Positions 1-64,000 of a DNA stretch of 64,000 bases are shown here, in pieces. Below the pieces are notes generated by a model that saw only the letters and a program-made list of their open reading frames with translations, made no database searches and had not been told where the DNA came from. This stretch comes from Mycobacterium sp. UM_CSW. GTDB lineage: Bacteria; Actinomycetota; Actinomycetes; Mycobacteriales; Mycobacteriaceae. The stretch is from NCBI RefSeq assembly GCF_000455205.1, contig NZ_AUWQ01000028.1, positions 1 through 64,000 of the forward strand, given 5' to 3'. Position 1 is the stretch's first letter; each line of letters opens with the position of its first letter. The position numbers and the translations under genes were made by a program.

Positions 1-130
1 GCTCGACGAGTTCGGCGCCACCTTGCGCCAGGCGTTGGCCGAGGAGGGGCCGACCCTGATCGACGTCCCGGTGGACTACAGCCGAAACACCGATCTCGCC
101 GCGCACCTGCACGACGACCCCTTCGAATGA
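1..130 (+). CDS. alsS: Acetolactate synthase, catabolic type (3' end only)
   Basis: Last 42 codons of a frame entering from the left, ending TGA at 128-130. The visible tail contains GPTLIDVPVDYSRN, which matches the closing strand of the C-terminal thiamin-diphosphate domain of AlsS/BudB-type acetolactate synthases. Those enzymes condense two pyruvates to alpha-acetolactate in the cytosol. The acetolactate decarboxylase gene begins 9 bases after the stop, so the pair is probably one acetoin operon; this supports a catabolic enzyme and not the branched-chain biosynthetic IlvB. The active site lies outside the window, so the call rests on the tail and the neighbour. Confidence 0.75.
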   Translation, partial: LDEFGATLRQALAEEGPTLIDVPVDYSRNTDLAAHLHDDPFE

Positions 131-139
131 GCCGAGACC

Positions 140-922
140 ATGAGTAACGCATACGAGCTTTTCCGCCATTGGGCTGCAACGCTTCTCGGACATCACCACG
201 GCGGGGAGGTGTATCAGTTCTCGACGATCAGCGCCCTGCTCGACGGCGTGTACGACGGCGACGCCACCGTTGCCGATATCCTTCGGCACGGCGACTTCGG
301 CCTGGGCACCTTCAATCACCTCGACGGCGAAATGGTGATCCTCGACGGCATTTGCTACCGACTACGCTCGGACGGAACCGCCACCCGGGCACAGCCAACG
401 GACCGCACACCATTCGCGGCGGTCACGCGGTTCCACACCGACTTCGCGATCCCGGTCCGGACGCGCACCGGGCGCGCGGAAGTGAGCGCGGCGATTGACC
501 GCCAAATCCAAAGCCCCAACCTGATTTACGCGATCCGGATTGTCGGTGATTTCGCCGAGCTGCACACTCGCACGGTGATGGAGCAAAAAGCGCCCTATCC
601 CCCATTGACGGAAGCGACCGAGGACCAGGCCGAAACGGTATTCACCGACGTTTCGGGCACGATCGTCGGGTTCCGCACACCCGATTTCGAACAGGGCATC
701 TCCGTGGCCGGATATCACCTGCACTTCCTCAATGATGACCGGACCGGCGGCGGCCATGTCCTCGACTTCACCATCGAGCGCGGCACGGTCTCGGTCAGCG
801 GCGCCTCGCAGTTGCATCTGAGCCTGCCCACGTCCGGCGGGTTTCTCGGCGCGCAACTGGCCGGTGACGATCTCGCCGAGCGGATCGGGAAGGCCGAAGG
901 GCCCAAAGGCGATCCGCGCTGA
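140..922 (+). CDS. alsD: Alpha-acetolactate decarboxylase
   Basis: 260 residues, the normal length for AlsD/BudA. It converts alpha-acetolactate to acetoin and CO2 in the cytosol. The family metal site is visible as H193-x-H195 and H206 inside the stretch HLHFLNDDRTGGGH; these correspond to the three zinc-binding histidines known in the family. It starts 9 bases after the acetolactate synthase stop, so the two are probably co-transcribed and form a complete pyruvate-to-acetoin route. The pathway is more typical of Firmicutes and enterics and is patchy in mycobacteria, so horizontal acquisition is possible, although GC content is ordinary. Confidence 0.93.
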   Translation: MSNAYELFRHWAATLLGHHHGGEVYQFSTISALLDGVYDGDATVADILRHGDFGLGTFNHLDGEMVILDGICYRLRSDGTATRAQPTDRTPFAAVTRFHTDFAIPVRTRTGRAEVSAAIDRQIQSPNLIYAIRIVGDFAELHTRTVMEQKAPYPPLTEATEDQAETVFTDVSGTIVGFRTPDFEQGISVAGYHLHFLNDDRTGGGHVLDFTIERGTVSVSGASQLHLSLPTSGGFLGAQLAGDDLAERIGKAEGPKGDPR

Positions 923-953
923 AGTCACATCCGCCACACGCGTCTCCGTCCGA

Positions 954-1038
954 GCGGGCACCCTTCGTGCCCGCCTCATAGCGACAACTGCGGGCGCACA
1001 CTCCATCACGGCGAATTGTCGCTCAGAGGCGGGCACGA
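954..1038. repeat. Nested inverted repeat, copy A
   Basis: Between the convergent ends of alsD and the next minus-strand gene lie two 26-base arms, 965-990 and 1013-1038, that pair at 22 of 26 positions around a 22-base centre. The core is TGCCCGCCTC followed by AGCGACAA. The left arm also forms a separate hairpin with a perfect 8-base stem (954-961 with 967-974, loop CCTTC), which could act as a terminator. A second element with the same arms is at 11746-11808. Related arms in two places suggest a dispersed palindromic element rather than a chance terminator. Confidence 0.7.
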
Positions 1039-1108
1039 GGGGTCATCCTTCCCGCCAGATGCCAGCGTGACGGATGTGACAAGACGCCTTGGTCGGTCGC
1101 TCGCTTCC

Positions 1109-1774
1109 TCAGCGGTAGATGTTCACGCAATCGGGCAGCCGCAGGTGCGCTGGATCGCCCCGGCCGGTGGCGGCCAGGAGAAACTCATGCGCCGCCATGC
1201 CGGTTTGCCGCGGGAATTGCTCGACCGAAGCCCCCAAGAGCCGCGCGACGGCCGGTTCCGCGGCGGCCGCGTCATCTCGCAGCAGGGCGCCGAGCACGAA
1301 GTCGAGGCTGGCGTGCAAGGCCGGCCCGGCGTCGAACGGCAGACCGACCGCACAACGGATGTCGTCGCCGTGCACGTAGGCGTCGTTCAGCAGCGCGTGC
1401 ACGCCCTGGCCGAGGGTCAGCCCGGGCACGGGACTGGGTGCCAACCAGCTCGCTTCGTCGATCACCACAGCAAGGCGCGCAACGGAATCCGCCGCGGTCT
1501 GCAGCCGCCCGGCGAGCGCGGCCGGTGATTCGCCGCGCAAGGCCGCCGCTTGGTCGTCCGGTGTACGCGTGCCGATCACGCCGCTGACGGTGTCGACGGC
1601 CTGACCCACCACGTGGCCGGCCACGTCACGCACCTGCCAGCCGACGCAACGGGTTTCGCGCGTCCACTGCGACGCATCGAGTTGGCCGATGAGTTCGGCG
1701 AACGAGCGGTATTCGCTGACGAGGCCCGTGGTCGTCACGACTCGATCGGGTCCCGGGCGCACGATCGTGGTCAT
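1109..1774 (-). CDS. Maleylpyruvate isomerase/DinB-like family protein
   Basis: 221 residues from the ATG at 1774; an upstream extension would run into the preceding gene. It carries the pattern of the mycothiol-dependent maleylpyruvate isomerase N-terminal (DinB-like) superfamily: CVGWQVRDVAGHVVGQ near residue 45 and NDAYVHGDDIR near residue 130, whose histidines form a metal site in characterised members. These are cytosolic four-helix proteins that often act with mycothiol, but the substrate cannot be read here. The start overlaps the stop of the LLM oxidoreductase gene by four bases (ATGA), so it is the second gene of a two-gene operon and translation is probably coupled. Confidence 0.75.
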   Translation of the reverse strand: MTTIVRPGPDRVVTTTGLVSEYRSFAELIGQLDASQWTRETRCVGWQVRDVAGHVVGQAVDTVSGVIGTRTPDDQAAALRGESPAALAGRLQTAADSVARLAVVIDEASWLAPSPVPGLTLGQGVHALLNDAYVHGDDIRCAVGLPFDAGPALHASLDFVLGALLRDDAAAAEPAVARLLGASVEQFPRQTGMAAHEFLLAATGRGDPAHLRLPDCVNIYR

Positions 1775-2721
1775 CGCAACGCCTCCGCCACCGTCCGCAG
1801 CTGGCGCAGCTGCTCGATGAATCCGTCCGGGCCGAGGACTGCTATTCGGCACACCAGATCCCGCGCGCCAGCGTCGATATAGCTCGCCAGCCTTGCGGTC
1901 ACGGCGTCGGGCGTCCCCGCCGCGAACGTCTGGATCTGCTCGACGACATCGATGCCGAAACCGTAAGTCTGGGTGGCGAAATGATCCGAAGCCGCCCGCC
2001 CGCCGTCGGGATCATCCGTTATCAGCACGGTAACGAACAGGGCCGGCGTCACCGCGTCGGCGGCGCGGCCCGCGATCTCGGCGGCGGCCCGCACCTCGGC
2101 CAGACCAGACGAATAGGCCTGCGGTGTCGGAGGATACGGGAGCCACCCGTCGTAGAAACGGCCGGCGCGGGCCCGCGCACCAGGCGTGTCCGCGGCCAGC
2201 CATACCGGCGGGTCGGACGCGTTGAACGGCGTGATGCCGGCCGGAATGTCGTCGAGATGCAGCACAACCCCGTGAAACGAACTGGGCTCCTTGGTGTTCC
2301 ACAGCTGGCGCCATAGTGCGACGGTGTCGTCGAGGCGCGCGAAGCGCCGGCGCCACGGGACCTCGGAGGCCGCGTACTCCACCTCGGACAAGCCCGGGAA
2401 GCCGGCGCCGACCGCCACCGCCAATCGCCCGCCCGACAGCCGATCGATGGAGGCCAGGACCTGCGCGGTCTGCACCGGCCGCCGCAGCACGGGCTGCAGG
2501 GCGGCGGTCCCCAGGGTGATCCGATCGGTGACCGCGGCCGCCGCCGACAGAAACGTCAGCGCTTCGATGCGCGGACGCACCAACGAGTCGTTTGCCCACA
2601 GCGAGTCGAACCCCAGATCCTCGACGGCGCGGGCAAAGTCGAGTAGGCGGCGCAGGTCGGTACCGGCCCATGGTTCGGCGGCCAGGGGAGGCATCACGCC
2701 GAGGCGGAGTGGCTGATTCAT
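1771..2721 (-). CDS. LLM-class F420-dependent oxidoreductase
   Basis: 316 residues with the TIM-barrel pattern of luciferase-like monooxygenases: an N-terminal ARAVEDLGFDSLWANDSL segment, ITLGTAALQPVLRRP for strand 4, and SGGRLAVAVGAGFPG for the cofactor loop. Mycobacterial members usually use F420 and act on small organic substrates in the cytosol. The start ATG at 2721 is 84 bases from the divergent MmyB-type regulator gene, and the intergenic region holds a long palindrome, so the regulator probably controls this operon. The substrate is unknown. Confidence 0.8.
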   Translation of the reverse strand: MNQPLRLGVMPPLAAEPWAGTDLRRLLDFARAVEDLGFDSLWANDSLVRPRIEALTFLSAAAAVTDRITLGTAALQPVLRRPVQTAQVLASIDRLSGGRLAVAVGAGFPGLSEVEYAASEVPWRRRFARLDDTVALWRQLWNTKEPSSFHGVVLHLDDIPAGITPFNASDPPVWLAADTPGARARAGRFYDGWLPYPPTPQAYSSGLAEVRAAAEIAGRAADAVTPALFVTVLITDDPDGGRAASDHFATQTYGFGIDVVEQIQTFAAGTPDAVTARLASYIDAGARDLVCRIAVLGPDGFIEQLRQLRTVAEALR

Positions 2722-2752
2722 ACGGCGATCGTGTCGCCCGCACTGGCGCGCG

Positions 2753-2774
2753 GCAATTCCCTCGAGGGAATAGC
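2753..2774. promoter_or_regulatory. Palindromic operator between divergent LLM and MmyB-type genes
   Basis: ATTCCCTCGAGGGAAT (2756-2771) is a perfect 16-base palindrome. With the flanking GC on both sides it extends to 22 bases with a single mismatched pair. It sits midway between start codons at 2721 (minus) and 2806 (plus), a natural binding site for the dimeric regulator encoded alongside. No protein binding is shown by sequence alone. Confidence 0.6.
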
Positions 2775-2805
2775 GGCCAGCGCCGCGAACGGGTTGACTG
2801 TTTGC

Positions 2806-3588
2806 ATGTCGGTTTCGGTGCAGGGCGACTTCGGCACGGCGCTGCGGGAGTGGCGTAATCGGCGACGGCTCAGCCAGATCGACCTGGCCAACGATGCCGG
2901 CACCACCCAACGGCACCTGAGCTACTTGGAGCAGGGTCGATCGGTGCCGGGGCGCGACATCGTCAGCCGGCTGGCCGACTCGCTGCAGCTGTCGCTGCGG
3001 CAACGCAACTCGCTGCTATCGGCGGCGGGGTTCGCGCCCGCGTATCCGGAGTCGGCGCCCGACGCGCTGCTGCTGCAACCGGTGCGAGAGGCGTTGCAGC
3101 ATGTGCTCGACGGCCATCTGCCGTATCCGGCGATGGTCATGGACGGCTTCGGCGAATTGGTCGCCGCCAACGGGGCGTTCGGACTCCTGACCGACGGGGT
3201 GGCGGAGTGGCTGCTGGAGCCGCCGGTCAACGTGTTGCGCGTCGCGCTGCATCCGGAGGGCATGGCGGCGCGCATCGTGAACCTCGACGATTGGCGGCGC
3301 CACATTCTGCATGGCCTGCGCGAGCGCGGTCCACACCCGCGCATCGACGCGCTGATCGAGGAACTCGAGGGATACGGCGTGCCGACGCCGGGCGGGCGGC
3401 CGATCGAATCGCTCGGGTTCGCGGTGCCGCTGCACCTGCGCTCCCCCGACGGTGACGTGCGGCTGATCGCGACGATCTCGACGTTCGTCACGGCGCTCGA
3501 TGTCACCGTGTCGGAGCTGCGCCTCGAGGCGTTCCTGCCCGCCGACCGGGAAACCGCCGCGATTCTCGCCCGCCGTCACAGCAGGTGA
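2806..3588 (+). CDS. XRE/MmyB-type transcriptional regulator
   Basis: 260 residues from the ATG at 2806; earlier in-frame codons would read through the intergenic palindrome. Residues about 8-63 form a helix-turn-helix (ALREWRNRRRLSQIDLANDAGTTQRHLSYLEQ), and the rest matches the MmyB-like PAS-type ligand-binding domain, including AMVMDGFGELVAANGAF. The family usually regulates a neighbouring dehydrogenase or oxidoreductase in response to a small, possibly fatty-acid-like ligand. The divergent LLM operon is the likely target and autoregulation is likely. Confidence 0.85.
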   Translation: MSVSVQGDFGTALREWRNRRRLSQIDLANDAGTTQRHLSYLEQGRSVPGRDIVSRLADSLQLSLRQRNSLLSAAGFAPAYPESAPDALLLQPVREALQHVLDGHLPYPAMVMDGFGELVAANGAFGLLTDGVAEWLLEPPVNVLRVALHPEGMAARIVNLDDWRRHILHGLRERGPHPRIDALIEELEGYGVPTPGGRPIESLGFAVPLHLRSPDGDVRLIATISTFVTALDVTVSELRLEAFLPADRETAAILARRHSR

Positions 3589-3665
3589 GGCGAATTCACG
3601 GAGTGTTCAGGCACGCGACGGTTCCACATCGATGAATGCACATACGCGCCGCGTGTCCTCACGTT

Positions 3666-4790
3666 ATGCGCGTTGCACAGGTCGCCAACTTCTATGGCCC
3701 CCGCTCCGGCGGCCTGCGCACCGCGGTGGACCGGCTCGGCGCCGAATACTGCGCCGCCGGGCATGAGGTGTTCCTGATCGTCCCCGGCCGAAACGCCGAA
3801 CGCACGGAGCTGCCCACGGGCGTGGTGCGAATAACCATGCCCGCCCGGTTGATTCCCTTCACCGGCGGCTACCGCGCGGTGATGCCGGGACCCGTCAAGG
3901 CGCTGCTGGCGGCGCTGAAGCCCGACGCGTTGGAGGTCTCCGACCGGCTCACCCTGCGGTCGCTGGGGCCTTGGGGCCGCGAATACGGCGCCAACACGGT
4001 GATGATCTCCCACGAGCGCCTGGATCGCCTTGTGGGGCAAGTACTTCCGCGGCGCAGCGCGGAGAAGTTCGCGGACTTCGCCAACCGGCGCACCGCCGCC
4101 AACTACGACACCGTGGTGTGCACCACCGCGTTCGCGCGCGAAGAGTTCGACCGGATCGGCGCCACCAACACCGTCACCGTGCCCCTGGGCGTGGACCTGC
4201 AGACGTTCCACCCGCGCCGGCACTCCTATCTGGTGCGGCGGCGCTGGGCCACCCCAGAGCAGATCCTGCTGGTGCACTGCGGCCGGCTGTCGGTGGAAAA
4301 GCGCGTCGACCGCAGCATCGACGCCCTAGGCGCGCTGTGCCATGCCGGCGTCGACGCCCGGCTGGTCGTCGTGGGCGAGGGGCCGTTGCGGGCCAGGCTG
4401 GAAAGGCAGGCCTCCCGCCTTCCGATCGACTTCACCGGCTTCATCAACAACCGGCGCACCGTCGCCGAGCTGCTGGCCACCGCCGACGTGACGCTGGCGC
4501 CGGGCCCGCATGAGACGTTCGGGCTGGCCGCGCTGGAATCGCTGGCATGCGGGACACCGGCCGTCGTGTCGCGCACGTCGGCGCTGACCGAGATCATCAC
4601 CCCGGACAGCGGCGCGCTGGCCGACAACGACCCCTTCGCCATCGCGTGGGCGGTCGGCGCGATTGTCGGTCGACCGGAAAACCACCGCCGTCGCTCCGCG
4701 CGGCGCCGCGCGGAGAACTTCACTTGGGAACGCGCCGCGGCCGGCATGCTGGCGTCGTTGGGGACCGGCGAAACCAAAGAAAGCGCGTAG
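3666..4790 (+). CDS. pimC: Alpha-mannosyltransferase PimC-like
   Basis: 374-residue GT4 glycosyltransferase starting at MRVAQVANFYGPRSGGLRTA, a sequence I recognise from PimC of M. tuberculosis CDC1551. That enzyme transfers mannose from GDP-mannose to phosphatidylinositol mannosides at the inner face of the membrane. The acceptor domain opens with the Gly-rich GPRSGGL loop. The donor domain has the EX7E motif at E283 and E291 after H282 (GPHETFGLAALES). A start at 3636 is possible, but the family begins at 3666. It appears to be a stand-alone gene. PimC is not present in every mycobacterium. Confidence 0.85.
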   Translation: MRVAQVANFYGPRSGGLRTAVDRLGAEYCAAGHEVFLIVPGRNAERTELPTGVVRITMPARLIPFTGGYRAVMPGPVKALLAALKPDALEVSDRLTLRSLGPWGREYGANTVMISHERLDRLVGQVLPRRSAEKFADFANRRTAANYDTVVCTTAFAREEFDRIGATNTVTVPLGVDLQTFHPRRHSYLVRRRWATPEQILLVHCGRLSVEKRVDRSIDALGALCHAGVDARLVVVGEGPLRARLERQASRLPIDFTGFINNRRTVAELLATADVTLAPGPHETFGLAALESLACGTPAVVSRTSALTEIITPDSGALADNDPFAIAWAVGAIVGRPENHRRRSARRRAENFTWERAAAGMLASLGTGETKESA

Positions 4791-4837
4791 CGCTGCTAAC
4801 CGCAGCTCAAGCCGACTCGGCGAGCAGAGACCCGGGG

Positions 4838-5170
4838 CTATCCGCCGCCGCTGGGCTTGTTTTCCGGGTGCTTGCCGGGGCAGTAGTCCGCGGTGGCCGC
4901 GCCGATGAACGTCTCGGCCTGCGCCTGGGTCAGCTTGTGCGACCCGGTCAGCTGGTCGATCTCATCCTTCTGGGTGTAGCCCGCCTCGAGGTCCTTGCAC
5001 ATGGTGCGTGCCATGTTCACCACCTGTGACGGCGAACCCAAGTTGATGCCGTGCCCCGCCAGGTATTCCGCGAAGTCCTGGTCCGTCTGGTCGGCGTGCG
5101 CGACGGCTGCGGGCACCCACGTGAAAGCCAGGAACGCGCCGAACGCGACCGCAGTAAGCTTCTTCTTCAT
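4838..5170 (-). CDS. Secreted DUF732-family protein
   Basis: 110 residues. MKKK is followed by a hydrophobic stretch to about residue 24 ending AVAHA, a clear Sec signal peptide with probable cleavage before DQTD. The mature part has the DUF732 pattern: DQDFAEYLAGHGI, a central cysteine in MARTMCKDLEAGY, and a second cysteine near the end in ADYCPGK, suggesting one disulfide. The family is abundant in mycobacteria with unknown function. I chose ATG 5170 because the eight residues before it would precede the signal peptide. It is divergent from sseB. Confidence 0.8.
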   Translation of the reverse strand: MKKKLTAVAFGAFLAFTWVPAAVAHADQTDQDFAEYLAGHGINLGSPSQVVNMARTMCKDLEAGYTQKDEIDQLTGSHKLTQAQAETFIGAATADYCPGKHPENKPSGGG

Positions 5171-5437
5171 TTCCCCATCACTTTCGAAAACCACACGGGC
5201 CGGAAGCCCACTGTAATTAATCCTCGCGTGCGAGCGGTTCCATGGTCAATAGTCTTCTCGCGGGACCGCACGCCGAAAGCCAAACTTCAATCCGCCGTTC
5301 AGTTTTAGTTCTGGTCGAGTTTAATTCTGACCGCGCCGCCGACCTCGTCGGGGACCGCAAGAGTTCACCTTCGGTTCCGACGGCGTTTACTTCTTGGCCC
5401 GCGGCTAGGCTCGCGGGAGACGCAAGGAGGTGCACTA
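5171..5437. other. Divergent intergenic region between DUF732 gene and sseB
   Basis: 267 bases, more AT-rich than the neighbouring genes (TGTAATTAATC near 5211, TTTAATTC near 5319). It must hold the promoters of both divergent genes, but I see no convincing -35/-10 pair. AAGGAGG, about 7 bases before the GTG at 5438, is a strong ribosome-binding site for sseB. Confidence 0.5.
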
Positions 5438-6289
5438 GTGGAGGCCCGCGACCAGGTGCTGATCACGGCCACCGAGCTGGCCGCCGCCATGGAGGGCGGC
5501 GACCCGCTCGCGATACTCGACGTGCGTTGGCGCCTGGACGAACCCGACGGCCGCGCGGCCTACCTGGCGGGCCACCTGCCGGGCGCGGTGTACGTGTCGC
5601 TCGAGGACGAGCTGAGCGACCACGGCCTGGCCGGCCGGGGGCGCCACCCGCTGCCGTCCGGGCGCAGCCTGGAGACGGCCGCGCGCCGATGGGGCGTCGG
5701 CCAAGACGATTTGGTCGTCGTCTACGACGACTGGAACCGTGCCGGCTCCGCGCGGGCGTGGTGGGTGCTGACGGCGGCGGGGCTGGAAAACGTGCGCATC
5801 CTGGACGGCGGCCTGACCGCGTGGCGCGCGTCGGGACGGGCCCTCGACACCGGCCCGGTCGATCCGCCGCCCGGGAATGTGGTTGTGCCGCACGATGATC
5901 TGTACGCGGGCGGACGACCCACGTTGGCGGCCGCCCAAGTTGGCGAGGTTATGACGCTGCTCGATGCTCGTGCCCCCGAACGGTTTCGGGGCGACGTCGA
6001 ACCCCTCGACCCCGTCGCCGGCCACATTCCCGGCGCGAAAAACCTTCCCAGCGGCGCCGTCCTGGCGGGCGACGGGACCTTCGTCGGCGATTACGCGCTT
6101 GACCAACTGCTGTCCGACCACGGCATCGATCGCGAGGGCCCGATGGGCGTCTATTGCGGCTCGGGCGTCACCGCGGCCATCACGATCGCTGCGCTCGCCG
6201 CGGCGGGCCGAGAGGCGGCGCTGTATCCGGGGTCGTGGTCGGAGTGGTGTTCGGATCCCAGCCGCCCGGTTGCCCGCGGCGCCGAGTGA
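5438..6289 (+). CDS. sseB: Thiosulfate sulfurtransferase-like (tandem rhodanese)
   Basis: 283 residues, two rhodanese domains, closely matching M. tuberculosis SseB (Rv2291) as I remember it. The N-terminal domain (about 10-125) has ILDVRW and VVYDDWNRAGSARAWW, with Asp where an active cysteine would be, so it is structural. The C-terminal domain has YCGSGVTAA with the persulfide-forming Cys at residue 240. Such enzymes move sulfane sulfur from thiosulfate to an acceptor in the cytosol. The GTG start follows a strong AAGGAGG. In M. tuberculosis sseB lies in the block that also holds dhmA and htpG, both found further right here. Confidence 0.88.
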   Translation: MEARDQVLITATELAAAMEGGDPLAILDVRWRLDEPDGRAAYLAGHLPGAVYVSLEDELSDHGLAGRGRHPLPSGRSLETAARRWGVGQDDLVVVYDDWNRAGSARAWWVLTAAGLENVRILDGGLTAWRASGRALDTGPVDPPPGNVVVPHDDLYAGGRPTLAAAQVGEVMTLLDARAPERFRGDVEPLDPVAGHIPGAKNLPSGAVLAGDGTFVGDYALDQLLSDHGIDREGPMGVYCGSGVTAAITIAALAAAGREAALYPGSWSEWCSDPSRPVARGAE

Positions 6290-6290
6290 C

Positions 6291-7301
6291 TCAGACGCCG
6301 GCCCAGCTCTGCAGGAAGGCCGCGGTTACCCGGGCCGCGTTTTCCGCCGCGATTTGCTTGTAGAAGAAGAACTCGAACGGGAACCCCGGCAGGCCCAGCG
6401 GGTCGCCCGCGCCGTCCGAAACCCCGCGGATGCCCAGGAACGGCACGCCGTGCGCGTCGGCGACCGCCTGCACCGCCGCCGTCTCGTTGTCCGTCGCGTC
6501 GAAGGCCGGGTTGGCCGTCGACGCGATGTTCAGGTTGCTGATCAGTGAGTTTCGCAGCCACGGCCCCGCCGCCTGAAAGAAGTTGCCGGTGTAGAAAAGC
6601 GAGCGATCCGGCGCGCTGCAGGGTTGGCAGCCGAACACGTCGCCGCCGTTCGGTATGCACGGGAACGCGCGGCCGTTGTTGTTGTCGGAGCTGGAACCGT
6701 CGCCGCCGACCACCAGCCTCGGCTGGCGCTTCAGGTTGATCAGCTTGACGCGGGGAGCGTTCTCGCACAGGCAGATCGGATTGCCAAGGTAGTTAACGCT
6801 TTCCAGGTCGACGCTCAGCGCCTGGGCCGCGGCCAGCATGCCAGGGTCGACGGGGTGAAACGTCGCGCCCCGATCCAGGCTCCAGCGGGCCGGCACCGCC
6901 ACGTCCCCAATGTTGACGCGCGCGCCGCCCCCGGCGACGCCCGAGAACACCACCGCCCCAATGGAAACCGACGACGCGCAGGTGAACCGCGTGAAGGCGG
7001 TTTGGGCGGTCTCGGTGGCGTTCACCAGGCCGATGCCCGTCATCGCCACGATCACCTTCTTGCCGCCGATCGTCCCGAGGTAATAGCGCCGGCGCTCGGA
7101 CCGCACCACCGGGTGGGGGTCCAGCGCGGTGAACGACAGCACGGCATCGGCCTCGGCCGGGAAGGCGGACAGCACCAGCGTGCGCTGTTCGCAGGAATCC
7201 GTCGTCACCTCCGGCGCGCCTGCGGGCTCGGCGGCGGCCACGCCGGCGCCCACCGACAGCGCGAGCGCCACCATGGCGGCGACGCGAAAAGGCTTGAGCA
7301 C
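6291..7301 (-). CDS. Secreted nucleosidase/phosphorylase-superfamily protein
   Basis: 336 residues. Residues 1-25 are a signal peptide ([19 protein letters not shown]), so the protein is exported. The rest resembles the PNP/MTAN superfamily: a Gly-rich strand [12 protein letters not shown], then [29 protein letters not shown], which aligns with the MTAN segment that contacts the ribose and ends in the catalytic Asp of the SD pair. Between the two is a cysteine-rich insert ([23 protein letters not shown]) suggesting disulfides outside the cell. Exported nucleosidases would be scavengers or lipid-nucleoside hydrolases; the substrate is unknown. The GTG start at 7301 has GGGGGA just upstream; it faces sseB tail to tail. 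Confidence 0.72.
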
Positions 7302-7452
7302 GCTCCCCCTGGTTTTTTGTCGGTCATGAATGCCGAGACTCGCTGCCTTATCGATGTGGCTAATGTGATGGCTTGATTTTCGCGCATCGAGGGTGCGGCT
7401 GAATATTCGTTATCGTTCTTTTTGTTTAGCGATTTCGTGTCGTTATTGCCGC

Positions 7453-7466
7453 TAGTCTCAACGGCG
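7453..7466 (+). promoter_or_regulatory. Probable leaderless promoter of the 7466 operon
   Basis: TAGTCT (7453-7458) fits the mycobacterial -10 consensus TANNNT and ends seven bases before the GTG at 7466, which has no Shine-Dalgarno sequence. This spacing puts the transcription start on or next to the start codon. No convincing -35 is visible, as is common for mycobacterial promoters. Confidence 0.4.
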
Positions 7467-8272
7467 TGCTTGAAGTGATCGACAAGGGACCGAACGGCGG
7501 CTCCGGCAAAACGCCCTTGTTGTTCGTCCACGGCGCCTGGCACGGCGCCTGGTGCTGGGACGAGCATTTCTTGGACTTCTTCGCGGCGAAGGGCTATCGG
7601 TCGGTGGCCGTCAGCCTGCGCGGTCACGGGAAGAGCCCCGCGCCCAAAGCCATGCAGTTCTGCTCGATGGCGGACTTCGTCGACGACGTCGCCTCGGTCG
7701 CCGACGGCCTGCCCGAACGGCCGGTGGTGATCGGGCACTCCATGGGCGGCTTTGTGGTGCAGAAGTATCTCGAGTCGCACGACGCGCCGGCCGCCGTCCT
7801 ACTCGCGTCCGTGCCGCCCAGCGGGATCGCCAGATTCCTGCTGCGCCGGTTCAGGCTGCACCCGTGGCTGACCGCGCGGCACCTCGCCATCACCAAATCC
7901 AAGGGGAGTATGGGCCGCACCGCCGAATTGGCCCGGGAAAGCTTCTTTTCCGACTCGACTCCCCTCGCCGACGTGGCGCGCTACGCGGCCGGGCTTGACG
8001 AGGAGTATGTGGGCAAACACGTGCTCGGCATGCTGTGGCTCGATCTGCCGACGCCCTCCCTCGTCAACACCCCGGTTTTGGTCCTCGGGGCCGAAAACGA
8101 CATCCTTTTCTCGACACGGGAAGTGCGGGCGACCGCGAGGGCATATCACACCGAGGCGCAGTTCATTCCGGGAATGGCGCACGACATGATGCTCGAGCCC
8201 GGCTGGGCCGACGTGGCCGAGCGAATTCACGCCTGGCTCGAAACCCGTTGTCCGGCGGCGTCGCCGAAATGA
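7466..8272 (+). CDS. Alpha/beta hydrolase
   Basis: 268 residues. The fold is clear: LLFVHGAWHGAWCWDEHF for the oxyanion HG motif, GHSMGG with the nucleophile Ser92, VLVLGAENDILF carrying the acid strand, and a histidine in PGMAHDMMLEPGW near residue 236. HGAWHGAWCW resembles esterases of the methylesterase/hydroxynitrile-lyase group. The TGA overlaps the next ATG (ATGA), so it leads an operon of five plus-strand genes. The substrate is unknown; the following SDR and LLM enzymes suggest hydrolysis followed by oxidation of a released alcohol. Confidence 0.83.
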   Translation: MLEVIDKGPNGGSGKTPLLFVHGAWHGAWCWDEHFLDFFAAKGYRSVAVSLRGHGKSPAPKAMQFCSMADFVDDVASVADGLPERPVVIGHSMGGFVVQKYLESHDAPAAVLLASVPPSGIARFLLRRFRLHPWLTARHLAITKSKGSMGRTAELARESFFSDSTPLADVARYAAGLDEEYVGKHVLGMLWLDLPTPSLVNTPVLVLGAENDILFSTREVRATARAYHTEAQFIPGMAHDMMLEPGWADVAERIHAWLETRCPAASPK

Positions 8273-9051
8273 CCGGGCGGCTCGACGGCAAGGCCGCGAT
8301 CATCACCGGCGCCAGCAGCGGCCTGGGGCCGGTGATGGGGTCGCTGTTCGTCGCGGAAGGCGCCCGGGTGCTGCTGGCCGCGCGGCGGGAAGAGCTGGTC
8401 CGCGACGCCGCGGCAGCGGCGGGTCCGGGCGCGGTCGCGATGCGCGCCGACGTCACCAACGAGGACGACGTCGCCGCCATGGTGGCGCGGGCCGTCGACG
8501 AGTTCGGCCAGGTGGACATCCTGTGCAACAACGCCGCCGCGCCCGGCCAGGACCGCTGGATCTGGGAGCAGACGCTGGACAACTGGAACGCGACCATCGC
8601 CGTCGACGTCACCGCGGCCATGCTGTGCACCCGCGAGGTGCTCAACCGGTCGATGCTGCAACGCCGGCGAGGGGTCATCCTGAACTTCTCCTCGACGGCC
8701 AGCTACGGCGGGATGGTCCGCAAGACCCACTACGTCGCCGCCAAGGCGTCGCTGCGCGCGTTCACCAAAGCAGTTGCGCTAGAGGTCGGTCCGTACGGCA
8801 TCCGGTGCAACTGCATCGTGCCCGGCGCCATCGACACCGACCTGTTTCGCAAGTGGGTGCAACGCACCGCCGACGAGCAAGGGGTCGACTACGAAACCCA
8901 ACGCGCCAGGTCACTCAAAGGGGTAGCGCTGCAAGACATTTCCTCGCCGTTGGACGTCGCCAACCTGGCGCTGTTCCTGGCCAGCGACGAGAGCCGAACC
9001 ATCACCGGCCAATCCATCCCCGTCGACGCCGGAGGATACATGCAGGGATGA
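8269..9051 (+). CDS. Short-chain dehydrogenase/reductase
   Basis: 260 residues, a classical SDR: cofactor motif TGASSGLG at about residues 14-21, NNAA replacing the usual NNAG near 85, catalytic serine in NFSSTASYGG, and YVAAK with the Tyr-Lys pair near 160. ADVTNEDD after strand 3 and LLAARR after strand 2 favour NADP(H) through the arginines. It oxidises or reduces a hydroxyl group in the cytosol. ATGA overlaps at both ends bind it tightly to the hydrolase before it and the LLM enzyme after it. Confidence 0.88.
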   Translation: MTGRLDGKAAIITGASSGLGPVMGSLFVAEGARVLLAARREELVRDAAAAAGPGAVAMRADVTNEDDVAAMVARAVDEFGQVDILCNNAAAPGQDRWIWEQTLDNWNATIAVDVTAAMLCTREVLNRSMLQRRRGVILNFSSTASYGGMVRKTHYVAAKASLRAFTKAVALEVGPYGIRCNCIVPGAIDTDLFRKWVQRTADEQGVDYETQRARSLKGVALQDISSPLDVANLALFLASDESRTITGQSIPVDAGGYMQG

Positions 9052-9911
9052 GCACCGCCGCAGTCAAACTATCGGTGGCCACACCCGTGGTGACCATGCT
9101 GCCCGGTAGCAGCGAATGGACCCGAGACGCGTCCATCGAGGATCTCGCCCAGATCGCCGAGGCCGCAGACCGACTCGGCTATCACCACCTGACGTGTAGC
9201 GAGCACATCGCGCTGCCCGCCGCCGAGCGCTCCCGCCGCGGTGCCCGCTACTGGGATCCGTTGGCCACGCTGGGCTACCTCGCGGCGCGCACCCGGCGGA
9301 TCCGGTTGGCCACCCACGTGCTGGTGCTCGGGTACCACCATCCGCTCGAGATCGCCAAGCGCTACGGCACCCTGGACAAGGTCAGCAACGGCCGGCTCAT
9401 CCTCGGGGTCGGGGTGGGCAGCCTCAAGGAGGAGTTCGAGCTCCTGGGCGCCCCGTTCGACGACCGCGGGCCACGCGGTGACGACGCGCTGCGCGCGCTT
9501 CGCGCCTCGCTGTCCGTCCCCGAACCCGCCTACCATGGCGAGTTCTATTCGTTCGGTGGGATGGTCGTCGATCCCTGCGCGGTCCAGGAACGCGTCCCCA
9601 TCTGGATCGGCGGGCGTACGCTGCGATCGCTGCGCCGCGCCGCGACCCTGGCCGACGGCTGGGCCCCCTTCAACGTCAGCCCGCAGCAGGTCCGAGAATG
9701 GCTGGGCCGTTTCGACCTTCCGCCCGGCTTCGAGGTCGTGCTGCCGCCGTCGGCGCCGCTGGATCCGATCAACGAGCCGGAACGCACCCGCGACGTGCTC
9801 GGCGAGCTCGGCGCGCACGGCGCCACCATCGTCAGCGCGATCTTCAAAGACGCCTCGCTGCAACAGTATCTGGACAATCTGGCGGCGCTCGCGGAACTGA
9901 AAACGTCGTAG
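9048..9911 (+). CDS. LLM-class F420-dependent oxidoreductase
   Basis: 287 residues. Luciferase-like TIM barrel: AEAADRLGYHHLTCSEHI, IRLATHVLVLGYHHPLEIAKRYGTLD, SNGRLILGVGVGSLKEEFELLG and VPIWIGGRT. The TIGR03619-type layout is typical of mycobacterial F420 enzymes. The start ATG overlaps the SDR stop (ATGA) and the next gene follows after 12 bases, so it belongs to the 7466-11062 operon. Which carbonyl or hydroxyl group it acts on cannot be read. Confidence 0.83.
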   Translation: MSTAAVKLSVATPVVTMLPGSSEWTRDASIEDLAQIAEAADRLGYHHLTCSEHIALPAAERSRRGARYWDPLATLGYLAARTRRIRLATHVLVLGYHHPLEIAKRYGTLDKVSNGRLILGVGVGSLKEEFELLGAPFDDRGPRGDDALRALRASLSVPEPAYHGEFYSFGGMVVDPCAVQERVPIWIGGRTLRSLRRAATLADGWAPFNVSPQQVREWLGRFDLPPGFEVVLPPSAPLDPINEPERTRDVLGELGAHGATIVSAIFKDASLQQYLDNLAALAELKTS

Positions 9912-9923
9912 GAAAGGGCTTCC

Positions 9924-10337
9924 ATGTCGAAGGCGATCCGAGTGCTGGCCATGCTTTTGTTGGTGTCCGGGGCCCATGCGATAGTTTCCCCGGCCACGGC
10001 CACCGGCACGCCATCATGCGTCGGCCTGTCGATATGCCCGCCACCGCCGCCGGACGCCGACGGCAACCCGGGATGTTATTACGCCGACGGCTGGCAGGGC
10101 TCGGGCGCCGGCATCGAGGTGTGGTACTTCCATGAGCCGCAGAACATTTCGAAGCCCGACAAGGTCACGGCCCTGGTACGCAAGAAGGACGGCACCACCG
10201 AGTCTCAGGACGCCAACATCGAAGCCGGGCAACAGGTGCACCGCTTCGAGTTCGCGACCATCGACAAGTCGGCCGTCCAAGAGGTGTTGCTCACCAGCAG
10301 CAGCGGCCGGTGCTTCGTGATCGGACCGGGCACGTGA
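9924..10337 (+). CDS. Small secreted protein of unknown function
   Basis: 137 residues. MSKAIRVLAMLLLVSGAHAIVSPATATG is a Sec signal peptide; cleavage near residue 27 leaves about 110 residues. The mature protein begins with a Pro run (CPPPPPDADG) and contains four cysteines (two near the start, one in GCYYADGW, one in GRCFVIG), suggesting two disulfides. I do not recognise a family. Its place inside an operon of cytosolic enzymes is odd: either it carries or senses the exported substrate, or the operon was assembled secondarily. The stop overlaps the next GTG (GTGA). Confidence 0.7.
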   Translation: MSKAIRVLAMLLLVSGAHAIVSPATATGTPSCVGLSICPPPPPDADGNPGCYYADGWQGSGAGIEVWYFHEPQNISKPDKVTALVRKKDGTTESQDANIEAGQQVHRFEFATIDKSAVQEVLLTSSSGRCFVIGPGT

Positions 10338-11062
10338 ACCGTGTCAAGGCAGGCTTTTTCAGCCTTACCCCTCCCGCACCCGACGACGACGGCAGCTATC
10401 TGCGTTGGCACCTGCTGGATCACATGCCCGAGCAATACCAACTGCCGGGCATCGTCCACGGGCTGCGCTGGATCGCCGACGGCGCCTACCCCGAACACCG
10501 CCTGGCGGCCGACGGGCCGCTGGCGCAGGTGGGCAACGTGGTGCACTACCTGATCGGTGACCCCGTTGAACAAACCTTCGACGACTTCGTCGCGCTCGGC
10601 CGCTCGCTGCGGGAAAACGGCCGCTTTCCCGTCACGCGCCCGTCGCTACAGGTGGCCGGCCTGCGGCTGCTGCAGTGGCAGGCCGCGCCGCACGCCCTCA
10701 TCTCGCCCGAGGTGGTGCCCTTTCGGCCGCACCGCGGCATCGTGCTGATCATCGAGGAACCCACCGAAGGCCGCCCCGACACGTGGCTGCAATGGCTGCA
10801 CGCCGAACACCATCCGGCGCTGCTCGCCGCGCCCGGCACCGCCGGCGCTTGGACTTTCGGTACGAGTACCGGGTGGAGCCACCTACCCGCGGGGTGGCTG
10901 ACGGACCACCAATACACCACCGTCGTTTACCTCGACGCCGACCCGCTCACCACCGTCGACGCGCTGGCTCCGCTCATCGAGGAACGGTGGCGGTCGGGCG
11001 CGGTGCGGCCCCTGTTCGCGGGACCGTTACGAACGATGGTCAGCTGGGAAGCGTGGCCGTGA
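10334..11062 (+). CDS. EthD-like dimeric alpha/beta-barrel protein
   Basis: 242 residues from the GTG at 10334, overlapping the previous stop. It looks like two tandem ferredoxin-like halves: LRWHLLDHMPEQYQLPGI near residue 22 and LQWLHAEHHPALLAAPGT near 155 share the W-x-H-x3-H-x-P-x5-PG pattern of EthD-type proteins. EthD is an accessory protein of P450-dependent ether degradation, but many relatives have no known role. As last gene of the operon it may bind or process an intermediate. It is probably cytosolic; there is no signal or membrane segment. Confidence 0.62.
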   Translation: MNRVKAGFFSLTPPAPDDDGSYLRWHLLDHMPEQYQLPGIVHGLRWIADGAYPEHRLAADGPLAQVGNVVHYLIGDPVEQTFDDFVALGRSLRENGRFPVTRPSLQVAGLRLLQWQAAPHALISPEVVPFRPHRGIVLIIEEPTEGRPDTWLQWLHAEHHPALLAAPGTAGAWTFGTSTGWSHLPAGWLTDHQYTTVVYLDADPLTTVDALAPLIEERWRSGAVRPLFAGPLRTMVSWEAWP

Positions 11063-11161
11063 ACTGCGCGGATCCGCCGTTCGGCGGGTCGCCAGAGGGA
11101 TGAGACCTCGCCGCAACGCACGGCCTCTATAGTCCTTCTGAGCTCTAGCAAAGGACGTGAG

Positions 11162-11665
11162 ATGACCAGTTCGCGACTCGTTCTCGCCGCCGCGCTCGGC
11201 GTGATCGCCGTGGCGGCCACCCTGCCGGCCTGCTCGAGCAAGAGCGGCCAGCCATCTTCTGCCACGAGCACCAGCGCGGCCCCGCCGAGCACGACCGTCA
11301 TGATCGGCGGCAACAAACACACGATCATGACGAAGGTCGAATGCACCGCGACGGCGGCACAACCCAGCGCCACACCCGCGGAGTCCGGGGACCTGACCAC
11401 CCGCATCAGCGTTCACGACGATTCGGCTTCGGTGTCGCTGGCGCTGTCGGACGAAAAGCCGCCGAGCGTCGACGGCTTTTCCCTGTCGCTCAAGGCGGGA
11501 TCCGGTGAGTACCAGCTGCCCTACCAGGCGCCCCAGTCCGCGACCCAGGTGCAGGCGACGAAGGACGGCAAGAGTTACACCGTGACCGGGACGGGCCAGG
11601 GAGTGTCGCCCAATCAGGGCGACGTGCACCAGGTGACGTTCGGGATTCACGTGACCTGCCCCTGA
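11162..11665 (+). CDS. LpqH-type lipoprotein
   Basis: 167 residues. A signal peptide ends in the lipobox LPAC, with Cys24 as lipidation site, then a Ser/Thr/Ala-rich linker (to about 45) that could be glycosylated as in the 19-kDa antigen. The globular part has VMIGGNKHTIMTKVECT, GSGEYQLPYQ and GKSYTVTGTGQGV, the pattern of the LpqH/LppE family, with two conserved cysteines (in KVECT and HVTCP) forming a likely disulfide. These are cell-envelope lipoproteins; LpqH is a TLR2 agonist. AAAGGACGTGAG precedes ATG 11162, and TATAGT at 11128-11133 is a possible -10. Confidence 0.83.
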   Translation: MTSSRLVLAAALGVIAVAATLPACSSKSGQPSSATSTSAAPPSTTVMIGGNKHTIMTKVECTATAAQPSATPAESGDLTTRISVHDDSASVSLALSDEKPPSVDGFSLSLKAGSGEYQLPYQAPQSATQVQATKDGKSYTVTGTGQGVSPNQGDVHQVTFGIHVTCP

Positions 11666-11745
11666 GCGACACCTTAAACCAACTGCCGCAGTTTGCTTTT
11701 CGGGCCTCATCTGTCACTCGAGTCACCGCAGGAGGTTGGGTGGCT

Positions 11746-11808
11746 TTTTGCCCGCCTCAGAGCGACAAGCGGTAACGGCAACCAGCTGTCGCTATGAGGC
11801 TGGCACAG
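11746..11808. repeat. Inverted repeat, copy B
   Basis: Arms 11746-11771 and 11783-11808 pair imperfectly around an 11-base centre and match the arms of the element at 954-1038 (core TGCCCGCCTCA, then AGCGACA, on one strand). Here it lies after the lipoprotein gene and before the hydrolase start. A 5' extension of the hydrolase across it is formally open, but the sequence is clearly the repeat and not protein-coding. See the finding on the dispersed element. Confidence 0.65.
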
Positions 11809-11831
11809 CGGCGCATCCCAAATTTCCTGTG

Positions 11832-12881
11832 ATGCCTGGGAATTATCGATGCCTGGTTGTCCACCGCGACCGCCTCTGCGATGCTGTCAGCTTGGACATC
11901 TTCGCGGAGTGGCAAAGCGGCGGGACCGAGCTGCGGTGGCGGTCGACGACGGCCGCCAACGACGGGCAGGAAGTGACGGTGTTCAGCCGTCGTTGCGGTA
12001 CCCCCGGGGCACCCGCGCTGGTGCTGGTGCACGGCTTTCCGACGTCGAGCATCGACTACTTCGGCCTGTCCCACGAGCTGGCCTCAGAGTTCGACATGTT
12101 CGTGCTCGACTTTCCCGGCTACGGATTGTCCGACAAGCCGCCGGCCCCGTACGTCTATTCGTTGTACGACGATGCGCGCCTGCTCGTCTACGCGATCACC
12201 CAGGTGTGGAAGCTGACCGAATTCCGCATGCTCACGCACGATCGCGGCAGCAGCGTCGGCATGATCGCGCTGGAGATGTTGGCGGCCCAGGACCCGCCCG
12301 TGGTGCCCGTCGACCTCATCCTGACCAACGCCAACATCTATCTCCCGCTGGCGAACCTGACCGTGTTCCAGACCGCCCTGCTCGACGCCGCGACCGGGCG
12401 GGACACCGCGGCGGCGACCACGCCGGAGATGCTCGCCGCCGGCCTGGGCGTCAGCACCTTCATGCCGCGACGGACACTGGAAGACCCGGAGATCGCCGCG
12501 CTGGCGCGATGCTTCGCCCACAACGACGGCATCCGCGTGCTGCCGGACACCATTCAATACCTCAAGGAACGGGCCGCCGACGAAACCGGTTGGCTGGAGG
12601 CGCTTTCCAAGAACCCCGTCAACACCACGGTGGTGTGGGGCATCCATGACAACGTCTCACCTGTGCGTGTTCCCAACTACGTCTGGCAGACGTATCTGAA
12701 GAGCAAGCCCGGTCGCAACCGCTACTGGGTGGTGCCCAGCGCCGACCACTACCTGCAGTGCGATGCCCCCGGCGAACTGGCCCAGATCGTTCGCCTCACG
12801 GCCCAGGGCGGGGACATCCCGCTTCAGACGCTCGGCAATCAGCCCGGCGGCGCCGTGCTGGTCGACGAAAGCTTCTCCTAG
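11832..12881 (+). CDS. Alpha/beta hydrolase (epoxide hydrolase/dehalogenase-like)
   Basis: About 349 residues. VLVHGFPTSSIDYFGLSHEL carries the oxyanion HGFP; FVLDFPGYGLSDKPP follows; the nucleophile position is THDRGS, so Asp serves as nucleophile, as in epoxide hydrolases and haloalkane dehalogenases. WGIHDNVSPV and SADHYLQCDAP provide acid and base near the C-terminus. Lacking the Trp of the halide site after the nucleophile (Arg here), it is more likely an epoxide or ester hydrolase. The start is uncertain: ATG 11832 is the first after repeat B; TTG 11892, just before the conserved DIFAEW, is also plausible. Confidence 0.75.
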   Translation: MPGNYRCLVVHRDRLCDAVSLDIFAEWQSGGTELRWRSTTAANDGQEVTVFSRRCGTPGAPALVLVHGFPTSSIDYFGLSHELASEFDMFVLDFPGYGLSDKPPAPYVYSLYDDARLLVYAITQVWKLTEFRMLTHDRGSSVGMIALEMLAAQDPPVVPVDLILTNANIYLPLANLTVFQTALLDAATGRDTAAATTPEMLAAGLGVSTFMPRRTLEDPEIAALARCFAHNDGIRVLPDTIQYLKERAADETGWLEALSKNPVNTTVVWGIHDNVSPVRVPNYVWQTYLKSKPGRNRYWVVPSADHYLQCDAPGELAQIVRLTAQGGDIPLQTLGNQPGGAVLVDESFS

Positions 12882-12900
12882 CCGTCACGCCCGCCGAACG

Positions 12901-12944
12901 CCCGGCTGGCCGGGTAGTCGAGCCCGAGCGCCCGGCTGGCCGGG
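12901..12944. terminator. Tandem hairpins between convergent genes
   Basis: CCCGGCTGGCCGGG occurs twice, at 12901-12914 and 12931-12944, 30 bases apart. Each copy is a self-complementary stem of five pairs with a four-base loop. The position between the converging hydrolase (stop 12881) and P450 (stop 12963) genes suggests a bidirectional terminator. There is no T-run, which is usual in mycobacteria. Confidence 0.45.
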
Positions 12945-12962
12945 CATTGGGCGCGGGGCCGG

Positions 12963-14162
12963 CTATCCCCGGGTGACGACGGGCAGGCGCGCCCACCCGC
13001 GCACGCTGGCGGTGTGCGCCCGCTGGGCGTTGGCGTAGTCGACTTCCCAATCGGGCCAGCGTTTGAGGACCTCCTCGAAGGCGACTCGGGCTTCCATCCG
13101 GGCCAGGGCCGAGCCGAGGCAGAAGTGCAGGCCCTGCCCGAAGCTCAGATGGCCGCCCTGGCGATGAATGTCGAAGCGGTCCGGATCGGCGAAACGACGT
13201 TCGTCCCGGTTGGCCGAACCGTTCAGCAGCAACATGAACGACCCTTCCGGCACCACGCGGCCGTAGTGCTCGGCATCGCGGGCGACGTAGCGAGCCTGCA
13301 CCGGCGACGGCGGTTCGTAGCGCAGCGTTTCCTCGACCGCACCAGGGATCAGCGACGGGTCGGCGACGAGTTCGCGCCGCTGATCCGGGTGATCAGACAG
13401 CAGCTGACCCATGAAACCGATTAAGCGAGCGGTGGTTTCGTTGCCGGCACCCGCGATCATCGCGGTGTAGGACAGCACCTCGGTCCGGGACAGGGGACGT
13501 CGGGTCCCGTCGGGTTCTTCGATCTCGGCCCGCAGCAGATCGGTCATCAGGTCGTCGGAGGGGTTGTCGGCGCGCCATTCGATGTACTCGGCGAACATCG
13601 CGATGGTGTCCGCGAACAGATTCGGATTGACCTCACCGGGCTTGCGCCCCTCGGCCATTTCGATGAAGGCTCCGTTGCGATCCCGGATGTTCGCCTGGTC
13701 CGCCTCGGGTATGCCCAACAGATAGCCGATGGTCCGCATCGGCATCATCGCCCCGAGGTCGGCGATGAAATCGAACCCGCCGGCACCGATCAGCGGGTCG
13801 AGTTCGCGGACGCAAAACCCACGCACCATGGACTCGACGGCCAGCATGCGTCGCGGCGTGAAAACCCGGGACAGCAGTTTGCGGTGCAGGTCGTGCAGGG
13901 GCGGATCCTCGAACAGCAGGATGCCGGGCGGCACCTCGATGTTGTTGAACAGGATGTCGGCGGTGGTGCCGCGTCCGGATCGGTAGGTCTCCCAGTTCGG
14001 CAGTTCGCGCGCCACGTCCTCGTACCGGCTCAGCGCGTAGAAGTTGTACTTCTCGTTGTAATACAACGGTGCCTCCGCGCGCATGCGTTTCCACACCGGG
14101 TAGGGGTCATCGTCGATGGCGACGTCGTAAGGGTCGTAATACAGCTCAGCTGAACGTAACAT
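12963..14162 (-). CDS. Cytochrome P450 (paralogue 1)
   Basis: 399-residue soluble bacterial P450. Heme-binding loop FGQGLHFCLG with the axial Cys348, I-helix AGAGNETTA with the oxygen-activating Thr, EETLR as the ExxR motif, and RYVARD before the meander. About two-thirds of positions match the second P450 at 15776-16972, including the unusual YYNEKYNFYALSRYEDV, so the two arose by duplication. It needs an external ferredoxin and reductase, none encoded nearby. It begins 8 bases after the TetR stop, forming a TetR-P450 operon controlled by the operator at 14817. Substrate unknown. Confidence 0.9.
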   Translation of the reverse strand: MLRSAELYYDPYDVAIDDDPYPVWKRMRAEAPLYYNEKYNFYALSRYEDVARELPNWETYRSGRGTTADILFNNIEVPPGILLFEDPPLHDLHRKLLSRVFTPRRMLAVESMVRGFCVRELDPLIGAGGFDFIADLGAMMPMRTIGYLLGIPEADQANIRDRNGAFIEMAEGRKPGEVNPNLFADTIAMFAEYIEWRADNPSDDLMTDLLRAEIEEPDGTRRPLSRTEVLSYTAMIAGAGNETTARLIGFMGQLLSDHPDQRRELVADPSLIPGAVEETLRYEPPSPVQARYVARDAEHYGRVVPEGSFMLLLNGSANRDERRFADPDRFDIHRQGGHLSFGQGLHFCLGSALARMEARVAFEEVLKRWPDWEVDYANAQRAHTASVRGWARLPVVTRG

Positions 14163-14170
14163 CTTGCCTC

Positions 14171-14809
14171 TCAGTCGTTTCGGTGCAGGAAGCCGTGCAG
14201 GATCGCCTGGACGAGTTCGTCGACGATCACTTCCCGCGCCGGCTGCTTTCTGCCGAAGTAGGTCGATCGCAATGCGGCCATGCCGGCGATCATCGCCACC
14301 GTCGAATGCGCCGGCAGGTCAGGGTGATCCGACCGCAACCCGCGCAGGTGCATGCCCTCGGCGCTGATCTGGCCGAGCACCGTGAGGGCGCGCCGGACGT
14401 CGTCGATGCCGGCGTCGGCTTTCTCCTCGTCGCTGAGCGCCTCCGACGCCATCAGCGTCAAGAGCAGACCCTGGTGTTCCACGAACACGTCGTAGAGCTG
14501 CCCGACGAAATGGCCCGCCAGGTCCTCCTCCTTGGTCTCCTCGGGCACGACCGCCTGCCAGGTGCGGCCGAACTCGTCGACGAAGCTGGTGAACGGTGCG
14601 ACGAGGGCCTCGCGGAACAGCGCCGCCTTCGAGCCGAAGTGGCGGAACAGCAGGTGTTCGGTTACGCCTGCGGCCTGGGCGATTTCGCGTGTGGTGGTGC
14701 CGCGGTAGTCCTGCCGCGCGAACAGCTCCCGCGCGGCGTCGAGCAGCAGTTTGCGCGGCGCGCCGCGGGGCCGGCGCGTGGCCGCGGTAACCGGGGGTCG
14801 CTGGGGCAC
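14171..14809 (-). CDS. TetR-family transcriptional regulator
   Basis: 212 residues from the GTG at 14809. The HTH lies at about residues 20-60 (LLLDAARELF, TTTREIAQAAGVTEHLLFRHFGSKAAL); the C-terminal helical domain binds an unknown ligand. I chose GTG 14809 because a -10 box TATCTT ends seven bases before it, giving a leaderless start, and because upstream codons lie in the operator. It is followed by P450 paralogue 1 and divergent from the small membrane peptide/AveC pair. Operator copies at 14817 and 19203 suggest a local regulon with autorepression. Confidence 0.87.
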   Translation of the reverse strand: MPQRPPVTAATRRPRGAPRKLLLDAARELFARQDYRGTTTREIAQAAGVTEHLLFRHFGSKAALFREALVAPFTSFVDEFGRTWQAVVPEETKEEDLAGHFVGQLYDVFVEHQGLLLTLMASEALSDEEKADAGIDDVRRALTVLGQISAEGMHLRGLRSDHPDLPAHSTVAMIAGMAALRSTYFGRKQPAREVIVDELVQAILHGFLHRND

Positions 14810-14816
14810 GACTTTT

Positions 14817-14836
14817 AAGATAGCATGCACTATCTT
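14817..14836. promoter_or_regulatory. TetR operator overlapping divergent -10 boxes
   Basis: AAGATAGCATGCACTATCTT: two 7-base arms (AAGATAG and CTATCTT) around six bases. Each arm read outward contains TATCTT, a TANNNT -10 element: minus strand seven bases before the GTG at 14809, plus strand 33 bases before the GTG at 14870. One bound dimer would block both promoters. A 16/20 match occurs at 19203-19222. Confidence 0.7.
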
Positions 14837-14869
14837 GAGGATCGACCCGAAGCTGGAAGGGGTGCCGAC

Positions 14870-14986
14870 GTGGGTGCTGCCATCATGCTGGGCACGCTGT
14901 TCGGGTTGATCGTCCTGATCTTTGGCCTGGTGGTGCGTTTCGATCCCGAGGCGCGCCGCTCCTGCGGACACGAGGGCGGTCGATGA
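14870..14986 (+). CDS. 38-residue single-pass membrane peptide
   Basis: A short reading frame, GTG 14870 to TGA 14984-14986. The product is MGAAIMLGTLFGLIVLIFGLVV followed by RFDPEARRSCGHEGGR in two parts: a 20-residue hydrophobic helix and a basic, cysteine-containing tail that should lie in the cytosol. GGAAGG lies 10-15 bases upstream. Its TGA overlaps the ATG of the AveC-like gene (ATGA), the arrangement of a translationally coupled subunit. The operator at 14817 sits in its promoter. I do not recognise a named family; it may stabilise or regulate the larger membrane protein. Confidence 0.65.
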   Translation: MGAAIMLGTLFGLIVLIFGLVVRFDPEARRSCGHEGGR

Positions 14987-15768
14987 GCAGCGGGATGACG
15001 CCCGTGATGCAGGCGGCCAGCGGCTTCGCCCTCGTCGGTGGCATCACATTCACCGCGATCGGTGTCTACCTGAGCATTCGCCAACGCCGGATACACCCGC
15101 TGCTGCTTCTCTGCATCTCGGCGATCTCGTTCTCGTGGATCGAGGCGCCCTACGACTGGGCGATGTACGCCCAGTTCCCGCCCGCCATTCCGCGGATGCC
15201 GTCATGGTGGCCGCTGAACGTGACCTGGGGTGGGTTGCCCTCGTTCGTTCCCATCGGCTACATCTCCTACTTCGTGCTCCCGGCCGTGACCGGGGCGGCG
15301 CTGGGGCGGTGGTTGAGCGCAAAGTTCCAGTGGCGCAGGCCAACCACCCTCCTCATCGTCGGGCTCGTCGTCGGCTTCTGCTGGGCGCTGCTGTTCAACG
15401 GGTTCCTGGGAGCCAAGCTCGGCGTCTTCTACTACGGACGCGTCATCCCCGGGCTGGCGATACGCGAGGGCACCATTCACCAATACCCGCTCTACGACTC
15501 CCTCGCGATGGGCATACAGATGATGGTCTTCACCTACCTGCTCGGGCGCACCGACGCGCAGGGACGCAACGTCATCGAGATGTGGGCCGACAAGAGATCG
15601 AAGACTCGCCTGCAGTCGTCGGTGCTGTCGATCGCCGCGATCGTCGTCGTCGGAAACCTGCTCTACGGCGCTGTTTTCGCGCCGCACCTGGTGACGAAGC
15701 TGGGCGGCTGGGTGACCGCGGGGCCGACCGAACAGTTGTTCCCGGGCGTGCCGAACCAGCCCAAGTAG
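14983..15768 (+). CDS. AveC-like polytopic membrane protein
   Basis: 261 residues with six or seven hydrophobic segments (about 8-28, 38-55, 85-108, 120-140, 175-195, 210-232). The polar loops carry aromatic and acidic groups: EAPYDWAMYAQFPP and PSWWPLNVTWGG. This resembles proteins annotated as the AveC spirocyclase family, after Streptomyces AveC of avermectin spiroketal formation; the assignment is by remembered pattern only. It is coupled to the 38-residue peptide and flanked by two P450 genes, so it probably acts with them on a membrane-associated lipid or polyketide-like substrate. It could instead be a transporter. Confidence 0.6.
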   Translation: MSSGMTPVMQAASGFALVGGITFTAIGVYLSIRQRRIHPLLLLCISAISFSWIEAPYDWAMYAQFPPAIPRMPSWWPLNVTWGGLPSFVPIGYISYFVLPAVTGAALGRWLSAKFQWRRPTTLLIVGLVVGFCWALLFNGFLGAKLGVFYYGRVIPGLAIREGTIHQYPLYDSLAMGIQMMVFTYLLGRTDAQGRNVIEMWADKRSKTRLQSSVLSIAAIVVVGNLLYGAVFAPHLVTKLGGWVTAGPTEQLFPGVPNQPK

Positions 15769-15775
15769 CCGCGAC

Positions 15776-16972
15776 CTACCCGGTGAACACCGGCAGCTTC
15801 GCCCATCCCCGCACGCTGGTCGTGTGGGCCTTGGCGGCGTTGGCGTAGTCGACTTCCCAGTCCGGCCAGCGCTTGATGACCTCCTCGAGCGCGACGCGGG
15901 CCTGCATGCGCGCCAAGGCCGATCCCATGCAGAAGTGCAGCCCGTGGCCGAAGCTGAGGTGGGTGTCGCCGCGATGGATGTCGAACTTGTCGGCGTCGGG
16001 GTACCTGCGCTCGTCCCGGTTGGCGGATCCGTTGACCAGCAACATGATTGAGCCCTCGGGAACTGTCGTGCCGTGGCAGGAAACCTCGCGGGCGACGTAC
16101 CGCGCCTGCACCGGCGAGGGCGCCTCGTAGCGCAACGTCTCCTCGATGGTCATGGGGATGAGCGACGGGTCGGCCACGATTTCGCGCCGCTGGTCGGGGT
16201 GTTCGGCGAGCAGCTGGCCCAGGAAGCCGATCAGACGTGTCGTCGTCTCGTTACCCGCGCCGGCGATCATGCTGGTGTACTGCAGCACCTCGATCCGCGT
16301 CAGCCGCCGGGCCTCGCCGCCGTCCTCGACCTCGGCGTTAAGTAGCTGGGTCATCAGGTCGTCCGACGGGTGGTCCACCCGCCAATCGATGTAGTCGGCG
16401 AACATCTCATAGCTGCGTTCGAAGAATTCTTGCGTGGCGGGCCGGAACGTCGCCTCTTTCAGGGTGAGCTGACGGCCGCCCTTGTCGCGGATCGCTTCTT
16501 GGCCCTCTTCTGGGATGCCGAGCAGGTAGCCGATCGTGCGCATCGGGACCATCGCGCCGAGATTCTCGATGAAGTCGAACGTGCCCGTACCCACCAGCGG
16601 GTCGAGCGCGCGTGCGCAAAAAGCCCGCGTCAAGGGTTCGATGGCCTCCATCCGGCGGGTCGTGAAAACCTTTGAGAGCAAACGGCGATGCAGATCGTGG
16701 ATCGGCGGATCCTCGAAGAGGATGATCCCGGGCGGAACCTCGATGCCGCTCTTGATGATTTCGATCGTGGTGCCGCGGCCCGACCGGTAGGTGTCGAAGT
16801 TCATCAGCTCGCGGGAGACGTCCTCGTAGCGGCTCAGCGCGTAGAAGTTGTACTTCTCGTTGTAATAGACCGGCGCCTCGTCGCGCAGCCGCTTCCAGAT
16901 CGGGTACGGATCGTCGTCGATCTCGAAATCGAAGGGGTCGTAATAAACCTTCGCCGTGCTCGCCCCGGTCAT
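15776..16972 (-). CDS. Cytochrome P450 (paralogue 2)
   Basis: 398 residues from ATG 16972, which overlaps the LLM stop (ATGA). Heme loop FGHGLHFCMG with Cys348, I-helix AGAGNETTT, ExxR as EETLR. It closely resembles P450 paralogue 1 throughout; differences cluster in the region after DIRDRNGAF/AIRDKGGRQ (residues about 165-190), a substrate-recognition area in P450s, so the two may take different substrates or successive oxidations of one. It is second in a two-gene operon after an LLM oxidoreductase and ends 7 bases from the AveC-like gene, tail to tail. Confidence 0.9.
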   Translation of the reverse strand: MTGASTAKVYYDPFDFEIDDDPYPIWKRLRDEAPVYYNEKYNFYALSRYEDVSRELMNFDTYRSGRGTTIEIIKSGIEVPPGIILFEDPPIHDLHRRLLSKVFTTRRMEAIEPLTRAFCARALDPLVGTGTFDFIENLGAMVPMRTIGYLLGIPEEGQEAIRDKGGRQLTLKEATFRPATQEFFERSYEMFADYIDWRVDHPSDDLMTQLLNAEVEDGGEARRLTRIEVLQYTSMIAGAGNETTTRLIGFLGQLLAEHPDQRREIVADPSLIPMTIEETLRYEAPSPVQARYVAREVSCHGTTVPEGSIMLLVNGSANRDERRYPDADKFDIHRGDTHLSFGHGLHFCMGSALARMQARVALEEVIKRWPDWEVDYANAAKAHTTSVRGWAKLPVFTG

Positions 16973-17961
16973 AGCGGTGTCTTCGTCTCCGCCAGCGCCT
17001 CCGGCAGCACGACCTCGCCCACGCGCTTGAGGTAGGGCCACGCGACTTCCGGTGGCAGCCCACCGCACAGCGGCGACAGGTTGAGTATCTCGCCGGCGCG
17101 GACCCGCGAAATCGCTTCCGGGACCGAGATAATCACGTGCGACGCCGGATTGTCACGCAGCTCATCGATGGTCTTCACGTGCGAGAAGCCGGCCGTCGTC
17201 TCGTCCCCGGGATTCCACGCGGCATAGGTCCGCACGTCGTGCAGCAGGTGCTCGCCGAGCTCTTTCCACGCCTGGTCCACATCGTCGGCGACGAATACGA
17301 CCGAGGGGGTGTCGCGGCCGGGGAACATCGTCGGGCCGGGCGTGTGACCGTGTTCGCGGCAGGCCTCCTCGTAGGCCTCCCGCATGCCGGGTTCGTTGGC
17401 ATTGCCGAGCATGCCCAGCCCGTACCTGCCGGCCCGGCGGGCCGCCGCCACGGTTCCGCCGCCCCACATCAACGCCGGGCCGCCGGCGGTGTGCGGGCGC
17501 GGCGTGACCGTGATCCGGCGCCCGTCCTGGCTGACCGTTTCGTCGGACAGCAGCGAGCGCAGCAGCGCGAGCTTTTCGTCGGCGAGCCGACCGCGACCGC
17601 GCATCGCCACGCCGAAGTGCTCGAACTCCTCGGGCCGGTAGCCCAGGGCCAGGATGTACGACGCGCGTCCCTTGCTGATGATGTCGAGGACGGCCATGTC
17701 CTCGGCAAGGCGCACCGGGTCGTAGAACGGGAGGATCAAGATGAGGCTCAGCGCTAAGCGCTCCGTTCTCGCGGCCACGGACGACGCCAACAACAACGGG
17801 GACGGCAGGTAGCCGTCCTCGGACCCGTGGTGCTCACAGAACACCGCCGCGAGGCCGCCATGATCCTCGGCCCACGCGCACATTTCGGGCACAGCGCCGT
17901 ACAGCGCTACTCGCGGCGCCCCCCACGCGGGGGCGCGCATGTCGAAGCGCAGCGTGAACAC
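16969..17961 (-). CDS. LLM-class flavin/F420-dependent oxidoreductase
   Basis: 330 residues, GTG start. Motifs: MFTLRFDMRAP, AVFCEHHGSEDGYLPSP, LSLILILPFYDPVRLAEDMAVLD, RASYILALGYRPEEFEHFGV. HH-G-S/D resembles the bacterial luciferase alpha-type loop. This subgroup usually sits beside P450, amidohydrolase and TetR genes in mycobacterial degradative clusters. Its C-terminus includes VAWPYLKRVGEVV. A 68-base remnant at 19104-19171 retains the start and end of a related LLM gene, and the promoter motif upstream is shared, showing a past duplication. Confidence 0.82.
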   Translation of the reverse strand: MFTLRFDMRAPAWGAPRVALYGAVPEMCAWAEDHGGLAAVFCEHHGSEDGYLPSPLLLASSVAARTERLALSLILILPFYDPVRLAEDMAVLDIISKGRASYILALGYRPEEFEHFGVAMRGRGRLADEKLALLRSLLSDETVSQDGRRITVTPRPHTAGGPALMWGGGTVAAARRAGRYGLGMLGNANEPGMREAYEEACREHGHTPGPTMFPGRDTPSVVFVADDVDQAWKELGEHLLHDVRTYAAWNPGDETTAGFSHVKTIDELRDNPASHVIISVPEAISRVRAGEILNLSPLCGGLPPEVAWPYLKRVGEVVLPEALAETKTPL

Positions 17962-17976
17962 AGGCGACTCCTAGCC

Positions 17977-18005
17977 AACCTAATATTTGTATCGCGTACG
18001 GTACG
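17977..18005 (-). promoter_or_regulatory. Promoter region of the LLM-P450 operon
   Basis: Read on the minus strand, ACAAATATTAGGTT (17990-17977) contains TAGGTT, a TANNNT -10 box ending 16 bases before the GTG at 17961. Just upstream, CGTACGGTACG (17995-18005) has 5-base inverted arms around one base and is a candidate operator. The 14-base promoter motif recurs with one change at 19184-19197. Confidence 0.45.
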
Positions 18006-18030
18006 TGCCCGCCGAGAGCTGCGTCAACGG

Positions 18031-19092
18031 TTAGTCAAAGACGTGGCGCGGCAAAGTCGTCGGGATGTCGAGCGAGCTGAGCAGGCCCGGCGGCGCGGCG
18101 ACCACATACGGGATCGCGTTGACCACCCGCATGGCCGTCGCGGTCATCGCCGCGTGACCCGCGCCATGGCCCTCGGCCTCGCCGAGAGTCAGCACGCAAT
18201 GGACGTCGGGATCGCCCTCGATGTCGACCCGATAGGTCGCGTCGCAATCCGAGGCGGGCCAGTCGGGGGCGACGTCACGGGCCATCCGGATGACGTGCTC
18301 GATCACGATGGCCTCGCGGCCGCACACCACGCCGGCGGCCCGGGTGCGCACCGCGCCGCAGGTGCCCGCCTTAATGGTCCCGAACGCCACGTCGATGTCG
18401 CAATCGGTGAGTTCGCGCTCGAACGAACCCCGCACCTCCGCGACGTCGACACCGAGGCCGTTGGCGATCAGGTGAATCGGTGCCTGCCAAGCCATTTCGA
18501 TGAAGCCCGGCGTCTTGAGCATGGGCTCGAAATCCAACGGGCGGCCGAAACCCAGGCCGTCCATCATCACGTCGGCCACCGGGTAATGGTCGTTGAGCGC
18601 GACCTCGCTGGCCGTGAGGGTGCGGATGTTCTTCGATTGCGTCGTCATCACCAACGCAAGTTGGTCGGAGGCGAAGCCCGGGAAGATGCCCGAGACGTAC
18701 AGCGACGCACCGCCCGCCTTCGCCGCGGCCTCCAGGTGGTCGCGCCAGTCCGGCGCGAAATACGACGGCGGGTACACCAGGCTGGTCGATGTCGTCGACA
18801 CGACGTTGATGCCCGCCCGTAACAGCCGCAGGTAGTCGGGCACGGCGGCGCCGTCGCGTTCGGGACCGCTCGCGGCGTAGACGACGGCGTCGGGCGCCAG
18901 CGCGATCAGCGCGTCGGCATCGTCGGTGGCCGTCACGCCCAGCGGCCCGATGCCGGCCAGCTCACCGGCGTCCTTGCCGACCTTTCCGGGCGAATGCACC
19001 CATACGCCAACGAGATCCAGGTCGGGCCGACGGCTGACGGCGTCGATCGCGATCTTCCCGACTCCCCCGGTGGACCACACGACGGTGCGCAC
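18031..19092 (-). CDS. DapB-fold NAD(P)-dependent dehydrogenase (paralogue 1)
   Basis: 353 residues. The Rossmann start TVVWSTGGVGKIAIDAV and HSPGKVGKDAGELAG match the dihydrodipicolinate-reductase-like N-terminal domain of the family that includes 2,4-diaminopentanoate dehydrogenase; mycobacterial members are of unknown substrate. VYAASGPERDGAAVPDYLRLLRAGINVV follows. I take GTG 19092 as start: AAGGAG lies seven bases upstream, whereas the GTG at 19098 is too close to it. That AAGGAG overlaps the stop of the LLM remnant. About half of the residues match the next gene, which is divergent. Confidence 0.78.
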   Translation of the reverse strand: MRTVVWSTGGVGKIAIDAVSRRPDLDLVGVWVHSPGKVGKDAGELAGIGPLGVTATDDADALIALAPDAVVYAASGPERDGAAVPDYLRLLRAGINVVSTTSTSLVYPPSYFAPDWRDHLEAAAKAGGASLYVSGIFPGFASDQLALVMTTQSKNIRTLTASEVALNDHYPVADVMMDGLGFGRPLDFEPMLKTPGFIEMAWQAPIHLIANGLGVDVAEVRGSFERELTDCDIDVAFGTIKAGTCGAVRTRAAGVVCGREAIVIEHVIRMARDVAPDWPASDCDATYRVDIEGDPDVHCVLTLGEAEGHGAGHAAMTATAMRVVNAIPYVVAAPPGLLSSLDIPTTLPRHVFD

Positions 19093-19103
19093 GAGCACTC
19101 TCC

Positions 19104-19171
19104 TTACCGGTTCGCCGCGGCCGCGGCGCGTTCGAGGTAGGGCCACGCCACCCGAACATGAGCGTGTACAT
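19104..19171 (-). pseudogene. Remnant of an internally deleted LLM oxidoreductase gene
   Basis: On the minus strand ATG TAC ACG CTC ATG TTC (from 19171) gives MYTLMF, matching the MFTLRF start of the intact LLM at 17961. It is followed directly, in another frame, by VAWPYLERAAAAANR and TAA (19104-19106), matching the VAWPYLKRVGEVV end of the same protein. At DNA level GAGGTAGGGCCACGC is shared exactly with 17030-17050. The promoter motif ACAAATCTTAGGTT is also preserved in position. About 300 codons have been lost, with a frame change at the junction. Confidence 0.72.
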
Positions 19172-19183
19172 CAGCTGCAGGTT

Positions 19184-19222
19184 AACCTAAGATTTGTTCA
19201 CTAGGATAGTGTGCACTTTCTT
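19184..19222. promoter_or_regulatory. Second TetR operator copy and retained LLM-type promoter
   Basis: AGGATAGTGTGCACTTTCTT (19203-19222) matches the operator at 14817 in 16 of 20 positions. It lies between the divergent DapB-like genes (starts 19092 and 19282). Minus strand: TATCCT within it and TAGGTT at 19189-19184 are possible -10 boxes. The same TetR dimer could control both directions. Confidence 0.6.
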
Positions 19223-19281
19223 AGCGGCTTAAGGGCAACGGCCGTCTCGACTTTCGGTACGCGCACTCGAGGAGGAGCAGG

Positions 19282-20376
19282 ATGACGGCTCATCGCGTAG
19301 TGGTCTGGGCGACGGGCGGCATCGGATCGATCGCCATCCGCGCCATTCAGCGGCGTCCCAACCTCGACCTGGTCGGCGTGTGGGTGCACTCGCCGGAAAA
19401 GGATGGCAAGGACGCCGGCGAACTCGCCAGCGGCGAGCCGATCGGCTTGAAAGCCACCAATGACGCCGACGCGCTGATCGCGCTGAAACCCGACTGCGTG
19501 ATCTACGCGGCCAGCGGCCCCGAACGCGACGCGCTGGCCATCCCGGATTACGTCAGGCTGCTCGAGGCGGGGATCAACGTCGTCACCACCAGCACGACGC
19601 GATTGGTCAACCCGCACGCCTACGAACCCGCGGAGTGGCGCGACCAGCTCGTCGCGGCGGCCAAGCAGGGCCAGGTGTCGCTGTACGCGTCGGGGATCGA
19701 GCCGGGGTTCGCCGCGGACTACCTCCCGCTGGTGCTGTCCACGCAATCGTCGTCGATCGAGAAGATTCACTCGTTCGAAATCGGCCTGTACGACGACTAT
19801 GGCGTTCCCGACATCATGAGCGACGCGTTGGGTTTCGGCCGCCCACTGGATTACCAGCCCTGGATCGGCTATCCGGGCGCGATCGCCGGCGAATGGCAGG
19901 GGCAGATCCGATTGATCGCCGATGCGCTCGGCGTCGAAGTGCGGGAAATCCGTGAGACTTTCGACCGCGCGGTCACCAACCGCACCCTCGAGGTTGCGAT
20001 GGGCACCGTCGAGGGCGGCACGTGCGGCGCGCTGCGCATGCAGGCGATCGGGGTGGTCGACGGACGCGAGGCCATCGTCATCGAGCACGTGACCCGGCTC
20101 GCGCACGATGTCGCCCCCGAGTGGCCGACCGGAATCGGCGACCTGTCCTACCGCATCGCGATCACCGGCGACCCCGACATCGAGTGCACCCTGGCGGCCA
20201 CGCTGAAGGATCCCCGCAAGGCCGGGGTCGGGGGAATGACCTCCGGGGCGGGCGCGATGGTCGCCACCGCGATGCGTGTCGTCAACGCCGTGCCGTATGT
20301 CGTTGCGGCGGAACCCGGGCTGCTGAGCTCGGTCGATCTACCCCTGACGATTCCGAAGCACGCCTTCGCCACCTAG
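19282..20376 (+). CDS. DapB-fold NAD(P)-dependent dehydrogenase (paralogue 2)
   Basis: 364 residues. VVVWATGGIGSIAIRAI is the nucleotide-binding loop; VWVHSPEKDGKDAGELA and YAASGPERDALAIPDYVRLLEAGINVVTTS match paralogue 1 closely. The C-terminal part has EGGTCGALRMQAIGVVDGREAIVIEHVTR and AMRVVNAVPYVVAAEPGLLSSVDLP. Homology to diaminopentanoate dehydrogenase suggests an amine or keto substrate, unproven. GAGGAG lies 8 bases upstream of ATG 19282. Nine bases separate it from the PatB-like gene, so the pair is probably co-transcribed and under the 19203 operator. Confidence 0.8.
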   Translation: MTAHRVVVWATGGIGSIAIRAIQRRPNLDLVGVWVHSPEKDGKDAGELASGEPIGLKATNDADALIALKPDCVIYAASGPERDALAIPDYVRLLEAGINVVTTSTTRLVNPHAYEPAEWRDQLVAAAKQGQVSLYASGIEPGFAADYLPLVLSTQSSSIEKIHSFEIGLYDDYGVPDIMSDALGFGRPLDYQPWIGYPGAIAGEWQGQIRLIADALGVEVREIRETFDRAVTNRTLEVAMGTVEGGTCGALRMQAIGVVDGREAIVIEHVTRLAHDVAPEWPTGIGDLSYRIAITGDPDIECTLAATLKDPRKAGVGGMTSGAGAMVATAMRVVNAVPYVVAAEPGLLSSVDLPLTIPKHAFAT

Positions 20377-20385
20377 TCTGCCGAG

Positions 20386-21579
20386 GTGACCGCTAACCCG
20401 CTCGAGGAACTCACGCTGCAGCAACTCCGGCTGCGCACCAGCATGAAATGGCGCGCGCACGCCGACGACGTGTTGCCGCTGTGGGTCGCAGAGATGGATG
20501 TCGCGCTGCCGCCGACGGTGGCCGCGGCCCTGCGCCGGGCGATCGACATCGGCGACACCGGATATCCCTGCGGTACGGCGTTTGCCGAAGCGGTCAGCGA
20601 ATTCGCTTCGCAGCGCTGGCAATGGCACGACCTGCAGGTCGGCCGCACCGCGATCGTTCCCGACGTCATGCTCGGCGCCGTCGAAATGCTGCGTCTGGTC
20701 ACCGACCGCGGCGATGCCGTCGTCGTCAACCCCCCCGTGTACGCGCCGTTCTACGCGTTCGTGTCGCACGACGGCCGCCGGGTGGTCGAGGCGCCGCTTG
20801 ACGTCGACGGCCGAATTGACCTGAGCGCCTTGGCGGACGCGTTCACCCGGGCCGGCGCGTCGGGCGGCAGGGTCGCATACCTGCTGTGCAATCCGCACAA
20901 CCCGACCGGGTCGGTGCACACGTTCGAGGAGCTGCGCGCCGTCGCCGAGCTTGCCCGCCGGTTCGGCGTTCGGGTTGTCTCAGACGAGATCCACGCCCCG
21001 GTCATCCTGCCGGGTGCGCGATTCGTCCCCTACCTGACCGTGCCCGGCGCCGAGAACGCGCTGGCCCTGACCTCCGCCTCCAAGGCGTGGAACCTCTCGG
21101 GCCTGAAGGCGGCGTTGGCCATTGCCGGCCCGGAGGCGGAGGCGGACCTGCGCCGGATGCCGGAAGAGGTCAGCCACGGCCCGAGCCACCTCGGCGTCAT
21201 CGCCCACGCCGAAGCGTTCCGCAGCGGCGGCGAGTGGCTCGACGCACTGCTGAGCGGCCTCGATGCGAACCGGACGCTGCTGGGCAATCTGATCGCCGAG
21301 CACCTTCCCGGTGTGAAATACCAATGGCCCCAGGGCACTTACCTCGCGTGGCTCGATTGTCGCGAGCTCGGTTTCGACGAGGAGGCCGGCGGCAGGCTGG
21401 CGGTGGTCGCGGACATGGCGGGGCCGGCCCGCTGGTTCCGCGACCACGCCCGCGTCGCGCTCAGCTCCGGTCACGTCTTCGGCACCGGCGGCGCCGGGCA
21501 TGTCCGGTTGAACTTCGCCACTTCGAAAGCCATTCTCACCGAGGCGATATCGCGAATGGGCAGGTCCCTGAACCGGTGA
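20386..21579 (+). CDS. PLP-dependent cystathionine beta-lyase (PatB/MalY type)
   Basis: 397 residues, fold-type I aminotransferase. [13 protein letters not shown] at the start is characteristic of the MalY/PatB group. [16 protein letters not shown] and VVSDEIHAP contain the PLP-binding Asn, Asp and the following sugar-of-phosphate contacts; [12 protein letters not shown] carries the Schiff-base Lys. It closely matches M. tuberculosis Rv2294 as remembered. The reaction is C-S beta-elimination from cystathionine or cysteine S-conjugates, giving a thiol, pyruvate and ammonia. GTG start at 20386. It is a backbone gene in the sseB-htpG block, here joined to a DapB-like gene. Confidence 0.87.
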
Positions 21580-21723
21580 GCGCAAAACCGTTGCGCGACG
21601 GGGCCAATGGGTGAGTTGTATTTTCTATATCGCCGGTGATATCGCAAATCGAAGTCGCCTTATGACCGGCTGACGATGCTCACGTGACTCATGTGATTTC
21701 CGATAGCGTCGAACGACTTTCGG

Positions 21724-22452
21724 CTACGCGGGAACGTCCTCGGCACCGCGGTCCAGGTTGCGGAAGCCCTCCGCGGGCTTCTTGATGCCCAACAGGAACG
21801 GCAACGCGCTCAGCTCCAACTTGGCCGTGGCGCCGAGCCGGCCGAAACCGCTGCGCCGCGGCCGCACGACGGGCACCTCCGACGTGGCGAGGTCGATGTA
21901 ATGCGTCGAGGTGTCCCCGATGCCCTCGAAGTGGTGGACCAGCGGCTTGCACAGCCCCCGCATCGGGTCGTCGAGGCATGCGGCAACCGGATCGGTCATC
22001 AACACGTACTCAACAACTGGTACCGAGTTTTTCAGCATCCGGTGCACCAGGATGACGTCCACCCCGGCGAGTTCGACGTGGCGTTTCACCTTCTGCTCCG
22101 CGACCTCGCCCTGGTGCACGACGAACTTCAGCGACAGATTGTCCAGCTGCCCGCAGCTCGCGCAGTCACAGGCGATGTCCACCTTGAACCGCTCGCGCTT
22201 TGCGAGGAAAGCCTCGCGCATCCGCGACAGCCGCTCGCATACCAGCACTTTGGCGTTGCCGTCGGGCGCCCAGAAGAACGCCGCGTCGCCCTCCAGCTTG
22301 GCGAGTTTCAGCCCTTTGCCGGCGTCGATGACGGCTTCCAACAACCCGGCCACCGTTAGCTGCGCGTGCGCCAGGTGCGTCCGGTTCCAGCTCATGTAGT
22401 GGGTGTATCCGCCGATGTCGGCGATGAGCAGTACCGCTTGCCGGATGGCCAT
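21724..22452 (-). CDS. DUF2652 protein, class III cyclase-like fold
   Basis: 242 residues. The opening [19 protein letters not shown] resembles the first metal-binding Asp strand of class III nucleotide cyclases (FADIxGFT), and [12 protein letters not shown] resembles the second (GDxxxA). But the later substrate-specifying residues are not evident, and a CDCASCGQ cysteine cluster near residue 98 is unusual for a cyclase. It matches the DUF2652 group. It may bind nucleotides without cyclase activity, or bind a metal at the cysteines. No signal peptide; it is isolated, divergent from dhmA. Confidence 0.7.
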
Positions 22453-22562
22453 GATGGGGGCAGTTTAATTGTTGCCAGCTACCGTCTCAATGAATCTGCC
22501 ACTGGACGAAATCGCGCTGCCGCGAGAGGCTTGCAGAGGTCTCACCCCCGGAGGAGCCGAAT

Positions 22563-23468
22563 ATGGATGTGCTGCGAACCCCAGACTCCCGATTCGAAAA
22601 CCTGGAGGGCTATCCGTTCGTAGCGAACTACATCGACGTGACTGCAAGCGACACCCCGCCGCTGCGCATGCACTTCCTGGACGAGGGTCCGGTCGACGGC
22701 CCACCGATCGTGCTGCTGCACGGCGAGCCGACGTGGAGCTACCTGTACCGCACGATGATTCCGCCGCTGGCCGACGCCGGCAACCGAGTGCTCGCGCCCG
22801 ATCTGATCGGCTTCGGCCGCTCCGACAAGCCCAGCCGGATGGAGGATTACACCTACCTGCGCCACGTCGAGTGGGTGACCTCGTGGTTCGAGCGGCTCAA
22901 CCTGAAGGACGTCACCCTGTTCGTGCAGGACTGGGGATCGTTGATCGGCCTGCGCATCGCCGCCGAGCAGGGCGACCGGATCGCGCGGCTGGTGGTCGCG
23001 AACGGTTTCCTGCCCACCGCCGAGCGCCCGACGCCGCCGGCCTTCCGCCTGTGGCGGGCGTTCGCCCGCTACTCCCCGGTGCTGCCCGCCGGACTCATCG
23101 TCGCCTTCGGCACCGTCCGCCGGGTGCCCCCCAAGGTGCGCGCGGGCTACGACGCCCCCTACCCGGACAAGACCTATCAGGCCGGCGCCCGCGCTTTCCC
23201 TCAGCTGGTGCCGACGTCGCCGTATGACCCGGCGATCCCGGCCAACCGGGCGGCGTGGAAGACGCTGGGCCAGTGGGACAAGCCCTGCCTGGCCATCTTC
23301 GGCAACAGGGATCCCATCCTCGGGCAAGCGGACCGCCCGTTGATCAAGCACATCCCGGGCGCGGCCGGCCAGCCGCACGCCCGCATCAAGGCTAGCCACT
23401 TCATCCAGGAAGACGCCGGACCCGAACTGGCCCGACGCGTGCTGTCCTGGCAGCAGGCGCTGCACTGA
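22563..23468 (+). CDS. dhmA: Haloalkane dehalogenase
   Basis: 301 residues, close to DhmA of M. avium N85 and Rv2296. It hydrolyses a carbon-halogen bond to an alcohol and halide in the cytosol, with no cofactor. [11 protein letters not shown] is the oxyanion segment with the halide-stabilising Glu/Trp region, [10 protein letters not shown] has the nucleophile Asp123 followed by halide-binding Trp124, and ASHFIQED has the catalytic His. Natural substrates in mycobacteria are unknown. GGAGGAG lies upstream of ATG 22563. It is part of the conserved sseB-htpG block. Confidence 0.92.
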
Positions 23469-23475
23469 ACGGGCG

Positions 23476-24507
23476 CTAGCCGCTGTTGATCAGCCGCGTG
23501 ACGCCGCGCATCAGCGCCCTGCTGGCCGCGTGGCGCGCCCGATCGACGGCGGACCCGGTACCCGGCGGCTCCGCGGCCCCCAAACGCGGGAACAGCCTGA
23601 GGGCATTGGTGCGCTCGATCGCCGTGCGGGCGTCCGCGTCGAGCCCCGGGTAGGTTTCCAGGCCCGCGGCGAACAGCTTGCCGGCCGCGACGGGAGCGAA
23701 GGGCCAGTCGGAGCCGAAGGTGACGTGTCCCGGCTTCGCGAAGGCCAGCAGGCTGGGCAGCGCCGCGGCGCTCGACGACAACGCGGTGTCGAAGTAGAAG
23801 CTTGCGAAGTCGTCCAGGCTGTCGGTGGGGCTCCGTCCGGTGTCGCTCAGGATGCCGAGCGCCATGCGGTGCGACGCGTACGGCACGAATCCGCCGGCGT
23901 GGCTGAGGATGAATCGGATGTTGGGGTACTTGCGGCAAATCTCGTTGCGGACAAGTAAATACGCCGCGCGAGTGGTGTCGAGCAGGAAGTCGGCCGCGAA
24001 CGGTGGGACGCCGTCCACGACGGGGCCCGGAAGGTTGGCGGGGTGGATGAACACCACCGCCGAGCGCGCGTCCAGCGCCGCAAACAGATCGTTCTGTCCG
24101 TCCTGACCCAGATAGGTTCCCGCGTTGTTGGCGAGCAGCACGACCCCGTCGGCGTGTAACTCGTCAAGGGATCTCGTGACCTCGTCGACGGACTCTCGGA
24201 CGTGCGGCATGGGGACCGTCGCGAAGAACCCGAACCGATCGGGCTGGGCCCGGACGAGTTCGGCGAGGTAGTCGTTGATATCGCGGGCGAGCGGGGCGGC
24301 ATCCTTCGCGTCCCGCAGGAACGCGGTGCCCGGCGTGGACACCGACAGGATCGCGGTGGCGACGTTCAGTTCGCCCATCGTCTGCAGCGACTCCTCGGGG
24401 CTCCACTCCGGCAGCGCACGGCCGCTCTCCTCGTCGATCTTGGCCTTTCGCAACAGGTCTCGGTAGAAGGACGGGATGGCGTGGTGGTGGGTGTCGATCC
24501 GCAACAT
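23476..24507 (-). CDS. Amidohydrolase (ACMSD/AMH2-type)
   Basis: 343 residues from ATG 24507, with GGGAGC seven bases upstream. Metal-dependent TIM-barrel hydrolase: RIDTHHHAIP near the N-terminus gives HxH, FIHPANLPG and LSHAGGFVPY provide the other His ligands, FGSDWPFAP the final Asp. The pattern is that of 2-amino-3-carboxymuconate-6-semialdehyde decarboxylase and gamma-resorcylate decarboxylase relatives, so it may decarboxylate or hydrolyse an aromatic-ring product. Tail to tail with dhmA, 7 bases apart. The substrate is not indicated by neighbours. Confidence 0.83.
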   Translation of the reverse strand: MLRIDTHHHAIPSFYRDLLRKAKIDEESGRALPEWSPEESLQTMGELNVATAILSVSTPGTAFLRDAKDAAPLARDINDYLAELVRAQPDRFGFFATVPMPHVRESVDEVTRSLDELHADGVVLLANNAGTYLGQDGQNDLFAALDARSAVVFIHPANLPGPVVDGVPPFAADFLLDTTRAAYLLVRNEICRKYPNIRFILSHAGGFVPYASHRMALGILSDTGRSPTDSLDDFASFYFDTALSSSAAALPSLLAFAKPGHVTFGSDWPFAPVAAGKLFAAGLETYPGLDADARTAIERTNALRLFPRLGAAEPPGTGSAVDRARHAASRALMRGVTRLINSG

Positions 24508-24721
24508 CGCTGCTCCCTTGTCGATCAATGGGCTGGAATGCCCGCGCCGGCCAGGGTCGGCGCGACGTCCACGTGGTGCCCCTCTGGAGTGTGCCCCTAG
24601 GATGCTAATTCCTGGTGGGTGGTCGCCCAGGTGGTCTCGTCGACATCGCCCTCGCTCTCACCGGATCGCGGTGGGTGCGCTAGTCCTTGGCCGTCGCCGC
24701 CCGGGGTGCGACGATCAGCGG

Positions 24722-25168
24722 ATGGACATGGTAACGATGGGCCTGATGGGCACGGTCGTGGGTGCGTCGGCCATGGGCATCGCGGGCGTCGCGAGGTCCG
24801 CCGCCGACAACTTGCTCCCGGGAATGGTTTCGAGCACCAACAACAAGCATCAGATGAAGATGCACATCCACGCCCAGCGCTGCGACGCCATCCAACGCTG
24901 GCGGAGCGGCTTGGCGAACGCGCGGGACGCCTACCAGCAATGGGCTTGCGGCACGCAAGCCGGCGATCCGCCCAATGTCGTCGGCGACGAATGGTTCGAG
25001 GGCTTGCGGCCGTACCTGCCGACCACTGGCGATGCGGCGGCATTGCGCACTGCCCACGAAGTGCATTGCGACAACCCGACTCTCGCGCTGCTCTCGCTGG
25101 AGATCGGGCGCGTCGAACAGGAATGGATCAACGAGGCCAACGGCCGTCGGCGCCGGCTGACCTTTTGA
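24722..25168 (+). CDS. Conserved hypothetical protein with N-terminal hydrophobic helix
   Basis: 148 residues from ATG 24722. Residues 1-28 are hydrophobic and Gly-rich (VTMGLMGTVVGASAMGIAGVARSA), either a membrane anchor or amphipathic helix. The rest is soluble, with HIHAQRCDAIQRWRSGLANARDAY, many Trp residues and two Cys. I do not recognise a family. No clear ribosome-binding site is visible; a start at 24728 (MVTM...) is also possible. It ends 14 bases before the cysQ-like gene, tail to tail. Confidence 0.6.
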   Translation: MDMVTMGLMGTVVGASAMGIAGVARSAADNLLPGMVSSTNNKHQMKMHIHAQRCDAIQRWRSGLANARDAYQQWACGTQAGDPPNVVGDEWFEGLRPYLPTTGDAAALRTAHEVHCDNPTLALLSLEIGRVEQEWINEANGRRRRLTF

Positions 25169-25182
25169 GGCCGGCGTCTCGA

Positions 25183-25923
25183 CTACTCGGCGCCTGGCGG
25201 TATCGCGGCCAGCACCGTCGCAGCCAATTCCGGTCGGCAGACCACAAGGTCGGGCAGCTTGGGGTCCGGTTGGTTGTAGGCCAGGGCCGAGCCGTCGATG
25301 CGGGAGGTGTGCAGGCCGGCGGCGCGGGCCACCGCGACCGGCGCGGCCGAGTCCCATTCGAACTGGCCGCCCGCATGCACGTACACGTCGGACAGACCCT
25401 GGACGATCGACGCCACCTTGGCTCCGGCGGAACCCATTTCGACGAGGACGCCGTCCAGCGCGTCGCGGACGGCTAGTGCGATGGCCGGCGGCCGGGTGCG
25501 CGAAACCACGATCCGCGGCTGGTCCGGTGGGACCGGGGGCGCGTCGACGAGTGGCGTCGCCAAGGTGACTCCCTGGGCCGGCAGCGCCACCGCGCCGGCA
25601 GCGAGCTCACCGTCCTGCCAGAGCGCCACGTGCACCGCCCAGTCGACGCGCCCAAGCTCGGAGAATTCCCGCGTCCCGTCCAGCGGGTCGACGATCCAGA
25701 CCCGCTGCGAGCGCAACCGCACCGGATCGTCGGCGCCCTCCTCGGACAGCACCGCGTCGTCGGGCCGCTCGCGGGCGAGGGCCTCCATCAGGAAGTCGTG
25801 GGACCGCTTGTCCCCCGCCGCTTTTCGCTCACCGGCGTCGGCCTCGGCGAATTGCTCGCGCACCCCGAGCAGCAGCCGTCCCGCCTCCGCGGCCAGCCGC
25901 GCCGCCAGAGCATGATCATCCAT
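25183..25923 (-). CDS. cysQ: 3'(2'),5'-bisphosphate nucleotidase/inositol-phosphatase family (CysQ-like)
   Basis: 246 residues. Mg-dependent, Li-sensitive phosphatase fold: LSEEG with the metal-binding Glu61-Glu62, VDPLDGTREF with Asp79 and Asp82, and FEWDSAAPVAVARAAG with the last metal ligand. GTREF and WDSAAP match M. tuberculosis CysQ (Rv2131c), which clears 3'-phosphoadenosine 5'-phosphate in sulfate assimilation. It is about 20 residues shorter than Rv2131c at the N-terminus and no sulfur genes are adjacent, so it could be a paralogue with another sugar or nucleotide phosphate as substrate. Confidence 0.75.
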   Translation of the reverse strand: MDDHALAARLAAEAGRLLLGVREQFAEADAGERKAAGDKRSHDFLMEALARERPDDAVLSEEGADDPVRLRSQRVWIVDPLDGTREFSELGRVDWAVHVALWQDGELAAGAVALPAQGVTLATPLVDAPPVPPDQPRIVVSRTRPPAIALAVRDALDGVLVEMGSAGAKVASIVQGLSDVYVHAGGQFEWDSAAPVAVARAAGLHTSRIDGSALAYNQPDPKLPDLVVCRPELAATVLAAIPPGAE

Positions 25924-26025
25924 CGGTAATCCTCAATAAGTTGGTAGCGTTGACCAAATTTACCGTGCGACGATTCTTGCGGCAGCGCCCCCCGGGTCGG
26001 CCGTTTCTGCAATAACCTGGTAACC

Positions 26026-26640
26026 GTGAGCGGCAACGTCTCGTCATCGAGTCGGCTGCGGTTTCCGGGGGGACGCCTGGGGGTCGTGGGTGTCATCCTG
26101 GCTGTGCTGCTGGTCGGTGTACTCGCCTTCGTCAGCGTGAAGCTTCTAACCGGCCACCGGAGCACTCCGGGCCAGGCCACCACCCAGCCGTCGCCACCGA
26201 ACAGCTTCGCCATCCCGGGCTGTTACAACCCGTCGGTCCCGCCGGTCGAGCGCCCGAAGAAGCTCAGCATTTTGGGATGCGCCAGCGTTGCCGTTGCGCT
26301 GCAAGACATGTCGTGGAGCTCGTGGGGACCGCAGGGCGCCGACGGGACCGGCACCGCGGTCTTCAAGATTTGTGACCCCAATTGCGCCGCGGGATATCAG
26401 CTCACCGATCCGGTCGTTGTGCACGCGTGGAACGCCCAGCCGCCCCGGCCCGAGGCGGTCTGTCAGTCGGGGCTGAAGATCTTTGCCGATCTGATCTTGG
26501 CCTTCCCCAAGGCGGTCCCACCGCCCACCGCGCAGAAAACCAACACCCAGTACAACGGGATGCCGGCGGTGCACTACGTCAATTACTCGGTCGCCAACGC
26601 CCGCGACGCGCAGTTCATCGGCTACACGTTCTGCAACTAG
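26026..26640 (+). CDS. Membrane-anchored extracytoplasmic protein
   Basis: 204 residues from GTG 26026. A short basic N-terminus is followed by one transmembrane helix at about 17-41 (LGVVGVILAVLLVGVLAFVSVKLL), then a Pro/Ser linker and a domain with six cysteines (GCYNP, GCASV, CDPNC, VCQSG, TFCN), placed outside the cytosol where disulfides can form. I do not recognise the domain. No lipobox is present. It converges with the thiolase gene, stop codons four bases apart. Confidence 0.7.
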   Translation: MSGNVSSSSRLRFPGGRLGVVGVILAVLLVGVLAFVSVKLLTGHRSTPGQATTQPSPPNSFAIPGCYNPSVPPVERPKKLSILGCASVAVALQDMSWSSWGPQGADGTGTAVFKICDPNCAAGYQLTDPVVVHAWNAQPPRPEAVCQSGLKIFADLILAFPKAVPPPTAQKTNTQYNGMPAVHYVNYSVANARDAQFIGYTFCN

Positions 26641-26644
26641 TCGG

Positions 26645-27820
26645 TCAGACCTCGATGACGACCGCGCCGCCCTGACCGCCGCCCGCGCACATCGCCGCGA
26701 CACCGATGCCGCCGCCGCGCCGGGCCAGCTCGTAGGCCAGCGTGGTGACCATGCGCGCGCCAGAGGCCGCGATGGGGTGGCCGAGGCTGCACCCGCTGCC
26801 GGAGAAGTTGACCTTCTCCTCGTCGATGCCGTACTCGCGGCACGCGGCGATCGGCACGGAGGCGAACGCCTCGTTGATCTCCCACAGGGCCACGTCGTCG
26901 ACCGACAACCCGGCGCGCTGCAGCACCTTTCCGATCACCTTGACCGCGCCCAGGCCGCAGTCCCGGGGCGGCACACCCACGGCGGCCCACGCCCGGACCG
27001 TGCCCATCACGTTCAGCTTCTCGGCGAGCGCGTAGTCGCGGTCCACCAACGCGACCGCCGCGGCGGCGTCATTGGTTCCGCTGCTGTTGCCCGCCGTGAT
27101 CGAAAATCCCTCGATCTCGGGGTGCAGCACCTTGAGGGCGGCGAGCTTCTCGATGGTGGTGTCGCGCCGAGGATGCTCGTCGACCGAGAACTCGGTCACC
27201 GAGCCGTCGGCCTGGGTGATCTTCAGCGGGACGATCTCGTCGAGGAACTTCCCGGCGTCCATGGCCGCGATGGCGCGCTCGTGTGACCGAGCCGCCCAGG
27301 CGTCCATCTCCTCGCGGGTGATGCCGACCGTCTGCGCGGTGTTCCACCCGACGGTGATCGACATGTCCTTCGTCGGCGCGTCGGGGGTCTCGACGTGCGT
27401 TGGGGGCAGCCAGCGCTCCTCGAACTTCAGCTCGGGGCCGGGAATGCGCTGGTTCATCAGCGGCGTCATGGACAGCGACTGCACTCCGCCGGCGATCAGC
27501 ACACGCTCCATCCCGGAGCCGATCTGGGCCGCGGCGTTGCCGATCGCGGTCAGGCTGCCCGCGCAGTGCCGGTTCACCGCCTGGCCGGGAATGTCCTCCA
27601 TGCCTGTCGCGGCGGCCGCGTAACGCGCCAAATCCCCACCGCCGTAATGCGATTCGGCGAAGATGATGTCGTCGATGGCCGAGGGGTCGATGCCCGACCT
27701 GCGCACCACCTCGGGAAGCACCGTGGTTATGAGCGTCTCGGGCGGCGTGTTGACGAGCGCGCCCTTGAAGGAGCGGCCGATCGCCGTCCTGGTGGCTCCG
27801 ACGATCACGGGTGTGGCCAT
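26645..27820 (-). CDS. Acetyl-CoA acetyltransferase (thiolase)
   Basis: 391 residues, full-length degradative-type thiolase. Nucleophile Cys86 in AVNRHCAGSL, INEAFASV, His348 in GHPIAASGARM and Cys378 in MCAGGGQGG complete the active site. It cleaves 3-ketoacyl-CoA with CoA, or condenses acetyl-CoA in reverse. The family has many FadA paralogues in mycobacteria; which chain it uses is not visible. No fadB or other beta-oxidation gene is adjacent. Start ATG 27820. Confidence 0.9.
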   Translation of the reverse strand: MATPVIVGATRTAIGRSFKGALVNTPPETLITTVLPEVVRRSGIDPSAIDDIIFAESHYGGGDLARYAAAATGMEDIPGQAVNRHCAGSLTAIGNAAAQIGSGMERVLIAGGVQSLSMTPLMNQRIPGPELKFEERWLPPTHVETPDAPTKDMSITVGWNTAQTVGITREEMDAWAARSHERAIAAMDAGKFLDEIVPLKITQADGSVTEFSVDEHPRRDTTIEKLAALKVLHPEIEGFSITAGNSSGTNDAAAAVALVDRDYALAEKLNVMGTVRAWAAVGVPPRDCGLGAVKVIGKVLQRAGLSVDDVALWEINEAFASVPIAACREYGIDEEKVNFSGSGCSLGHPIAASGARMVTTLAYELARRGGGIGVAAMCAGGGQGGAVVIEV

Positions 27821-28036
27821 GTTTTCAACCTCGTTGCGGTGGGCGGACAGACGCCGCGAATCGTATCAAATACTGTAGGAGCAATAGTAACGGGATAAGT
27901 TGAGTGGTCACCCGCCGCGACTTGATAAGCAACGGTGATCAGCAAATCGAGAACCGGTGTTGGACGCGCGCAGCCCGACCACGGGATCGTGTAGGCAACA
28001 AGCCATTCGGATTTCGATCCCGTTGAGGAGGGCGAA

Positions 28037-29092
28037 ATGCAAGCCCAGAAGAGCACACACGTCGCTTCACTAACGGACGGCGACATCGTCGAGGAATCGG
28101 ACCTTGGTTCCATCCGTCGCCTGACGGCCGACGCGTTCCCGATCTTGAGGGGCCTGTCGATCAAGCGGCTGCTGATCAATCCCGGTGCCATGCGGACCCC
28201 CCACTGGCACGCCAACGCCAACGAGTTGACCTACTGCGTCTCCGGCACCGCATTGGTTTCGGTGCTCGACACGGGGAGCCGGTTCGCGTCGTTCGTGGTT
28301 CGCGCGGGCGACATGTTCCACGTCGACTCCGGTTCGCTGCACCACATCGAGAACATCGGCGGCGACGTCGCCGAATTCATCATCGCCTTCCGCAGCGAGC
28401 GACCCGAGGATTTCGGACTGGGCGCCGCGTTCGGGGCGATGACGGACGCGGTGCTGGGCAACACCTACGACCTCCCAGCCTCTGATTTCTCGGCGATGCG
28501 CCGCAGCACTGTCGACCGTGCACTGGCCGCCCGCGCCGGTGACCCGGACGTGCCGGCGACTGCGTATTTCGACGACCCGCACAAATTCTCGGTGGAGGCG
28601 ATGACGCCGCCCGTCAGCATCGCCGTCGGCTCGGCCCGAACCGCACGACTGCAGTACTGGCCTGCGCTGAAGGACTTGTCGATGTATTCGTTGCGCATCC
28701 GCGAGGACGGCATGCGCGAACCGCACTGGCACCCGATCACCGCGGAGATGGGCTACGTCAACCGTGGCGCGGCACGGATGACGGTGATGGATCCGGACGG
28801 CACCCTCGACACGTGGTACCTGCGCCAGGGCGATGTGTATTTCATTCCCCGCGCCTATCCCCACCACATCGAGGTCTTCGACGCCCCCGAGATGCACTTC
28901 TGCATCTTCTTCGACCAACCGACCCCCGGCGACATCGGGTATCGCGCCTCGGCAAGCGCCTACTCGCGCAAGGTGCTCGCGGCGACGTTCGGCACGCACA
29001 TCGACGACCTGCCCGACTTCCCGTTCACGAAGGCCGACCCCCTGATCGTCAACCGGATCAACCCGCTTGACGCGCACGCCGTTGGAGAGTGA
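28037..29092 (+). CDS. Bicupin, oxalate decarboxylase-like
   Basis: 351 residues with two cupin beta-barrels. First: TPHWHANANELTYCVSG with the metal-binding H-x-H-x5-E pattern and LHHIEN for the last His. Second: EPHWHPITAEMGYVNRG and PHHIEV. Both metal sites look intact, as in bacterial oxalate decarboxylase/oxidase (Mn). OxdC requires a Glu on a flexible lid near the N-terminal site; I cannot confirm it. No signal peptide, so cytosolic. GAGGAGGG precedes ATG 28037 by seven bases. It may be followed in operon by the small membrane protein 19 bases on. Confidence 0.82.
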   Translation: MQAQKSTHVASLTDGDIVEESDLGSIRRLTADAFPILRGLSIKRLLINPGAMRTPHWHANANELTYCVSGTALVSVLDTGSRFASFVVRAGDMFHVDSGSLHHIENIGGDVAEFIIAFRSERPEDFGLGAAFGAMTDAVLGNTYDLPASDFSAMRRSTVDRALAARAGDPDVPATAYFDDPHKFSVEAMTPPVSIAVGSARTARLQYWPALKDLSMYSLRIREDGMREPHWHPITAEMGYVNRGAARMTVMDPDGTLDTWYLRQGDVYFIPRAYPHHIEVFDAPEMHFCIFFDQPTPGDIGYRASASAYSRKVLAATFGTHIDDLPDFPFTKADPLIVNRINPLDAHAVGE

Positions 29093-29111
29093 TCGGTGGG
29101 CACGACAGAAT

Positions 29112-29510
29112 ATGCCGATGACCACCACACCCCTCGTGGAACGTGATACGACCCGGACGACCGCATATCGGGTTGCGGCGATGCTGATGGGCGTCGGCAC
29201 CGTCCACTTCCTGGCGCCCAAACCCTTCGACGACATCGTGCCGGCCGAGCTTCCCGGCGACGCCCGGTTCTATACCTACGCATCCGGTGTCGCCGAGATT
29301 GCGGTGGGTGCGCTGCTGGTGCCGCGGCGCACCCGGCGGCTGGCCGCGTTGGCCGCCGCAGTGCTGTTCGTCTGCGTGTTCCCGGCGAACCTCAACATGT
29401 GCCGCTTGTGGTGGGGCAAGCCCTGGCCGATGCGGATCGCCGCGCTGGCCCGGCTGCCGCTGCAGATCCCGATGATCACCACCGCGCTCAAGATCAGGCG
29501 CAACAGCTAG
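29112..29510 (+). CDS. Small four-helix membrane protein (DoxX-like)
   Basis: About 132 residues from ATG 29112 (ATG 29118 is also possible). Hydrophobic helices at about 18-36, 55-72, 78-95 and 105-125. The pattern FYTYASGVAEIAVGALLVPRRTRR with a helix ending PANLNMC fits the DoxX/DUF4267-like quinol-associated membrane family, of unknown role in mycobacteria. It follows the bicupin gene by 19 bases. A weak ribosome-binding signal is seen upstream. Confidence 0.65.
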   Translation: MPMTTTPLVERDTTRTTAYRVAAMLMGVGTVHFLAPKPFDDIVPAELPGDARFYTYASGVAEIAVGALLVPRRTRRLAALAAAVLFVCVFPANLNMCRLWWGKPWPMRIAALARLPLQIPMITTALKIRRNS

Positions 29511-29576
29511 ATCTGGCACACGGGGCATTGACCGGACACGCTCGGCGAAGATTGGCCGATTACACGGGAGGTCCCG

Positions 29577-30455
29577 GTGGGCAGGACGGGCATCGCGGCG
29601 CTGCTCGCGATCGGCGCCGCGTTCATGATCGGCATCGGCGATGCCCTCGAGCAGCGATCCGCGCAACAGGTCACCGACAAGCCGGTCGGCACCCTCGCGC
29701 TGTTTCGCCGGCTGCTGCGCGACCGCCGATGGTGGACGGGCAGCCTGGTGGCCGCCGCCGGGTTCGGATTGCAGGCCGCGGCGCTCGGCTTGGGTTCCGT
29801 GGTGTTGGTGCAGGCGCTGTCGGTGACCTCCCTGCTGTTCGCGTTGCTCATCAGCGCGGCGGCCAACCATCGCAGAATCACTCGGTGGCAAGGGATTTGG
29901 GCCGTTCTGCTGGCCGCGGCGGTCACGGTCGTGGTCACGGTCGGCAACCCGCAGGCCGGGGTGCCGCGCGGGTCGGTTCGAACGTGGATCGTCGTGGGCT
30001 TGGTCCTGGGCCCCTGCCTGTTCCTGTGTGTGATTGGAGCCCAGATGTTTTCGGGTTGGGTCAGCGCGCTGCTGCTGGGGCTGATGTCGGGATCGCTGTG
30101 GGGCGTCTTCACGGTGCTGACGAAGGGGGTTGTCGACCAGCTCGGCAACGGCGTCCCGGCGCTGCTGCGCGCACCCGAGCTGTACATCTGGGCGGTGCTG
30201 GGTCTCGCGGCGACGGCCTGGGAGCAGTCGGCGTTTCGGGCCGGCTCGCTGACCGCGTCGCTCCCCGCGGTCACCGTCGCCGAACCGATCGTCGGATCGG
30301 TGCTCGGCGTGACGGTGCTGGGCGAGACGCTTCGCACCAACAAGGTCGGCATGGTCGCGCTTGGCGCATCGGTCGCGGTGATGATCGCCGCGACGGTGGC
30401 GCTGGCGCGCAGCCAGGCGACGGAATCAGACGCTCCCCGAACCGATCCGGTGTAG
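29577..30455 (+). CDS. DMT-superfamily (EamA-like) membrane protein, copy 1
   Basis: 292 residues, about nine or ten hydrophobic helices, with no soluble domain. IGDALEQRSAQQVTDKPVGTLALFRRLLRDRRWWTGSLV near the start, and TVAEPIVGSVLGVTVLGETLR at the end of the second repeat, match the mycobacterial DMT family (Rv2325-type magnesium/purine-like transporters in annotation, role uncertain). A close paralogue is at 61274. GTG start with GGGAGG upstream. Its last 30 bases overlap the end of the VOC gene on the other strand. Confidence 0.75.
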   Translation: MGRTGIAALLAIGAAFMIGIGDALEQRSAQQVTDKPVGTLALFRRLLRDRRWWTGSLVAAAGFGLQAAALGLGSVVLVQALSVTSLLFALLISAAANHRRITRWQGIWAVLLAAAVTVVVTVGNPQAGVPRGSVRTWIVVGLVLGPCLFLCVIGAQMFSGWVSALLLGLMSGSLWGVFTVLTKGVVDQLGNGVPALLRAPELYIWAVLGLAATAWEQSAFRAGSLTASLPAVTVAEPIVGSVLGVTVLGETLRTNKVGMVALGASVAVMIAATVALARSQATESDAPRTDPV

Positions 30456-30833
30456 GGTCCCGTCGGGATCGACGTAAGCGAATTCCCTTAGCCCGTAGGG
30501 CGTTTCCTGCGGTTCGATCAGCCGGCCGGCGAGGCCTTCCAGCGCCGCCCACTCCGCGTAGAGGGCGTCGGCGTCGCTGACGTACAGATACACACTGGAC
30601 GCCGTACGCAGCGGATCGTGTTCGGCCCATTCGGTGAGGTGGATCGAGACACAGCCGCGGTCGACGAACCCGTAGCGCTCCGGGCCCTGGTAGGCGCGCG
30701 CGTCGAATCCGAGTTTGCGGTAGCGCTCGAGCGCGACGTCCAGATCTTGGACGGGCACGATCGGGGACACAGAGTCGAATGCGATTTCGGGCACACCCCA
30801 GTGTGGCAGCAAAAGCGCTGTCGTATGCTCCAC
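30426..30833 (-). CDS. VOC/glyoxalase-bleomycin resistance family protein
   Basis: About 135 residues. VSPIVPVQDLDVALERYRKLGFDARAY and YLYVSDADALYAEWAAL are two beta-alpha-beta-beta units, with GLREFAYVDPDGTLHRIG as the closing strand. VOC members isomerise, dioxygenate or bind drugs; no metal-binding Glu/His set is obvious, so binding is likely. The start is uncertain: GTG 30833, or GTG 30794 just before the domain. It overlaps the neighbouring transporter gene end to end by 30 bases. Confidence 0.75.
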   Translation of the reverse strand: MEHTTALLLPHWGVPEIAFDSVSPIVPVQDLDVALERYRKLGFDARAYQGPERYGFVDRGCVSIHLTEWAEHDPLRTASSVYLYVSDADALYAEWAALEGLAGRLIEPQETPYGLREFAYVDPDGTLHRIGSGSV

Positions 30834-30916
30834 CCGCAAACCACCTCTGAATAGCCGACGCGTGGGGGTGCGCGGAACGCTTGAGGAGCCGACTCAAGCA
30901 CGAAGGGCGCTCAACC

Positions 30917-31663
30917 ATGCGCAAGCAGTCAACCGCGGTAGCCGTGGCCGTCGTCGGGATACTGGCCGCGGCCTGCGGCGGCGGCGACGGCGGCACCGCC
31001 TCGTCGTCGACGACGACCACCACCCCGTCGAAGCCGCCGCTGGCCCAGGCCGCGCTGCCGAATCTGATGTTGACCCCGGCCGAGATCGACAGCGCGGTGG
31101 GCGCCACCGGGACCACCGTCGGCGACAAGTTCGACACGCTGCCGGACGACAGCACGACGAACTACCCGCAGGGGTACAAGTTTCCGGCCGAATGCCTTTA
31201 CGTTCAGCATCCGGGCGAGGCCCCTGTCTATGCCGGCAGCGGGAACACGGCGGTTCACCGGGAACGCGGCACCACCCCGCTTCCGCCGAATTCGAACGAT
31301 CCCGACCCCGAGGTGACCGAGGTGGTGGTGTTGTTCCCCTCCGCCAAGGAGGCGAGCGCCTTTTTCACCACCTCCACCCAGCGCTGGCCTGACTGCGCCA
31401 ACCGCCAGGGCACGATTCCCGCCGACGCGGACTCCCCTGAAATCCAATGGAAGGTGGGAGCGGTCTCCAACGCCAACGGGGTTTTGACCACGACCACGAA
31501 CGTGTCCGCGACCAAGAACGGCACCACGCTGTCCCAGAGCTGCCAGCGGGCGCTGACGGTGCGCAACAACGTCGTGATCGACGTCGACGCCTGCCGCAAG
31601 GACCCCGGGGACCTGGCCGTCACCGTCGCCAACCAGATCGCCGGCAAGGTCGACAAGCAATAG
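30917..31663 (+). CDS. Lipoprotein with PknH-like sensor domain
   Basis: 248 residues. The signal peptide ends in the lipobox LAAAC (Cys20), followed by a Gly/Ser/Thr-rich linker (SSTTTTTPSKPP). The domain has NLMLTPAEIDSAVG, FPAECLYVQHPGEAPVYAGSGNTAVHRERG, EVVVLFPSAKEASAFFTTST and QSCQRALTVRNNVVIDVDAC: the PknH C-terminal extracellular domain (two disulfides) found also in LppH-type lipoproteins. Probably a ligand-binding surface protein, outside the membrane. ATG 30917. Confidence 0.83.
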   Translation: MRKQSTAVAVAVVGILAAACGGGDGGTASSSTTTTTPSKPPLAQAALPNLMLTPAEIDSAVGATGTTVGDKFDTLPDDSTTNYPQGYKFPAECLYVQHPGEAPVYAGSGNTAVHRERGTTPLPPNSNDPDPEVTEVVVLFPSAKEASAFFTTSTQRWPDCANRQGTIPADADSPEIQWKVGAVSNANGVLTTTTNVSATKNGTTLSQSCQRALTVRNNVVIDVDACRKDPGDLAVTVANQIAGKVDKQ

Positions 31664-31884
31664 CCCACTCGTACAAGGGTTTTAGGAAGCTCGGGTAGAT
31701 CGCATTCCCCGATCGCAACCCGCCGTTCACCTGTTGGGTGTAGCTATCCCCCGCGGCAGCGGCGTACGCTCTGGCGGCCGAACCCGTCGAGACACGATAC
31801 TTGCGCCATCACCGAACCTGGTTGTAAGCCGTACCCGCAGATGGCATCCTGCGGGCGACTGTCGCACAGCGTTGAGGAGGACAA
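31664..31884. other. Leader region upstream of the MgtE-like/NRAMP-like operon
   Basis: 221 bases without a gene. GAGGAGG lies six bases before the GTG at 31885. Several short GC inverted repeats occur between 31740 and 31870, so a structured leader is possible given the metal-transport operon downstream. I could not match it to the M-box or yybP-ykoY consensus. Confidence 0.35.
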
Positions 31885-33213
31885 GTGAGCGCATCCGACA
31901 CGGCCAAGCCCCGCGGGGGGCTGCCGGTGATTCACCTGTCCGAACTGCTGCGCGCGCCGGTGGTGGCCCGCGCCGGTGAGGCCGTGGGCCGCGTCGAGGA
32001 CGTGATCGTGCGACTGCGGGGCGCCGACGACTATCCGGCGGTGACCGGGATCGTGGCGGGGGTCGGCGGCCGTCGGGTATTTATCGGCACCAAATCCATC
32101 GAAGAGTTCGCGCCGAAGCGAATCGTCTTGACCAAGAACAAAGTTGACCTCCGCGGGTTCGAGCGCCGTGACGGTGAGGTGCTGTTGCGCGCCGACGTGT
32201 TGGGCCATCGGTTGATCGATGTGGCCGCCGCGGACTTGGTGCGCGCGTACGACGTCGAGCTCGAGGACACCGGCGACGGGTGGGTGGTTGCGCGACTGGA
32301 CACCCGCCGGCCGCCGACGTTGTTCGGCCTGATCAAACATTCCGGCGGGCATGCCGCGCGCGATTGGAAGGCATTCGAACCGCTGATCGGCCACGGTGGC
32401 TCCGACGCGGTGCGGCGGCTGTCGGACCGGTTTGGCGAGTTCAAGGCTGCCGAGATCGCCGACCTACTCGAGGAGGCGGACAAGACCGAAGGCGGCGAAA
32501 TCCTCGACCGGGTGCGCAGCGACCCGGAATTGGAAGCCGACGTCTTCGAGGAGCTGGATCCCGACAAGGCCAGCCGGCTCCTCGACGGCATGCCCGACGA
32601 CGAGGTCGCCGCGCTGCTGGGCCGCATGCGCGCCGACGACGCCGCCGACGCGATCGCCGACCTGCGCCAGTCGCGGCGTCGGCGCGTGCTGGAGCTGATG
32701 CCCGCCCCGCAGCGCACCAAGGTGATCACCCTGATGGGGTTCAACCCCGAAAGCGCCGGCGGGTTGATGAACGTCGACTTCGTCTCGTGCGCCGCCACCG
32801 CCACCGCGGGCACGGCGCTGGCCCTGATCGCGGCCGCGCGCACCGTCCAGCCGGAGGCACTGATCAAGGTGCACGTCCTCGATGAGGGCGAACGGCTGGC
32901 CGGTGTGGTGTCGGTGATCACCCTGTTGCAGGCGGATCCCGTCGAAAGTGTTGGCGCGCTGATGGATTCGGACCCGGTGTGCGTCAGCGCCGACGCCGAC
33001 CTGACCGACATCGCGCTGTTGATGGCCGACTTCAACCTCTACTCCATTCCCGTCGTCGACGACGAGGACCGCGTGCTCGGCGTGGTGACCGTCGACGACG
33101 TCTTGGAAGCGACCATCCCGGAGGACTGGCGCCGACGCGAGCCCGCCCCCCGTCCGGTGCGTGAAATCACCGAACCGACCGACAGCCACGCCCCTGGAGG
33201 CCAGGCACCGTGA
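31885..33213 (+). CDS. Soluble PRC-barrel/MgtE-N/CBS regulatory protein
   Basis: 442 residues, no transmembrane helix. Residues about 15-90 and 95-150 are PRC-barrel-like (VIHLSELLRAPVVARAGEAVGRVEDVIV). Residues about 170-290 are the MgtE N-terminal superhelix: LLEEADKTEGGEILDRV, ELDPDKASRLLDGMPDDEVAALLGRM. Residues about 300-415 are a CBS pair (VSVITLLQADP..., DFNLYSIPVVDDEDRVLGVVTVDDVLEATIPEDW). In MgtE these sense Mg2+ and gate the channel; here the channel is absent and the next gene (ATG/GTG overlap 33210) is an NRAMP-like transporter, so it probably gates or regulates that transporter. Confidence 0.87.
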   Translation: MSASDTAKPRGGLPVIHLSELLRAPVVARAGEAVGRVEDVIVRLRGADDYPAVTGIVAGVGGRRVFIGTKSIEEFAPKRIVLTKNKVDLRGFERRDGEVLLRADVLGHRLIDVAAADLVRAYDVELEDTGDGWVVARLDTRRPPTLFGLIKHSGGHAARDWKAFEPLIGHGGSDAVRRLSDRFGEFKAAEIADLLEEADKTEGGEILDRVRSDPELEADVFEELDPDKASRLLDGMPDDEVAALLGRMRADDAADAIADLRQSRRRRVLELMPAPQRTKVITLMGFNPESAGGLMNVDFVSCAATATAGTALALIAAARTVQPEALIKVHVLDEGERLAGVVSVITLLQADPVESVGALMDSDPVCVSADADLTDIALLMADFNLYSIPVVDDEDRVLGVVTVDDVLEATIPEDWRRREPAPRPVREITEPTDSHAPGGQAP

Positions 33214-34847
33214 CGTCGGACGCGGACGAGACCAAACCCGGGCTCAGCGCGGTGCTCGACACCGCACACCTGGGCGACATCGAGGGTGCGTTCGGGCGCA
33301 TCAAACTCGGCGAGACCGACCACCCGCGGACGTGGAAGACCCGGCTGCTGACGCTGCTGGCGATCGTCGGCCCCGGGATCATCGTGATGGTCGGCGACAA
33401 CGACGCCGGCGGGGTGGCGACTTACACCCAGGCCGGCCAGAACTACGGCTACTCCTTGTTGTGGGTGCTGCTGCTGCTCATCCCGGTGCTCATCGTCAAC
33501 CAGGAGATGGTGGTCCGGCTCGGTGCGGTGACCGGCGTCGGTCACGCCCGGCTGATCAACGAACGCTTCGGCCGCGGCTGGGGCTGGTTTTCCGTCGGCG
33601 ACCTGTTCCTGCTCAACTTCCTGACGATCGTCACTGAGTTCATCGGCATCACGCTGGCCGCCGACTACATCGGCATCTCCAAATACGTTGTGGTGCCCAT
33701 CTCGGCGGTGGCGCTGGTCGCGATCATGGCCAGCGGCAGCTTCCGGCGCTGGGAGCGGGCGATGTTCATCTTCATCGCCGTCACCCTGCTGCAGATCCCG
33801 ATGCTGTTCATGTCGCACCCACAGTGGGCGCACGCGGCGAAGTCGTTTGTGGTGCCGAGCATCTCGGGTGGTGTGAGTTCGGATGCGGTGCTGCTGATCA
33901 TCGCCATCGTCGGCACCACCGTCGCGCCCTGGCAACTGTTCTTCCAGCAGTCCAACGTCGTCGACAAACGGATCACACCGCGGTTCATGGCTTACGAGCG
34001 CGCCGACACCGTGATCGGGGCCTTCGTCGTGATCGTCGGCGCCGCGGCGTTGTTGATGACCGGCGATTGGGCGGCGCGCTCGACCAACACGGTGGGCGGC
34101 TTCACCGACGCCGGGGCCATCGCGCACCTGCTCGGCCAGCACAGTGCCACGCTCGGAGCGTTTTTCGCCATCGTGCTCATGGACGCCTCCATCATCGGCG
34201 CGGCCGCCGTGACGCTCGCCACCAGTTACGCCTTCGGCGACGTCTTCGGCCTCAAGCATTCGTTGCATCGCGGGTTCGCCGACGCCAAGCAGTTCTACCT
34301 GTCCTACACCGCGATGGTGGCGCTCGCCGCGGCCATCGTGCTCATCCCCGGTGCCCCGCTGGGCTTGATCACCACCGCTGTGCAGGCCCTCGCCGGCCTG
34401 CTGTTGCCGAGCGCCAGCGTGTTTTTGCTGTTGTTGTGCAACGACCGGGAAGTGTTGGGGCCCTGGGTCAATCGTCGCTGGCTCAACTGGGTGGCCGGGC
34501 TGATCGTCGGCATCCTGCTGCTGTTGTCCGGCATCCTGATGGCCACCACCCTGTTCCCCCACATCGACGTGGTCGCCGTGGCCGGTTACCTTTCCCTGGC
34601 GCTGGTCATGCTCGCCGTCGCCGCGGTGCCGGCCCTGCGCTGGATGGCCCGCGGCCAGCCCGCCGCGCCGGTCCCCAAGGAGCCGGCTCGTCCCGTCGAC
34701 CGCAACACCTGGCGGATGCCGCCGCTGACGCTGCTCGAACCCGTCATCTGGTCCCCCGGCACCCGGCTCGGCATGATCGCGCTGCGCAGCTACCTGGTCG
34801 TCGGCGCGCTGCTGCTAGTGGTCAAAGCCGTTCAGCTCGGCCGCTGA
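33210..34847 (+). CDS. NRAMP-related divalent-metal transporter (Mg-type candidate)
   Basis: 545 residues, about eleven helices, NRAMP fold. In helix 1 the canonical DPGN is replaced by D63-N-D65-A-G (GDNDAGGVATYTQAG), and in helix 6 the metal-binding Met of the MPH motif is replaced by Ala (TTVA239PWQLFFQQS). Loss of Met removes the soft ligand that favours Mn/Fe over Mg/Ca. As I recall, the bacterial NRMT clade shown to move Mg2+ has such changes. It starts with a four-base overlap inside the MgtE-N/CBS gene, so the two are a coupled transport-regulator unit. Confidence 0.82.
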   Translation: MTSDADETKPGLSAVLDTAHLGDIEGAFGRIKLGETDHPRTWKTRLLTLLAIVGPGIIVMVGDNDAGGVATYTQAGQNYGYSLLWVLLLLIPVLIVNQEMVVRLGAVTGVGHARLINERFGRGWGWFSVGDLFLLNFLTIVTEFIGITLAADYIGISKYVVVPISAVALVAIMASGSFRRWERAMFIFIAVTLLQIPMLFMSHPQWAHAAKSFVVPSISGGVSSDAVLLIIAIVGTTVAPWQLFFQQSNVVDKRITPRFMAYERADTVIGAFVVIVGAAALLMTGDWAARSTNTVGGFTDAGAIAHLLGQHSATLGAFFAIVLMDASIIGAAAVTLATSYAFGDVFGLKHSLHRGFADAKQFYLSYTAMVALAAAIVLIPGAPLGLITTAVQALAGLLLPSASVFLLLLCNDREVLGPWVNRRWLNWVAGLIVGILLLLSGILMATTLFPHIDVVAVAGYLSLALVMLAVAAVPALRWMARGQPAAPVPKEPARPVDRNTWRMPPLTLLEPVIWSPGTRLGMIALRSYLVVGALLLVVKAVQLGR

Positions 34848-34941
34848 GTTTGGCCGAAGCGCTTGCCTGCCGAATGCTTCGCAGTGTTAGCTGAGCAACC
34901 AGCAGCAAAGCACGTGGCCGACAAGTACGGAGGTTTGGACC

Positions 34942-35184
34942 ATGCTTCAGCGAGCGTTCATCGTCGGAGCAGTCGTTGTCGGGATAGCCGTGGCACCCGT
35001 CGCCAATGCGGCCCCGTCGACCACCACGCCGTCGCCCGCCCCGACAACCGGGTCGAACGTCTACTACCCCAACTGCAGGGCGGCGTGCGCCGCCGGCGCG
35101 GCCCCGATTTACGTCGGGCAGCCGGGTTATCGGGCTGCCCTTGATCGCGACGGCGACGGCATCGCGTGCGAGGTGTGCCACTGA
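34942..35184 (+). CDS. Secreted Excalibur-domain protein
   Basis: 80 residues. Signal peptide to about residue 23 (VGIAVAPVANA), a Ser/Thr/Pro linker, then YPNCRAACAAGAAPIYVGQPGY and LDRDGDGIACE: the Excalibur domain, with a DxDxDG calcium-loop-like segment and three conserved cysteines. The domain often ends extracellular nucleases and lysins; here it stands alone and its partner is unknown. GGAGG lies 8 bases before ATG 34942. Confidence 0.85.
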   Translation: MLQRAFIVGAVVVGIAVAPVANAAPSTTTPSPAPTTGSNVYYPNCRAACAAGAAPIYVGQPGYRAALDRDGDGIACEVCH

Positions 35185-35196
35185 TTGGGCCGCCCC

Positions 35197-36498
35197 TTAT
35201 TGGGGCAGCGCCTCGCCCCGCGTCTCGGGCGCAAACGGAATGATGAAAAGCCCGATCACGAACGCGATGGCCGTCAAAGCGACCGGTAGTCCCAGGGTAT
35301 GCAGGTGCAGCACCGCCGCGCCGAGCAGGAAGTTGACGCCCGCGCCGACGAAGCGGCCGAACGACGTGCAGAACGCGAACGCCGTTGCGCGCACACGCGT
35401 CTCGAACTGCTCGGGCAGCCAGAGGCTGAAGATCGCGAAGTTGCCGCCAAAGAAGCCAAGGACGAACAACCATGCGATGAACGGTGCGAGCCCGTTGGGC
35501 AAATAGAACGCCCACCCGAAGCTGCCGACGATCGAAACGGCCATCCCCGCAAAGTAAATCGCCAGCGTCTTTCGGCGCCCGATGCGCTCGGAGAGCACCG
35601 GCACCATCAGACACCCCAGGATGGTGCCGATGGACAACAGGCCCGTGGCCCAGGACGCTGTCCTGGTCGCGCCCGCCTTGTCGAAGCCCGCGTGCTGCGC
35701 CAACTGAGTTACGGCGGTGGGTTCGTAGACGGCGCCGGCCCATAGGCCCACGATCGCGATCGTCAGCAGCGCGCAGGCCACCCAGGTGCGACGCCGATAG
35801 CGCGGCCCGAGAATCTCGCGCAGTGGCTTCACGCGGACCTTGGGCTGAGCCTCCAGTTTCTCCCACTTCTCCGTTTCCTTCACCCGCGTCAGGATCAGGA
35901 TCGCGACGACGATCGGCACCGCGCCCGTCAAAAACATTGCGCGCCAACCGAAATGGACGCCGATCGTGTAGTTGAGGGCCGCCGCCAGAAAGAACCCGGC
36001 GTAGTAGCCGGTCTGCAGATAGCCCGCCCCCATCTTGCGCCGGTCCTCGGGCCATGCTTCGGCCACGTAAGTCCCCGCCAGCGCCCATTCGCCGCCGATG
36101 CCGACACCCGCGACGAAGCGGAAAATCGCCAGCTCCCAGACGTTTTGCGCCGCGGCCGAAAGCCCGGTGAAGATGGCGAAGGTAAAGATCGTCGCGGCCA
36201 GCACCTTGGTGCGCCCGAAGCGGTCCGCGATCGGCCCCCAGATGAACGACAGGCCCCAGCCCACCAGAAACAGGGCGAACAGGATCGATCCCGCGAGACC
36301 GACGTTGGTCGACGTCGCGGCGAAACCCGAACGCGGCAACAGCTCGGTCAGCGCGGGCGCGAGCACGAGCGCGTAGATGAACGAATCCATTCCGTCGAGC
36401 GTCCAGCCCGTCCATGCGCCCCAGAACCCTGCGATCTGGGAGCGATTGAGCGGTGTGCGACGCCTAGCGAGGCTTGCCGGCTCCGTCGTTGACGTCAT
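35197..36498 (-). CDS. MFS metabolite/proton symporter
   Basis: 433 residues, twelve predicted helices. GPIADRFGRTKVL after helix 2 is the MFS loop 2-3 motif; SERIGRRKTLAIYFAG is the matching motif in the second half; FVAGVGIGGEWALAGTYVAEAWPEDRR fits the sugar/aromatic-acid:H+ symporter branch. The most likely substrates are organic or aromatic acids. It is divergent from a GntR regulator, with only 94 bases between starts, so that regulator probably controls its expression in response to the transported substrate. Confidence 0.85.
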   Translation of the reverse strand: MTSTTEPASLARRRTPLNRSQIAGFWGAWTGWTLDGMDSFIYALVLAPALTELLPRSGFAATSTNVGLAGSILFALFLVGWGLSFIWGPIADRFGRTKVLAATIFTFAIFTGLSAAAQNVWELAIFRFVAGVGIGGEWALAGTYVAEAWPEDRRKMGAGYLQTGYYAGFFLAAALNYTIGVHFGWRAMFLTGAVPIVVAILILTRVKETEKWEKLEAQPKVRVKPLREILGPRYRRRTWVACALLTIAIVGLWAGAVYEPTAVTQLAQHAGFDKAGATRTASWATGLLSIGTILGCLMVPVLSERIGRRKTLAIYFAGMAVSIVGSFGWAFYLPNGLAPFIAWLFVLGFFGGNFAIFSLWLPEQFETRVRATAFAFCTSFGRFVGAGVNFLLGAAVLHLHTLGLPVALTAIAFVIGLFIIPFAPETRGEALPQ

Positions 36499-36574
36499 CT
36501 GGCCTCCGTTGGCACTGGTAGAGCGACTATCGGAATTCGCATACGCGAGCCGGTCTAGCGTCGGCCGGCATCAC

Positions 36575-36593
36575 ATTGTATATAATATAGTGA
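36575..36593 (+). promoter_or_regulatory. GntR operator over a leaderless -10
   Basis: ATTGTATATAAT (36575-36586) is a near-palindrome of the ATTGTATACAAT type seen for FCD-domain GntR regulators. Its right half TATAAT (36581-36586) is a perfect -10 box ending six bases before ATG 36593, which has no Shine-Dalgarno sequence. The start is therefore probably leaderless and autorepressed. Confidence 0.6.
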
Positions 36594-37348
36594 TGAGCGT
36601 AACAGGTCGTACTCCGTCGGACAATGTGTTGGGCGCGTTACCGACGGCGCTCTCGCTGGCGGAACGCGGCAGCACGTCGCGGTTGATCGCCAACGCGCTG
36701 CGCGCCGCGATCGTCGACGGCACCCTCGCCCCCGGCGCACCGCTGCGCCAGGACGCCATCGCGCGGCACTTCTCGGTCAGCGCGATCCCGGTTCGCGAGG
36801 CCCTGCGCCAGCTGGAGAGCGAAGGCTGGGCCAAGGTGGAGATGAACAAGGGGGCGACGGTGGCCCCGTTGGCGGCCGGCGAGGCGCGCGAGGTCTACGA
36901 GATCCGCGCCGCGCTCGAGAGCCTCGCCATCGGGCTGGCGATACCCGCTCACACGGCGGACACGCTGCGCCACTGCGAAGCGCTGTGCAAGGCGGCCGCG
37001 GCCGAAACCGAGCCGTCGCTGTACGTCGCGCGCAACGAGGCCTTTCACATGAGCCTCTATGAGCCGGCCGCGCGCCCACAACTCCTGGCGCTGATCGGCA
37101 TGCTGCATGAGCGCGGCGAGCGTTACCTGCGGCTCAAGTTCGGGCTGCCGTCCTACAAGGGCGAGTCCGACCGCGAACACACGGCGCTGCTGCGGGCCGT
37201 GCGCCGGGGTGATGTCAAGCGCGCGCAGTCGCTGGTCACCCGGCACCTGCTCGGCACCGGCGAGCTGCTCCACCGCGTCCTCGGCGAAAACACCAATGTG
37301 GTCGGCTCAACCGCGGATGCGGAATCGGGACGGGAAAAGGGCGCGTAA
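36593..37348 (+). CDS. GntR-family (FadR/FCD subfamily) regulator
   Basis: 251 residues. Winged helix at about 20-85 (SRLIANALRAAIVDGTLAPGAPLRQDAIARHFSVSAIPVREAL, then LESEGW), followed by an FCD all-helical ligand domain with EIRAALESLAIGLA and NEAFHMSLYEPAARP; conserved Asp/His residues there usually bind metal and a carboxylate effector. ATG 36593 follows the -10 box directly. It is divergent from the MFS gene and most likely regulates it and itself. Its stop and that of the next gene are one base apart, tail to tail. Confidence 0.88.
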   Translation: MSVTGRTPSDNVLGALPTALSLAERGSTSRLIANALRAAIVDGTLAPGAPLRQDAIARHFSVSAIPVREALRQLESEGWAKVEMNKGATVAPLAAGEAREVYEIRAALESLAIGLAIPAHTADTLRHCEALCKAAAAETEPSLYVARNEAFHMSLYEPAARPQLLALIGMLHERGERYLRLKFGLPSYKGESDREHTALLRAVRRGDVKRAQSLVTRHLLGTGELLHRVLGENTNVVGSTADAESGREKGA

Positions 37349-37349
37349 T

Positions 37350-37565
37350 TCAGCGCCGAAACGGACGGCGGCTCGCCGGGGCGGTGAAGCCTTCGGTGTC
37401 ATCGAAGAATGCCCAGCGCCCCGCGTCGTCGACCTCCATGCGCCAGCCCAGTTCGGTGCTGCCCGCGACGGCGTCGGTGAACCACACGTATGCGGCCTCG
37501 GCGCTGTCGAAATCCTTGGTCGCCACAATCCCGCCATGTGGATCGATGATCCGGAACTTGGCCAT
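37350..37565 (-). CDS. Small conserved hypothetical protein
   Basis: 71 residues. KFRIIDPHGGIVATKDFDSAEAAYVWFTDAVAG then GWRMEVDDAGRWAFFDDTEG suggests a small alpha/beta fold with two beta-hairpins, typical of the short mycobacterial proteins related to SHOCT-less WYL-like partners, but I do not recognise a family. No signal peptide. It lies between the GntR gene and htpG; it is on the same strand as htpG and 67 bases after it, so it may be co-transcribed. Confidence 0.62.
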   Translation of the reverse strand: MAKFRIIDPHGGIVATKDFDSAEAAYVWFTDAVAGSTELGWRMEVDDAGRWAFFDDTEGFTAPASRRPFRR

Positions 37566-37632
37566 GCGCTGTGATTATCCCTTCCGGGGGAAATTCAATC
37601 GCAATTAGCCGACCCTGGCCACCGGAAAACGC

Positions 37633-39555
37633 TCAGACCGTGCGCGCCAAACGCTGCGCGAGCAGCTCGGCGAAGCGCGCCGGATCGTCGAGCGCGCCGC
37701 CTTCGGCGAGAAGCGCTGTGCCGTAGAGCAGTTCGGCGGTCTCGGCGACCGATTGGTCGTCGGCGCGGTCCTTGTGCGCGTCCCGGAGGCCGGTGACGAG
37801 CGGATGATTCGGGTTGAGTTCGAGGATCCGCTTGCCGACCGGAACGTCCTGCCCGGTGGCGCGGTAGAGGCGCGCCAGCGTCGGGGTGATCCCGAAGGCG
37901 TCGGTGATCAGGCAGGCGGGCGACTCGGTGAGGCGCGTCGACAGCCGCACGTCCTTGACGTGCTCGCTCAGGGTCTCTTTGAGCCAGGTCAGCAGGTCGG
38001 CAAACTCCTTCTCCTGCTCCTCGCGCTCGGCCTCGCTCTTGCCCTCTTCGTCGTCGAGGTCCACCTCGCCCCTGGCCACCGACTGCAGCGGTTTGCCGTC
38101 GAACTCGTCGACCACCCCCACCCACACTTCGTCGACCGGGTCGGTGAGCAGCAGGACTTCGTAGCCCTTGGCCTTGAACGCCTCGAGGTGCGGTGACTTC
38201 AGCAGCTGCTGGCGCGTCTCGCCGGTGGCGTAGAAGATCTGCTGCTGGCCCTCCTTCATCCGCTCGACGTACTCGGCCAGGGTGGTGGCCTCCTCGTCGC
38301 TGTGGGTGGAGGCGAACGAGGACACCTGCAGCAGCATGTCCTTGTTGTCGGCGTCGGACAGCAGCCCTTCCTTGATGGCCCTGCCGAACTGGGTCCACAG
38401 GGTGCGGTAGTCGTCCGGCCGCTCGGACTGCAGCTCCTTGATCCTGGACAGCACCTTCTTGGTCAGCCGGCGACGGATCGCCTTGATCTGCCGATCCTGC
38501 TGCAGGATTTCGCGAGATACGTTGAGCGACAAGTCTTGTGCGTCGACGACGCCCTTGACGAAGCGCAGGTATTTCGGCAGCAGCTCGTCGCAATCGCCCA
38601 TGATGAACACGCGCTTCACGTACAACTGGATCCCGACGTGGGAGTCCCGGTCGAACAGGTCGAGCGGGGCGTGCGACGGGATGAACAGCAGGGCCTGGTA
38701 CTCGAAGGTGCCCTCGGCCTTCATCGCGATGACCTCGAGCGGGTCGTCCCAGGCGTGGGCGATGTGCTTGTAGAACTCGTTGTACTCCTCGGCGGAGACC
38801 TCCTCCTTGGGCCTGGCCCACAGCGCCTTCATCGAGTTGAGGGTCTCGGTCTCGAGCGTGACGGTCTCCTCGCCACCGTCTTCGCCCGGTGTGCGTTTCT
38901 CGACCTCCATCCGGATGGGCCAGGAGATGAAGTCGGAGTACCGCTTGACCAGGTGCCTGATCTTCCACTCCGCGGTGTAGTCGTGCAGCTCGTCCTCGGC
39001 GTCTTCGGGCTTGAGGTGCAACGTGACCGAGGTTCCCTGCGGCGCGTCGTCCACGGATTCGATGGTGTAGGTGCCCTCGCCGCTGGATTCCCACCTGGTG
39101 GCGGCGCTCTCGCCGGCCTTGCGGGTCAGCAGCTCGACCTTGTCGGCGACCATGAAGCTCGAGTAGAACCCGATGCCGAACTGGCCGATCAGTTCCTCGG
39201 AGGCCGCCGCATTTTTGGCGTCGCGTAGCTGTTGGCGCAGCTCGGCGGTGCCGGACTTGGCCAGGGTGCCGATCAGGTCCACCACTTCCTCGCGCGTCAT
39301 CCCGATGCCGTCGTCGCGGACGGTCAGCGTTCGTGCGCTTTTGTCGACGTCGATCTCGATATGCAGGTCGGAGGTGTCGACGTCGAGGTCCTTGTTGCGA
39401 AACGCTTCCAGGCGCAGCTTGTCCAGCGCATCGGAGGCGTTCGAGATCAGCTCCCGCAGAAACGAGTCCTTGTTGGAGTAGACCGAGTGGACCATCAAAT
39501 CCAGCAGTTGCCGGGCCTCGGCCTGAAACTCCAACTGCTCGACACGCGCGTTCAT
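37633..39555 (-). CDS. htpG: Chaperone HtpG (Hsp90)
   Basis: 640 residues. GHKL ATPase domain: FLRELISNASDALDKLR (Mg-binding Asn), VRDDGIGMTREEVVDLIGTLAKSG (ATP lid hinge) and GQFGIGFYSSFMVADKVELLT (phosphate loop); middle domain with NVSREILQQDRQIKAIRRRL, which contacts the gamma-phosphate; then the dimerisation domain. It remodels client proteins together with DnaK. ATG 39555 gives the family start NARVEQLEFQAEARQLL. It is a backbone gene (Rv2299c in M. tuberculosis), in keeping with sseB and dhmA to the left. No CIRCE element is seen upstream. Confidence 0.97.
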   Translation of the reverse strand: MNARVEQLEFQAEARQLLDLMVHSVYSNKDSFLRELISNASDALDKLRLEAFRNKDLDVDTSDLHIEIDVDKSARTLTVRDDGIGMTREEVVDLIGTLAKSGTAELRQQLRDAKNAAASEELIGQFGIGFYSSFMVADKVELLTRKAGESAATRWESSGEGTYTIESVDDAPQGTSVTLHLKPEDAEDELHDYTAEWKIRHLVKRYSDFISWPIRMEVEKRTPGEDGGEETVTLETETLNSMKALWARPKEEVSAEEYNEFYKHIAHAWDDPLEVIAMKAEGTFEYQALLFIPSHAPLDLFDRDSHVGIQLYVKRVFIMGDCDELLPKYLRFVKGVVDAQDLSLNVSREILQQDRQIKAIRRRLTKKVLSRIKELQSERPDDYRTLWTQFGRAIKEGLLSDADNKDMLLQVSSFASTHSDEEATTLAEYVERMKEGQQQIFYATGETRQQLLKSPHLEAFKAKGYEVLLLTDPVDEVWVGVVDEFDGKPLQSVARGEVDLDDEEGKSEAEREEQEKEFADLLTWLKETLSEHVKDVRLSTRLTESPACLITDAFGITPTLARLYRATGQDVPVGKRILELNPNHPLVTGLRDAHKDRADDQSVAETAELLYGTALLAEGGALDDPARFAELLAQRLARTV

Positions 39556-39647
39556 GACACTCCCTGCACTTTCCTTCCTGAGACGACGTTGCAAATTTAC
39601 CGAGGTGCGGTTGGTCCACGCCCGCGGGCTGGCCCTACCCTGAACCC

Positions 39648-40268
39648 ATGTCCGTTGCTCAGCGCGAACGCGCCGCCCTCGTCGCGACCATGCGGGCCGT
39701 CGGCCCCGAGGCGCCCACCTTGTGCGAGGGCTGGAAGACGCGAGACCTGGCCGCCCACCTGGTGATCCGGGAGTACCGGCCCGACGCCGCGGCGGGCATC
39801 ATGATCCCGTTCTTCGCGGCGCACACCGCCAAGGTGCAGGAGGAGGCGGCGTCGAAGAACGACTGGGACGAGTTGGTGGACAAAATCGCGTCCGGCCCGC
39901 CCGTCTATTCGCCGTTCATCCTGCTCGACCCGGTGGCCAACGTCGCCGAGATGTTCATCCACCACGAGGACGTGCGCCGCGCGCAGCCGGCCTGGGAGCC
40001 CCGCGTGCTGGAACAAGGGATGTGCCGGGCGCTGCGTCGCACGCTGTCGCTGATGGCCCGGGTCACCCTCGGGAAGGTCCCGGGCCGGGTGGCGTTGCGC
40101 ACGCCCGGGGGCAAGACGGTGCTGACGGCCGGCTCCGGCCCGGCGGTCGTGGTGACCGGTCCGCCCGAGGAGCTGCTGCTGTTCTCCGTCGGCCGGGAGG
40201 CTCGGGTCGAGTTCGACGGCGACCCGGCGGCGGTGCAAGCGGTCCGCGACGCGCCCAAGGGGTTGTAG
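39648..40268 (+). CDS. TIGR03085-type metal-binding DinB-like protein
   Basis: 206 residues. LCEGWKTRDLAAHLVIREYRPDAAAG near the start and VAEMFIHHEDVRRAQPAWEP near residue 100 carry His residues of the DinB/maleylpyruvate-isomerase metal site (H in AAHL, HH-ED). The same superfamily as the 1109 gene, but a different subgroup. Function unknown. It is divergent from htpG, 92 bases apart, and converges with the acyl-CoA synthetase gene. Confidence 0.75.
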   Translation: MSVAQRERAALVATMRAVGPEAPTLCEGWKTRDLAAHLVIREYRPDAAAGIMIPFFAAHTAKVQEEAASKNDWDELVDKIASGPPVYSPFILLDPVANVAEMFIHHEDVRRAQPAWEPRVLEQGMCRALRRTLSLMARVTLGKVPGRVALRTPGGKTVLTAGSGPAVVVTGPPEELLLFSVGREARVEFDGDPAAVQAVRDAPKGL

Positions 40269-40276
40269 CCGGACTA

Positions 40277-41836
40277 TCAAGTCTGCAGACGACCGCTGGC
40301 GAGGGCTTCGCGCAGCTCCTTCTTGATCACCTTGCCGAACTGATTGCGCGGCAGCGCATCGACGATCACCAGGCGCTCGGGGTGTTTGTAGCGGCTCAAC
40401 CCTTGCGAATGGCAGTGCTGCACCAGGGATTCCAGCGACACGTCGTCACTCGATGCGGGAACCACCACGGCGCAGACGCGCTCGCCCGTGCGCGGGTCGG
40501 GTACTCCGACGACCGCGACGTCGGCGACAGCGGGATGGGTGGCCAGCGCATTTTCGACTTCCTGGGCCGAGACATTCTCGGCGTTGCGGATGATCGCATC
40601 CTTGATCCGGCCCGTGACGCGGACGTTGCCATTCTCGTCGATCAGCCCGAGATCGCCTGTGCGCAACCATCCTTCGGCGTCGAACGCGTCGGCGTCGAGC
40701 GCGGCGTCGGCGTAGCCGAGGAAGCATTGGGGTCCCTTGAGCCGCAGCTCACCCTCCTGCCCAGCGGACAGTTCGATTCCTGCGTCGACGACCCGGACCC
40801 TGACGCCGGGTCCCGGTGCGCCGACGGTGTGGTCGAGCACCTCCGGCGGCCCGGTCAGCGACGGTGAGGTCGCGACCGGAAACTCGGTGAGGCCCCATGC
40901 GTTCGCGATGCCGGCCACACCGAAGGTTTCGCGGACCTGGTGGCCCAGTTCGGGGGTGATCGGCGCGCCGCCGGCCAGGCAGCCCCGCACAAACGGGAAC
41001 AGCGGCTCGTCGCCGTGGTTGCGCTGGGCCTCGAGGAACGCCAGGAAGAACGGTGTCGCCATGCCCAGAAAGGTCGGGTTGTGGGCGGCGATGGACAGCG
41101 GCGTGGTGGCCGGGTCGAATACCTCGAACAGCGCTAACCGCATGCCGGTCATCAGCCCGACGGCCAGCATCACGGCACCGCCGATGTGCGCGAAGGGAAA
41201 GCCGATGGGATCCACGTCGCTGGCGGTGATGCCCATCTTTTCCGCCAAGCCCGCGGCGGGCGCCATCACCGACGCATCGGTGTGGCGAATCCCCTTGGGG
41301 GCCGCGGTGGTTCCGGACGAGTAGTAGATCCATCGCGCGTCGCCGGTAGGCCCTGGCGGCGGGCCGAGGGCATCGGCGCTCGCGCGGGGCAGCCTAAGGT
41401 CACCGGCCGAGGGTGGCGTCGCCAGGTCGACGGTGATGACGCGGAAGCCCCGGTCCGTGGCGAGGGCCCGCGCCAGGCCGCCGTAGTCGAATCGGTGCCA
41501 AAACTCTGGCACCACAAGGAATTCGGTAGACAGCTGGGCGGTGATGAAGCCGACCTCGTGTTCACGCAGTATCGGGATGATCGGGTTTTGGACCGCGCCG
41601 AGTCGGGCTAGCGCCGCCATGACGACGGCGGTTTCCAGCGTCGTCGGCAGTTGCCAGGACACCACCGTTCCCGCGCCTATCCCCCGTTCGGCGAACGCGG
41701 CGGCCGTCGCGCATGCGGCGTCGCGGAATTGACGTGCGGTCAGGCTGCGGCCATACTCGTCGGCGAGCAGCGGCAGGTCCGGTCTTCGCCGGGCGGCCTC
41801 GGCGATCAATGCCCAGTAGGTGGGGTCGTCCTTCAT
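40277..41836 (-). CDS. Acyl-CoA synthetase (FadD-type, class I adenylate-forming)
   Basis: 519 residues from ATG 41836. YYSSGTTAAPKGIRHTDASV is the ATP-binding A3 loop, NAWGLTEFP the A5, GWLRTGDLG the A7, TGRIKDAIIRNAENVSAQEVE the A8 hinge and GKVIKKELRE the A10 with the catalytic Lys. It resembles cyclohexanecarboxylate/steroid-acid CoA ligases in the Mtb FadD group more than long-chain FAALs; no FAAL insertion is seen. ATGA overlap with the thioesterase gene upstream suggests that activation and hydrolysis of the same acyl group are balanced. Confidence 0.87.
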   Translation of the reverse strand: MKDDPTYWALIAEAARRRPDLPLLADEYGRSLTARQFRDAACATAAAFAERGIGAGTVVSWQLPTTLETAVVMAALARLGAVQNPIIPILREHEVGFITAQLSTEFLVVPEFWHRFDYGGLARALATDRGFRVITVDLATPPSAGDLRLPRASADALGPPPGPTGDARWIYYSSGTTAAPKGIRHTDASVMAPAAGLAEKMGITASDVDPIGFPFAHIGGAVMLAVGLMTGMRLALFEVFDPATTPLSIAAHNPTFLGMATPFFLAFLEAQRNHGDEPLFPFVRGCLAGGAPITPELGHQVRETFGVAGIANAWGLTEFPVATSPSLTGPPEVLDHTVGAPGPGVRVRVVDAGIELSAGQEGELRLKGPQCFLGYADAALDADAFDAEGWLRTGDLGLIDENGNVRVTGRIKDAIIRNAENVSAQEVENALATHPAVADVAVVGVPDPRTGERVCAVVVPASSDDVSLESLVQHCHSQGLSRYKHPERLVIVDALPRNQFGKVIKKELREALASGRLQT

Positions 41837-42672
41837 TCGGCCGGTGGCGCGGTGATCGGCCGAAATCCGGAGTGCGCGATGGCAACCGAGACGGAACTGC
41901 CGATCGGGCCGTGGTGGTCGACGAGGACGGCCGACCCGGTGGCGACGCCGTCGTGGCTGTAATGCGTGAGTGAGGCCAGCCCGATGTGGGGCCCTTCGGG
42001 CAGTCGGGTCAGCGTCAGGGTGTAGTCGACGTTGATGAACTGCAAACCGTTTGTGCCCCAATTGGCCAGGGACGCCGTGATGTCCGCGCCCATGGCCGCG
42101 CGGGTGAAAGGGGTGAGCGGCTCGCCGTCGATCAGCGAACGGGTCTCGTGCAGCCAGGTGTATTTCGGTCCCGAGTCGGGCCAATCGGGATCGGGATTCT
42201 GAATCCCGGTGCCCCAGCCGTAAGTGCGCATGAACAGCGACGGCGCGGGGCCGTCGTCGATGGGCAGCGGCGGCATCTCCACGGCCGGTGACCACACCTG
42301 CCCCTCTGGCTGTGGGCCGCGCCGCAGAAACAATGCGCTCCCCCGCGCTACGGGCGTACCGCGCTGGGTGAGCACGATCTCGACGAGCCGCAGTCGCCGG
42401 CGATCGTGGTGCACCTGCGTGTGGACCTCGATCGGTTCGAGCGCGGTGGGCGCGGGTAGGTCGACGGTCAGCCGCGCAGGTTGCAGTTGCGGATCGTCCA
42501 CCGCGCGTTCGGCGGCCCACCCCAAGAGACCGCCCACGACGTGTCCACTCAGCGACGGGCCCCAGCCGCCCCGCGCGATTCCGTTTGGCACAAAACGGTT
42601 TTCGTCGCGCAGAAAGTACGGCGCCTGCGCCGCGGAATCAACGTCATCCGGCGCGATATTGGTTTCGGTCAA
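41833..42672 (-). CDS. TesB-like acyl-CoA thioesterase family protein
   Basis: 279 residues. Double-hotdog pattern: GPSLSGHVVGGLLGWAAERAV in the first half, SLANWGTNGLQFINVDYTLTLTRLPEGPHIGL in the second, as in the TesB-like group. The family hydrolyses acyl-CoA; catalytic Asp/Thr/Gln are not certain here. The start appears to be TTG 42672, giving LTETNIAPDDV; GAGAAAGAG precedes it and no in-frame ATG or GTG is as well placed. It overlaps the acyl-CoA synthetase start by four bases. Two ACAGTT repeats upstream may be a regulatory site. Confidence 0.72.
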   Translation of the reverse strand: MTETNIAPDDVDSAAQAPYFLRDENRFVPNGIARGGWGPSLSGHVVGGLLGWAAERAVDDPQLQPARLTVDLPAPTALEPIEVHTQVHHDRRRLRLVEIVLTQRGTPVARGSALFLRRGPQPEGQVWSPAVEMPPLPIDDGPAPSLFMRTYGWGTGIQNPDPDWPDSGPKYTWLHETRSLIDGEPLTPFTRAAMGADITASLANWGTNGLQFINVDYTLTLTRLPEGPHIGLASLTHYSHDGVATGSAVLVDHHGPIGSSVSVAIAHSGFRPITAPPAE

Positions 42673-42699
42673 AGCACGCTCTTTCTCGTCGGGACGGCA

Positions 42700-42717
42700 A
42701 CAGTTGATATTACAGTT
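42700..42717. promoter_or_regulatory. Direct ACAGTT repeats at the thioesterase promoter
   Basis: ACAGTT at 42700-42705 and 42712-42717, start points 12 bases apart (about one helical turn). On the minus strand TAATAT lies between them and is a good -10 for the TTG start at 42672. Position and spacing fit a regulator-binding site; no regulator gene is adjacent. Confidence 0.4.
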
Positions 42718-42742
42718 TCTGTTTCCAGTCCAGCCGAGAGGA

Positions 42743-43468
42743 TTACGCGATTGCGGCGCCCACCAGGTGTCCGATCGCGTAGGTGACCGCCAAAGCGAGC
42801 CCACCGCCGATGACGTTGCGGGCGACCGCCCGGCCCTGCGGCGCGCCGCCCAGTCCCGCCGACACCGCACCCGTCAGCACCAAGGCCAGCAGCACCGCGA
42901 CGACGGTGGCCGGGATTCTCCAAGCCGTCGGCGGCACCAGGATCACGATCAACGGCAACATCGCGCCCACGGTGAACGACAGCGCCGAGGACATCGCCGC
43001 TTGCCACGGATTGGTCAGCTCCTCGGGGTCGATACCCAGTTCGACCTCGGCGTGGGCGACGAAGGGATTGTGGTCGGTGAGTTCCTCGGCCACGGTGCGC
43101 GCCGTCGCCGGTGACAGACCCTTGGCCTCGTAAAGCTCGGCCAGCTCGTCCAATTCGGCGGCCGGGTCGTCGCGCAACTCCTGCATTTCCTTGGTCAGCA
43201 GCGCCTGCTCGGTGTCGCGCTGCGTGCTGACCGAGACGTATTCGCCCAACGCCATCGACACGGCCCCGGCGACCAGACCGGCGACGCCGGCGGTCAAGAT
43301 CGGGCCGCGTTCCACCGTCGCCGCCGCGACGCCCACGACGATGCCCGCGGTGGACACGATCCCGTCGTTGGCGCCCAGTACGCCGGCACGCAGCCAATTC
43401 AGCCTCGACGAGACCGAACCCACATGGGGTTCGGCGGGGTGGGAGGTAGTCGACACGTCCGCAACCAT
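42743..43468 (-). CDS. VIT-family iron/manganese transporter
   Basis: 241 residues from ATG 43468. VSSRLNWLRAGVLGANDGIVSTAGIVVGVAAAT is helix 1 of the VIT1/CCC1 family with the conserved Asp and Gly pattern; SMALGEYVSVSTQRDTEQALLTKEMQEL opens the cytosolic helical insertion whose Glu residues (QELRDDPAAELDELAELY) bind metal. It exports or sequesters Fe2+/Mn2+. Five predicted helices. It may be regulated by metal, but no operator is clear. It lies 70 bases upstream of the thioesterase start, on the same strand. Confidence 0.85.
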   Translation of the reverse strand: MVADVSTTSHPAEPHVGSVSSRLNWLRAGVLGANDGIVSTAGIVVGVAAATVERGPILTAGVAGLVAGAVSMALGEYVSVSTQRDTEQALLTKEMQELRDDPAAELDELAELYEAKGLSPATARTVAEELTDHNPFVAHAEVELGIDPEELTNPWQAAMSSALSFTVGAMLPLIVILVPPTAWRIPATVVAVLLALVLTGAVSAGLGGAPQGRAVARNVIGGGLALAVTYAIGHLVGAAIA

Positions 43469-43665
43469 ATACGGCGAAATGGCTTCCGACCAGCAAATAT
43501 AGGCTTGCCAAAGCGAGCGCAGCCTTGCCTCATTCGCGGTTCTCGATGACTTGTCGCCGCCCAAACGTTGCGCATGGGCCCGTCACAGCTAATCCATAGA
43601 CGCGCTATCTAACGTGTGGGTTGTTGGGGGGTTCTAGGAACTCACTTATGGACAGGTGAAGGACT

Positions 43666-44334
43666 ATGAAATTAAAGCAATTGATCGCGGGGGGGACCAT
43701 CGCCGGCGCTCTCGCCGCCGCCGCGTTGGGCATGGGCGCCGGTTCGGCGTTTGCCGCTCCGGGAGCGCCCCCGCCGGCGCCCGGTAACCACGGCGGCCCG
43801 GCGCCCGGGGATCACCGGCCGGCCGGACCGAATGACCCGGGCGGACCGGGTGGCCCGGGCGGGCCTGGTGGTCCTCCGGGTGGTCCCGGCGGACCCGATC
43901 ACCGCGGTGGACCAGGCGGCCCCGGCGGCCCGGGCGGACCCGCGCCCGACCATCCTGGCGGCCCTGGTGGCCCCGGCGGTCCCGACCATCCTGGCGGACC
44001 TGGCGGCCCCGGCGGTCCCGACCATCCCGGCGGACCGGGTGGCCCCGGCGGTCCCGACCATCCCGGCGGACCGGGTGGACCCGGCGGACCGGGCGGCCCC
44101 TGGCATGGCGACCCGCAGCGCGGCTACTTCCACGGCGCCCCGTGGGGCGACGGGCCCGGACCTTGGGGATACGGTCCACCGCCGCGGCCGGCGTGGGATC
44201 GGCCGCTGCCGCCACCCGGCGGGCCGTGGGGGTATGGCCCCATCCATTACTACGGCTACGACGAGACGCCCGTCTGGGATCCCGGCTTCAACCAGTGGGG
44301 GTTCTGGTTCTTCGGGGTCTGGATCCCGCTGTAA
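43666..44334 (+). CDS. Secreted collagen-like Gly-Pro repeat protein
   Basis: 222 residues. Signal peptide 1-30 ([17 protein letters not shown]), Pro-rich spacer, then Gly-Pro tripeptide-like repeats 57-145 built on a 12-residue unit [12 protein letters not shown] starting at residues 95, 107, 119 and 131. The C-terminal 70 residues are aromatic ([18 protein letters not shown], then [16 protein letters not shown]). No enzyme motif. It is exported, presumably to the cell wall or beyond. GGTGAAGG lies upstream of ATG 43666. A second, shorter Gly-Pro protein is at 46996-47292. The repeats are likely to vary in number between strains. Confidence 0.82.
43948..44091 (+). repeat. Four tandem 36-base repeats in the Gly-Pro protein gene
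   Basis: Four units of 36 bases, each coding [12 protein letters not shown] with small synonymous changes. The length is a multiple of three, so loss or gain of units keeps the frame. A candidate VNTR. Confidence 0.75.
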
Positions 44335-44352
44335 CAGCTCGACCCGCCCGAT

Positions 44353-44380
44353 GCCCGTCTCACCGGCCGGTGAGGCGGGC
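44353..44380. terminator. Long hairpin between convergent genes
   Basis: A 28-base segment, arms GCCCGTCTCACCGG and CCGGTGAGGCGGGC, is self-complementary apart from one G-T pair. It lies between the Gly-Pro protein gene (stop 44334) and the LLM gene (stop 44401), which converge; the position fits a bidirectional terminator. Confidence 0.65.
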
Positions 44381-44400
44381 ATTGACGGGATCGGTTGAGC

Positions 44401-45321
44401 CTAGGCCACTTTGGGTTTGATCTCCTCGATGACCCATTGGGCGTAGTCGAGGTACTCGTCGACCCCGCGGACGGCGAGAACGGGCACCGCGCTGAAGGTC
44501 ACCCCCTGCTCGGCGAGCCAATTCAGGCGGTCGACGAGCTCCTGAGCGCTCATGCCGGGACGCGCGTGTGGATCGCTGACGGCGCGATGTCCCTCGCCGA
44601 CGCGGTTGGTGCCCAGCCCGTGCATCACCTCGAACGGGCGCCCGTCGTAGGCGGGTTGACCCTTGATGAAGTCGACACGCTCGGCGATCTTTTCCGGCGG
44701 GGTCAAAAACGGCCACCACCCGGAGGCGAATCGCGCGGCGCGCTTCAGCGCGGCATCGGCGTCGCCACCGATCCATACCGGAAGATGCGGTTTCTGAACG
44801 GGTTTGGGCTCGAACGCCATGTCCCGGAACGACACGTAACGGCCCTCGTAACGGGGCGAGTCGCTGGTCCACAGCTCGATGATCGCCTCGAGGTACTCGT
44901 CGGCGATGCGGCCGCGTTCGTGGAAGGGCACCGCGAGGACGTCGAATTCGCGCTCCAGCCAACCGACTCCGAAGGTCACCATCATCCGCCCACTGCTCAT
45001 CCAGTCGGCGGTCGCCAGCGCCTTGGCGAGCACGATCGGATGTTGCAGCGGCAGTATCGTGACGCACGAATTCAGCCGGATCTTCTCGGTGGCTCCCGCG
45101 ATGTAGGCCTGCGCGACGGTCGAGGAAAGGTAATGCGGGCCCGACAGTTCGACGTGGTCGGTGGGGATGACGTAGTGCTCGGGGATCGCGATCATGTCGT
45201 AGCCCATCGCCTCGGCGCACTTGGCCGTTCGGGTCTGATCGGCGCCGGTGACGCCGGCCTCCCAGGGCTGGCTGATCGCCTTGAGGCGCAGCATGTGCGG
45301 TAGCGGGAAGGCGAACTTCAT
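44401..45321 (-). CDS. LLM-class F420-dependent oxidoreductase
   Basis: 306 residues from ATG 45321. KFAFPLPHMLRLKAISQPWE opens the barrel; MGYDMIAIPEHYVIPTDH, IRLNSCVTILPLQHPIVLAKALATADW, SSGRMMVTFGVGWLEREFDVLAVPF and HLPVWIGGDADAALKRAARFASGWWPF are diagnostic of TIGR03619-type enzymes. Probably F420-dependent; substrate unknown. It is divergent from the XRE/nucleotidyltransferase pair with 94 bases between the starts. No partner is close on its own strand. Confidence 0.83.
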   Translation of the reverse strand: MKFAFPLPHMLRLKAISQPWEAGVTGADQTRTAKCAEAMGYDMIAIPEHYVIPTDHVELSGPHYLSSTVAQAYIAGATEKIRLNSCVTILPLQHPIVLAKALATADWMSSGRMMVTFGVGWLEREFDVLAVPFHERGRIADEYLEAIIELWTSDSPRYEGRYVSFRDMAFEPKPVQKPHLPVWIGGDADAALKRAARFASGWWPFLTPPEKIAERVDFIKGQPAYDGRPFEVMHGLGTNRVGEGHRAVSDPHARPGMSAQELVDRLNWLAEQGVTFSAVPVLAVRGVDEYLDYAQWVIEEIKPKVA

Positions 45322-45391
45322 TTGCGCTCCTGGCGTGCTCGACGACCACTGTCTGGCATTGTGACTGGCCGAATGGCACGCGGTCGATGAC

Positions 45392-45418
45392 ATAGCAGAA
45401 CTGCTATAATGTGGCATG
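45392..45418 (+). promoter_or_regulatory. Palindromic operator on a leaderless promoter of the XRE/NTase pair
   Basis: ATAGCAG-AA-CTGCTAT (45392-45407) has two perfect 7-base arms and overlaps the -10 box TATAAT (45405-45410). ATG 45416 begins five bases after the -10, so transcription probably starts at or just before the start codon. The arrangement is that of an autorepressed antitoxin operon. Confidence 0.68.
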
Positions 45419-45736
45419 ACGTCTTACGGCGGTGATCTGGTCCGCGAGGCCCGGCGCCGGGCCGCCCTTACGCAGGCCGAGTTGGCGACCCGAGCTGGCA
45501 CGACCCAATCCGCAATCGCGCGTTGGGAATCCGGCCGGACCGCCATCAGCCTCGACGACGTCCGTCGGCTGACGCGCTTGTGCGGCTTCGATCTCGAGCT
45601 CATGCTCGTACCGCGCGATGACAGCGACATCGCCCAGGCGACGCGCCTGGCGGGGCTGAGTGGCCAGGAACGGATGGATCGCCACGCCCGGGTGGCCCGG
45701 CAACTCGCGGCGCTGCGACAGGCGGGGCGGAATTGA
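45416..45736 (+). CDS. XRE-family antitoxin-like regulator
   Basis: 106 residues. HTH at about 8-60: LVREARRRAALTQAELATRAGTTQSAIARWESGRTAISLDDVRRLTRLCGF. The C-terminal 40 residues are helical and charged and could hold the partner protein. Short length, palindromic operator and following nucleotidyltransferase gene suggest an antitoxin. Start ATG 45416 as argued for the promoter. One base separates its stop from the TTG of the next gene. Confidence 0.82.
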   Translation: MTSYGGDLVREARRRAALTQAELATRAGTTQSAIARWESGRTAISLDDVRRLTRLCGFDLELMLVPRDDSDIAQATRLAGLSGQERMDRHARVARQLAALRQAGRN

Positions 45737-45737
45737 G

Positions 45738-46226
45738 TTGGAACTCGACTTGCCTCGCATGCTTGGGGCCCTGCACCGAAACAAAGTCGCCTACGTCCTC
45801 ATCGGCGGCCTCGCCGCGGTCTACCACGGTTCTCCCTTTCCCACGGAGGACGCCGATATCACCCCCGACATCGGCCGGCGGAATCTCGACAACCTCGCCG
45901 CTGCCCTCCGCGAACTCAACGCAAAGGTCCGCACCGAGTCCGAGCCGAGCGGCCTGCCTTTCAGCTGTGACGGCGAGACACTGGCCGACGCGCAAACCTG
46001 GAACCTCACAACCGACGCCGGCGATCTAGACATAACCTTTAAGCCTTCTGGCACAGGCGGATACCGTGATTTGCGCCGAGACGCGGTCCACGCCCCGCTC
46101 TACGGAGTAAACGTGCGCATCGCGTCGCTCGGTGACGTCATCCGGTCAAAACAGGCAGCGAACCGACCCAAGGACCAGCGAACGTTGCCCACCCTTCGGG
46201 AAATCCTCGCCCGGCGGCGCGGCTAG
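45738..46226 (+). CDS. Nucleotidyltransferase-fold toxin candidate
   Basis: 162 residues from TTG 45738 (ATG 45759 is an alternative). Minimal nucleotidyltransferase features: VLIGGLAAVYHGS with the GG loop, then TEDADIT with D38-x-D40 metal ligands, and a third acid in AGDLDITF. The layout matches AbiEii/MNT-like proteins paired with XRE antitoxins, the broad class that also includes the mycobacterial MenT toxins, which modify tRNA. Whether it is active is not known. Its stop shares CTAG with the stop of the convergent methyltransferase. Confidence 0.75.
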   Translation: MELDLPRMLGALHRNKVAYVLIGGLAAVYHGSPFPTEDADITPDIGRRNLDNLAAALRELNAKVRTESEPSGLPFSCDGETLADAQTWNLTTDAGDLDITFKPSGTGGYRDLRRDAVHAPLYGVNVRIASLGDVIRSKQAANRPKDQRTLPTLREILARRRG

Positions 46227-46858
46227 CTTTTGGTGCCGACGGTGATCAGGTCGGACACGACCCGCGTCCACAGCGGCCGTTGAATGCGGTGTTGATCGCT
46301 GATGGTGAACCCGGCGTCCTCGAACAAAGTCCGCATCTCGGCCGGCGACGCGTTGTGCTGTGGTTTCCACCGATTGGTCGCGGGAGCCTGCAGCATCGGT
46401 TGCCGAGTGCTCAGGGCGGAGACGGCCACCAGCCCGCCGTGCCCCAGCACGCGATGGAATTCCCGCAGGGCCGCGGGTTGGTCGAAGAAGTGAAAGGCCG
46501 AGGTCGTCACGACGGCGTCGAGTGCCCCGTCGGCGAAGGGCAGCTGCTCGGCCGGGGCGCGCCGCCACTGCACCCGGTCGGACCGGGCGCGCGCCTGGGC
46601 CAGCATGCCGTCGGACATGTCGACGCCGTAGATCTCGTCGGGGTGCAGTTCACGCTCGATTCGATCGCTGAGAATTCCTGTGCCACAAGCGATGTCAGCG
46701 ATCTTGCGGCAGTTGTGGGCGCGCAGTTGCGCGATCACCTCGTCGTGTGGCGGGCGGTACACCCACCGCTGCAGAAAAGGCAGGTCGTAGGCCGGGGCAA
46801 GGAAGCTCCACATCCGGGTGACCGCATCGTTGAGCCCGCGGCGCTGAGCTGACGTCAT
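46223..46858 (-). CDS. Class I SAM-dependent methyltransferase
   Basis: 211 residues. IADIACGTGILSDRIE is motif I, GVDMSDGMLAQARAR holds the ribose-binding Asp, LPFADGALDAVVTTSAFHFFDQP is motif II and VLGHGGLVAVSAL motif III: UbiE/COQ5-like. Substrate unknown; the family in mycobacteria includes quinone and lipid methyltransferases. It is alone on its strand, with a 137-base gap before the Gly-Pro protein gene. Confidence 0.8.
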   Translation of the reverse strand: MTSAQRRGLNDAVTRMWSFLAPAYDLPFLQRWVYRPPHDEVIAQLRAHNCRKIADIACGTGILSDRIERELHPDEIYGVDMSDGMLAQARARSDRVQWRRAPAEQLPFADGALDAVVTTSAFHFFDQPAALREFHRVLGHGGLVAVSALSTRQPMLQAPATNRWKPQHNASPAEMRTLFEDAGFTISDQHRIQRPLWTRVVSDLITVGTKS

Positions 46859-46995
46859 CCGCCCAGTATGACCTTGGTCGCCGCGTCAGTGTGCGCTGGC
46901 GGCTTTGCGTGTGTACCCACGGCGGAATCTCGGCCGCTTTCCCGCCCAGGATGCACACGAAAAGACCTGGATTCACACGCAAACGCCGGGCCGGG

Positions 46996-47292
46996 CTAGT
47001 GTCGGCCGGGACCGCCCGGTCCGGCGGGACTGCCCGGTAACCCAGGCCCGCCGGGGCCGCCCGGTCCACCCGGACCGCCGGGCCCGCCCGGGCCGCCGGG
47101 CCCATTTGCCGCGGGGAGCACGAACACGCATTGATTCAAGTCGACGCTCCACGCCCACCCCGGCGCGCAAGGGGGCGGATCGTCGGCCCTGCTGAGCGCC
47201 GGCGCGGCGATCGCGATCGCCGGCAACCCCACCAACGCGAGCGCGAACGCCCCGATGGCGCAACGCGTTCGAAGGTTCCTTGCTTCGGTCAT
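46996..47292 (-). CDS. Small secreted Gly-Pro tail protein
   Basis: 98 residues. Signal peptide to about residue 30 ([20 protein letters not shown]), mature N-terminus with [16 protein letters not shown] (two Cys, likely disulfide), then a C-terminal Gly-Pro tail of GPG triplets (about 63-95) like that in the 43666 protein. Exported; function unknown. The two Gly-Pro proteins are not otherwise alike. The upstream region AAGGTTCC... has no clear regulatory element. Confidence 0.72.
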
Positions 47293-47370
47293 GTCGGCCT
47301 CCTCATGCCCTATGCCTACCGATTTAATCGCTCTGCACGCGTGTTTACCGGCATTTTTGCGATTTTCAGG

Positions 47371-48321
47371 TCATCCGGCGGTGGTGAAGGTCCGCCGGTA
47401 AGCGTCCGGCGTGGTGGCAAGCGTGTCCCGGAAGTGCCGTCGCAGCGTGGCGGCGCTGCCGAAGCCGCAGTCGGTTGCGATGCGCTCGATGGGTAAATCG
47501 GTAGTTTCCAGGAGCTGTTGCGCTCGGCGCACGCGTTGGCCGTTCAGCCAGTCGAGGGGCGTACTTCCGGTCCGCGTAACCAGTTGTCGGTGAAGGGTTC
47601 TCACGCTCACGCCGGATCGCCGGGCGAGCCCTTCGACGGTCAGGGGTTCGTCGAGATGCGTTAGCGCCCAGTCCAACGCGTCGCCGACTACGTCATTGCT
47701 CGCGGTCTCCGGTATCGGGTTCGCGTATTGACGCTGGTGTCCTTCGCGGTGCGGCGGCGACACCAGTCGTCGCGCAACCTGATTGGCAACCGTCGCGCCG
47801 TAATCCCGTCGCACCATGTGCAGACACAGGTCGGTGCCGGCGGATTTCCCCGCGGAGGTGAGCACGTCGCCCTCGTCGACATACAGGGCCGCCGAGTCCA
47901 CCCGGATCTTGGGGTAGCGCTCGGCAAGCGTGCCCGCGTGCATCCAGTGGGTCGCCGCGCGCCGGCCATCGAGGAGACCGGCTGCCGCGAGTGCGAAAGC
48001 GCCGGTGCAGATGGACGCGACCCGGGCACCCCGCTGCGACGCCAGCCTGATCGCGTCCACCAGATCGTGCGGCGGCTCCAGGGCGTCGTCGTGGCAGGCG
48101 GGGACGATGACGGTGTCGGCGGCGACGAGGTCGGCGTAGGTATAGGGCGTCGTCGCGGTGAACCAGCGGTCCACGCGTGCGCCCTCGTACGGGCTGCACA
48201 CCCGCAGCTCGTACCAATCCCCCGCCAGGTCCGACCGGTTGGTGCCGAAGATCGCGCACGGCGCCGCGAGCTCGAAGATCGGCACCTGGTCACTCAGTGC
48301 GATCGCCACAACGTGGGCCAT
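47371..48321 (-). CDS. GlxA-type AraC regulator (DJ-1 domain plus HTH)
   Basis: 316 residues from ATG 48321. N-terminal DJ-1/PfpI-like domain (1-175): VPIFELAAPCAIFG and ASICTGAFALAAAGLLDGRRAATHW with a Cys at the nucleophile-elbow position; C-terminal AraC double HTH (215-315): LTVEGLARRSGVSVRTLHRQLVTRTG and IERIATDCGFGSAATLRRHFRDTLATTPDAYRR. Regulator of unknown ligand. Divergent from the MFS gene with only 70 bases between them, the most likely target. Confidence 0.87.
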   Translation of the reverse strand: MAHVVAIALSDQVPIFELAAPCAIFGTNRSDLAGDWYELRVCSPYEGARVDRWFTATTPYTYADLVAADTVIVPACHDDALEPPHDLVDAIRLASQRGARVASICTGAFALAAAGLLDGRRAATHWMHAGTLAERYPKIRVDSAALYVDEGDVLTSAGKSAGTDLCLHMVRRDYGATVANQVARRLVSPPHREGHQRQYANPIPETASNDVVGDALDWALTHLDEPLTVEGLARRSGVSVRTLHRQLVTRTGSTPLDWLNGQRVRRAQQLLETTDLPIERIATDCGFGSAATLRRHFRDTLATTPDAYRRTFTTAG

Positions 48322-48391
48322 GACCGAAATTGTACGGTTTGTGTCATATCGGCCACTGGTGTGTCGCTGCCGTGGGCCTGATGCTGAAGGC

Positions 48392-49648
48392 ATGACTCGG
48401 AGCACCCCCGCGAAGGACTGGCTGCGGCCCGCCGCGGCCGTCGCGGCAATCGGTTGGGGCGCAAACCAATTCGCACCCCTGATCGTGCTGTATCAGCAGC
48501 GCGGCGTCTCCGTCGCGGCGACGGAGGTGATGTTCGGGCTCTACGCGGTGGGTCTGGTCCCGGCGCTCCTGGTGGGTGGCCGGTGGTCGGACCGGGCGGG
48601 GCGCCGCGTCGTGGTGATGACGGCGTTGGCGGTGTCACTGGCCGCCTCGGCCGTCCTGATGGCGGGGTCGGCGCGGCATGGCCTCCTGTTCCCGGGGCGG
48701 CTGCTGGCCGGAATCAGCAGCGGCCTGGCGTTCGGCACCGGTGCCGCGTGGATCAAGGAGCTGTCGTCGTCGCACGCTCATCACCAGGCGGGGGCCCGGC
48801 GTGCGACGATCGCGATGACGATCGGCTTCGCCGGGGGCCCGCTGGTCGCGGGGCTTATCGCGCAACAGGTTTCGCGTCCCGAGCTGTGGCCCTACGTGCC
48901 GCAGATCGCGCTCTCGGTGCTGGCGCTCTTCGCGGTGAACCGGGCCGACGGCGACGCATCGGGCGGCGTCGCGCCGACGGCAAGCATCGAACCCCGTGCC
49001 GATCGCGAGGAGTCGCTGGCGAGGCATTTGCTGACGGTGTCAGCGCCCTTCGCGCCCTGGGTATTCGGGACCGCCGCCATCGCGCTGGCGTACCTGCCGG
49101 CTCTGGTCGCAGACCGGGCGGGTTCGCAACCGTTGACCTTCGCCGCGGTCGCCACAGCCATCCCGGCGGTGGCCGGGATGCTCGTCCAGCCGCTGGCCGC
49201 CCGCCTGCGCCCCGACGCCCGAACAGGAATCCTCGCGCCGGCCATGCTGATCGCCGTCGGCGCGTTGATGGTCGCCGTATGGGCCGCGGCCGCGTCCAGC
49301 GTGTGGGCGGTGCTGATCGCCGCGGCGGTGCTGGGCGCCGCGTATGGCGTCACCCAGTTCGCGGGCCTGGCCGACATCCAACGCGTGGCCGAGCCGGCCC
49401 GGCTTGGGGTCGCGACGTCCGCCTATCAAGCGCTGAGTTACCTCGGATTTGCGGTGCCGTACCTGCTCACGCTCGGCCACGCGCACCTCGGCTGGTCTGC
49501 CGTGACGGGGTTGTGGGTGGTGACGGCGGCCGCGCTCGCATCGCTGCTGTGGCTGAGCGTGGGACGACGGTGGGGTCGCCGGCGCCGCGCGTCGGGCGGA
49601 CCGAACACCGACGTGGACGGCCGAGCGCTCGCGTCCGCGCCCGGTTGA
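48392..49648 (+). CDS. MFS transporter (drug efflux-like)
   Basis: 418 residues, twelve predicted helices. GGRWSDRAGRRVVVMTALAVSLAASAVLM carries the loop 2-3 motif; RLLAGISSGLAFGTGAAWIKEL is helix 5 antiporter-like; the second half has QPLAARLRPD. It resembles multidrug efflux or sugar-efflux MFS proteins. ATG 48392, 70 bases from the GlxA-type regulator. Its end lies in a 15-base tandem repeat shared with the DJ-1 gene. Confidence 0.82.
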   Translation: MTRSTPAKDWLRPAAAVAAIGWGANQFAPLIVLYQQRGVSVAATEVMFGLYAVGLVPALLVGGRWSDRAGRRVVVMTALAVSLAASAVLMAGSARHGLLFPGRLLAGISSGLAFGTGAAWIKELSSSHAHHQAGARRATIAMTIGFAGGPLVAGLIAQQVSRPELWPYVPQIALSVLALFAVNRADGDASGGVAPTASIEPRADREESLARHLLTVSAPFAPWVFGTAAIALAYLPALVADRAGSQPLTFAAVATAIPAVAGMLVQPLAARLRPDARTGILAPAMLIAVGALMVAVWAAAASSVWAVLIAAAVLGAAYGVTQFAGLADIQRVAEPARLGVATSAYQALSYLGFAVPYLLTLGHAHLGWSAVTGLWVVTAAALASLLWLSVGRRWGRRRRASGGPNTDVDGRALASAPG

Positions 49649-49679
49649 GGACTTCCTATTTGAGGACTTCCTATTTGAG
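49645..49679. repeat. 15-base tandem repeat at the convergent stops
   Basis: TTGAGGACTTCCTAT repeats at 49645-49659 and 49660-49674, with a partial third copy TTGAG at 49675-49679. It contains the MFS stop (TGA 49646-49648) and the DJ-1 stop (CTA on plus strand, 49671-49673). Because 15 is a multiple of three, each unit also repeats the DJ-1 stop codon. Confidence 0.75.
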
Positions 49680-50363
49680 TACTTTGAGCAATTCCTGCGC
49701 GAGCGGCCCCGCCGAGGCGGGGTTTTGCCCGGTGTACAGGTTTCGGTCGACGACGGTGAAAGGCTTCCAGATCTCGCCGCGGACGAAGTCGACGCCCATC
49801 TTGACCAGTTCGTCCTCAGCCGTCCAGGGCGCCGTCTCACGCAAGCCGACACCGTCCTCCTCGTCGTTGGTGAAGGCGGTGACCCGGTAGCCGGCGAAAG
49901 GCGAGACGCCGTTGCGCCGGGTGGCCAGCATTGCGACCGGCGCATGGCACACGATGGCGAGGGGTTTACCCGACGCGAGCGCGGCGGTGAGGAGCCGGCC
50001 CGAGTCGGCGTCCCGCCACAGGTCCTCCATGGGGCCGTGCCCGCCGGGGTAATACACCGCGTCGTAGTCATCCAGACGCGCGTCGGCCAGTTCGATTGGC
50101 CTGCGCAACTCTTCGGCGGACCGCAGGATCTCTTCGAGCTGGCGGGCGATCTCCTCGCTGCCGGCCATCGAGGGACGGAGGCTCATCACGTCCACGTAGG
50201 GCACCACGCCACCGGGAGTCGCCACCACGATTTCGTGGCCGGCGCCGCTGAACGCGCTGTAGGGGGCGGCGAACTCCTCGGCCCAGTAACCCGTCGGGTG
50301 CCTGGTCCCGTCCTTGAGGGTCCAGAAGCTTGTTGCGGTCATGACGAACAGGACTTTGGCCAT
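49671..50363 (-). CDS. DJ-1/PfpI-family protein (class I glutamine amidotransferase-like)
   Basis: 230 residues from ATG 50363. KVLFVMTATSFWTLKDGTRHPTGYWAEEFAAPYSAF is the Hsp31/YajL-like glyoxalase N-terminus; YYPGGHGPMEDLW and AIVCHAPVAML provide the Glu and the nucleophilic Cys (AIVCHAP), followed by His as in the Hsp31 triad. Hsp31 homologues have glyoxalase III or chaperone activity. Cytosolic. It converges with the MFS gene and its stop falls in the tandem repeat. Confidence 0.82.
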   Translation of the reverse strand: MAKVLFVMTATSFWTLKDGTRHPTGYWAEEFAAPYSAFSGAGHEIVVATPGGVVPYVDVMSLRPSMAGSEEIARQLEEILRSAEELRRPIELADARLDDYDAVYYPGGHGPMEDLWRDADSGRLLTAALASGKPLAIVCHAPVAMLATRRNGVSPFAGYRVTAFTNDEEDGVGLRETAPWTAEDELVKMGVDFVRGEIWKPFTVVDRNLYTGQNPASAGPLAQELLKVLK

Positions 50364-50675
50364 CAGCCGATCCCTCCGTTTGAGCCGGCGGGCCTCTGGG
50401 AAGTCATGCGGGCATACCGACGGCAAAAGTCTATGTGGTCCCGCAGCCGACGGCAATCAGTGCATGTCCGTTGCAGGCGAGCGCGGCGGATCGGGAATCG
50501 CTTGTGCACCAACGCAATAAGTTTACCGTCAGGCCTCGGCTCGCTGCGTCCACGAACAGTGGCGCCGCACGAAGTCAGCGAAGAGCCAGGGCGGTGGATT
50601 GACCCCTCAAGAATCTGGGTATGACCTGGTCATCCCATCGATTGGGTGTCGGCTTGAGAAATGAAGTGAGCACGC
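50364..50675. other. Intergenic region upstream of the YihY gene
   Basis: 312 bases without a gene. Contains the SigF-like promoter at 50597-50623. The rest carries the DJ-1 promoter on the minus strand, for which I see no clear -10. Confidence 0.5.
50597..50623 (+). promoter_or_regulatory. SigF-like promoter for the YihY gene
   Basis: GGATT (50597-50601), 16 bases, GGGTAT (50618-50623). The mycobacterial SigF consensus is GTTT or GGTTT, 15-17 bases, GGGTAT. The -10 is a perfect match; the -35 has one mismatch. It lies 53 bases before ATG 50676. Confidence 0.45.
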
Positions 50676-51683
50676 ATGGTCGGCTGGCTGGACAGGCTGC
50701 AGCGACGGAACCGCCCCGTCGGCGTAACCATCGCCGTCATCTATAAATACCTGGACGACCAAGGCGGCTATCTGTCCGCCTTGATCACCTACTACGGGTT
50801 CGTGTCGTTGTTCCCACTGCTGCTCCTGCTGACGACCGGGCTGGGGGTGATTCTGGCCGGACGCCCCGACCTGCAGGAGCAGGTGCTGCACAGCACGTTG
50901 AGCCAATTCCCCGTCATCGGAAGCCAATTGCATCAGCCCGAGGGGCTCAGCGGCGGGACCGTCGCGGTGGTCGTCGGCATCGTGGGAGCACTGTATGGCG
51001 GCCTGGGCGTCGGGCAGGCGGTGCAGAACGCGATGGACTCGGTGTGGGCCGTGCCAAGGAACAAGCGCCCCAACCCAATACTGTCGCGCGTGCGCAGCGC
51101 GCTGTTGTTGTTGGTTCTCGGTTCGGCTGCCGTCGCGTCCACCGTCCTGTCCGCGATCGGCCAGGCCACGGGCTCCCTGGGATTCGTCGGAAAGCTCGGC
51201 CTCACGCTCGCCGCCATCGCGATCAACGGGCTGATCTGCCTGGTGGCGTTTCGCGTGACCACCGCCCGCCAGCTCAGCTACCGCCAGGTTTGGCCGGGAG
51301 CGCTTGCGGCGGCGCTCATTTGGCAGATCCTGCAGCGGTTCGGCGCCGGTTACGTCGCGCACACGGTCAAGACGGCCAGCGCCACCAACAGCGTCTTCGC
51401 TTTGGTGCTGGGGCTGCTGGCGTTCTTGTACCTCATCTCGACGACGCTGGTCCTGTGCGCCGAGATCAACGTCGTTCTCGTGGAGCGGCTATACCCGCGC
51501 GCATTGCTCACCCCGTTCGTCGAGGACGCGGATCTCACGGAGGCCGACCGGAAGACCTACGCCAAGAGGGCAAAAGCCGAGCGGGTGAAGGGCTTTCAGC
51601 GAGTCAGCGTCAGGTTCCGCGACCTGACCCGCAAGGAAGGCGATCAGCAGACGCCGGCGGTCCGTAGCCGGCGCGCCGGCTAG
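50676..51683 (+). CDS. YihY/BrkB-family membrane protein
   Basis: 335 residues, six predicted helices. YLSALITYYGFVSLFPLLLLLTTGLGVIL and GYGLSGGTVAVVVGIVGALYGGLGVGQAVQNAMDSVWAV fit the YihY/virulence-factor-BrkB family; SATNSVFALVLGLLAFLYLISTTLVLCAEIN is helix 5-6. Function unclear (once thought RNase BN). The C-terminal 55 residues are cytosolic and basic. Its stop overlaps that of the DUF3072 gene by four bases (CTAG). Confidence 0.85.
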   Translation: MVGWLDRLQRRNRPVGVTIAVIYKYLDDQGGYLSALITYYGFVSLFPLLLLLTTGLGVILAGRPDLQEQVLHSTLSQFPVIGSQLHQPEGLSGGTVAVVVGIVGALYGGLGVGQAVQNAMDSVWAVPRNKRPNPILSRVRSALLLLVLGSAAVASTVLSAIGQATGSLGFVGKLGLTLAAIAINGLICLVAFRVTTARQLSYRQVWPGALAAALIWQILQRFGAGYVAHTVKTASATNSVFALVLGLLAFLYLISTTLVLCAEINVVLVERLYPRALLTPFVEDADLTEADRKTYAKRAKAERVKGFQRVSVRFRDLTRKEGDQQTPAVRSRRAG

Positions 51684-51895
51684 TGGGCGCCCCGTCCCGT
51701 CTGTTGTTGCAGTTCATCGATCAGCTCCGAGGCTTGCGCTTTCGTCATGTCGTCGGGAACGTCGCGACCCGCCTCCTGGGCCAGCGTATGTAGATAGCTG
51801 CGCTGGGGTCCCGTCATCGGCTCGTCGCCGGTTACCCACTCGGACCTGTCCTTCTCGGGTGTCTCGCGGGGCGCCTGTTGCGTGTCGTCAGTCAT
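51680..51895 (-). CDS. DUF3072 small protein
   Basis: 71 residues, hydrophilic. WVTGDEPMTGPQRSYLHTLAQEAGRDVPDDMTKAQASELIDELQQQTGR is the DUF3072 signature, a short helical protein often near stress genes in actinobacteria. Soluble, no Cys. ATG 51895 lies a few bases from a SigF-like -10. Converges with the YihY gene. Confidence 0.8.
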   Translation of the reverse strand: MTDDTQQAPRETPEKDRSEWVTGDEPMTGPQRSYLHTLAQEAGRDVPDDMTKAQASELIDELQQQTGRGAH

Positions 51896-51904
51896 GCACT
51901 AGAG

Positions 51905-51930
51905 ATAACCGTCGCACGCGTGTTCGAAAC
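51905..51930 (-). promoter_or_regulatory. SigF-like promoter for the DUF3072 gene
   Basis: On the minus strand GTTT (51930-51927), 16 bases, GGTTAT (51910-51905). One mismatch to the SigF -10 GGGTAT. ATG 51895 lies nine bases further, so the leader is very short. Together with 50597 it gives both genes of the convergent pair the same type of promoter. Confidence 0.45.
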
Positions 51931-51983
51931 GTGTCGCCGGAGAAAGTTCGCCGTTGCGCTCGGCGCCGGGTCGTGGCCGGCCG

Positions 51984-53060
51984 TCAGGCGTCGATCACCA
52001 CGCGGTCACTTTTCGCCCGGGACACGCAGACCAGCATTTCGTCGTCGCCTTCCACGGTTCGGCCCCGGCGATCGACCTGCCCCCCAAGCACCTTGACCTT
52101 GCATGTCCCGCAGAACCCTTGCTGGCACGAATACGCGGTCGCCGGTTCACGGTCAAGCATGACGGCGAGCGCCGACCGGTTCGCCGGCACGCTGAGCACC
52201 CGTTTGGATCGCGCCAACTCGAGCTCGAACGGCGCACCATCGACGACCGGCGGCGGGCTGAACCGCTCGTAGTGCAGTGGCGCGTCAACGTGAGAGTCCC
52301 GGGCCGCACGAACCGCTTCGAGCACGGCGGTTGGCGCGCAGATATACACGGCCGTCGTCGTGCCCGCGCCGGCCAGCAGCTCGTCGGTGGTCGGGAAGCG
52401 GCCCCGCTCGTCGTCGGCCCAGACGGTGACCCGATCGGCGTCTACCGCCAGCACCTCGTCGAGCAGCGGCATGTGGTCGCGTCGCCTGCCGGCATAGATT
52501 GCGCGCCAGTTGATTCCGTGCTGATGAGCCAGCCGGATCATGGGCAGAATGGGCGTCACCCCGATGCCGCCGATGATGAACAAGATGTCACGTTCGTCGG
52601 TGACGAGATAGAAGGCGTTGCGCGGGCCCTCGAACTCCAACGTGTCGCCCACGTCGAACGCGTCGTGCATCTCGATGGAACCGCCGCCGCCGTCGGCGAT
52701 CCGGCGCACGGCGATGCGGTAGTCGGTGCGCCGCCCGGGCGGACCGCACAGCGAATACTGCCGGCGGCGACCCGAGGGCAGCCGAACGTCGATGTGCGCA
52801 CCGGGAGTCCAGGACGGCAGCAACCCGCCTTGGGGATCGGCCAACGTCAATGCGACCACGTCGGGCGTGAGAAGCTCACGTTTAATCACCGTCGCGGTGA
52901 TGGTCCGTTGCACCGGCGATATCCGCGACGGAGTCCATCGCGACGCCGACGCGAAGCCGCCGAAGAGCGAACCCACACCCCACAACGCCGTGTAGCTGCG
53001 GTCGCGCTTGCGGCGACCGTAGAGGTCGACAGGTCTGCTCGCCCAAATGCTCTCTGCCAC
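51984..53060 (-). CDS. Ferredoxin reductase with C-terminal 2Fe-2S domain (PDR/VanB-like)
   Basis: 358 residues from GTG 53060 (TTG 53066 has GGAA too close). About 45 N-terminal residues precede the FAD domain. RRQYSLCGPP is the flavin-contact RxYS; FIIGGIGVTPILPMIR is the NAD-binding motif; YSCQQGFCGTCKVKVLGG with CxxxxCxxC, and a fourth Cys in LVCVS, form the plant-type 2Fe-2S cluster. It passes electrons from NAD(P)H to a monooxygenase or desaturase. Fourth and last gene of the FAAL operon, so it probably powers the di-iron protein encoded two genes upstream. Confidence 0.87.
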   Translation of the reverse strand: MAESIWASRPVDLYGRRKRDRSYTALWGVGSLFGGFASASRWTPSRISPVQRTITATVIKRELLTPDVVALTLADPQGGLLPSWTPGAHIDVRLPSGRRRQYSLCGPPGRRTDYRIAVRRIADGGGGSIEMHDAFDVGDTLEFEGPRNAFYLVTDERDILFIIGGIGVTPILPMIRLAHQHGINWRAIYAGRRRDHMPLLDEVLAVDADRVTVWADDERGRFPTTDELLAGAGTTTAVYICAPTAVLEAVRAARDSHVDAPLHYERFSPPPVVDGAPFELELARSKRVLSVPANRSALAVMLDREPATAYSCQQGFCGTCKVKVLGGQVDRRGRTVEGDDEMLVCVSRAKSDRVVIDA

Positions 53061-53070
53061 AGTCAATTTC

Positions 53071-53976
53071 CTATGCCTGCCGAACTCCGGAGGTCAGCTT
53101 GACCCACTCGCCCGTATACCGGGCGACGACGTCGGGATGCGAGGCGACCACCCAGTGGCCGCCCTCGATAGAGACGATCCTGCCCTCGGGCGGTATCGAG
53201 CCGGTGAACCGCTGCAGGGCAGGGCTGACGAAATAGTCTTTGCGAGCCACCAGCACCTGCACCGGAACTTCGGTCTGCGGCAGCTTCTCCGGCGGCGCCA
53301 AAATCGGCGCAGGCATGTTGGCACGGTACAGGTTGAGCCCGTTGAGGTAGTCATCGATCGAGCGGATCGACGCCGCACGCCGTTGCCCGCGGCGCCTGGA
53401 CCGGCCGATAAGCTCAACCGCCTCAAAGACTTTCACGGTCACCCGGGACCGGATCGCCACCTCGGGCGCACCCGGACACAGAAAGAACCAGATATACGAC
53501 GAAGCCAGAACCTGTTTGACGACGTCGGGCACGGCGCGGGGCGTACGTGCCGACCGCAGAAACCGGCCCGCGTAGTTCAGGTGCGGCCCGGAGATCGACG
53601 TGAACGAGGCGATTTTGCCCATCACCGTGTCGTCGGTGACCGCGGCCCAACCCTGAATCGATCCCCAGTCGTGGGCCAACAGGTGGACCTCGTCGACACC
53701 CAGGCTGTCGATCACCGAGTCGATATCATCGACCAGCTGGTTGAGGTGATAGCCTGATCGATTTGCAGGCGTTGAGGATTCGCCGGCGCCACGCACGTCG
53801 AACGCGACGAAGTTGTACCGGTCGGCGAGTCCCCAGGCGACGCCGTCCCATACGTGGTGATTATCCGGGTAACCGTGGATCGCCAATATGGTCGGCCGCT
53901 CGGGGTCGATCCCGGTGTGCGCGTGCACGGCGAGCGCCACCCCGTCGGAGGCGGTCACGGTGCTGGTATAGGTCAT
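53071..53976 (-). CDS. Alpha/beta hydrolase
   Basis: 301 residues from ATG 53976. ILAIHGYPDNHHVWDGVAWGL, FDVRGAGESSTP, HDWGSIQGWAAV with an Asp at the nucleophile position (LLAHDWGS) and GHWVVASHPD for the base. The Asp nucleophile makes it epoxide hydrolase or dehalogenase-like, and WGS after it resembles DhmA. Third gene of the FAAL operon, 19 bases after the ferritin-like gene and 10 before the reductase gene. An epoxide or ester of the lipid product is a natural substrate guess. Confidence 0.8.
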   Translation of the reverse strand: MTYTSTVTASDGVALAVHAHTGIDPERPTILAIHGYPDNHHVWDGVAWGLADRYNFVAFDVRGAGESSTPANRSGYHLNQLVDDIDSVIDSLGVDEVHLLAHDWGSIQGWAAVTDDTVMGKIASFTSISGPHLNYAGRFLRSARTPRAVPDVVKQVLASSYIWFFLCPGAPEVAIRSRVTVKVFEAVELIGRSRRRGQRRAASIRSIDDYLNGLNLYRANMPAPILAPPEKLPQTEVPVQVLVARKDYFVSPALQRFTGSIPPEGRIVSIEGGHWVVASHPDVVARYTGEWVKLTSGVRQA

Positions 53977-53995
53977 GCTCGAGTTCTCCGCGGGC

Positions 53996-54904
53996 TCAGT
54001 GCGACGCCCGCGCGGCGGGCGATCTGGCCAAGTAGTCGACCGCACGTCCCACCCCACCCAGTTGGGAAGGGTGAAAGCTCGGCCGGTAGTACGCGCCGAT
54101 GACGCCGAGGAACTCAAAGGGACCGGGTACCAATCCCCGTCGCGCCGCGCGGAAATAATCCCGCCAGCGCGGTTTGGTCCCCGGCGGCAGGTTCGGGTCG
54201 ACGGAGTACATGAACCGGACGCCGCGGACGAACAACCACAACAGCGCCGGCGTGATCAGTAGCTGGGTCCGTACCTGCCGCCAGTAGCCCGCTCGCAGAT
54301 GCTTCATGGTGTCGAACGCGACGGCCTTGTGTTCGACTTCTTCCGCGCCGTGCCAGCGCAGCAAGTCCAGCATCACCGGGTCGGTGCCCAAGGCGTCGTG
54401 TTGCGGGGTGTCGAGGACCCATTCACCCAGGATGGCGGTGTAGTGCTCGAGGGCCGCCACCATCGAAACCCGTTCGAGCAACCAGCTTTCCCGTCGCCGC
54501 CGACTCCACTGGGGCCGGTCGCCAATGAGCCGCTGGAACAGCCAGGCCATCTGGTCGGTAAACGGTGTCACGTCGATGCCCTTGGCGGCGAAGTGCCCGA
54601 GCACCCCCGCGTGCGCCTGGGAATGCATCGCCTCCTGGCTGATGAACCCCTGCACGTCCAACCGCAGCTGATCGTCCTTGATCAGCGGCAGGGTGCTCTT
54701 GAACGCCTCGACGATGAACTCCTCGCCCGCGGGCAGCAGCAGGTGCAGGACGTTGCAGAAATGGGTGGTGAAGGGCTCGTTGGGCACGTAGTAGAACGGC
54801 AGCGTCGCCCAGTCGAAGTCGACGTCACGCGCCTGCAGAACGATCCGCTCGTGATCGAGGGATGCGTCGTGCGGGCCCGTCGCCTGGTCATCGACCGTGA
54901 ACAT
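53996..54904 (-). CDS. PF10118-type ferritin-like di-iron protein
   Basis: 302 residues. I take ATG 54904, since GGGGGG lies six bases upstream; GTG 54931 would overlap the FAAL gene stop. LPAGEEFIVEAFKSTLP, ISQEAMHSQAHAGVL, VSMVAALEHYTAILGEW and HGAEEVEHKAVAFD give two EXXH-like pairs (E-x2-H in QEAMHSQAH; E-x2-H in EEVEH), as in ferritin-like di-iron carboxylate proteins. The family is annotated as metal-dependent hydrolase, but a di-iron oxygenase/desaturase is equally possible. The C-terminal 90 residues include one hydrophobic helix near 217 (LLITPALLWLFVRGV). Second gene in the operon. Confidence 0.75.
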   Translation of the reverse strand: MFTVDDQATGPHDASLDHERIVLQARDVDFDWATLPFYYVPNEPFTTHFCNVLHLLLPAGEEFIVEAFKSTLPLIKDDQLRLDVQGFISQEAMHSQAHAGVLGHFAAKGIDVTPFTDQMAWLFQRLIGDRPQWSRRRRESWLLERVSMVAALEHYTAILGEWVLDTPQHDALGTDPVMLDLLRWHGAEEVEHKAVAFDTMKHLRAGYWRQVRTQLLITPALLWLFVRGVRFMYSVDPNLPPGTKPRWRDYFRAARRGLVPGPFEFLGVIGAYYRPSFHPSQLGGVGRAVDYLARSPAARASH

Positions 54905-54923
54905 GGTGGACCCCCCAACGTCA

Positions 54924-57900
54924 CTAGGCACTGCGTTGCGCCTCCCCCTCAGCCTCGGTGATCAGGCCCTCCTGACGCAAGAACCGCCACAGGTTCTCGA
55001 CCGTCTTCGTCAGGGCCGGCTCCCGCAGATGAACCTTGGCCAGCGTGCGAGCATGCCGGTATTGGGTGTTGTCGTAACGCTTTTCCCGCATCGCCGCGAT
55101 CTTGTCCGCCGACCGGGTGAGGAAATCGACCAGCGGATAGAGCTGATCGCGCGGCGTGCACCGGCGGTTCAGCTGCTCGGTGAAGGACGGGATGTCGTAG
55201 TAGTCGAAGCGGTAGCCGTAGCGTTCTGACAGGATCCGCGTGATGTCGGTCAGGTTGTAGTAGTCATCCGCGGTCATGTTAAAGACGCTGCCGGCCTCGG
55301 GGGGGAGGTCCATCAGCGCGACAATGTGATCGGCGATCAGGTCCGCCGGCAGCATGCTGAGTTGGTTGAGCGCGTTGACGGCCACTCCGTGCTCGATCAT
55401 GAACGCGGTCAGGCGCACCAGGATGTCGTCCTCGCTGCCGAAACCCGCGCGGGTAGGCGAGATCAGCGAGGGCCGGAAGATGCGCACGTCGAGCCCTTGC
55501 CGCTGCGCTGCCAGGACCAATTGCTCGGCGACCCACTTGGTCTGCGAGTAGCCGAAGTCCAGACCGCTCATCTTGGTGTTGGCATCCCATTCCCCGACCA
55601 CCGGCTCGGTGCTCCAGCCGTAGATGAACGTGCTGGAGACCAGGTGGAAGGTCTTGCGGTGAGCGGTCATCGCCAGGCGCAAAAGCTCATGTGTGCCAAT
55701 CACATTGGCCGCGCGCAGCGCGTCGTAGGTCCTGACGTAGTTGACCAAGGCGCCGTTGTGTACGATCGCGTCGACGCTTTCGGCCAGTCGCAGGAACGCC
55801 GCCTCACCGATGCCCAGGTTGGGCTCGGCGAGGTCACCGCAGATCACTCGCACCCGCGCCCGGACCTCGGCTTCCAGAGCCGGGGACCACAGCTGGGCGC
55901 GGCGTAGCGAGGCGACGATCCGGTCCAGCCCGTGGGCCTCGTCCGTGGCGCGGACCAACGCGTGGATCGTGTAGGAAGTCTGGCCCAGCAGGCTGTTCAC
56001 CAAGAACGGTCCCAGGAATCCGGTCGCCCCGGTGAGCAGGATGTCGCTCACCGGCCCCGATTGCGCGATCGGCAGCGCCGGCAGGGGCAGCCGCGCATCG
56101 GCGCGCATCTGCTCGATCTCCTGCGCCTCGTACCTGGCGGAGATCTGGTCCAGCGCCTGCCGCAGTGCCTCCACGGGCTGCCCGGACCGATCCCCGAATT
56201 GCCGCATGAGCCGGAAGAACTCGGCGACGGTCAGGCGCTGAAGCAGGCGCGTGTTGACCTCCTCGGCCAGCTCCCCCGCCCCGTGCTCTTCCAGTAGCGC
56301 CTGTAGGTCCGCGCGCAGCTCCGCCAGTGCCAGCGAGTCAATCCCGAGATCGGCGAAGGAGCAATCTTCGTACCCGGTCAGGTCGTAACTCTCGATGAGA
56401 TTTTGGAAGCGCGCGAGCGGGCCCGCGCTGGCGTCCGGCCCGTTGTGGGTGTGGTGGGCCGACTGGTTAACCCAGCTCGCCAGCGCGGGCAGCTTGCCGT
56501 CCAGCCACAGCTGGCGGGTCTGCGAGCGCCTGATCTTTCCCGAGGTGGTCTTGGGGATGCTGCGCGGCGGCGCGAACACGATCGTGTGCGGATCGATGTG
56601 GCCGTGCCGGCGGATCGCTCGCGCCAGGGCCTTGCCGTCCGGGAGGTCATTACCATCCCGCACCTCGGCGACCACGATCAGCGCTTCCTGCTCCTCGGAC
56701 TCCTCGCGTTCGACCGCGAATGCGGCGACGCAGCCGTGCCGGACTTGCGGGGCGGATCGTTCCACGACGGCCTCGATGTCCGACGGGTAGCAGTTGACGC
56801 CCCGGACGATGATCAGGTCCTTGGTCCGCCCGCAGACGAACAGCTCGCCCTCGTAGAGGAAGCCGAGATCGCCCGTCCGCAAATAGGTGTGCTCGTCATC
56901 GCCGGCGATGCGCGCGCCGAAGGTTTCCGCGCTGGCCTCGGGGCGATGCCAGTAGCCGCCCCCCTTGGACGGTCCGTCCAGCCAGATCTCGCCGACCTTG
57001 CCCTGGCCCAGCGACTGCCGGGATTCGGGGTCGACGATGCGAACGACGTTCCCGTCGGCGGGCTTGCCGCTGCTCACCAGGGGCGTCTGGTTGTTGTTCT
57101 CCGGCAGGGCCTTTTCAACCCGAACCACGTTCTGCTGCAGAGCCCGCTTGTTCACGGCCAGCGTCTGGCGACCCCGCACGGACACGATCAGGGTGTTCTC
57201 GGCCAGGCCGTAGGCGCCGGTGACGGCGTCGGGCCGCAGTCCATAGGGGGCGAAGCGCTCCCGGAAGCGGGTAAACGTCTTGGCCCGCAACGGCTCTGCC
57301 CCGATGAGCATCGACTCGAGGCTGCTCAAATCGATGCCGTCGAGATGCGAAGCCGGAAGCTTGTCCTCACGCAGGCAGTACTCGAGCGCGAAGTTCGGCG
57401 CGGGCGTGCGGGTGGCGCGCACCTCGCTGATGAGCCGCAGCCAGGATGCGGGCCGCTTCAGGAAGTCCTCCGGTGACATCGCGTGCGTGCTGCCACCGAT
57501 CACCACGATGAACAGGTAGGCGGAGATCAAGCCCATGTCGTGGTGCTGCGGCAGCCAGCTGACCACCACCTCGCTGTCGGGGAAGGCCGACGCGTTGGCG
57601 ATGACGTTGGCGTGGGTCACCACCACACCCTTGGGATCGTTGGTGGAACCGGATGTGTACTGCAGGAAGAGCACTCGGCCGGGCTTGTCGGCGACAGGAG
57701 CGCCGCCGAAGTTACGCGTCCGGTCGGTCGCGACCCACGGGAGCTCCGGAAGCCTCTCGGCGTCAGGCCAAGGCATCGCGCCCTGCCGGTGGTCGAGCAG
57801 CTGACGGAAGTCGGACTCGAGTTGCTTGGTCGACAGCACCGCCTTGGCTTGGCAGTCCCGGGCGATGAAGCTCAGCTTCGCCAGCCCCGACTCGAAAGCC

Positions 57901-58187
57901 ATGGGCAGCGGGGGGCTTACCGGGACGGCGATGACGCCGAGGCGCGCGCAGGCGTAGAACGCGGCCACCATCTCCAGACCGGGCGTGTAGACCAGCAGTG
58001 CTCGATCTCCCGGCCGGAGCCCGGCTTCGGTGGACAGGTATGCGGCCAGCTCGCGCGTCCGCTCCGCGAAGCTCCGGAATGTGTAGTGCTCGAGCTCGTG
58101 GCCGTCGGCATCGACGAACCGGAAGAGGGTCTGGTCCGGTTTCCGCGCTTCCCACATCTGCAGGTAGTCGATCAGGGTCTCCGTCAC
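54924..58187 (-). CDS. FAAL-ACP-thioester reductase (three-domain carboxylic acid reductase-like)
   Basis: 1087 residues, GTG start with GGAAGGGGAG seven bases upstream. Domain 1 (1-570): fatty acyl-AMP ligase; YTSGSTNDPKGVVV at 177-190, WLPQHHDMGLI at 211, GRTKDLIIVRGVNCYPSDIE at 453 typical of FAALs, and SGKIRR with the catalytic Lys551. Domain 2 (about 590-665): acyl carrier protein, LGIDSLALAEL with the phosphopantetheine Ser618. Domain 3 (about 712-1075): thioester reductase, GATGFLG at 720-726 for NADPH and a Y-x3-K pair in FGYSQTKW. It would activate a fatty acid, load it on its own ACP and release it as aldehyde or alcohol. No condensing domain exists, so the acid must come from outside. 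Confidence 0.92.
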   Translation of the reverse strand: MTETLIDYLQMWEARKPDQTLFRFVDADGHELEHYTFRSFAERTRELAAYLSTEAGLRPGDRALLVYTPGLEMVAAFYACARLGVIAVPVSPPLPMAFESGLAKLSFIARDCQAKAVLSTKQLESDFRQLLDHRQGAMPWPDAERLPELPWVATDRTRNFGGAPVADKPGRVLFLQYTSGSTNDPKGVVVTHANVIANASAFPDSEVVVSWLPQHHDMGLISAYLFIVVIGGSTHAMSPEDFLKRPASWLRLISEVRATRTPAPNFALEYCLREDKLPASHLDGIDLSSLESMLIGAEPLRAKTFTRFRERFAPYGLRPDAVTGAYGLAENTLIVSVRGRQTLAVNKRALQQNVVRVEKALPENNNQTPLVSSGKPADGNVVRIVDPESRQSLGQGKVGEIWLDGPSKGGGYWHRPEASAETFGARIAGDDEHTYLRTGDLGFLYEGELFVCGRTKDLIIVRGVNCYPSDIEAVVERSAPQVRHGCVAAFAVEREESEEQEALIVVAEVRDGNDLPDGKALARAIRRHGHIDPHTIVFAPPRSIPKTTSGKIRRSQTRQLWLDGKLPALASWVNQSAHHTHNGPDASAGPLARFQNLIESYDLTGYEDCSFADLGIDSLALAELRADLQALLEEHGAGELAEEVNTRLLQRLTVAEFFRLMRQFGDRSGQPVEALRQALDQISARYEAQEIEQMRADARLPLPALPIAQSGPVSDILLTGATGFLGPFLVNSLLGQTSYTIHALVRATDEAHGLDRIVASLRRAQLWSPALEAEVRARVRVICGDLAEPNLGIGEAAFLRLAESVDAIVHNGALVNYVRTYDALRAANVIGTHELLRLAMTAHRKTFHLVSSTFIYGWSTEPVVGEWDANTKMSGLDFGYSQTKWVAEQLVLAAQRQGLDVRIFRPSLISPTRAGFGSEDDILVRLTAFMIEHGVAVNALNQLSMLPADLIADHIVALMDLPPEAGSVFNMTADDYYNLTDITRILSERYGYRFDYYDIPSFTEQLNRRCTPRDQLYPLVDFLTRSADKIAAMREKRYDNTQYRHARTLAKVHLREPALTKTVENLWRFLRQEGLITEAEGEAQRSA

Positions 58188-58745
58188 GGAGTCACTCCCC
58201 TTCCAGGTTGGTGGCCCGATTTAGCCGAAATCAAAAGAAGAACTGCTTACGTCGTAATTCACTCACGGTAGCGCCGTTAATCGGTGTCTCGCAAAGCCAT
58301 TTCGACGCCACACACGGATTTCACAGGTACGCGTGACGCATCCCACAGCGAGGACATTTTCTCGTGAGCCAGGAATTGTTTATGTGAATACTGGTTTCAG
58401 TAGTTCAGTGCACCCTTGCTCCTCGATAAACCCTGGTGGAGCGACGATACGCGAATACTGACCTACGGACACGCGACGTTCCGTACGCAACGACCCAGCC
58501 CGGGTGTGGCCGACCCGTGACAGCATTCTGATAAACCGGCCAGAAAGGGCTCCCTTGCAAATTCGCCGCTATTGCGGAGTTGCTTTTCCAAACACGCCTA
58601 AGACCGGCCGAATGACGACCGCAATTCGACGTGTGAGCGAGGTGGGCGCAGCGGCGACGGCGACCCGGGCGGGGCTCAGAAGCTACGGATATACTGAAAC
58701 TGACTTACTGATCAACCGTCAACGGCTACGACGAGAGAGTCACCC
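58188..58745. other. Gene-poor region, lower GC
   Basis: 558 bases with no convincing gene. It holds the FAAL operon promoter on the left, then a stretch with repeated short words: ATACTG near 58387, 58456 and 58692, and GATAAACC at 58429 and 58530. The segment ACTGA occurs three times in about 25 bases just before the 58746 gene. TATACT (58690-58695) is a possible -10 for that gene. The repeats could be binding sites for its product. An open frame 58504-58749 exists but looks spurious. Confidence 0.4.
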
Positions 58746-59006
58746 ATGAGCACTCCGGACCGCATGGCCGCGGCGCCGACCGATCGCTTCGCGGTCGGGC
58801 GCACACGTAATCCCCGCACCCGACGAACGGTTGACCTTACGCCCGCCCAGCATCGAGCTCTCGACATCTGGCAGCGAGAGGCCGCCGACCGCCTCGGCGT
58901 CGCTCGCGTCACTGGGCAAGAGGTTCTCGCCACGCTCGTCGACCAACTGCTCAACGACCCCAAACTCGCGGCCCAGATCACGCGCACCATCCAGGCCAAG
59001 CGGTAG
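58746..59006 (+). CDS. Small DNA-binding-like protein (possible RHH/partition type)
   Basis: 86 residues, very basic in the first half. TRRTVDLTPAQHRALDIWQREAADRLGV then RVTGQEVLATLVDQLLNDPKLA reads as a beta-strand followed by two helices, the order of a ribbon-helix-helix or ParB-like small DNA-binding domain, of the type seen on mycobacterial plasmids next to parA. No parA or rep gene is nearby, so it may be a chromosomal relic. Function is not certain. Repeated ACTGA words lie just upstream. Confidence 0.55.
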   Translation: MSTPDRMAAAPTDRFAVGRTRNPRTRRTVDLTPAQHRALDIWQREAADRLGVARVTGQEVLATLVDQLLNDPKLAAQITRTIQAKR

Positions 59007-59015
59007 CGCCCGTCG

Positions 59016-60089
59016 TCAGGATTCCAAACGCCGCGAATCGATTCCGCGTGCCACCGCGTCACGCAGCGGCGAGGCGTCGAGCGCGGCCGATAGTTGGCGA
59101 CCGACCTGTGCGATGCGGATTCGGGGTCCGGCGCGGGCGACGAGCCGGACGATGCCGTCAAAACGCTCGCCGTCGATGATCGGCGACAGCGGCTCGTCCT
59201 CGGCCTCGATGACCATCTCTTCGCCGTTGACATCCCGCACCCGATCACCGGGAAGCGTTCCGTTGCGGAGCGCCGAGGGCAGGTTCGCGATGATCCTCGA
59301 CGGCCTCAGGTACCCGGCTTGGAAGTGCAGCGCGCCAGGTTGAGACGCTTTCGGGAATAGCCGGAAACCTGCGCCGATGTGCAGGTCGATCGCACCGGCG
59401 TGCAGCAATGTGTGTGTCCGCGTGGGGACCTCGACGCCGTCGATCGCGACACGCGCGCGCGTCGGCGCGAACAGGCGGGTCGCATAGTTGGACTTGTTCG
59501 AGTGTCCGGGGACCACCTTGTTGGTCACATAGTCGCCAAACGAGCGGGCCATCACCCGAACGACGTCCGCCCGGCCATGCGTGTGGTTGTCGTAGTACTT
59601 GTCGTAGAACCGGTTGCCGACGCCCCCGGCGGCCAGGCCAAAGCAGAGCCGGTAAAACTTTGCGCCGTCCGCGGTTTCGCCGTCGAGCTCCAGGGTGTCC
59701 AGAAACGTTTCCGGCGGAGGCTGATTCGCCTCGGCCGCGGCGACCAGCGCGCGCAAAACCGCTTCGGGCCGGCCTCGCACCCGCGCCTTGCGCGCGACGG
59801 CGTTGACGCTGCCGCCATTGCTCGGCACGAACGCCGGCCAACGCTCCGGATCGTCGACGCAGTGCCGGGTTTCGTTGATCAACCAGTTCAGCGAACCGTC
59901 GCCGCCGTCGCTGATCAGGTGGCTGACCCGCGGGTACAGCTGCCCGACGGCGTTGCGCAGCTCCTCCACCGAGGTAGTTTCGTGCACCTCGCCCCACGGG
60001 CCGACGATGCGGCGCATGTCGGCGGCGACATCGTGGCGCGCGGCACGGTTCTTGCGCGCAAGCGGATTGACGATGACCCCTAGATACAT
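59016..60089 (-). CDS. Diacylglycerol/lipid kinase family protein
   Basis: 357 residues. GVIVNPLARKNR is the nucleotide-binding start of the DAGK_cat domain, ISDGGDGSLNWLIN is the GGDG(T/S) catalytic motif, FVPSNGGSVNAVAR the second conserved loop, and NGEEMVIEAEDEPLSPIIDGE the C-terminal beta-sandwich strand. It uses ATP to phosphorylate diacylglycerol or a related lipid at the membrane. Not adjacent to related lipid genes; ends nine bases from the 58746 gene stop. Confidence 0.82.
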   Translation of the reverse strand: MYLGVIVNPLARKNRAARHDVAADMRRIVGPWGEVHETTSVEELRNAVGQLYPRVSHLISDGGDGSLNWLINETRHCVDDPERWPAFVPSNGGSVNAVARKARVRGRPEAVLRALVAAAEANQPPPETFLDTLELDGETADGAKFYRLCFGLAAGGVGNRFYDKYYDNHTHGRADVVRVMARSFGDYVTNKVVPGHSNKSNYATRLFAPTRARVAIDGVEVPTRTHTLLHAGAIDLHIGAGFRLFPKASQPGALHFQAGYLRPSRIIANLPSALRNGTLPGDRVRDVNGEEMVIEAEDEPLSPIIDGERFDGIVRLVARAGPRIRIAQVGRQLSAALDASPLRDAVARGIDSRRLES

Positions 60090-60265
60090 CTGGGGCTCCC
60101 CGACTCACCCCGGCCGCAACGCGTACGTGGGATTTCGCTGGCCATCTCCGCGACGATACCCGCGATGGCGATGTGGGCGCGCCGACGCGAATCTCCGCAC
60201 GGTCGCGGTGGAGCAAAAGCATTGCCCGGGACGGCCCCTGCCGCTTCGCGGCTAGGGTGGCTGCC

Positions 60266-61135
60266 ATGTCAGGTTGGACCGCGGCGGACCTGCCGTCGTT
60301 TTCGGGACGGACCGCCATCGTCACCGGTGCCAGCGGCGGGCTGGGCGAGGTGACCGCGCGGGAGTTGGCGCGGGTCGGCGCCCACGTCATCCTGGCGGTG
60401 CGCAACACCGACAAGGGTGACGCCGCGGCCGCGCGAATGACCGGCCAAGTCGAGGTGCGCCGGCTCGACCTGCAAGACCTCTCGTCGGTGCGACACTTCG
60501 CCGATCAGGTCGACAGAGTCGACGTACTCGTCAATAACGCCGGCATCATGGCGACGAAGCGCGCGGTCACCGTCGACGGGTTCGAGGGCCAGATCGGCAC
60601 CAATCACCTCGGTCATTTCGCGTTGACCAACCTGTTGCTGCCCAGGCTGACCGATCGCGTGGTGACGGTGTCCTCGCTGCTGCATCACATCGGCTACATC
60701 AGCCGCAAAGACCTGAACTGGCAGTCCCGGCCGTACTCGGCGTGGCTGGCCTACGGCCAGTCGAAGCTGGCCAACCTGCTGTTCACCAGCGAGCTGCAGC
60801 GGCGCCTGGATGCGGCCGGTTCTCCGCTGCGCGCGCTGGCCGCGCACCCCGGTTGGTCGCACACGAACCTGCAGGGCAATTCGGGTCGCAAGTTCGGCGA
60901 CGCGGCGGTGTTGGCCGTCGACCGCCTCGTGTCCACCGACGCCGACTTCGGTGCCCGGCAAACGTTGTATGCCGCATCGCAGGACCTGGCGGGCGATACG
61001 TTCGTCGGCCCTCGGTTCGGCCTGTACGGTCGCAGCCAGCCGACCTGGCGAAATTGGCCGGCCAGGCGCGCAACCAGTGCCGCCGCGCTCTGGGAGCTGT
61101 CCGAACAGCTCACCGGCACGAAATTCCCGCTCTGA
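60266..61135 (+). CDS. Short-chain dehydrogenase (retinol dehydrogenase/WWOX-like)
   Basis: 289 residues from ATG 60266. TGASGGLGE cofactor motif, RLDLQDLSSVRHFAD, NNAGIMA, catalytic Ser in VVTVSSLLHHIG and Y-x3-K in YGQSKLANLLF. The N-terminal arginine after strand 2 (AVRNTDKG) favours NADPH. The extended layout with AHPGWSHTNLQG resembles mycobacterial retinol-dehydrogenase-like SDRs acting on lipids. Alone on its strand except for the DMT gene 138 bases on. Confidence 0.85.
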   Translation: MSGWTAADLPSFSGRTAIVTGASGGLGEVTARELARVGAHVILAVRNTDKGDAAAARMTGQVEVRRLDLQDLSSVRHFADQVDRVDVLVNNAGIMATKRAVTVDGFEGQIGTNHLGHFALTNLLLPRLTDRVVTVSSLLHHIGYISRKDLNWQSRPYSAWLAYGQSKLANLLFTSELQRRLDAAGSPLRALAAHPGWSHTNLQGNSGRKFGDAAVLAVDRLVSTDADFGARQTLYAASQDLAGDTFVGPRFGLYGRSQPTWRNWPARRATSAAALWELSEQLTGTKFPL

Positions 61136-61273
61136 GGCTGACCGCGCAGGCGTCGACGCGCCCCACCCACGAGTCGCGGTTAGATTTGTGGGTAGCCAGT
61201 CAGCAGCTTGCTGCGCGGGTCCGCTACGGCGAGCCAGCTAACAGCGAACAAGTTCGGGTGAGGAGGTTATGCC

Positions 61274-62191
61274 ATGTCGGATACGAACCTGGCGGTTCTG
61301 CTCGCCCTGTGCGCCGCGCTGGCATCCGCGGTTGGCAATGTGATCCGGCAGCGCTCCGCGCAGGAGGTCACCGAAAAACAGGTCGGTCATCTGACGTTGT
61401 TCGGCATGTTGCTGCGCGACAAGCGTTGGTGGCTAGGCGGTTTGGGCGACATCTCGAGTTACCTCCTGCTGGCCTGGGCCCTCGACGAGGGATCGGTGCT
61501 GTTGGTGATGTCGCTTCAGGTGACGGCGCTGTTGTTCGCGCTGCCGATCTACGCGCGGGTGACCCGTCATCGGGTGAGCCGCGGCGAATGGTTGTGGGCG
61601 ATAGTGCTGGCCGCGGCATTGGCGGTCATGATCGCGGTCGGGCAACCGGCGGGCGGCCACGAGCGCGGCTCGCTCGCAGCCTGGCTGGTGGTGGCGATCG
61701 TGATGGGCCCGCCGCTGCTGCTGTTCTTGCTGGGCGCCCGGATCTGGTCGAACCGTCCGGCCGCGGCATTGCTGTTGGCGGCGGTGGCCGGTTCGTTGCT
61801 GGCGGTGTTCTCGGTGCTGATGAAGGGCGTCGTCGACGTCATCGAACACCACGCGGGAGACCTGTGGCACACGCCCGAGCTGTATGCCTGGCTGTTCACC
61901 GGAGTCGCCGGGATGATCATCCACCAATCGGCCTATCGCGCCGGAGCGCTCACCGCGTCGCTGCCGACGATCATCGTCGCCAAACCCGTCGTGGCCGGGG
62001 TGCTCGGAATCACCGTGCTGGCCGAGACTTTGAACGCCGACGGCACAGGTTGGTTCCTGCTGGCGGTGGCCGCAGTGGTGGTGATCGTTGCGACCATCGG
62101 TCTGGCTCGCGGTGAGGCCGCGACGATGGCGGCCGGCGCCGGGCGCGACGTGAAGCTCACCGACCGGCCAAAGGCGGCCTCCCAAGCCTGA
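61274..62191 (+). CDS. DMT-superfamily (EamA-like) membrane protein, copy 2
   Basis: 305 residues, paralogue of 29577-30455. IRQRSAQEVTEKQVGHLTLFGMLLRDKRWWLGGL near the start and SVLMKGVVDVIEHHAGDLWHTPELYAWLFTG in the middle correspond to the same segments in copy 1, and TIIVAKPVVAGVLGITVLAETLNADG to the second repeat end. About ten helices. Role uncertain. GTGAGGAGGT lies upstream of ATG 61274. Converges with the EmbR-like gene. Confidence 0.75.
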   Translation: MSDTNLAVLLALCAALASAVGNVIRQRSAQEVTEKQVGHLTLFGMLLRDKRWWLGGLGDISSYLLLAWALDEGSVLLVMSLQVTALLFALPIYARVTRHRVSRGEWLWAIVLAAALAVMIAVGQPAGGHERGSLAAWLVVAIVMGPPLLLFLLGARIWSNRPAAALLLAAVAGSLLAVFSVLMKGVVDVIEHHAGDLWHTPELYAWLFTGVAGMIIHQSAYRAGALTASLPTIIVAKPVVAGVLGITVLAETLNADGTGWFLLAVAAVVVIVATIGLARGEAATMAAGAGRDVKLTDRPKAASQA

Positions 62192-62197
62192 AGCTGT

Positions 62198-63316
62198 TCA
62201 GGTGTCACACATTTCGAATGTGAATTCGTGGCCGCAGATGGAAATGCGGTCGCCATCGGCCAGCGTCGCGCTGGTGCGGATCCGTCGGTCCCCGACGTCG
62301 ACGCCGTTGGCGGACTGCAGGTCGGTGATCACAAAGCTGTTCCCGGTGTCGACGATCACGGCGTGGTGGCGGCTGACCGTGTCGTCGTCGATGACGATGT
62401 CATTGTCGGAGAGTCGGCCGATCCTGGTCGTCGCTCCGCGCAGCGGATGACGACCGCCGGCGGCATCGCGCAGGTACGCCACGACGGAGTCGCGTGAGTC
62501 CTCGGTAGGCCTACGCATAGTCGCGACAACACGTTTCGCCGTCGCGCGGGCCACCTGTTTGACGTCGAGTGGCTCCTGGCGAAGGATCCGCTGGTGCAGG
62601 GTCCGCAAGGTCGGACCGGGGTCGATGCCCAACTCGTCGGCGAGCGTCGTCTTCAGCCGGCCGTACGCGTCGAGCGCGTCGTATTGCCGCTCGTTCAGGT
62701 AGTAGGCCGTTATCAGCTGTGCCCACAACGGTTCTCGGTAAGGGTGCTCGGAAACCAGCGCTTCGAGCTCGGCGATAACCGAATGGACTCGCCCGCACGC
62801 GATCTCGGCTTCCGCCCGCGCGGTCAGCGCCACCAGCTTGTCCTCCGCCAGCCCGGCGGCGAAGGCCTCCACGAATTCGAAATCGCGCAAGTCCTCCAGC
62901 ACCGGGCCGCGCCACTCGGCCAACGCGGTCGACAGGTGGCGGCTGGCCTGATCGAACCGGCCGGCCGCGGCTGCCTCGATTCCGGCCTTTTGCTCGACGG
63001 CGAAGCGCCCGACATCGCATGCCTCGTCGGGCACGTTGAGCCGATATCCCGGCTGGGCGCTGACCAGAACGCCGGCGCCGCCCACCAGTCGACGAAGCCG
63101 AGACACGTGCGCGTGCAGGCTCGCCCGCGCCTCGGGCGGGGGGTCCTGCTGCCACGCCGCGTCGATCAGCGAGTCGATGGCAACGGTGCGATTTCGATTG
63201 ATCAGCAGAGCGGCCAGCACGGCTCGCTGCTTCGCTGGGCCCAGCGCAATCTCGGTGCCGTTGGCGCACAACTGCAACGGTCCCAACACCCCGAACCGGA
63301 GAGCGTCATCGGCCAT
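62198..63316 (-). CDS. EmbR-like transcriptional regulator (winged helix-BTAD-FHA)
   Basis: 372 residues from ATG 63316, AGGGAGG upstream. Winged-helix DNA-binding domain (1-100: FGVLGPLQLCANGTEIALGPAKQRAVLAALLINRNRTV), BTAD tetratricopeptide-like domain (105-260: AVEQKAGIEAAAAGRFDQASRHLSTALAEWRGPVL), and FHA domain (275-370: TRIGRLSDNDIVIDDDTVSRHHAVIVDTGNSFVITDLQSANGVDV). This matches M. tuberculosis EmbR, phosphorylated by PknH and bound through the FHA domain; EmbR controls arabinosyltransferase genes. The kinase gene lies 17 bases upstream, so kinase and regulator are probably one signalling unit. Whether it is EmbR itself or a paralogue is not decided. Confidence 0.9.
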   Translation of the reverse strand: MADDALRFGVLGPLQLCANGTEIALGPAKQRAVLAALLINRNRTVAIDSLIDAAWQQDPPPEARASLHAHVSRLRRLVGGAGVLVSAQPGYRLNVPDEACDVGRFAVEQKAGIEAAAAGRFDQASRHLSTALAEWRGPVLEDLRDFEFVEAFAAGLAEDKLVALTARAEAEIACGRVHSVIAELEALVSEHPYREPLWAQLITAYYLNERQYDALDAYGRLKTTLADELGIDPGPTLRTLHQRILRQEPLDVKQVARATAKRVVATMRRPTEDSRDSVVAYLRDAAGGRHPLRGATTRIGRLSDNDIVIDDDTVSRHHAVIVDTGNSFVITDLQSANGVDVGDRRIRTSATLADGDRISICGHEFTFEMCDT

Positions 63317-63333
63317 CGCGCCTCCCTTCGCCG

Positions 63334-64000
63334 TCACCAGAGGTATACGCGGGCGCTGCTGCCCCCGACGCAGGTAATCCAGCTGTCACCCGGGTGCTGC
63401 TGGCAGTGCATGAGGAAGTTCGAGCCGTTGCACAGCGCGCCGGGAACGGTCTTGCAGTCGACGGCGCCCGGCGCCGAGACGGCCCGAGGCAGCGGGCTGG
63501 CGTTGCCGTATTCAGCCCAATAGGACGTCAGGACGCTGTTGGCGAAAAGGCATGACGTTTCCGGAGTCCCACGTCCGGCGTGGGTGCCGAACCCCGTGGC
63601 CGTCGGCAGGGAGAAGCCTTGGTCGCAGGACTGATGCAGGACGCTCAGGTCCGGTCCCGTTATCAGCGGGGGCACCGCGGCGCGCGGTGGCGAGGTCTGC
63701 GGCTGCCCGCTCGGGCCATGGGCGACGAGCGCGATGGCCACACCGATGCCCGCGAGAATCAGGGCGGCCGAGACCCCAATCACGGTCGGCAGCAGCCATC
63801 TCCGCTTGCGCTCGCTCGAACCGCGCTTCGGGAGTTCGCCCGTGGCGATCTCTTCCGTCGCGCCGCCTGACGCCAGGCCGACGGTGGTAAACGGGCGGGT
63901 GCCGTCGCCGTCGGTCGACGAGCTGCCCAACGCGCGCTGCGCCGCGCGGGCGAGAGCACCCGCCGTTCCGTAGCGCTCGTCGGGGTCTTTGGCCATGCCG
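63334..64000 (-). CDS. Receptor Ser/Thr kinase, 3' part (cut by the window edge)
   Basis: 222 codons of the C-terminal part; the start and catalytic loop lie beyond base 64000. GMAKDPDERYGTAGALARAAQRAL is the end of the kinase C-lobe. A Ser/Thr-rich linker follows, then KRRW and one transmembrane helix (LLPTVIGVSAALILAGIGVAIALVAHG), then an extracellular domain of about 120 residues with six or seven cysteines (HQSCDQGFS, TSCLFA, DCKTV, LCNGS, HCQQHP, TCVGG). That domain differs from the PknH domain. It is co-oriented and nearly adjacent to the EmbR-like gene, so it is the likely kinase for it. Confidence 0.82.
   Translation of the reverse strand, partial: GMAKDPDERYGTAGALARAAQRALGSSSTDGDGTRPFTTVGLASGGATEEIATGELPKRGSSERKRRWLLPTVIGVSAALILAGIGVAIALVAHGPSGQPQTSPPRAAVPPLITGPDLSVLHQSCDQGFSLPTATGFGTHAGRGTPETSCLFANSVLTSYWAEYGNASPLPRAVSAPGAVDCKTVPGALCNGSNFLMHCQQHPGDSWITCVGGSSARVYLW

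What the first reader, a model, noticed from the sequence alone, without database searches (positions are those of the whole stretch)
51984..58187. Four-gene operon: FAAL-ACP-reductase plus ferritin-like, hydrolase and ferredoxin reductase
The genes run on one strand with gaps of 19, 19 and 10 bases. Seen: a 1087-residue enzyme with an adenylation domain that loads acyl-AMP (FAAL type), an ACP with Ser618 and a reductive-release domain; a PF10118-type di-iron protein; an Asp-nucleophile alpha/beta hydrolase; a 2Fe-2S reductase. Inference: a fatty acid is activated, reduced to an aldehyde or alcohol, then oxygenated or cleaved by the di-iron protein using electrons from the reductase, with an epoxide or ester intermediate opened by the hydrolase. 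I know of no described mycobacterial pathway with this set.
Basis: partly seen in the sequence, partly recalled or inferred. Interest (0 to 1): 0.75.

Follow-up and report, generated by a model that had tools for sequence, protein, structure and literature searches.

The report
Seven-gene mycobacterial lipid-making island
A conserved block of genes in many slow-growing mycobacteria looks like an assembly line that loads a fatty acid, oxidises its chain with a little-studied iron enzyme and releases it in reduced form, giving a lipid that has yet to be identified.

Summary
In detail: four intact minus-strand genes at 51984-58187 (FAAL-ACP-thioester reductase, PF10118 protein, Asp-nucleophile hydrolase, 2Fe-2S reductase) with gaps of 19, 19 and 10 bases. 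The synthetase and the matching PF10118 gene occur in the same 23 of 96 same-genus genomes, linked in all 23; the catalytic residues checked are invariant except two adenylation-domain positions. The unit is larger than reported: a lipid-kinase-like gene, an SDR and a DMT transporter upstream track the same 23 genomes. The PF10118-hydrolase-reductase trio is an older cassette that also occurs without the synthetase; its FAAL-linked copies form one clade in each of three gene trees. PF10118, named 'predicted metal-dependent hydrolase', has an AurF-like di-iron ligand pattern and a phthalate-dioxygenase-type reductase partner, so it is probably an oxygenase; the hydrolase has the epoxide-hydrolase residue set and is EphD-like. 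Best reading: an ACP-bound fatty chain is oxygenated (epoxide, then diol) and released reductively. Substrate, order of steps and product are not shown; no structure prediction was available.

The parts
54924..58187 (-). FAAL-ACP-thioester reductase, 1087 aa: FAAL about residues 3-572, ACP Ser618, reductase about 716-1061 (Y880, K884)
   Evidence: Pfam and NCBIfam, solved FAALs, residues
53996..54904 (-). PF10118 protein, 302 aa, putative di-iron oxygenase; E61, E91xxH94, E153, H185xxxE189xxH192
   Evidence: Pfam, conservation, weak AurF match
53071..53976 (-). EphD-like epoxide hydrolase, 301 aa, without the SDR domain that part of the orthologues carry
   Evidence: SDR fusion in others:
51984..53060 (-). 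Phthalate-dioxygenase-reductase-type flavin/2Fe-2S reductase, 358 aa
59016..60089 (-). Lipid-kinase-like protein (DAGK_cat, GGDGS motif), 357 aa, upstream on the same strand
   Evidence: found in the same 23 of 96 genomes
60266..61135 (+). SDR oxidoreductase, 289 aa, divergent
   Evidence: copies at 79% or more in the same 23 of 96 genomes
61274..62191 (+). DMT-family transporter, 305 aa, divergent
   Evidence: NCBIfam NF038012; copies at 67% or more in the same 23 of 96 genomes

Best explanation
A lipid-modification island of slow-growing mycobacteria. Shown by sequence: a FAAL-ACP-thioester reductase with its core residues; a PF10118 protein with a conserved ferritin-like metal-ligand pattern; a dedicated phthalate-dioxygenase-type reductase; an EphD-like epoxide hydrolase; and a co-inherited lipid-kinase-like protein, SDR and DMT transporter. 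Inferred: the FAAL adenylates a fatty acid and loads it on the built-in ACP (Ser618). The PF10118 protein activates O2 with electrons from the reductase and oxygenates the chain, most simply by epoxidising a double bond. The hydrolase opens the epoxide to a diol, which an SDR may oxidise. The reductase domain releases the chain as aldehyde or alcohol. The kinase-like protein may phosphorylate a hydroxyl and the DMT protein may move the product. Weakest points: substrate, order of oxygenation and release, and the roles of the last three genes.
For: Linkage and co-occurrence in the same 23 of 96 genomes. Catalytic residues invariant in 55, 54, 52 and 57 sequences of the four proteins, apart from K186 (54 of 55) and Y326 (49 of 55) of the synthetase. 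PF10118 paired with the reductase in 15 of 20 sampled loci at 40% identity or more, 0 of 9 more distant ones, and in 19 of 22 cassette-B loci. AurF-like ligand spacing. Reductase best matches are phthalate dioxygenase reductase and similar reductases. Hydrolase best matches are epoxide hydrolases. FAAL-linked copies of all three genes form single clades. EphD, the fused-hydrolase relative, acts on epoxymycolates (PMC7998700, passages).
Against: No fold could be predicted; similarity of PF10118 to AurF is marginal and no solved relative was found. The hydrolase is missing in L099 and in 4 of 22 cassette-B loci, one of them broken, so an epoxide step is not obligatory. The cassette occurs without the synthetase, and synthetase relatives outside mycobacteria occur without the cassette (0 of 13 loci). 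Co-occurrence within one genus is confounded by common descent. The FAAL substrate, and whether the reductase domain gives aldehyde or alcohol, could not be read from sequence.
Confidence: 0.5

Rival explanations
1. Two modules side by side: the PF10118-hydrolase-reductase cassette is a general oxidising or detoxifying unit for free or CoA-bound lipids, and the synthetase makes its own aldehyde or alcohol; no shared intermediate.
For: The cassette is older and occurs alone in the genus and in other Actinobacteria; a second synthetase copy in one genome has no cassette (L103).
Against: Gaps of 19, 19 and 10 bases, and the same order in 54 of 60 named mycobacterial loci, 4 of the other 6 being cut by contig ends; the same 23 of 96 genomes hold both.
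Confidence: 0.25
2. Hydrocarbon synthesis: the synthetase makes a fatty aldehyde and the PF10118 protein, an analogue of cyanobacterial aldehyde-deformylating oxygenase, shortens it to an alkane.
For: A reductive-release enzyme beside a ferritin-like protein and a reductase; the analogy is recalled.
Against: Cassettes without a synthetase; seven-ligand pattern with a third histidine, whereas I recall two histidines in the cyanobacterial enzyme; an epoxide hydrolase has no place in it.
Confidence: 0.1
3. PF10118 is what its name says, a metal-dependent hydrolase, and the reductase serves another enzyme.
For: Family name; Rv2777c is called a putative metal dependent hydrolase in PMC5637355 (passage).
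Against: Ferritin-like ligand pattern; the sub-threshold matches include AurF, Rubrerythrin and Ferritin_2, besides unrelated models such as Cbl_N; pairing with the reductase.
Confidence: 0.05
4. N-oxygenation of an amine, as AurF and CmlI do (recalled), on an amine made from the released aldehyde.
For: AurF-like ligand spacing.
Against: No aminotransferase among the seven genes; the ligand pattern does not fix the substrate.
Confidence: 0.04

Closest known systems
Mycobacterial FAAL-started lipid synthesis (FadD32, FadD28 and others)
   Same: FAAL activates a fatty acid for a carrier protein; NCBIfam models FadD32 3.9e-93 and FadD28 2.9e-73, both far below their cut-offs
   Different: FAAL, ACP and a reductase domain in one chain; no polyketide synthase among the four genes or the three upstream ones
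Carboxylic acid reductase and NRPS reductase domains (MxaA, 4u7w)
   Same: Thioester reductase TIGR01746 254.4 bits, over its cut-off 213.35; MxaA domain 5.6e-53
   Different: Starter domain is FAAL type; CAR model NF041592 only 140 of 1300 bits
EphD (Rv2214c as recalled), epoxide hydrolase-SDR fusion
   Same: Model PRK05855, which I recall covers EphD, at 2.9e-93; SDR fusion kept in part of the orthologues
   Different: 313.4 bits against a cut-off of 455; window copy lacks the SDR; a 33% relative in a 646-codon frame of the same genome (C44) is the likelier EphD
AurF-type di-iron oxygenases (PF11583)
   Same: Same spacing E / ExxH / E / HxxxExxH
   Different: Pfam E 0.032 for the window protein, below cut-off; profile comparison weak
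Phthalate dioxygenase reductase (2pia)
   Same: Matches residues 58-357, E 2.5e-48; FAD_binding_6 and C-terminal Fer2 domains
   Different: About 50 extra N-terminal residues; gene partner is a PF10118 protein

Membership tests
Fatty acyl-AMP ligase (FAAL) | Adenylation core residues | tested here: met
   11 core positions: 9 invariant in 55 of 55; K186 in 54, Y326 in 49
Fatty acyl-AMP ligase (FAAL) | FAAL-type rather than CoA-ligase sequence through the FAAL-specific insertion region | tested here: met
   Aligned end to end with solved FAALs 7r7e and 3kxw with only small gaps near residues 330-375; FadD13 and other CoA ligases align only in separate stretches. FSI defined as in PMC8460268 (passages)
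Fatty acyl-AMP ligase (FAAL) | Makes acyl-AMP and rejects CoA | not testable with these tools
   needs an assay
Thioester reductase domain | Curated model cut-off and GxxGxxG, Tyr, Lys | tested here: met
   TIGR01746 254.4 of 213.35 bits; residues 55 of 55
PF10118 | Gathering score | tested here: met
   246 of 33.2 bits
AurF family (PF11583) | Gathering score | tested here: not met
   13.8 of 29.6 bits: works like it at most, not filed as a member
AurF family (PF11583) | Ligand pattern E / ExxH / E / HxxxExxH | tested here: met
   73-74 of 74 PF10118 proteins; AurF alignment
AurF family (PF11583) | Ferritin-like four-helix fold | not testable with these tools
   structure prediction switched off
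Alpha/beta epoxide hydrolase | Asp nucleophile, HGxP, acid, His, two cap tyrosines | tested here: met
   54 of 54 at each position; alignment to 5ng7
EphD | Curated cut-off of PRK05855 and C-terminal SDR | tested here: not met
   313.4 of 455 bits and no SDR in the window copy; 12 of 54 named orthologues keep the SDR
Phthalate-dioxygenase-reductase type | Flavin, NAD(P) and C-terminal 2Fe-2S domains with four cysteines | tested here: met
   four cysteines in 52 of 52
Diacylglycerol/sphingosine kinase-like | DAGK_cat cut-off and GGDG motif | tested here: met
   28.3 of 23.6 bits, barely over; GGDGS; no solved relative at E 0.1

The most novel reading that the evidence does not exclude
PF10118 is an unrecognised class of AurF-like di-iron oxygenases with its own phthalate-dioxygenase-type reductase and EphD-like epoxide hydrolase, wrongly named a hydrolase and spread through Actinobacteria. 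In slow-growing mycobacteria a duplicate of this cassette was joined once to a FAAL-ACP-reductase, a lipid kinase, an SDR and a transporter, and makes an undescribed oxygenated, reductively released and perhaps phosphorylated lipid.
Probability: 0.35. Interest if true: 0.75.

Novelty: new variant of a known kind. Interest (0 to 1): 0.6.

Why it matters
It gives a testable function to a protein family that Pfam calls a hydrolase, and points to an unassigned lipid in non-tuberculous mycobacteria such as M. colombiense, M. scrofulaceum, M. interjectum and M. gastri (named loci). Because the older copy of the cassette was found in 32 of 96 same-genus genomes (one broken), the same assays would bear on a wider set of genes of unknown role.

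Tried and rejected
Profile comparison of PF10118 with AurF was run both ways and is weak; I rest on the ligand pattern and do not claim membership. PF10118 against solved structures gave no hit or only unrelated weak ones.

Considered and set aside: ester hydrolysis by the hydrolase (it has the epoxide-hydrolase residue set); alkane synthesis; a promoter in the 828-base gap upstream (no sigma-70-like site in 51500-60400, a scan poorly suited to mycobacteria). I also considered that the Baeyer-Villiger-type enzyme at the alanine dehydrogenase locus makes wax-ester mycolates. Copies at 79% or more occur in 12 of 96 genomes, all 12 among the 23 with the island, and in 5 of these 12 the neighbouring cassette B is gone. 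Not pursued.

Paper searches: PF10118; COG3687; FAAL with thioester reductase, with and without mycobacteria; EphD; 'predicted metal-dependent hydrolase' with mycobacteria; Rv2777c; FAAL with reductase domain and others; Rv2776c; Baeyer-Villiger with wax ester. No listing showed this gene set. Six papers were opened: five in passages only, one in passages, abstract and outline. Only open-licence papers are held.

Limits and dropped rows: one search scored 7 candidates per genome and searches scored 3, 16 and 25; the match lists are capped. In one search a similarity filter left 74 rows (window included) out of 138 extracted proteins and the window; one, L182, is a fragment of a broken gene used as it stands. 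In one search, hits under 70% coverage or with stops were dropped unlisted: one of 22 cassette-B loci for PF10118, 3 for the reductase, 4 for the hydrolase; of 16 outgroup loci, 2 for the reductase and 14 for the hydrolase. One search used only rows with 90% coverage. Gene calls came from a simple base-composition script, so genes may be missed, most of all outside mycobacteria.

Full report
What is there. The four genes are real and intact, on the minus strand: 54924-58187 (1087 aa), 53996-54904 (302 aa), 53071-53976 (301 aa) and 51984-53060 (358 aa), with gaps of 19, 19 and 10 bases. Pfam and NCBIfam read them as AMP-binding plus thioester reductase, PF10118, alpha/beta hydrolase, and a Fer2/FAD_binding_6 reductase. 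The ACP serine is residue 618. The ACP is not reported by Pfam at E 1e-3, but the serine is present in 55 of 55 mycobacterial and 11 of 11 distant relatives compared.

Conservation of the linkage. In the 96 genomes searched with the PF10118 protein, copies at 83% or more occur in the same 23. I fetched 23 loci from the 22 other genomes: the order FAAL-PF10118-hydrolase-reductase is seen in 22 of 23, some cut by contig ends; the exception, L052, is a second synthetase copy in G036. A named collection gave 73 loci, 60 of them mycobacterial. Of these, 54 of 60 show the full order; L069, L078, L102 and L104 are cut by contig ends; L099 lacks the hydrolase; L103 is the lone second copy. The two sets share records. 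In a class-level sample of 246 genomes the 5 with a match at E 1e-130 are all of the same genus (three candidates scored per genome). These counts are not independent events, because the species share descent.

More genes belong to it. The upstream lipid-kinase-like gene (59016-60089; DAGK_cat 28.3 bits; GGDGS) is found at E 1e-40 in 23 of 96 genomes, exactly those with the synthetase. The divergent SDR (60266-61135) has copies at 79% or more in the same 23; paralogues at 61-76% are widespread, and 90 of 96 genomes match at the cut-off. The DMT transporter (61274-62191) has copies at 67% or more in the same 23; paralogues reach 63% in synthetase-negative genomes, and 92 of 96 genomes match at the cut-off. 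In G060 and G083 the best DMT copy lies about 16 and 27 kb from the synthetase beside paralogues, and in G083 the SDR lies about 11 kb away, so those assignments are less sure. A second synthetase copy in Mycobacterium sp. E2733 (L103, the same locus as L052) sits beside an MMPL transporter and another DMT gene.

The cassette is older than the link. The own genome holds a second PF10118-hydrolase/SDR-reductase cassette (77, 68 and 79% to the window genes) next to a flavin monooxygenase (L057) with the Baeyer-Villiger fingerprint FxGxxxHxxxWD (motif recalled). This cassette B, 72-80% to the window PF10118, occurs in 32 of 96 genomes, one of them broken. Of 22 such loci examined, 19 have PF10118 plus reductase and 18 have the hydrolase; alanine dehydrogenase was labelled nearby in 10 of the 11 cassette-B loci shown with those labels. 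In a class-level sample, 15 of 20 new PF10118 loci at 40% identity or more have the reductase within the 1.5 kb flank, against 0 of 9 more distant ones, 4 of which have a flavin-monooxygenase neighbour. The 29 loci are those of the best matches; in at least one of the five misses, L208, the flank is too short to show the reductase, which the longer L168 does show. Trees of the three proteins each put the FAAL-linked copies in one clade (SH-aLRT 99, 93, 99; 93 is below the 95 mark) with cassette B not one clade in any (quick LG+G4 trees). The simplest reading is one duplication of the whole cassette. From recalled synteny with alanine dehydrogenase, cassette B should correspond to Rv2777c-Rv2776c of M. 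tuberculosis; PMC5637355 calls Rv2777c a putative metal dependent hydrolase (passage) and PMC10916221 lists Rv2776c in its table of iron-related gene mutations (passage). I did not compare those sequences.

Active sites. Synthetase: 16 of 18 positions invariant in 55 of 55; K186 in 54; Y326 in 49, otherwise F or H. Hydrolase: H34, P37, D103, W104, Y161, Y217, D247 and H274 in 54 of 54. Reductase: four cysteines and four flavin/NAD positions in 52 of 52. PF10118: E61, E91, H94, H98, E153, H154, H185, E188, E189, H192 and H278 in 57 of 57, and in 73 or 74 of 74 in a wider set.

What PF10118 does. The pattern E61 / E91xxH94 / E153 / H185xxxE189xxH192 is that of ferritin-like di-iron enzymes with an extra histidine, as I recall for AurF. 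PF11583 proteins of this and related genomes show E101 / E132xxH135 / E184 / H211xxxE215xxH218. AurF is the only other Pfam model that the window protein touches (E 0.032, not significant); over 16 members AurF is touched by 3, Rubrerythrin and Ferritin_2 by 2 each, and the unrelated Cbl_N also by 2. Profile comparison aligns the HxxxExxH helix but with low probability. No model could be made. With its paired reductase, whose best matches include phthalate dioxygenase reductase, I read it as an oxygenase; this is inference.

What the hydrolase does. Its best solved matches are epoxide hydrolases. PRK05855, a fused hydrolase-SDR model that I recall covers EphD, matches at 2.9e-93, below its cut-off. 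The C-terminal SDR is kept in 12 of 54 named loci with the full order and lost in the window. EphD overproduction lowers epoxymycolates and raises dicarboxymycolates derived from wax-ester mycolates (PMC7998700, passages). An epoxide intermediate is the most economical reading, but loci without the hydrolase exist.

Mechanism. Activation on the FAAL, loading on Ser618, chain oxygenation by PF10118 plus reductase, epoxide opening, optional SDR oxidation, reductive release, then perhaps phosphorylation and transport. The domain content is shown; every reaction is inferred. Synthetase relatives (40-45%) in Caulobacter, Rugamonas, Methyloceanibacter and others have no PF10118 neighbour called in 13 of 13 loci, several of them short. 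P450 and flavin-monooxygenase genes are nearby in L121 and L131 and a flavin monooxygenase in L119 (Pfam) and L132 (motif only). This is against a fixed cassette, but fits a FAAL-ACP-reductase served by exchangeable oxygenases.

Known or new. The ten paper searches listed above in Tried and rejected showed no description of the set. Apart from PF10118 the enzyme classes are known; the combination is not, as far as those searches reach. Hence 'new variant of a known kind'.

Noticed in passing
L057:8154-13427 (own genome, contig C53); L249-L253: A Baeyer-Villiger-type monooxygenase stands upstream of a second PF10118-hydrolase/SDR-reductase cassette. Copies at 79% or more are in 12 of 96 genomes, all among the 23 with the window island; in 5 of these 12 the neighbouring cassette is gone while the monooxygenase stays.
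   Followed up: partly
L054:11163-12425 (G029): The synthetase gene is interrupted by about 1.26 kb holding a DDE transposase-like ORF.
   Followed up: no
L110 (Mycobacterium lepraemurium), match 8001-11246: The synthetase is called as two ORFs (386 and 684 aa), and the kinase-like gene, SDR and DMT gene are not called in the 8 kb upstream.
   Followed up: no
L103:7998-15273 (Mycobacterium sp. E2733): A second, 77% synthetase copy without the cassette, beside an MMPL transporter and a DMT gene; the likely same genome, G036, also has a second kinase-like gene at 65% on another contig.
   Followed up: no
L074:58-4455; similar-sized genes in L070, L077, L101, L108: A peptide-synthetase-like protein (condensation, adenylation, carrier, reductase domains; Pfam run on L074 only) lies beside the DMT gene.
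   Followed up: no
L119, L121, L131, L132: Proteobacterial FAAL-ACP-reductase relatives near flavin monooxygenases and, in L121 and L131, a P450.
   Followed up: partly
L182 (G075, 3.27 Mb genome): The cassette-B PF10118 gene is in two pieces, and hydrolase and reductase genes are not called there.
   Followed up: no
window 58188-59015: An 828-base stretch without a called gene between the kinase-like gene and the synthetase; no sigma-70-like site was found.
   Followed up: partly
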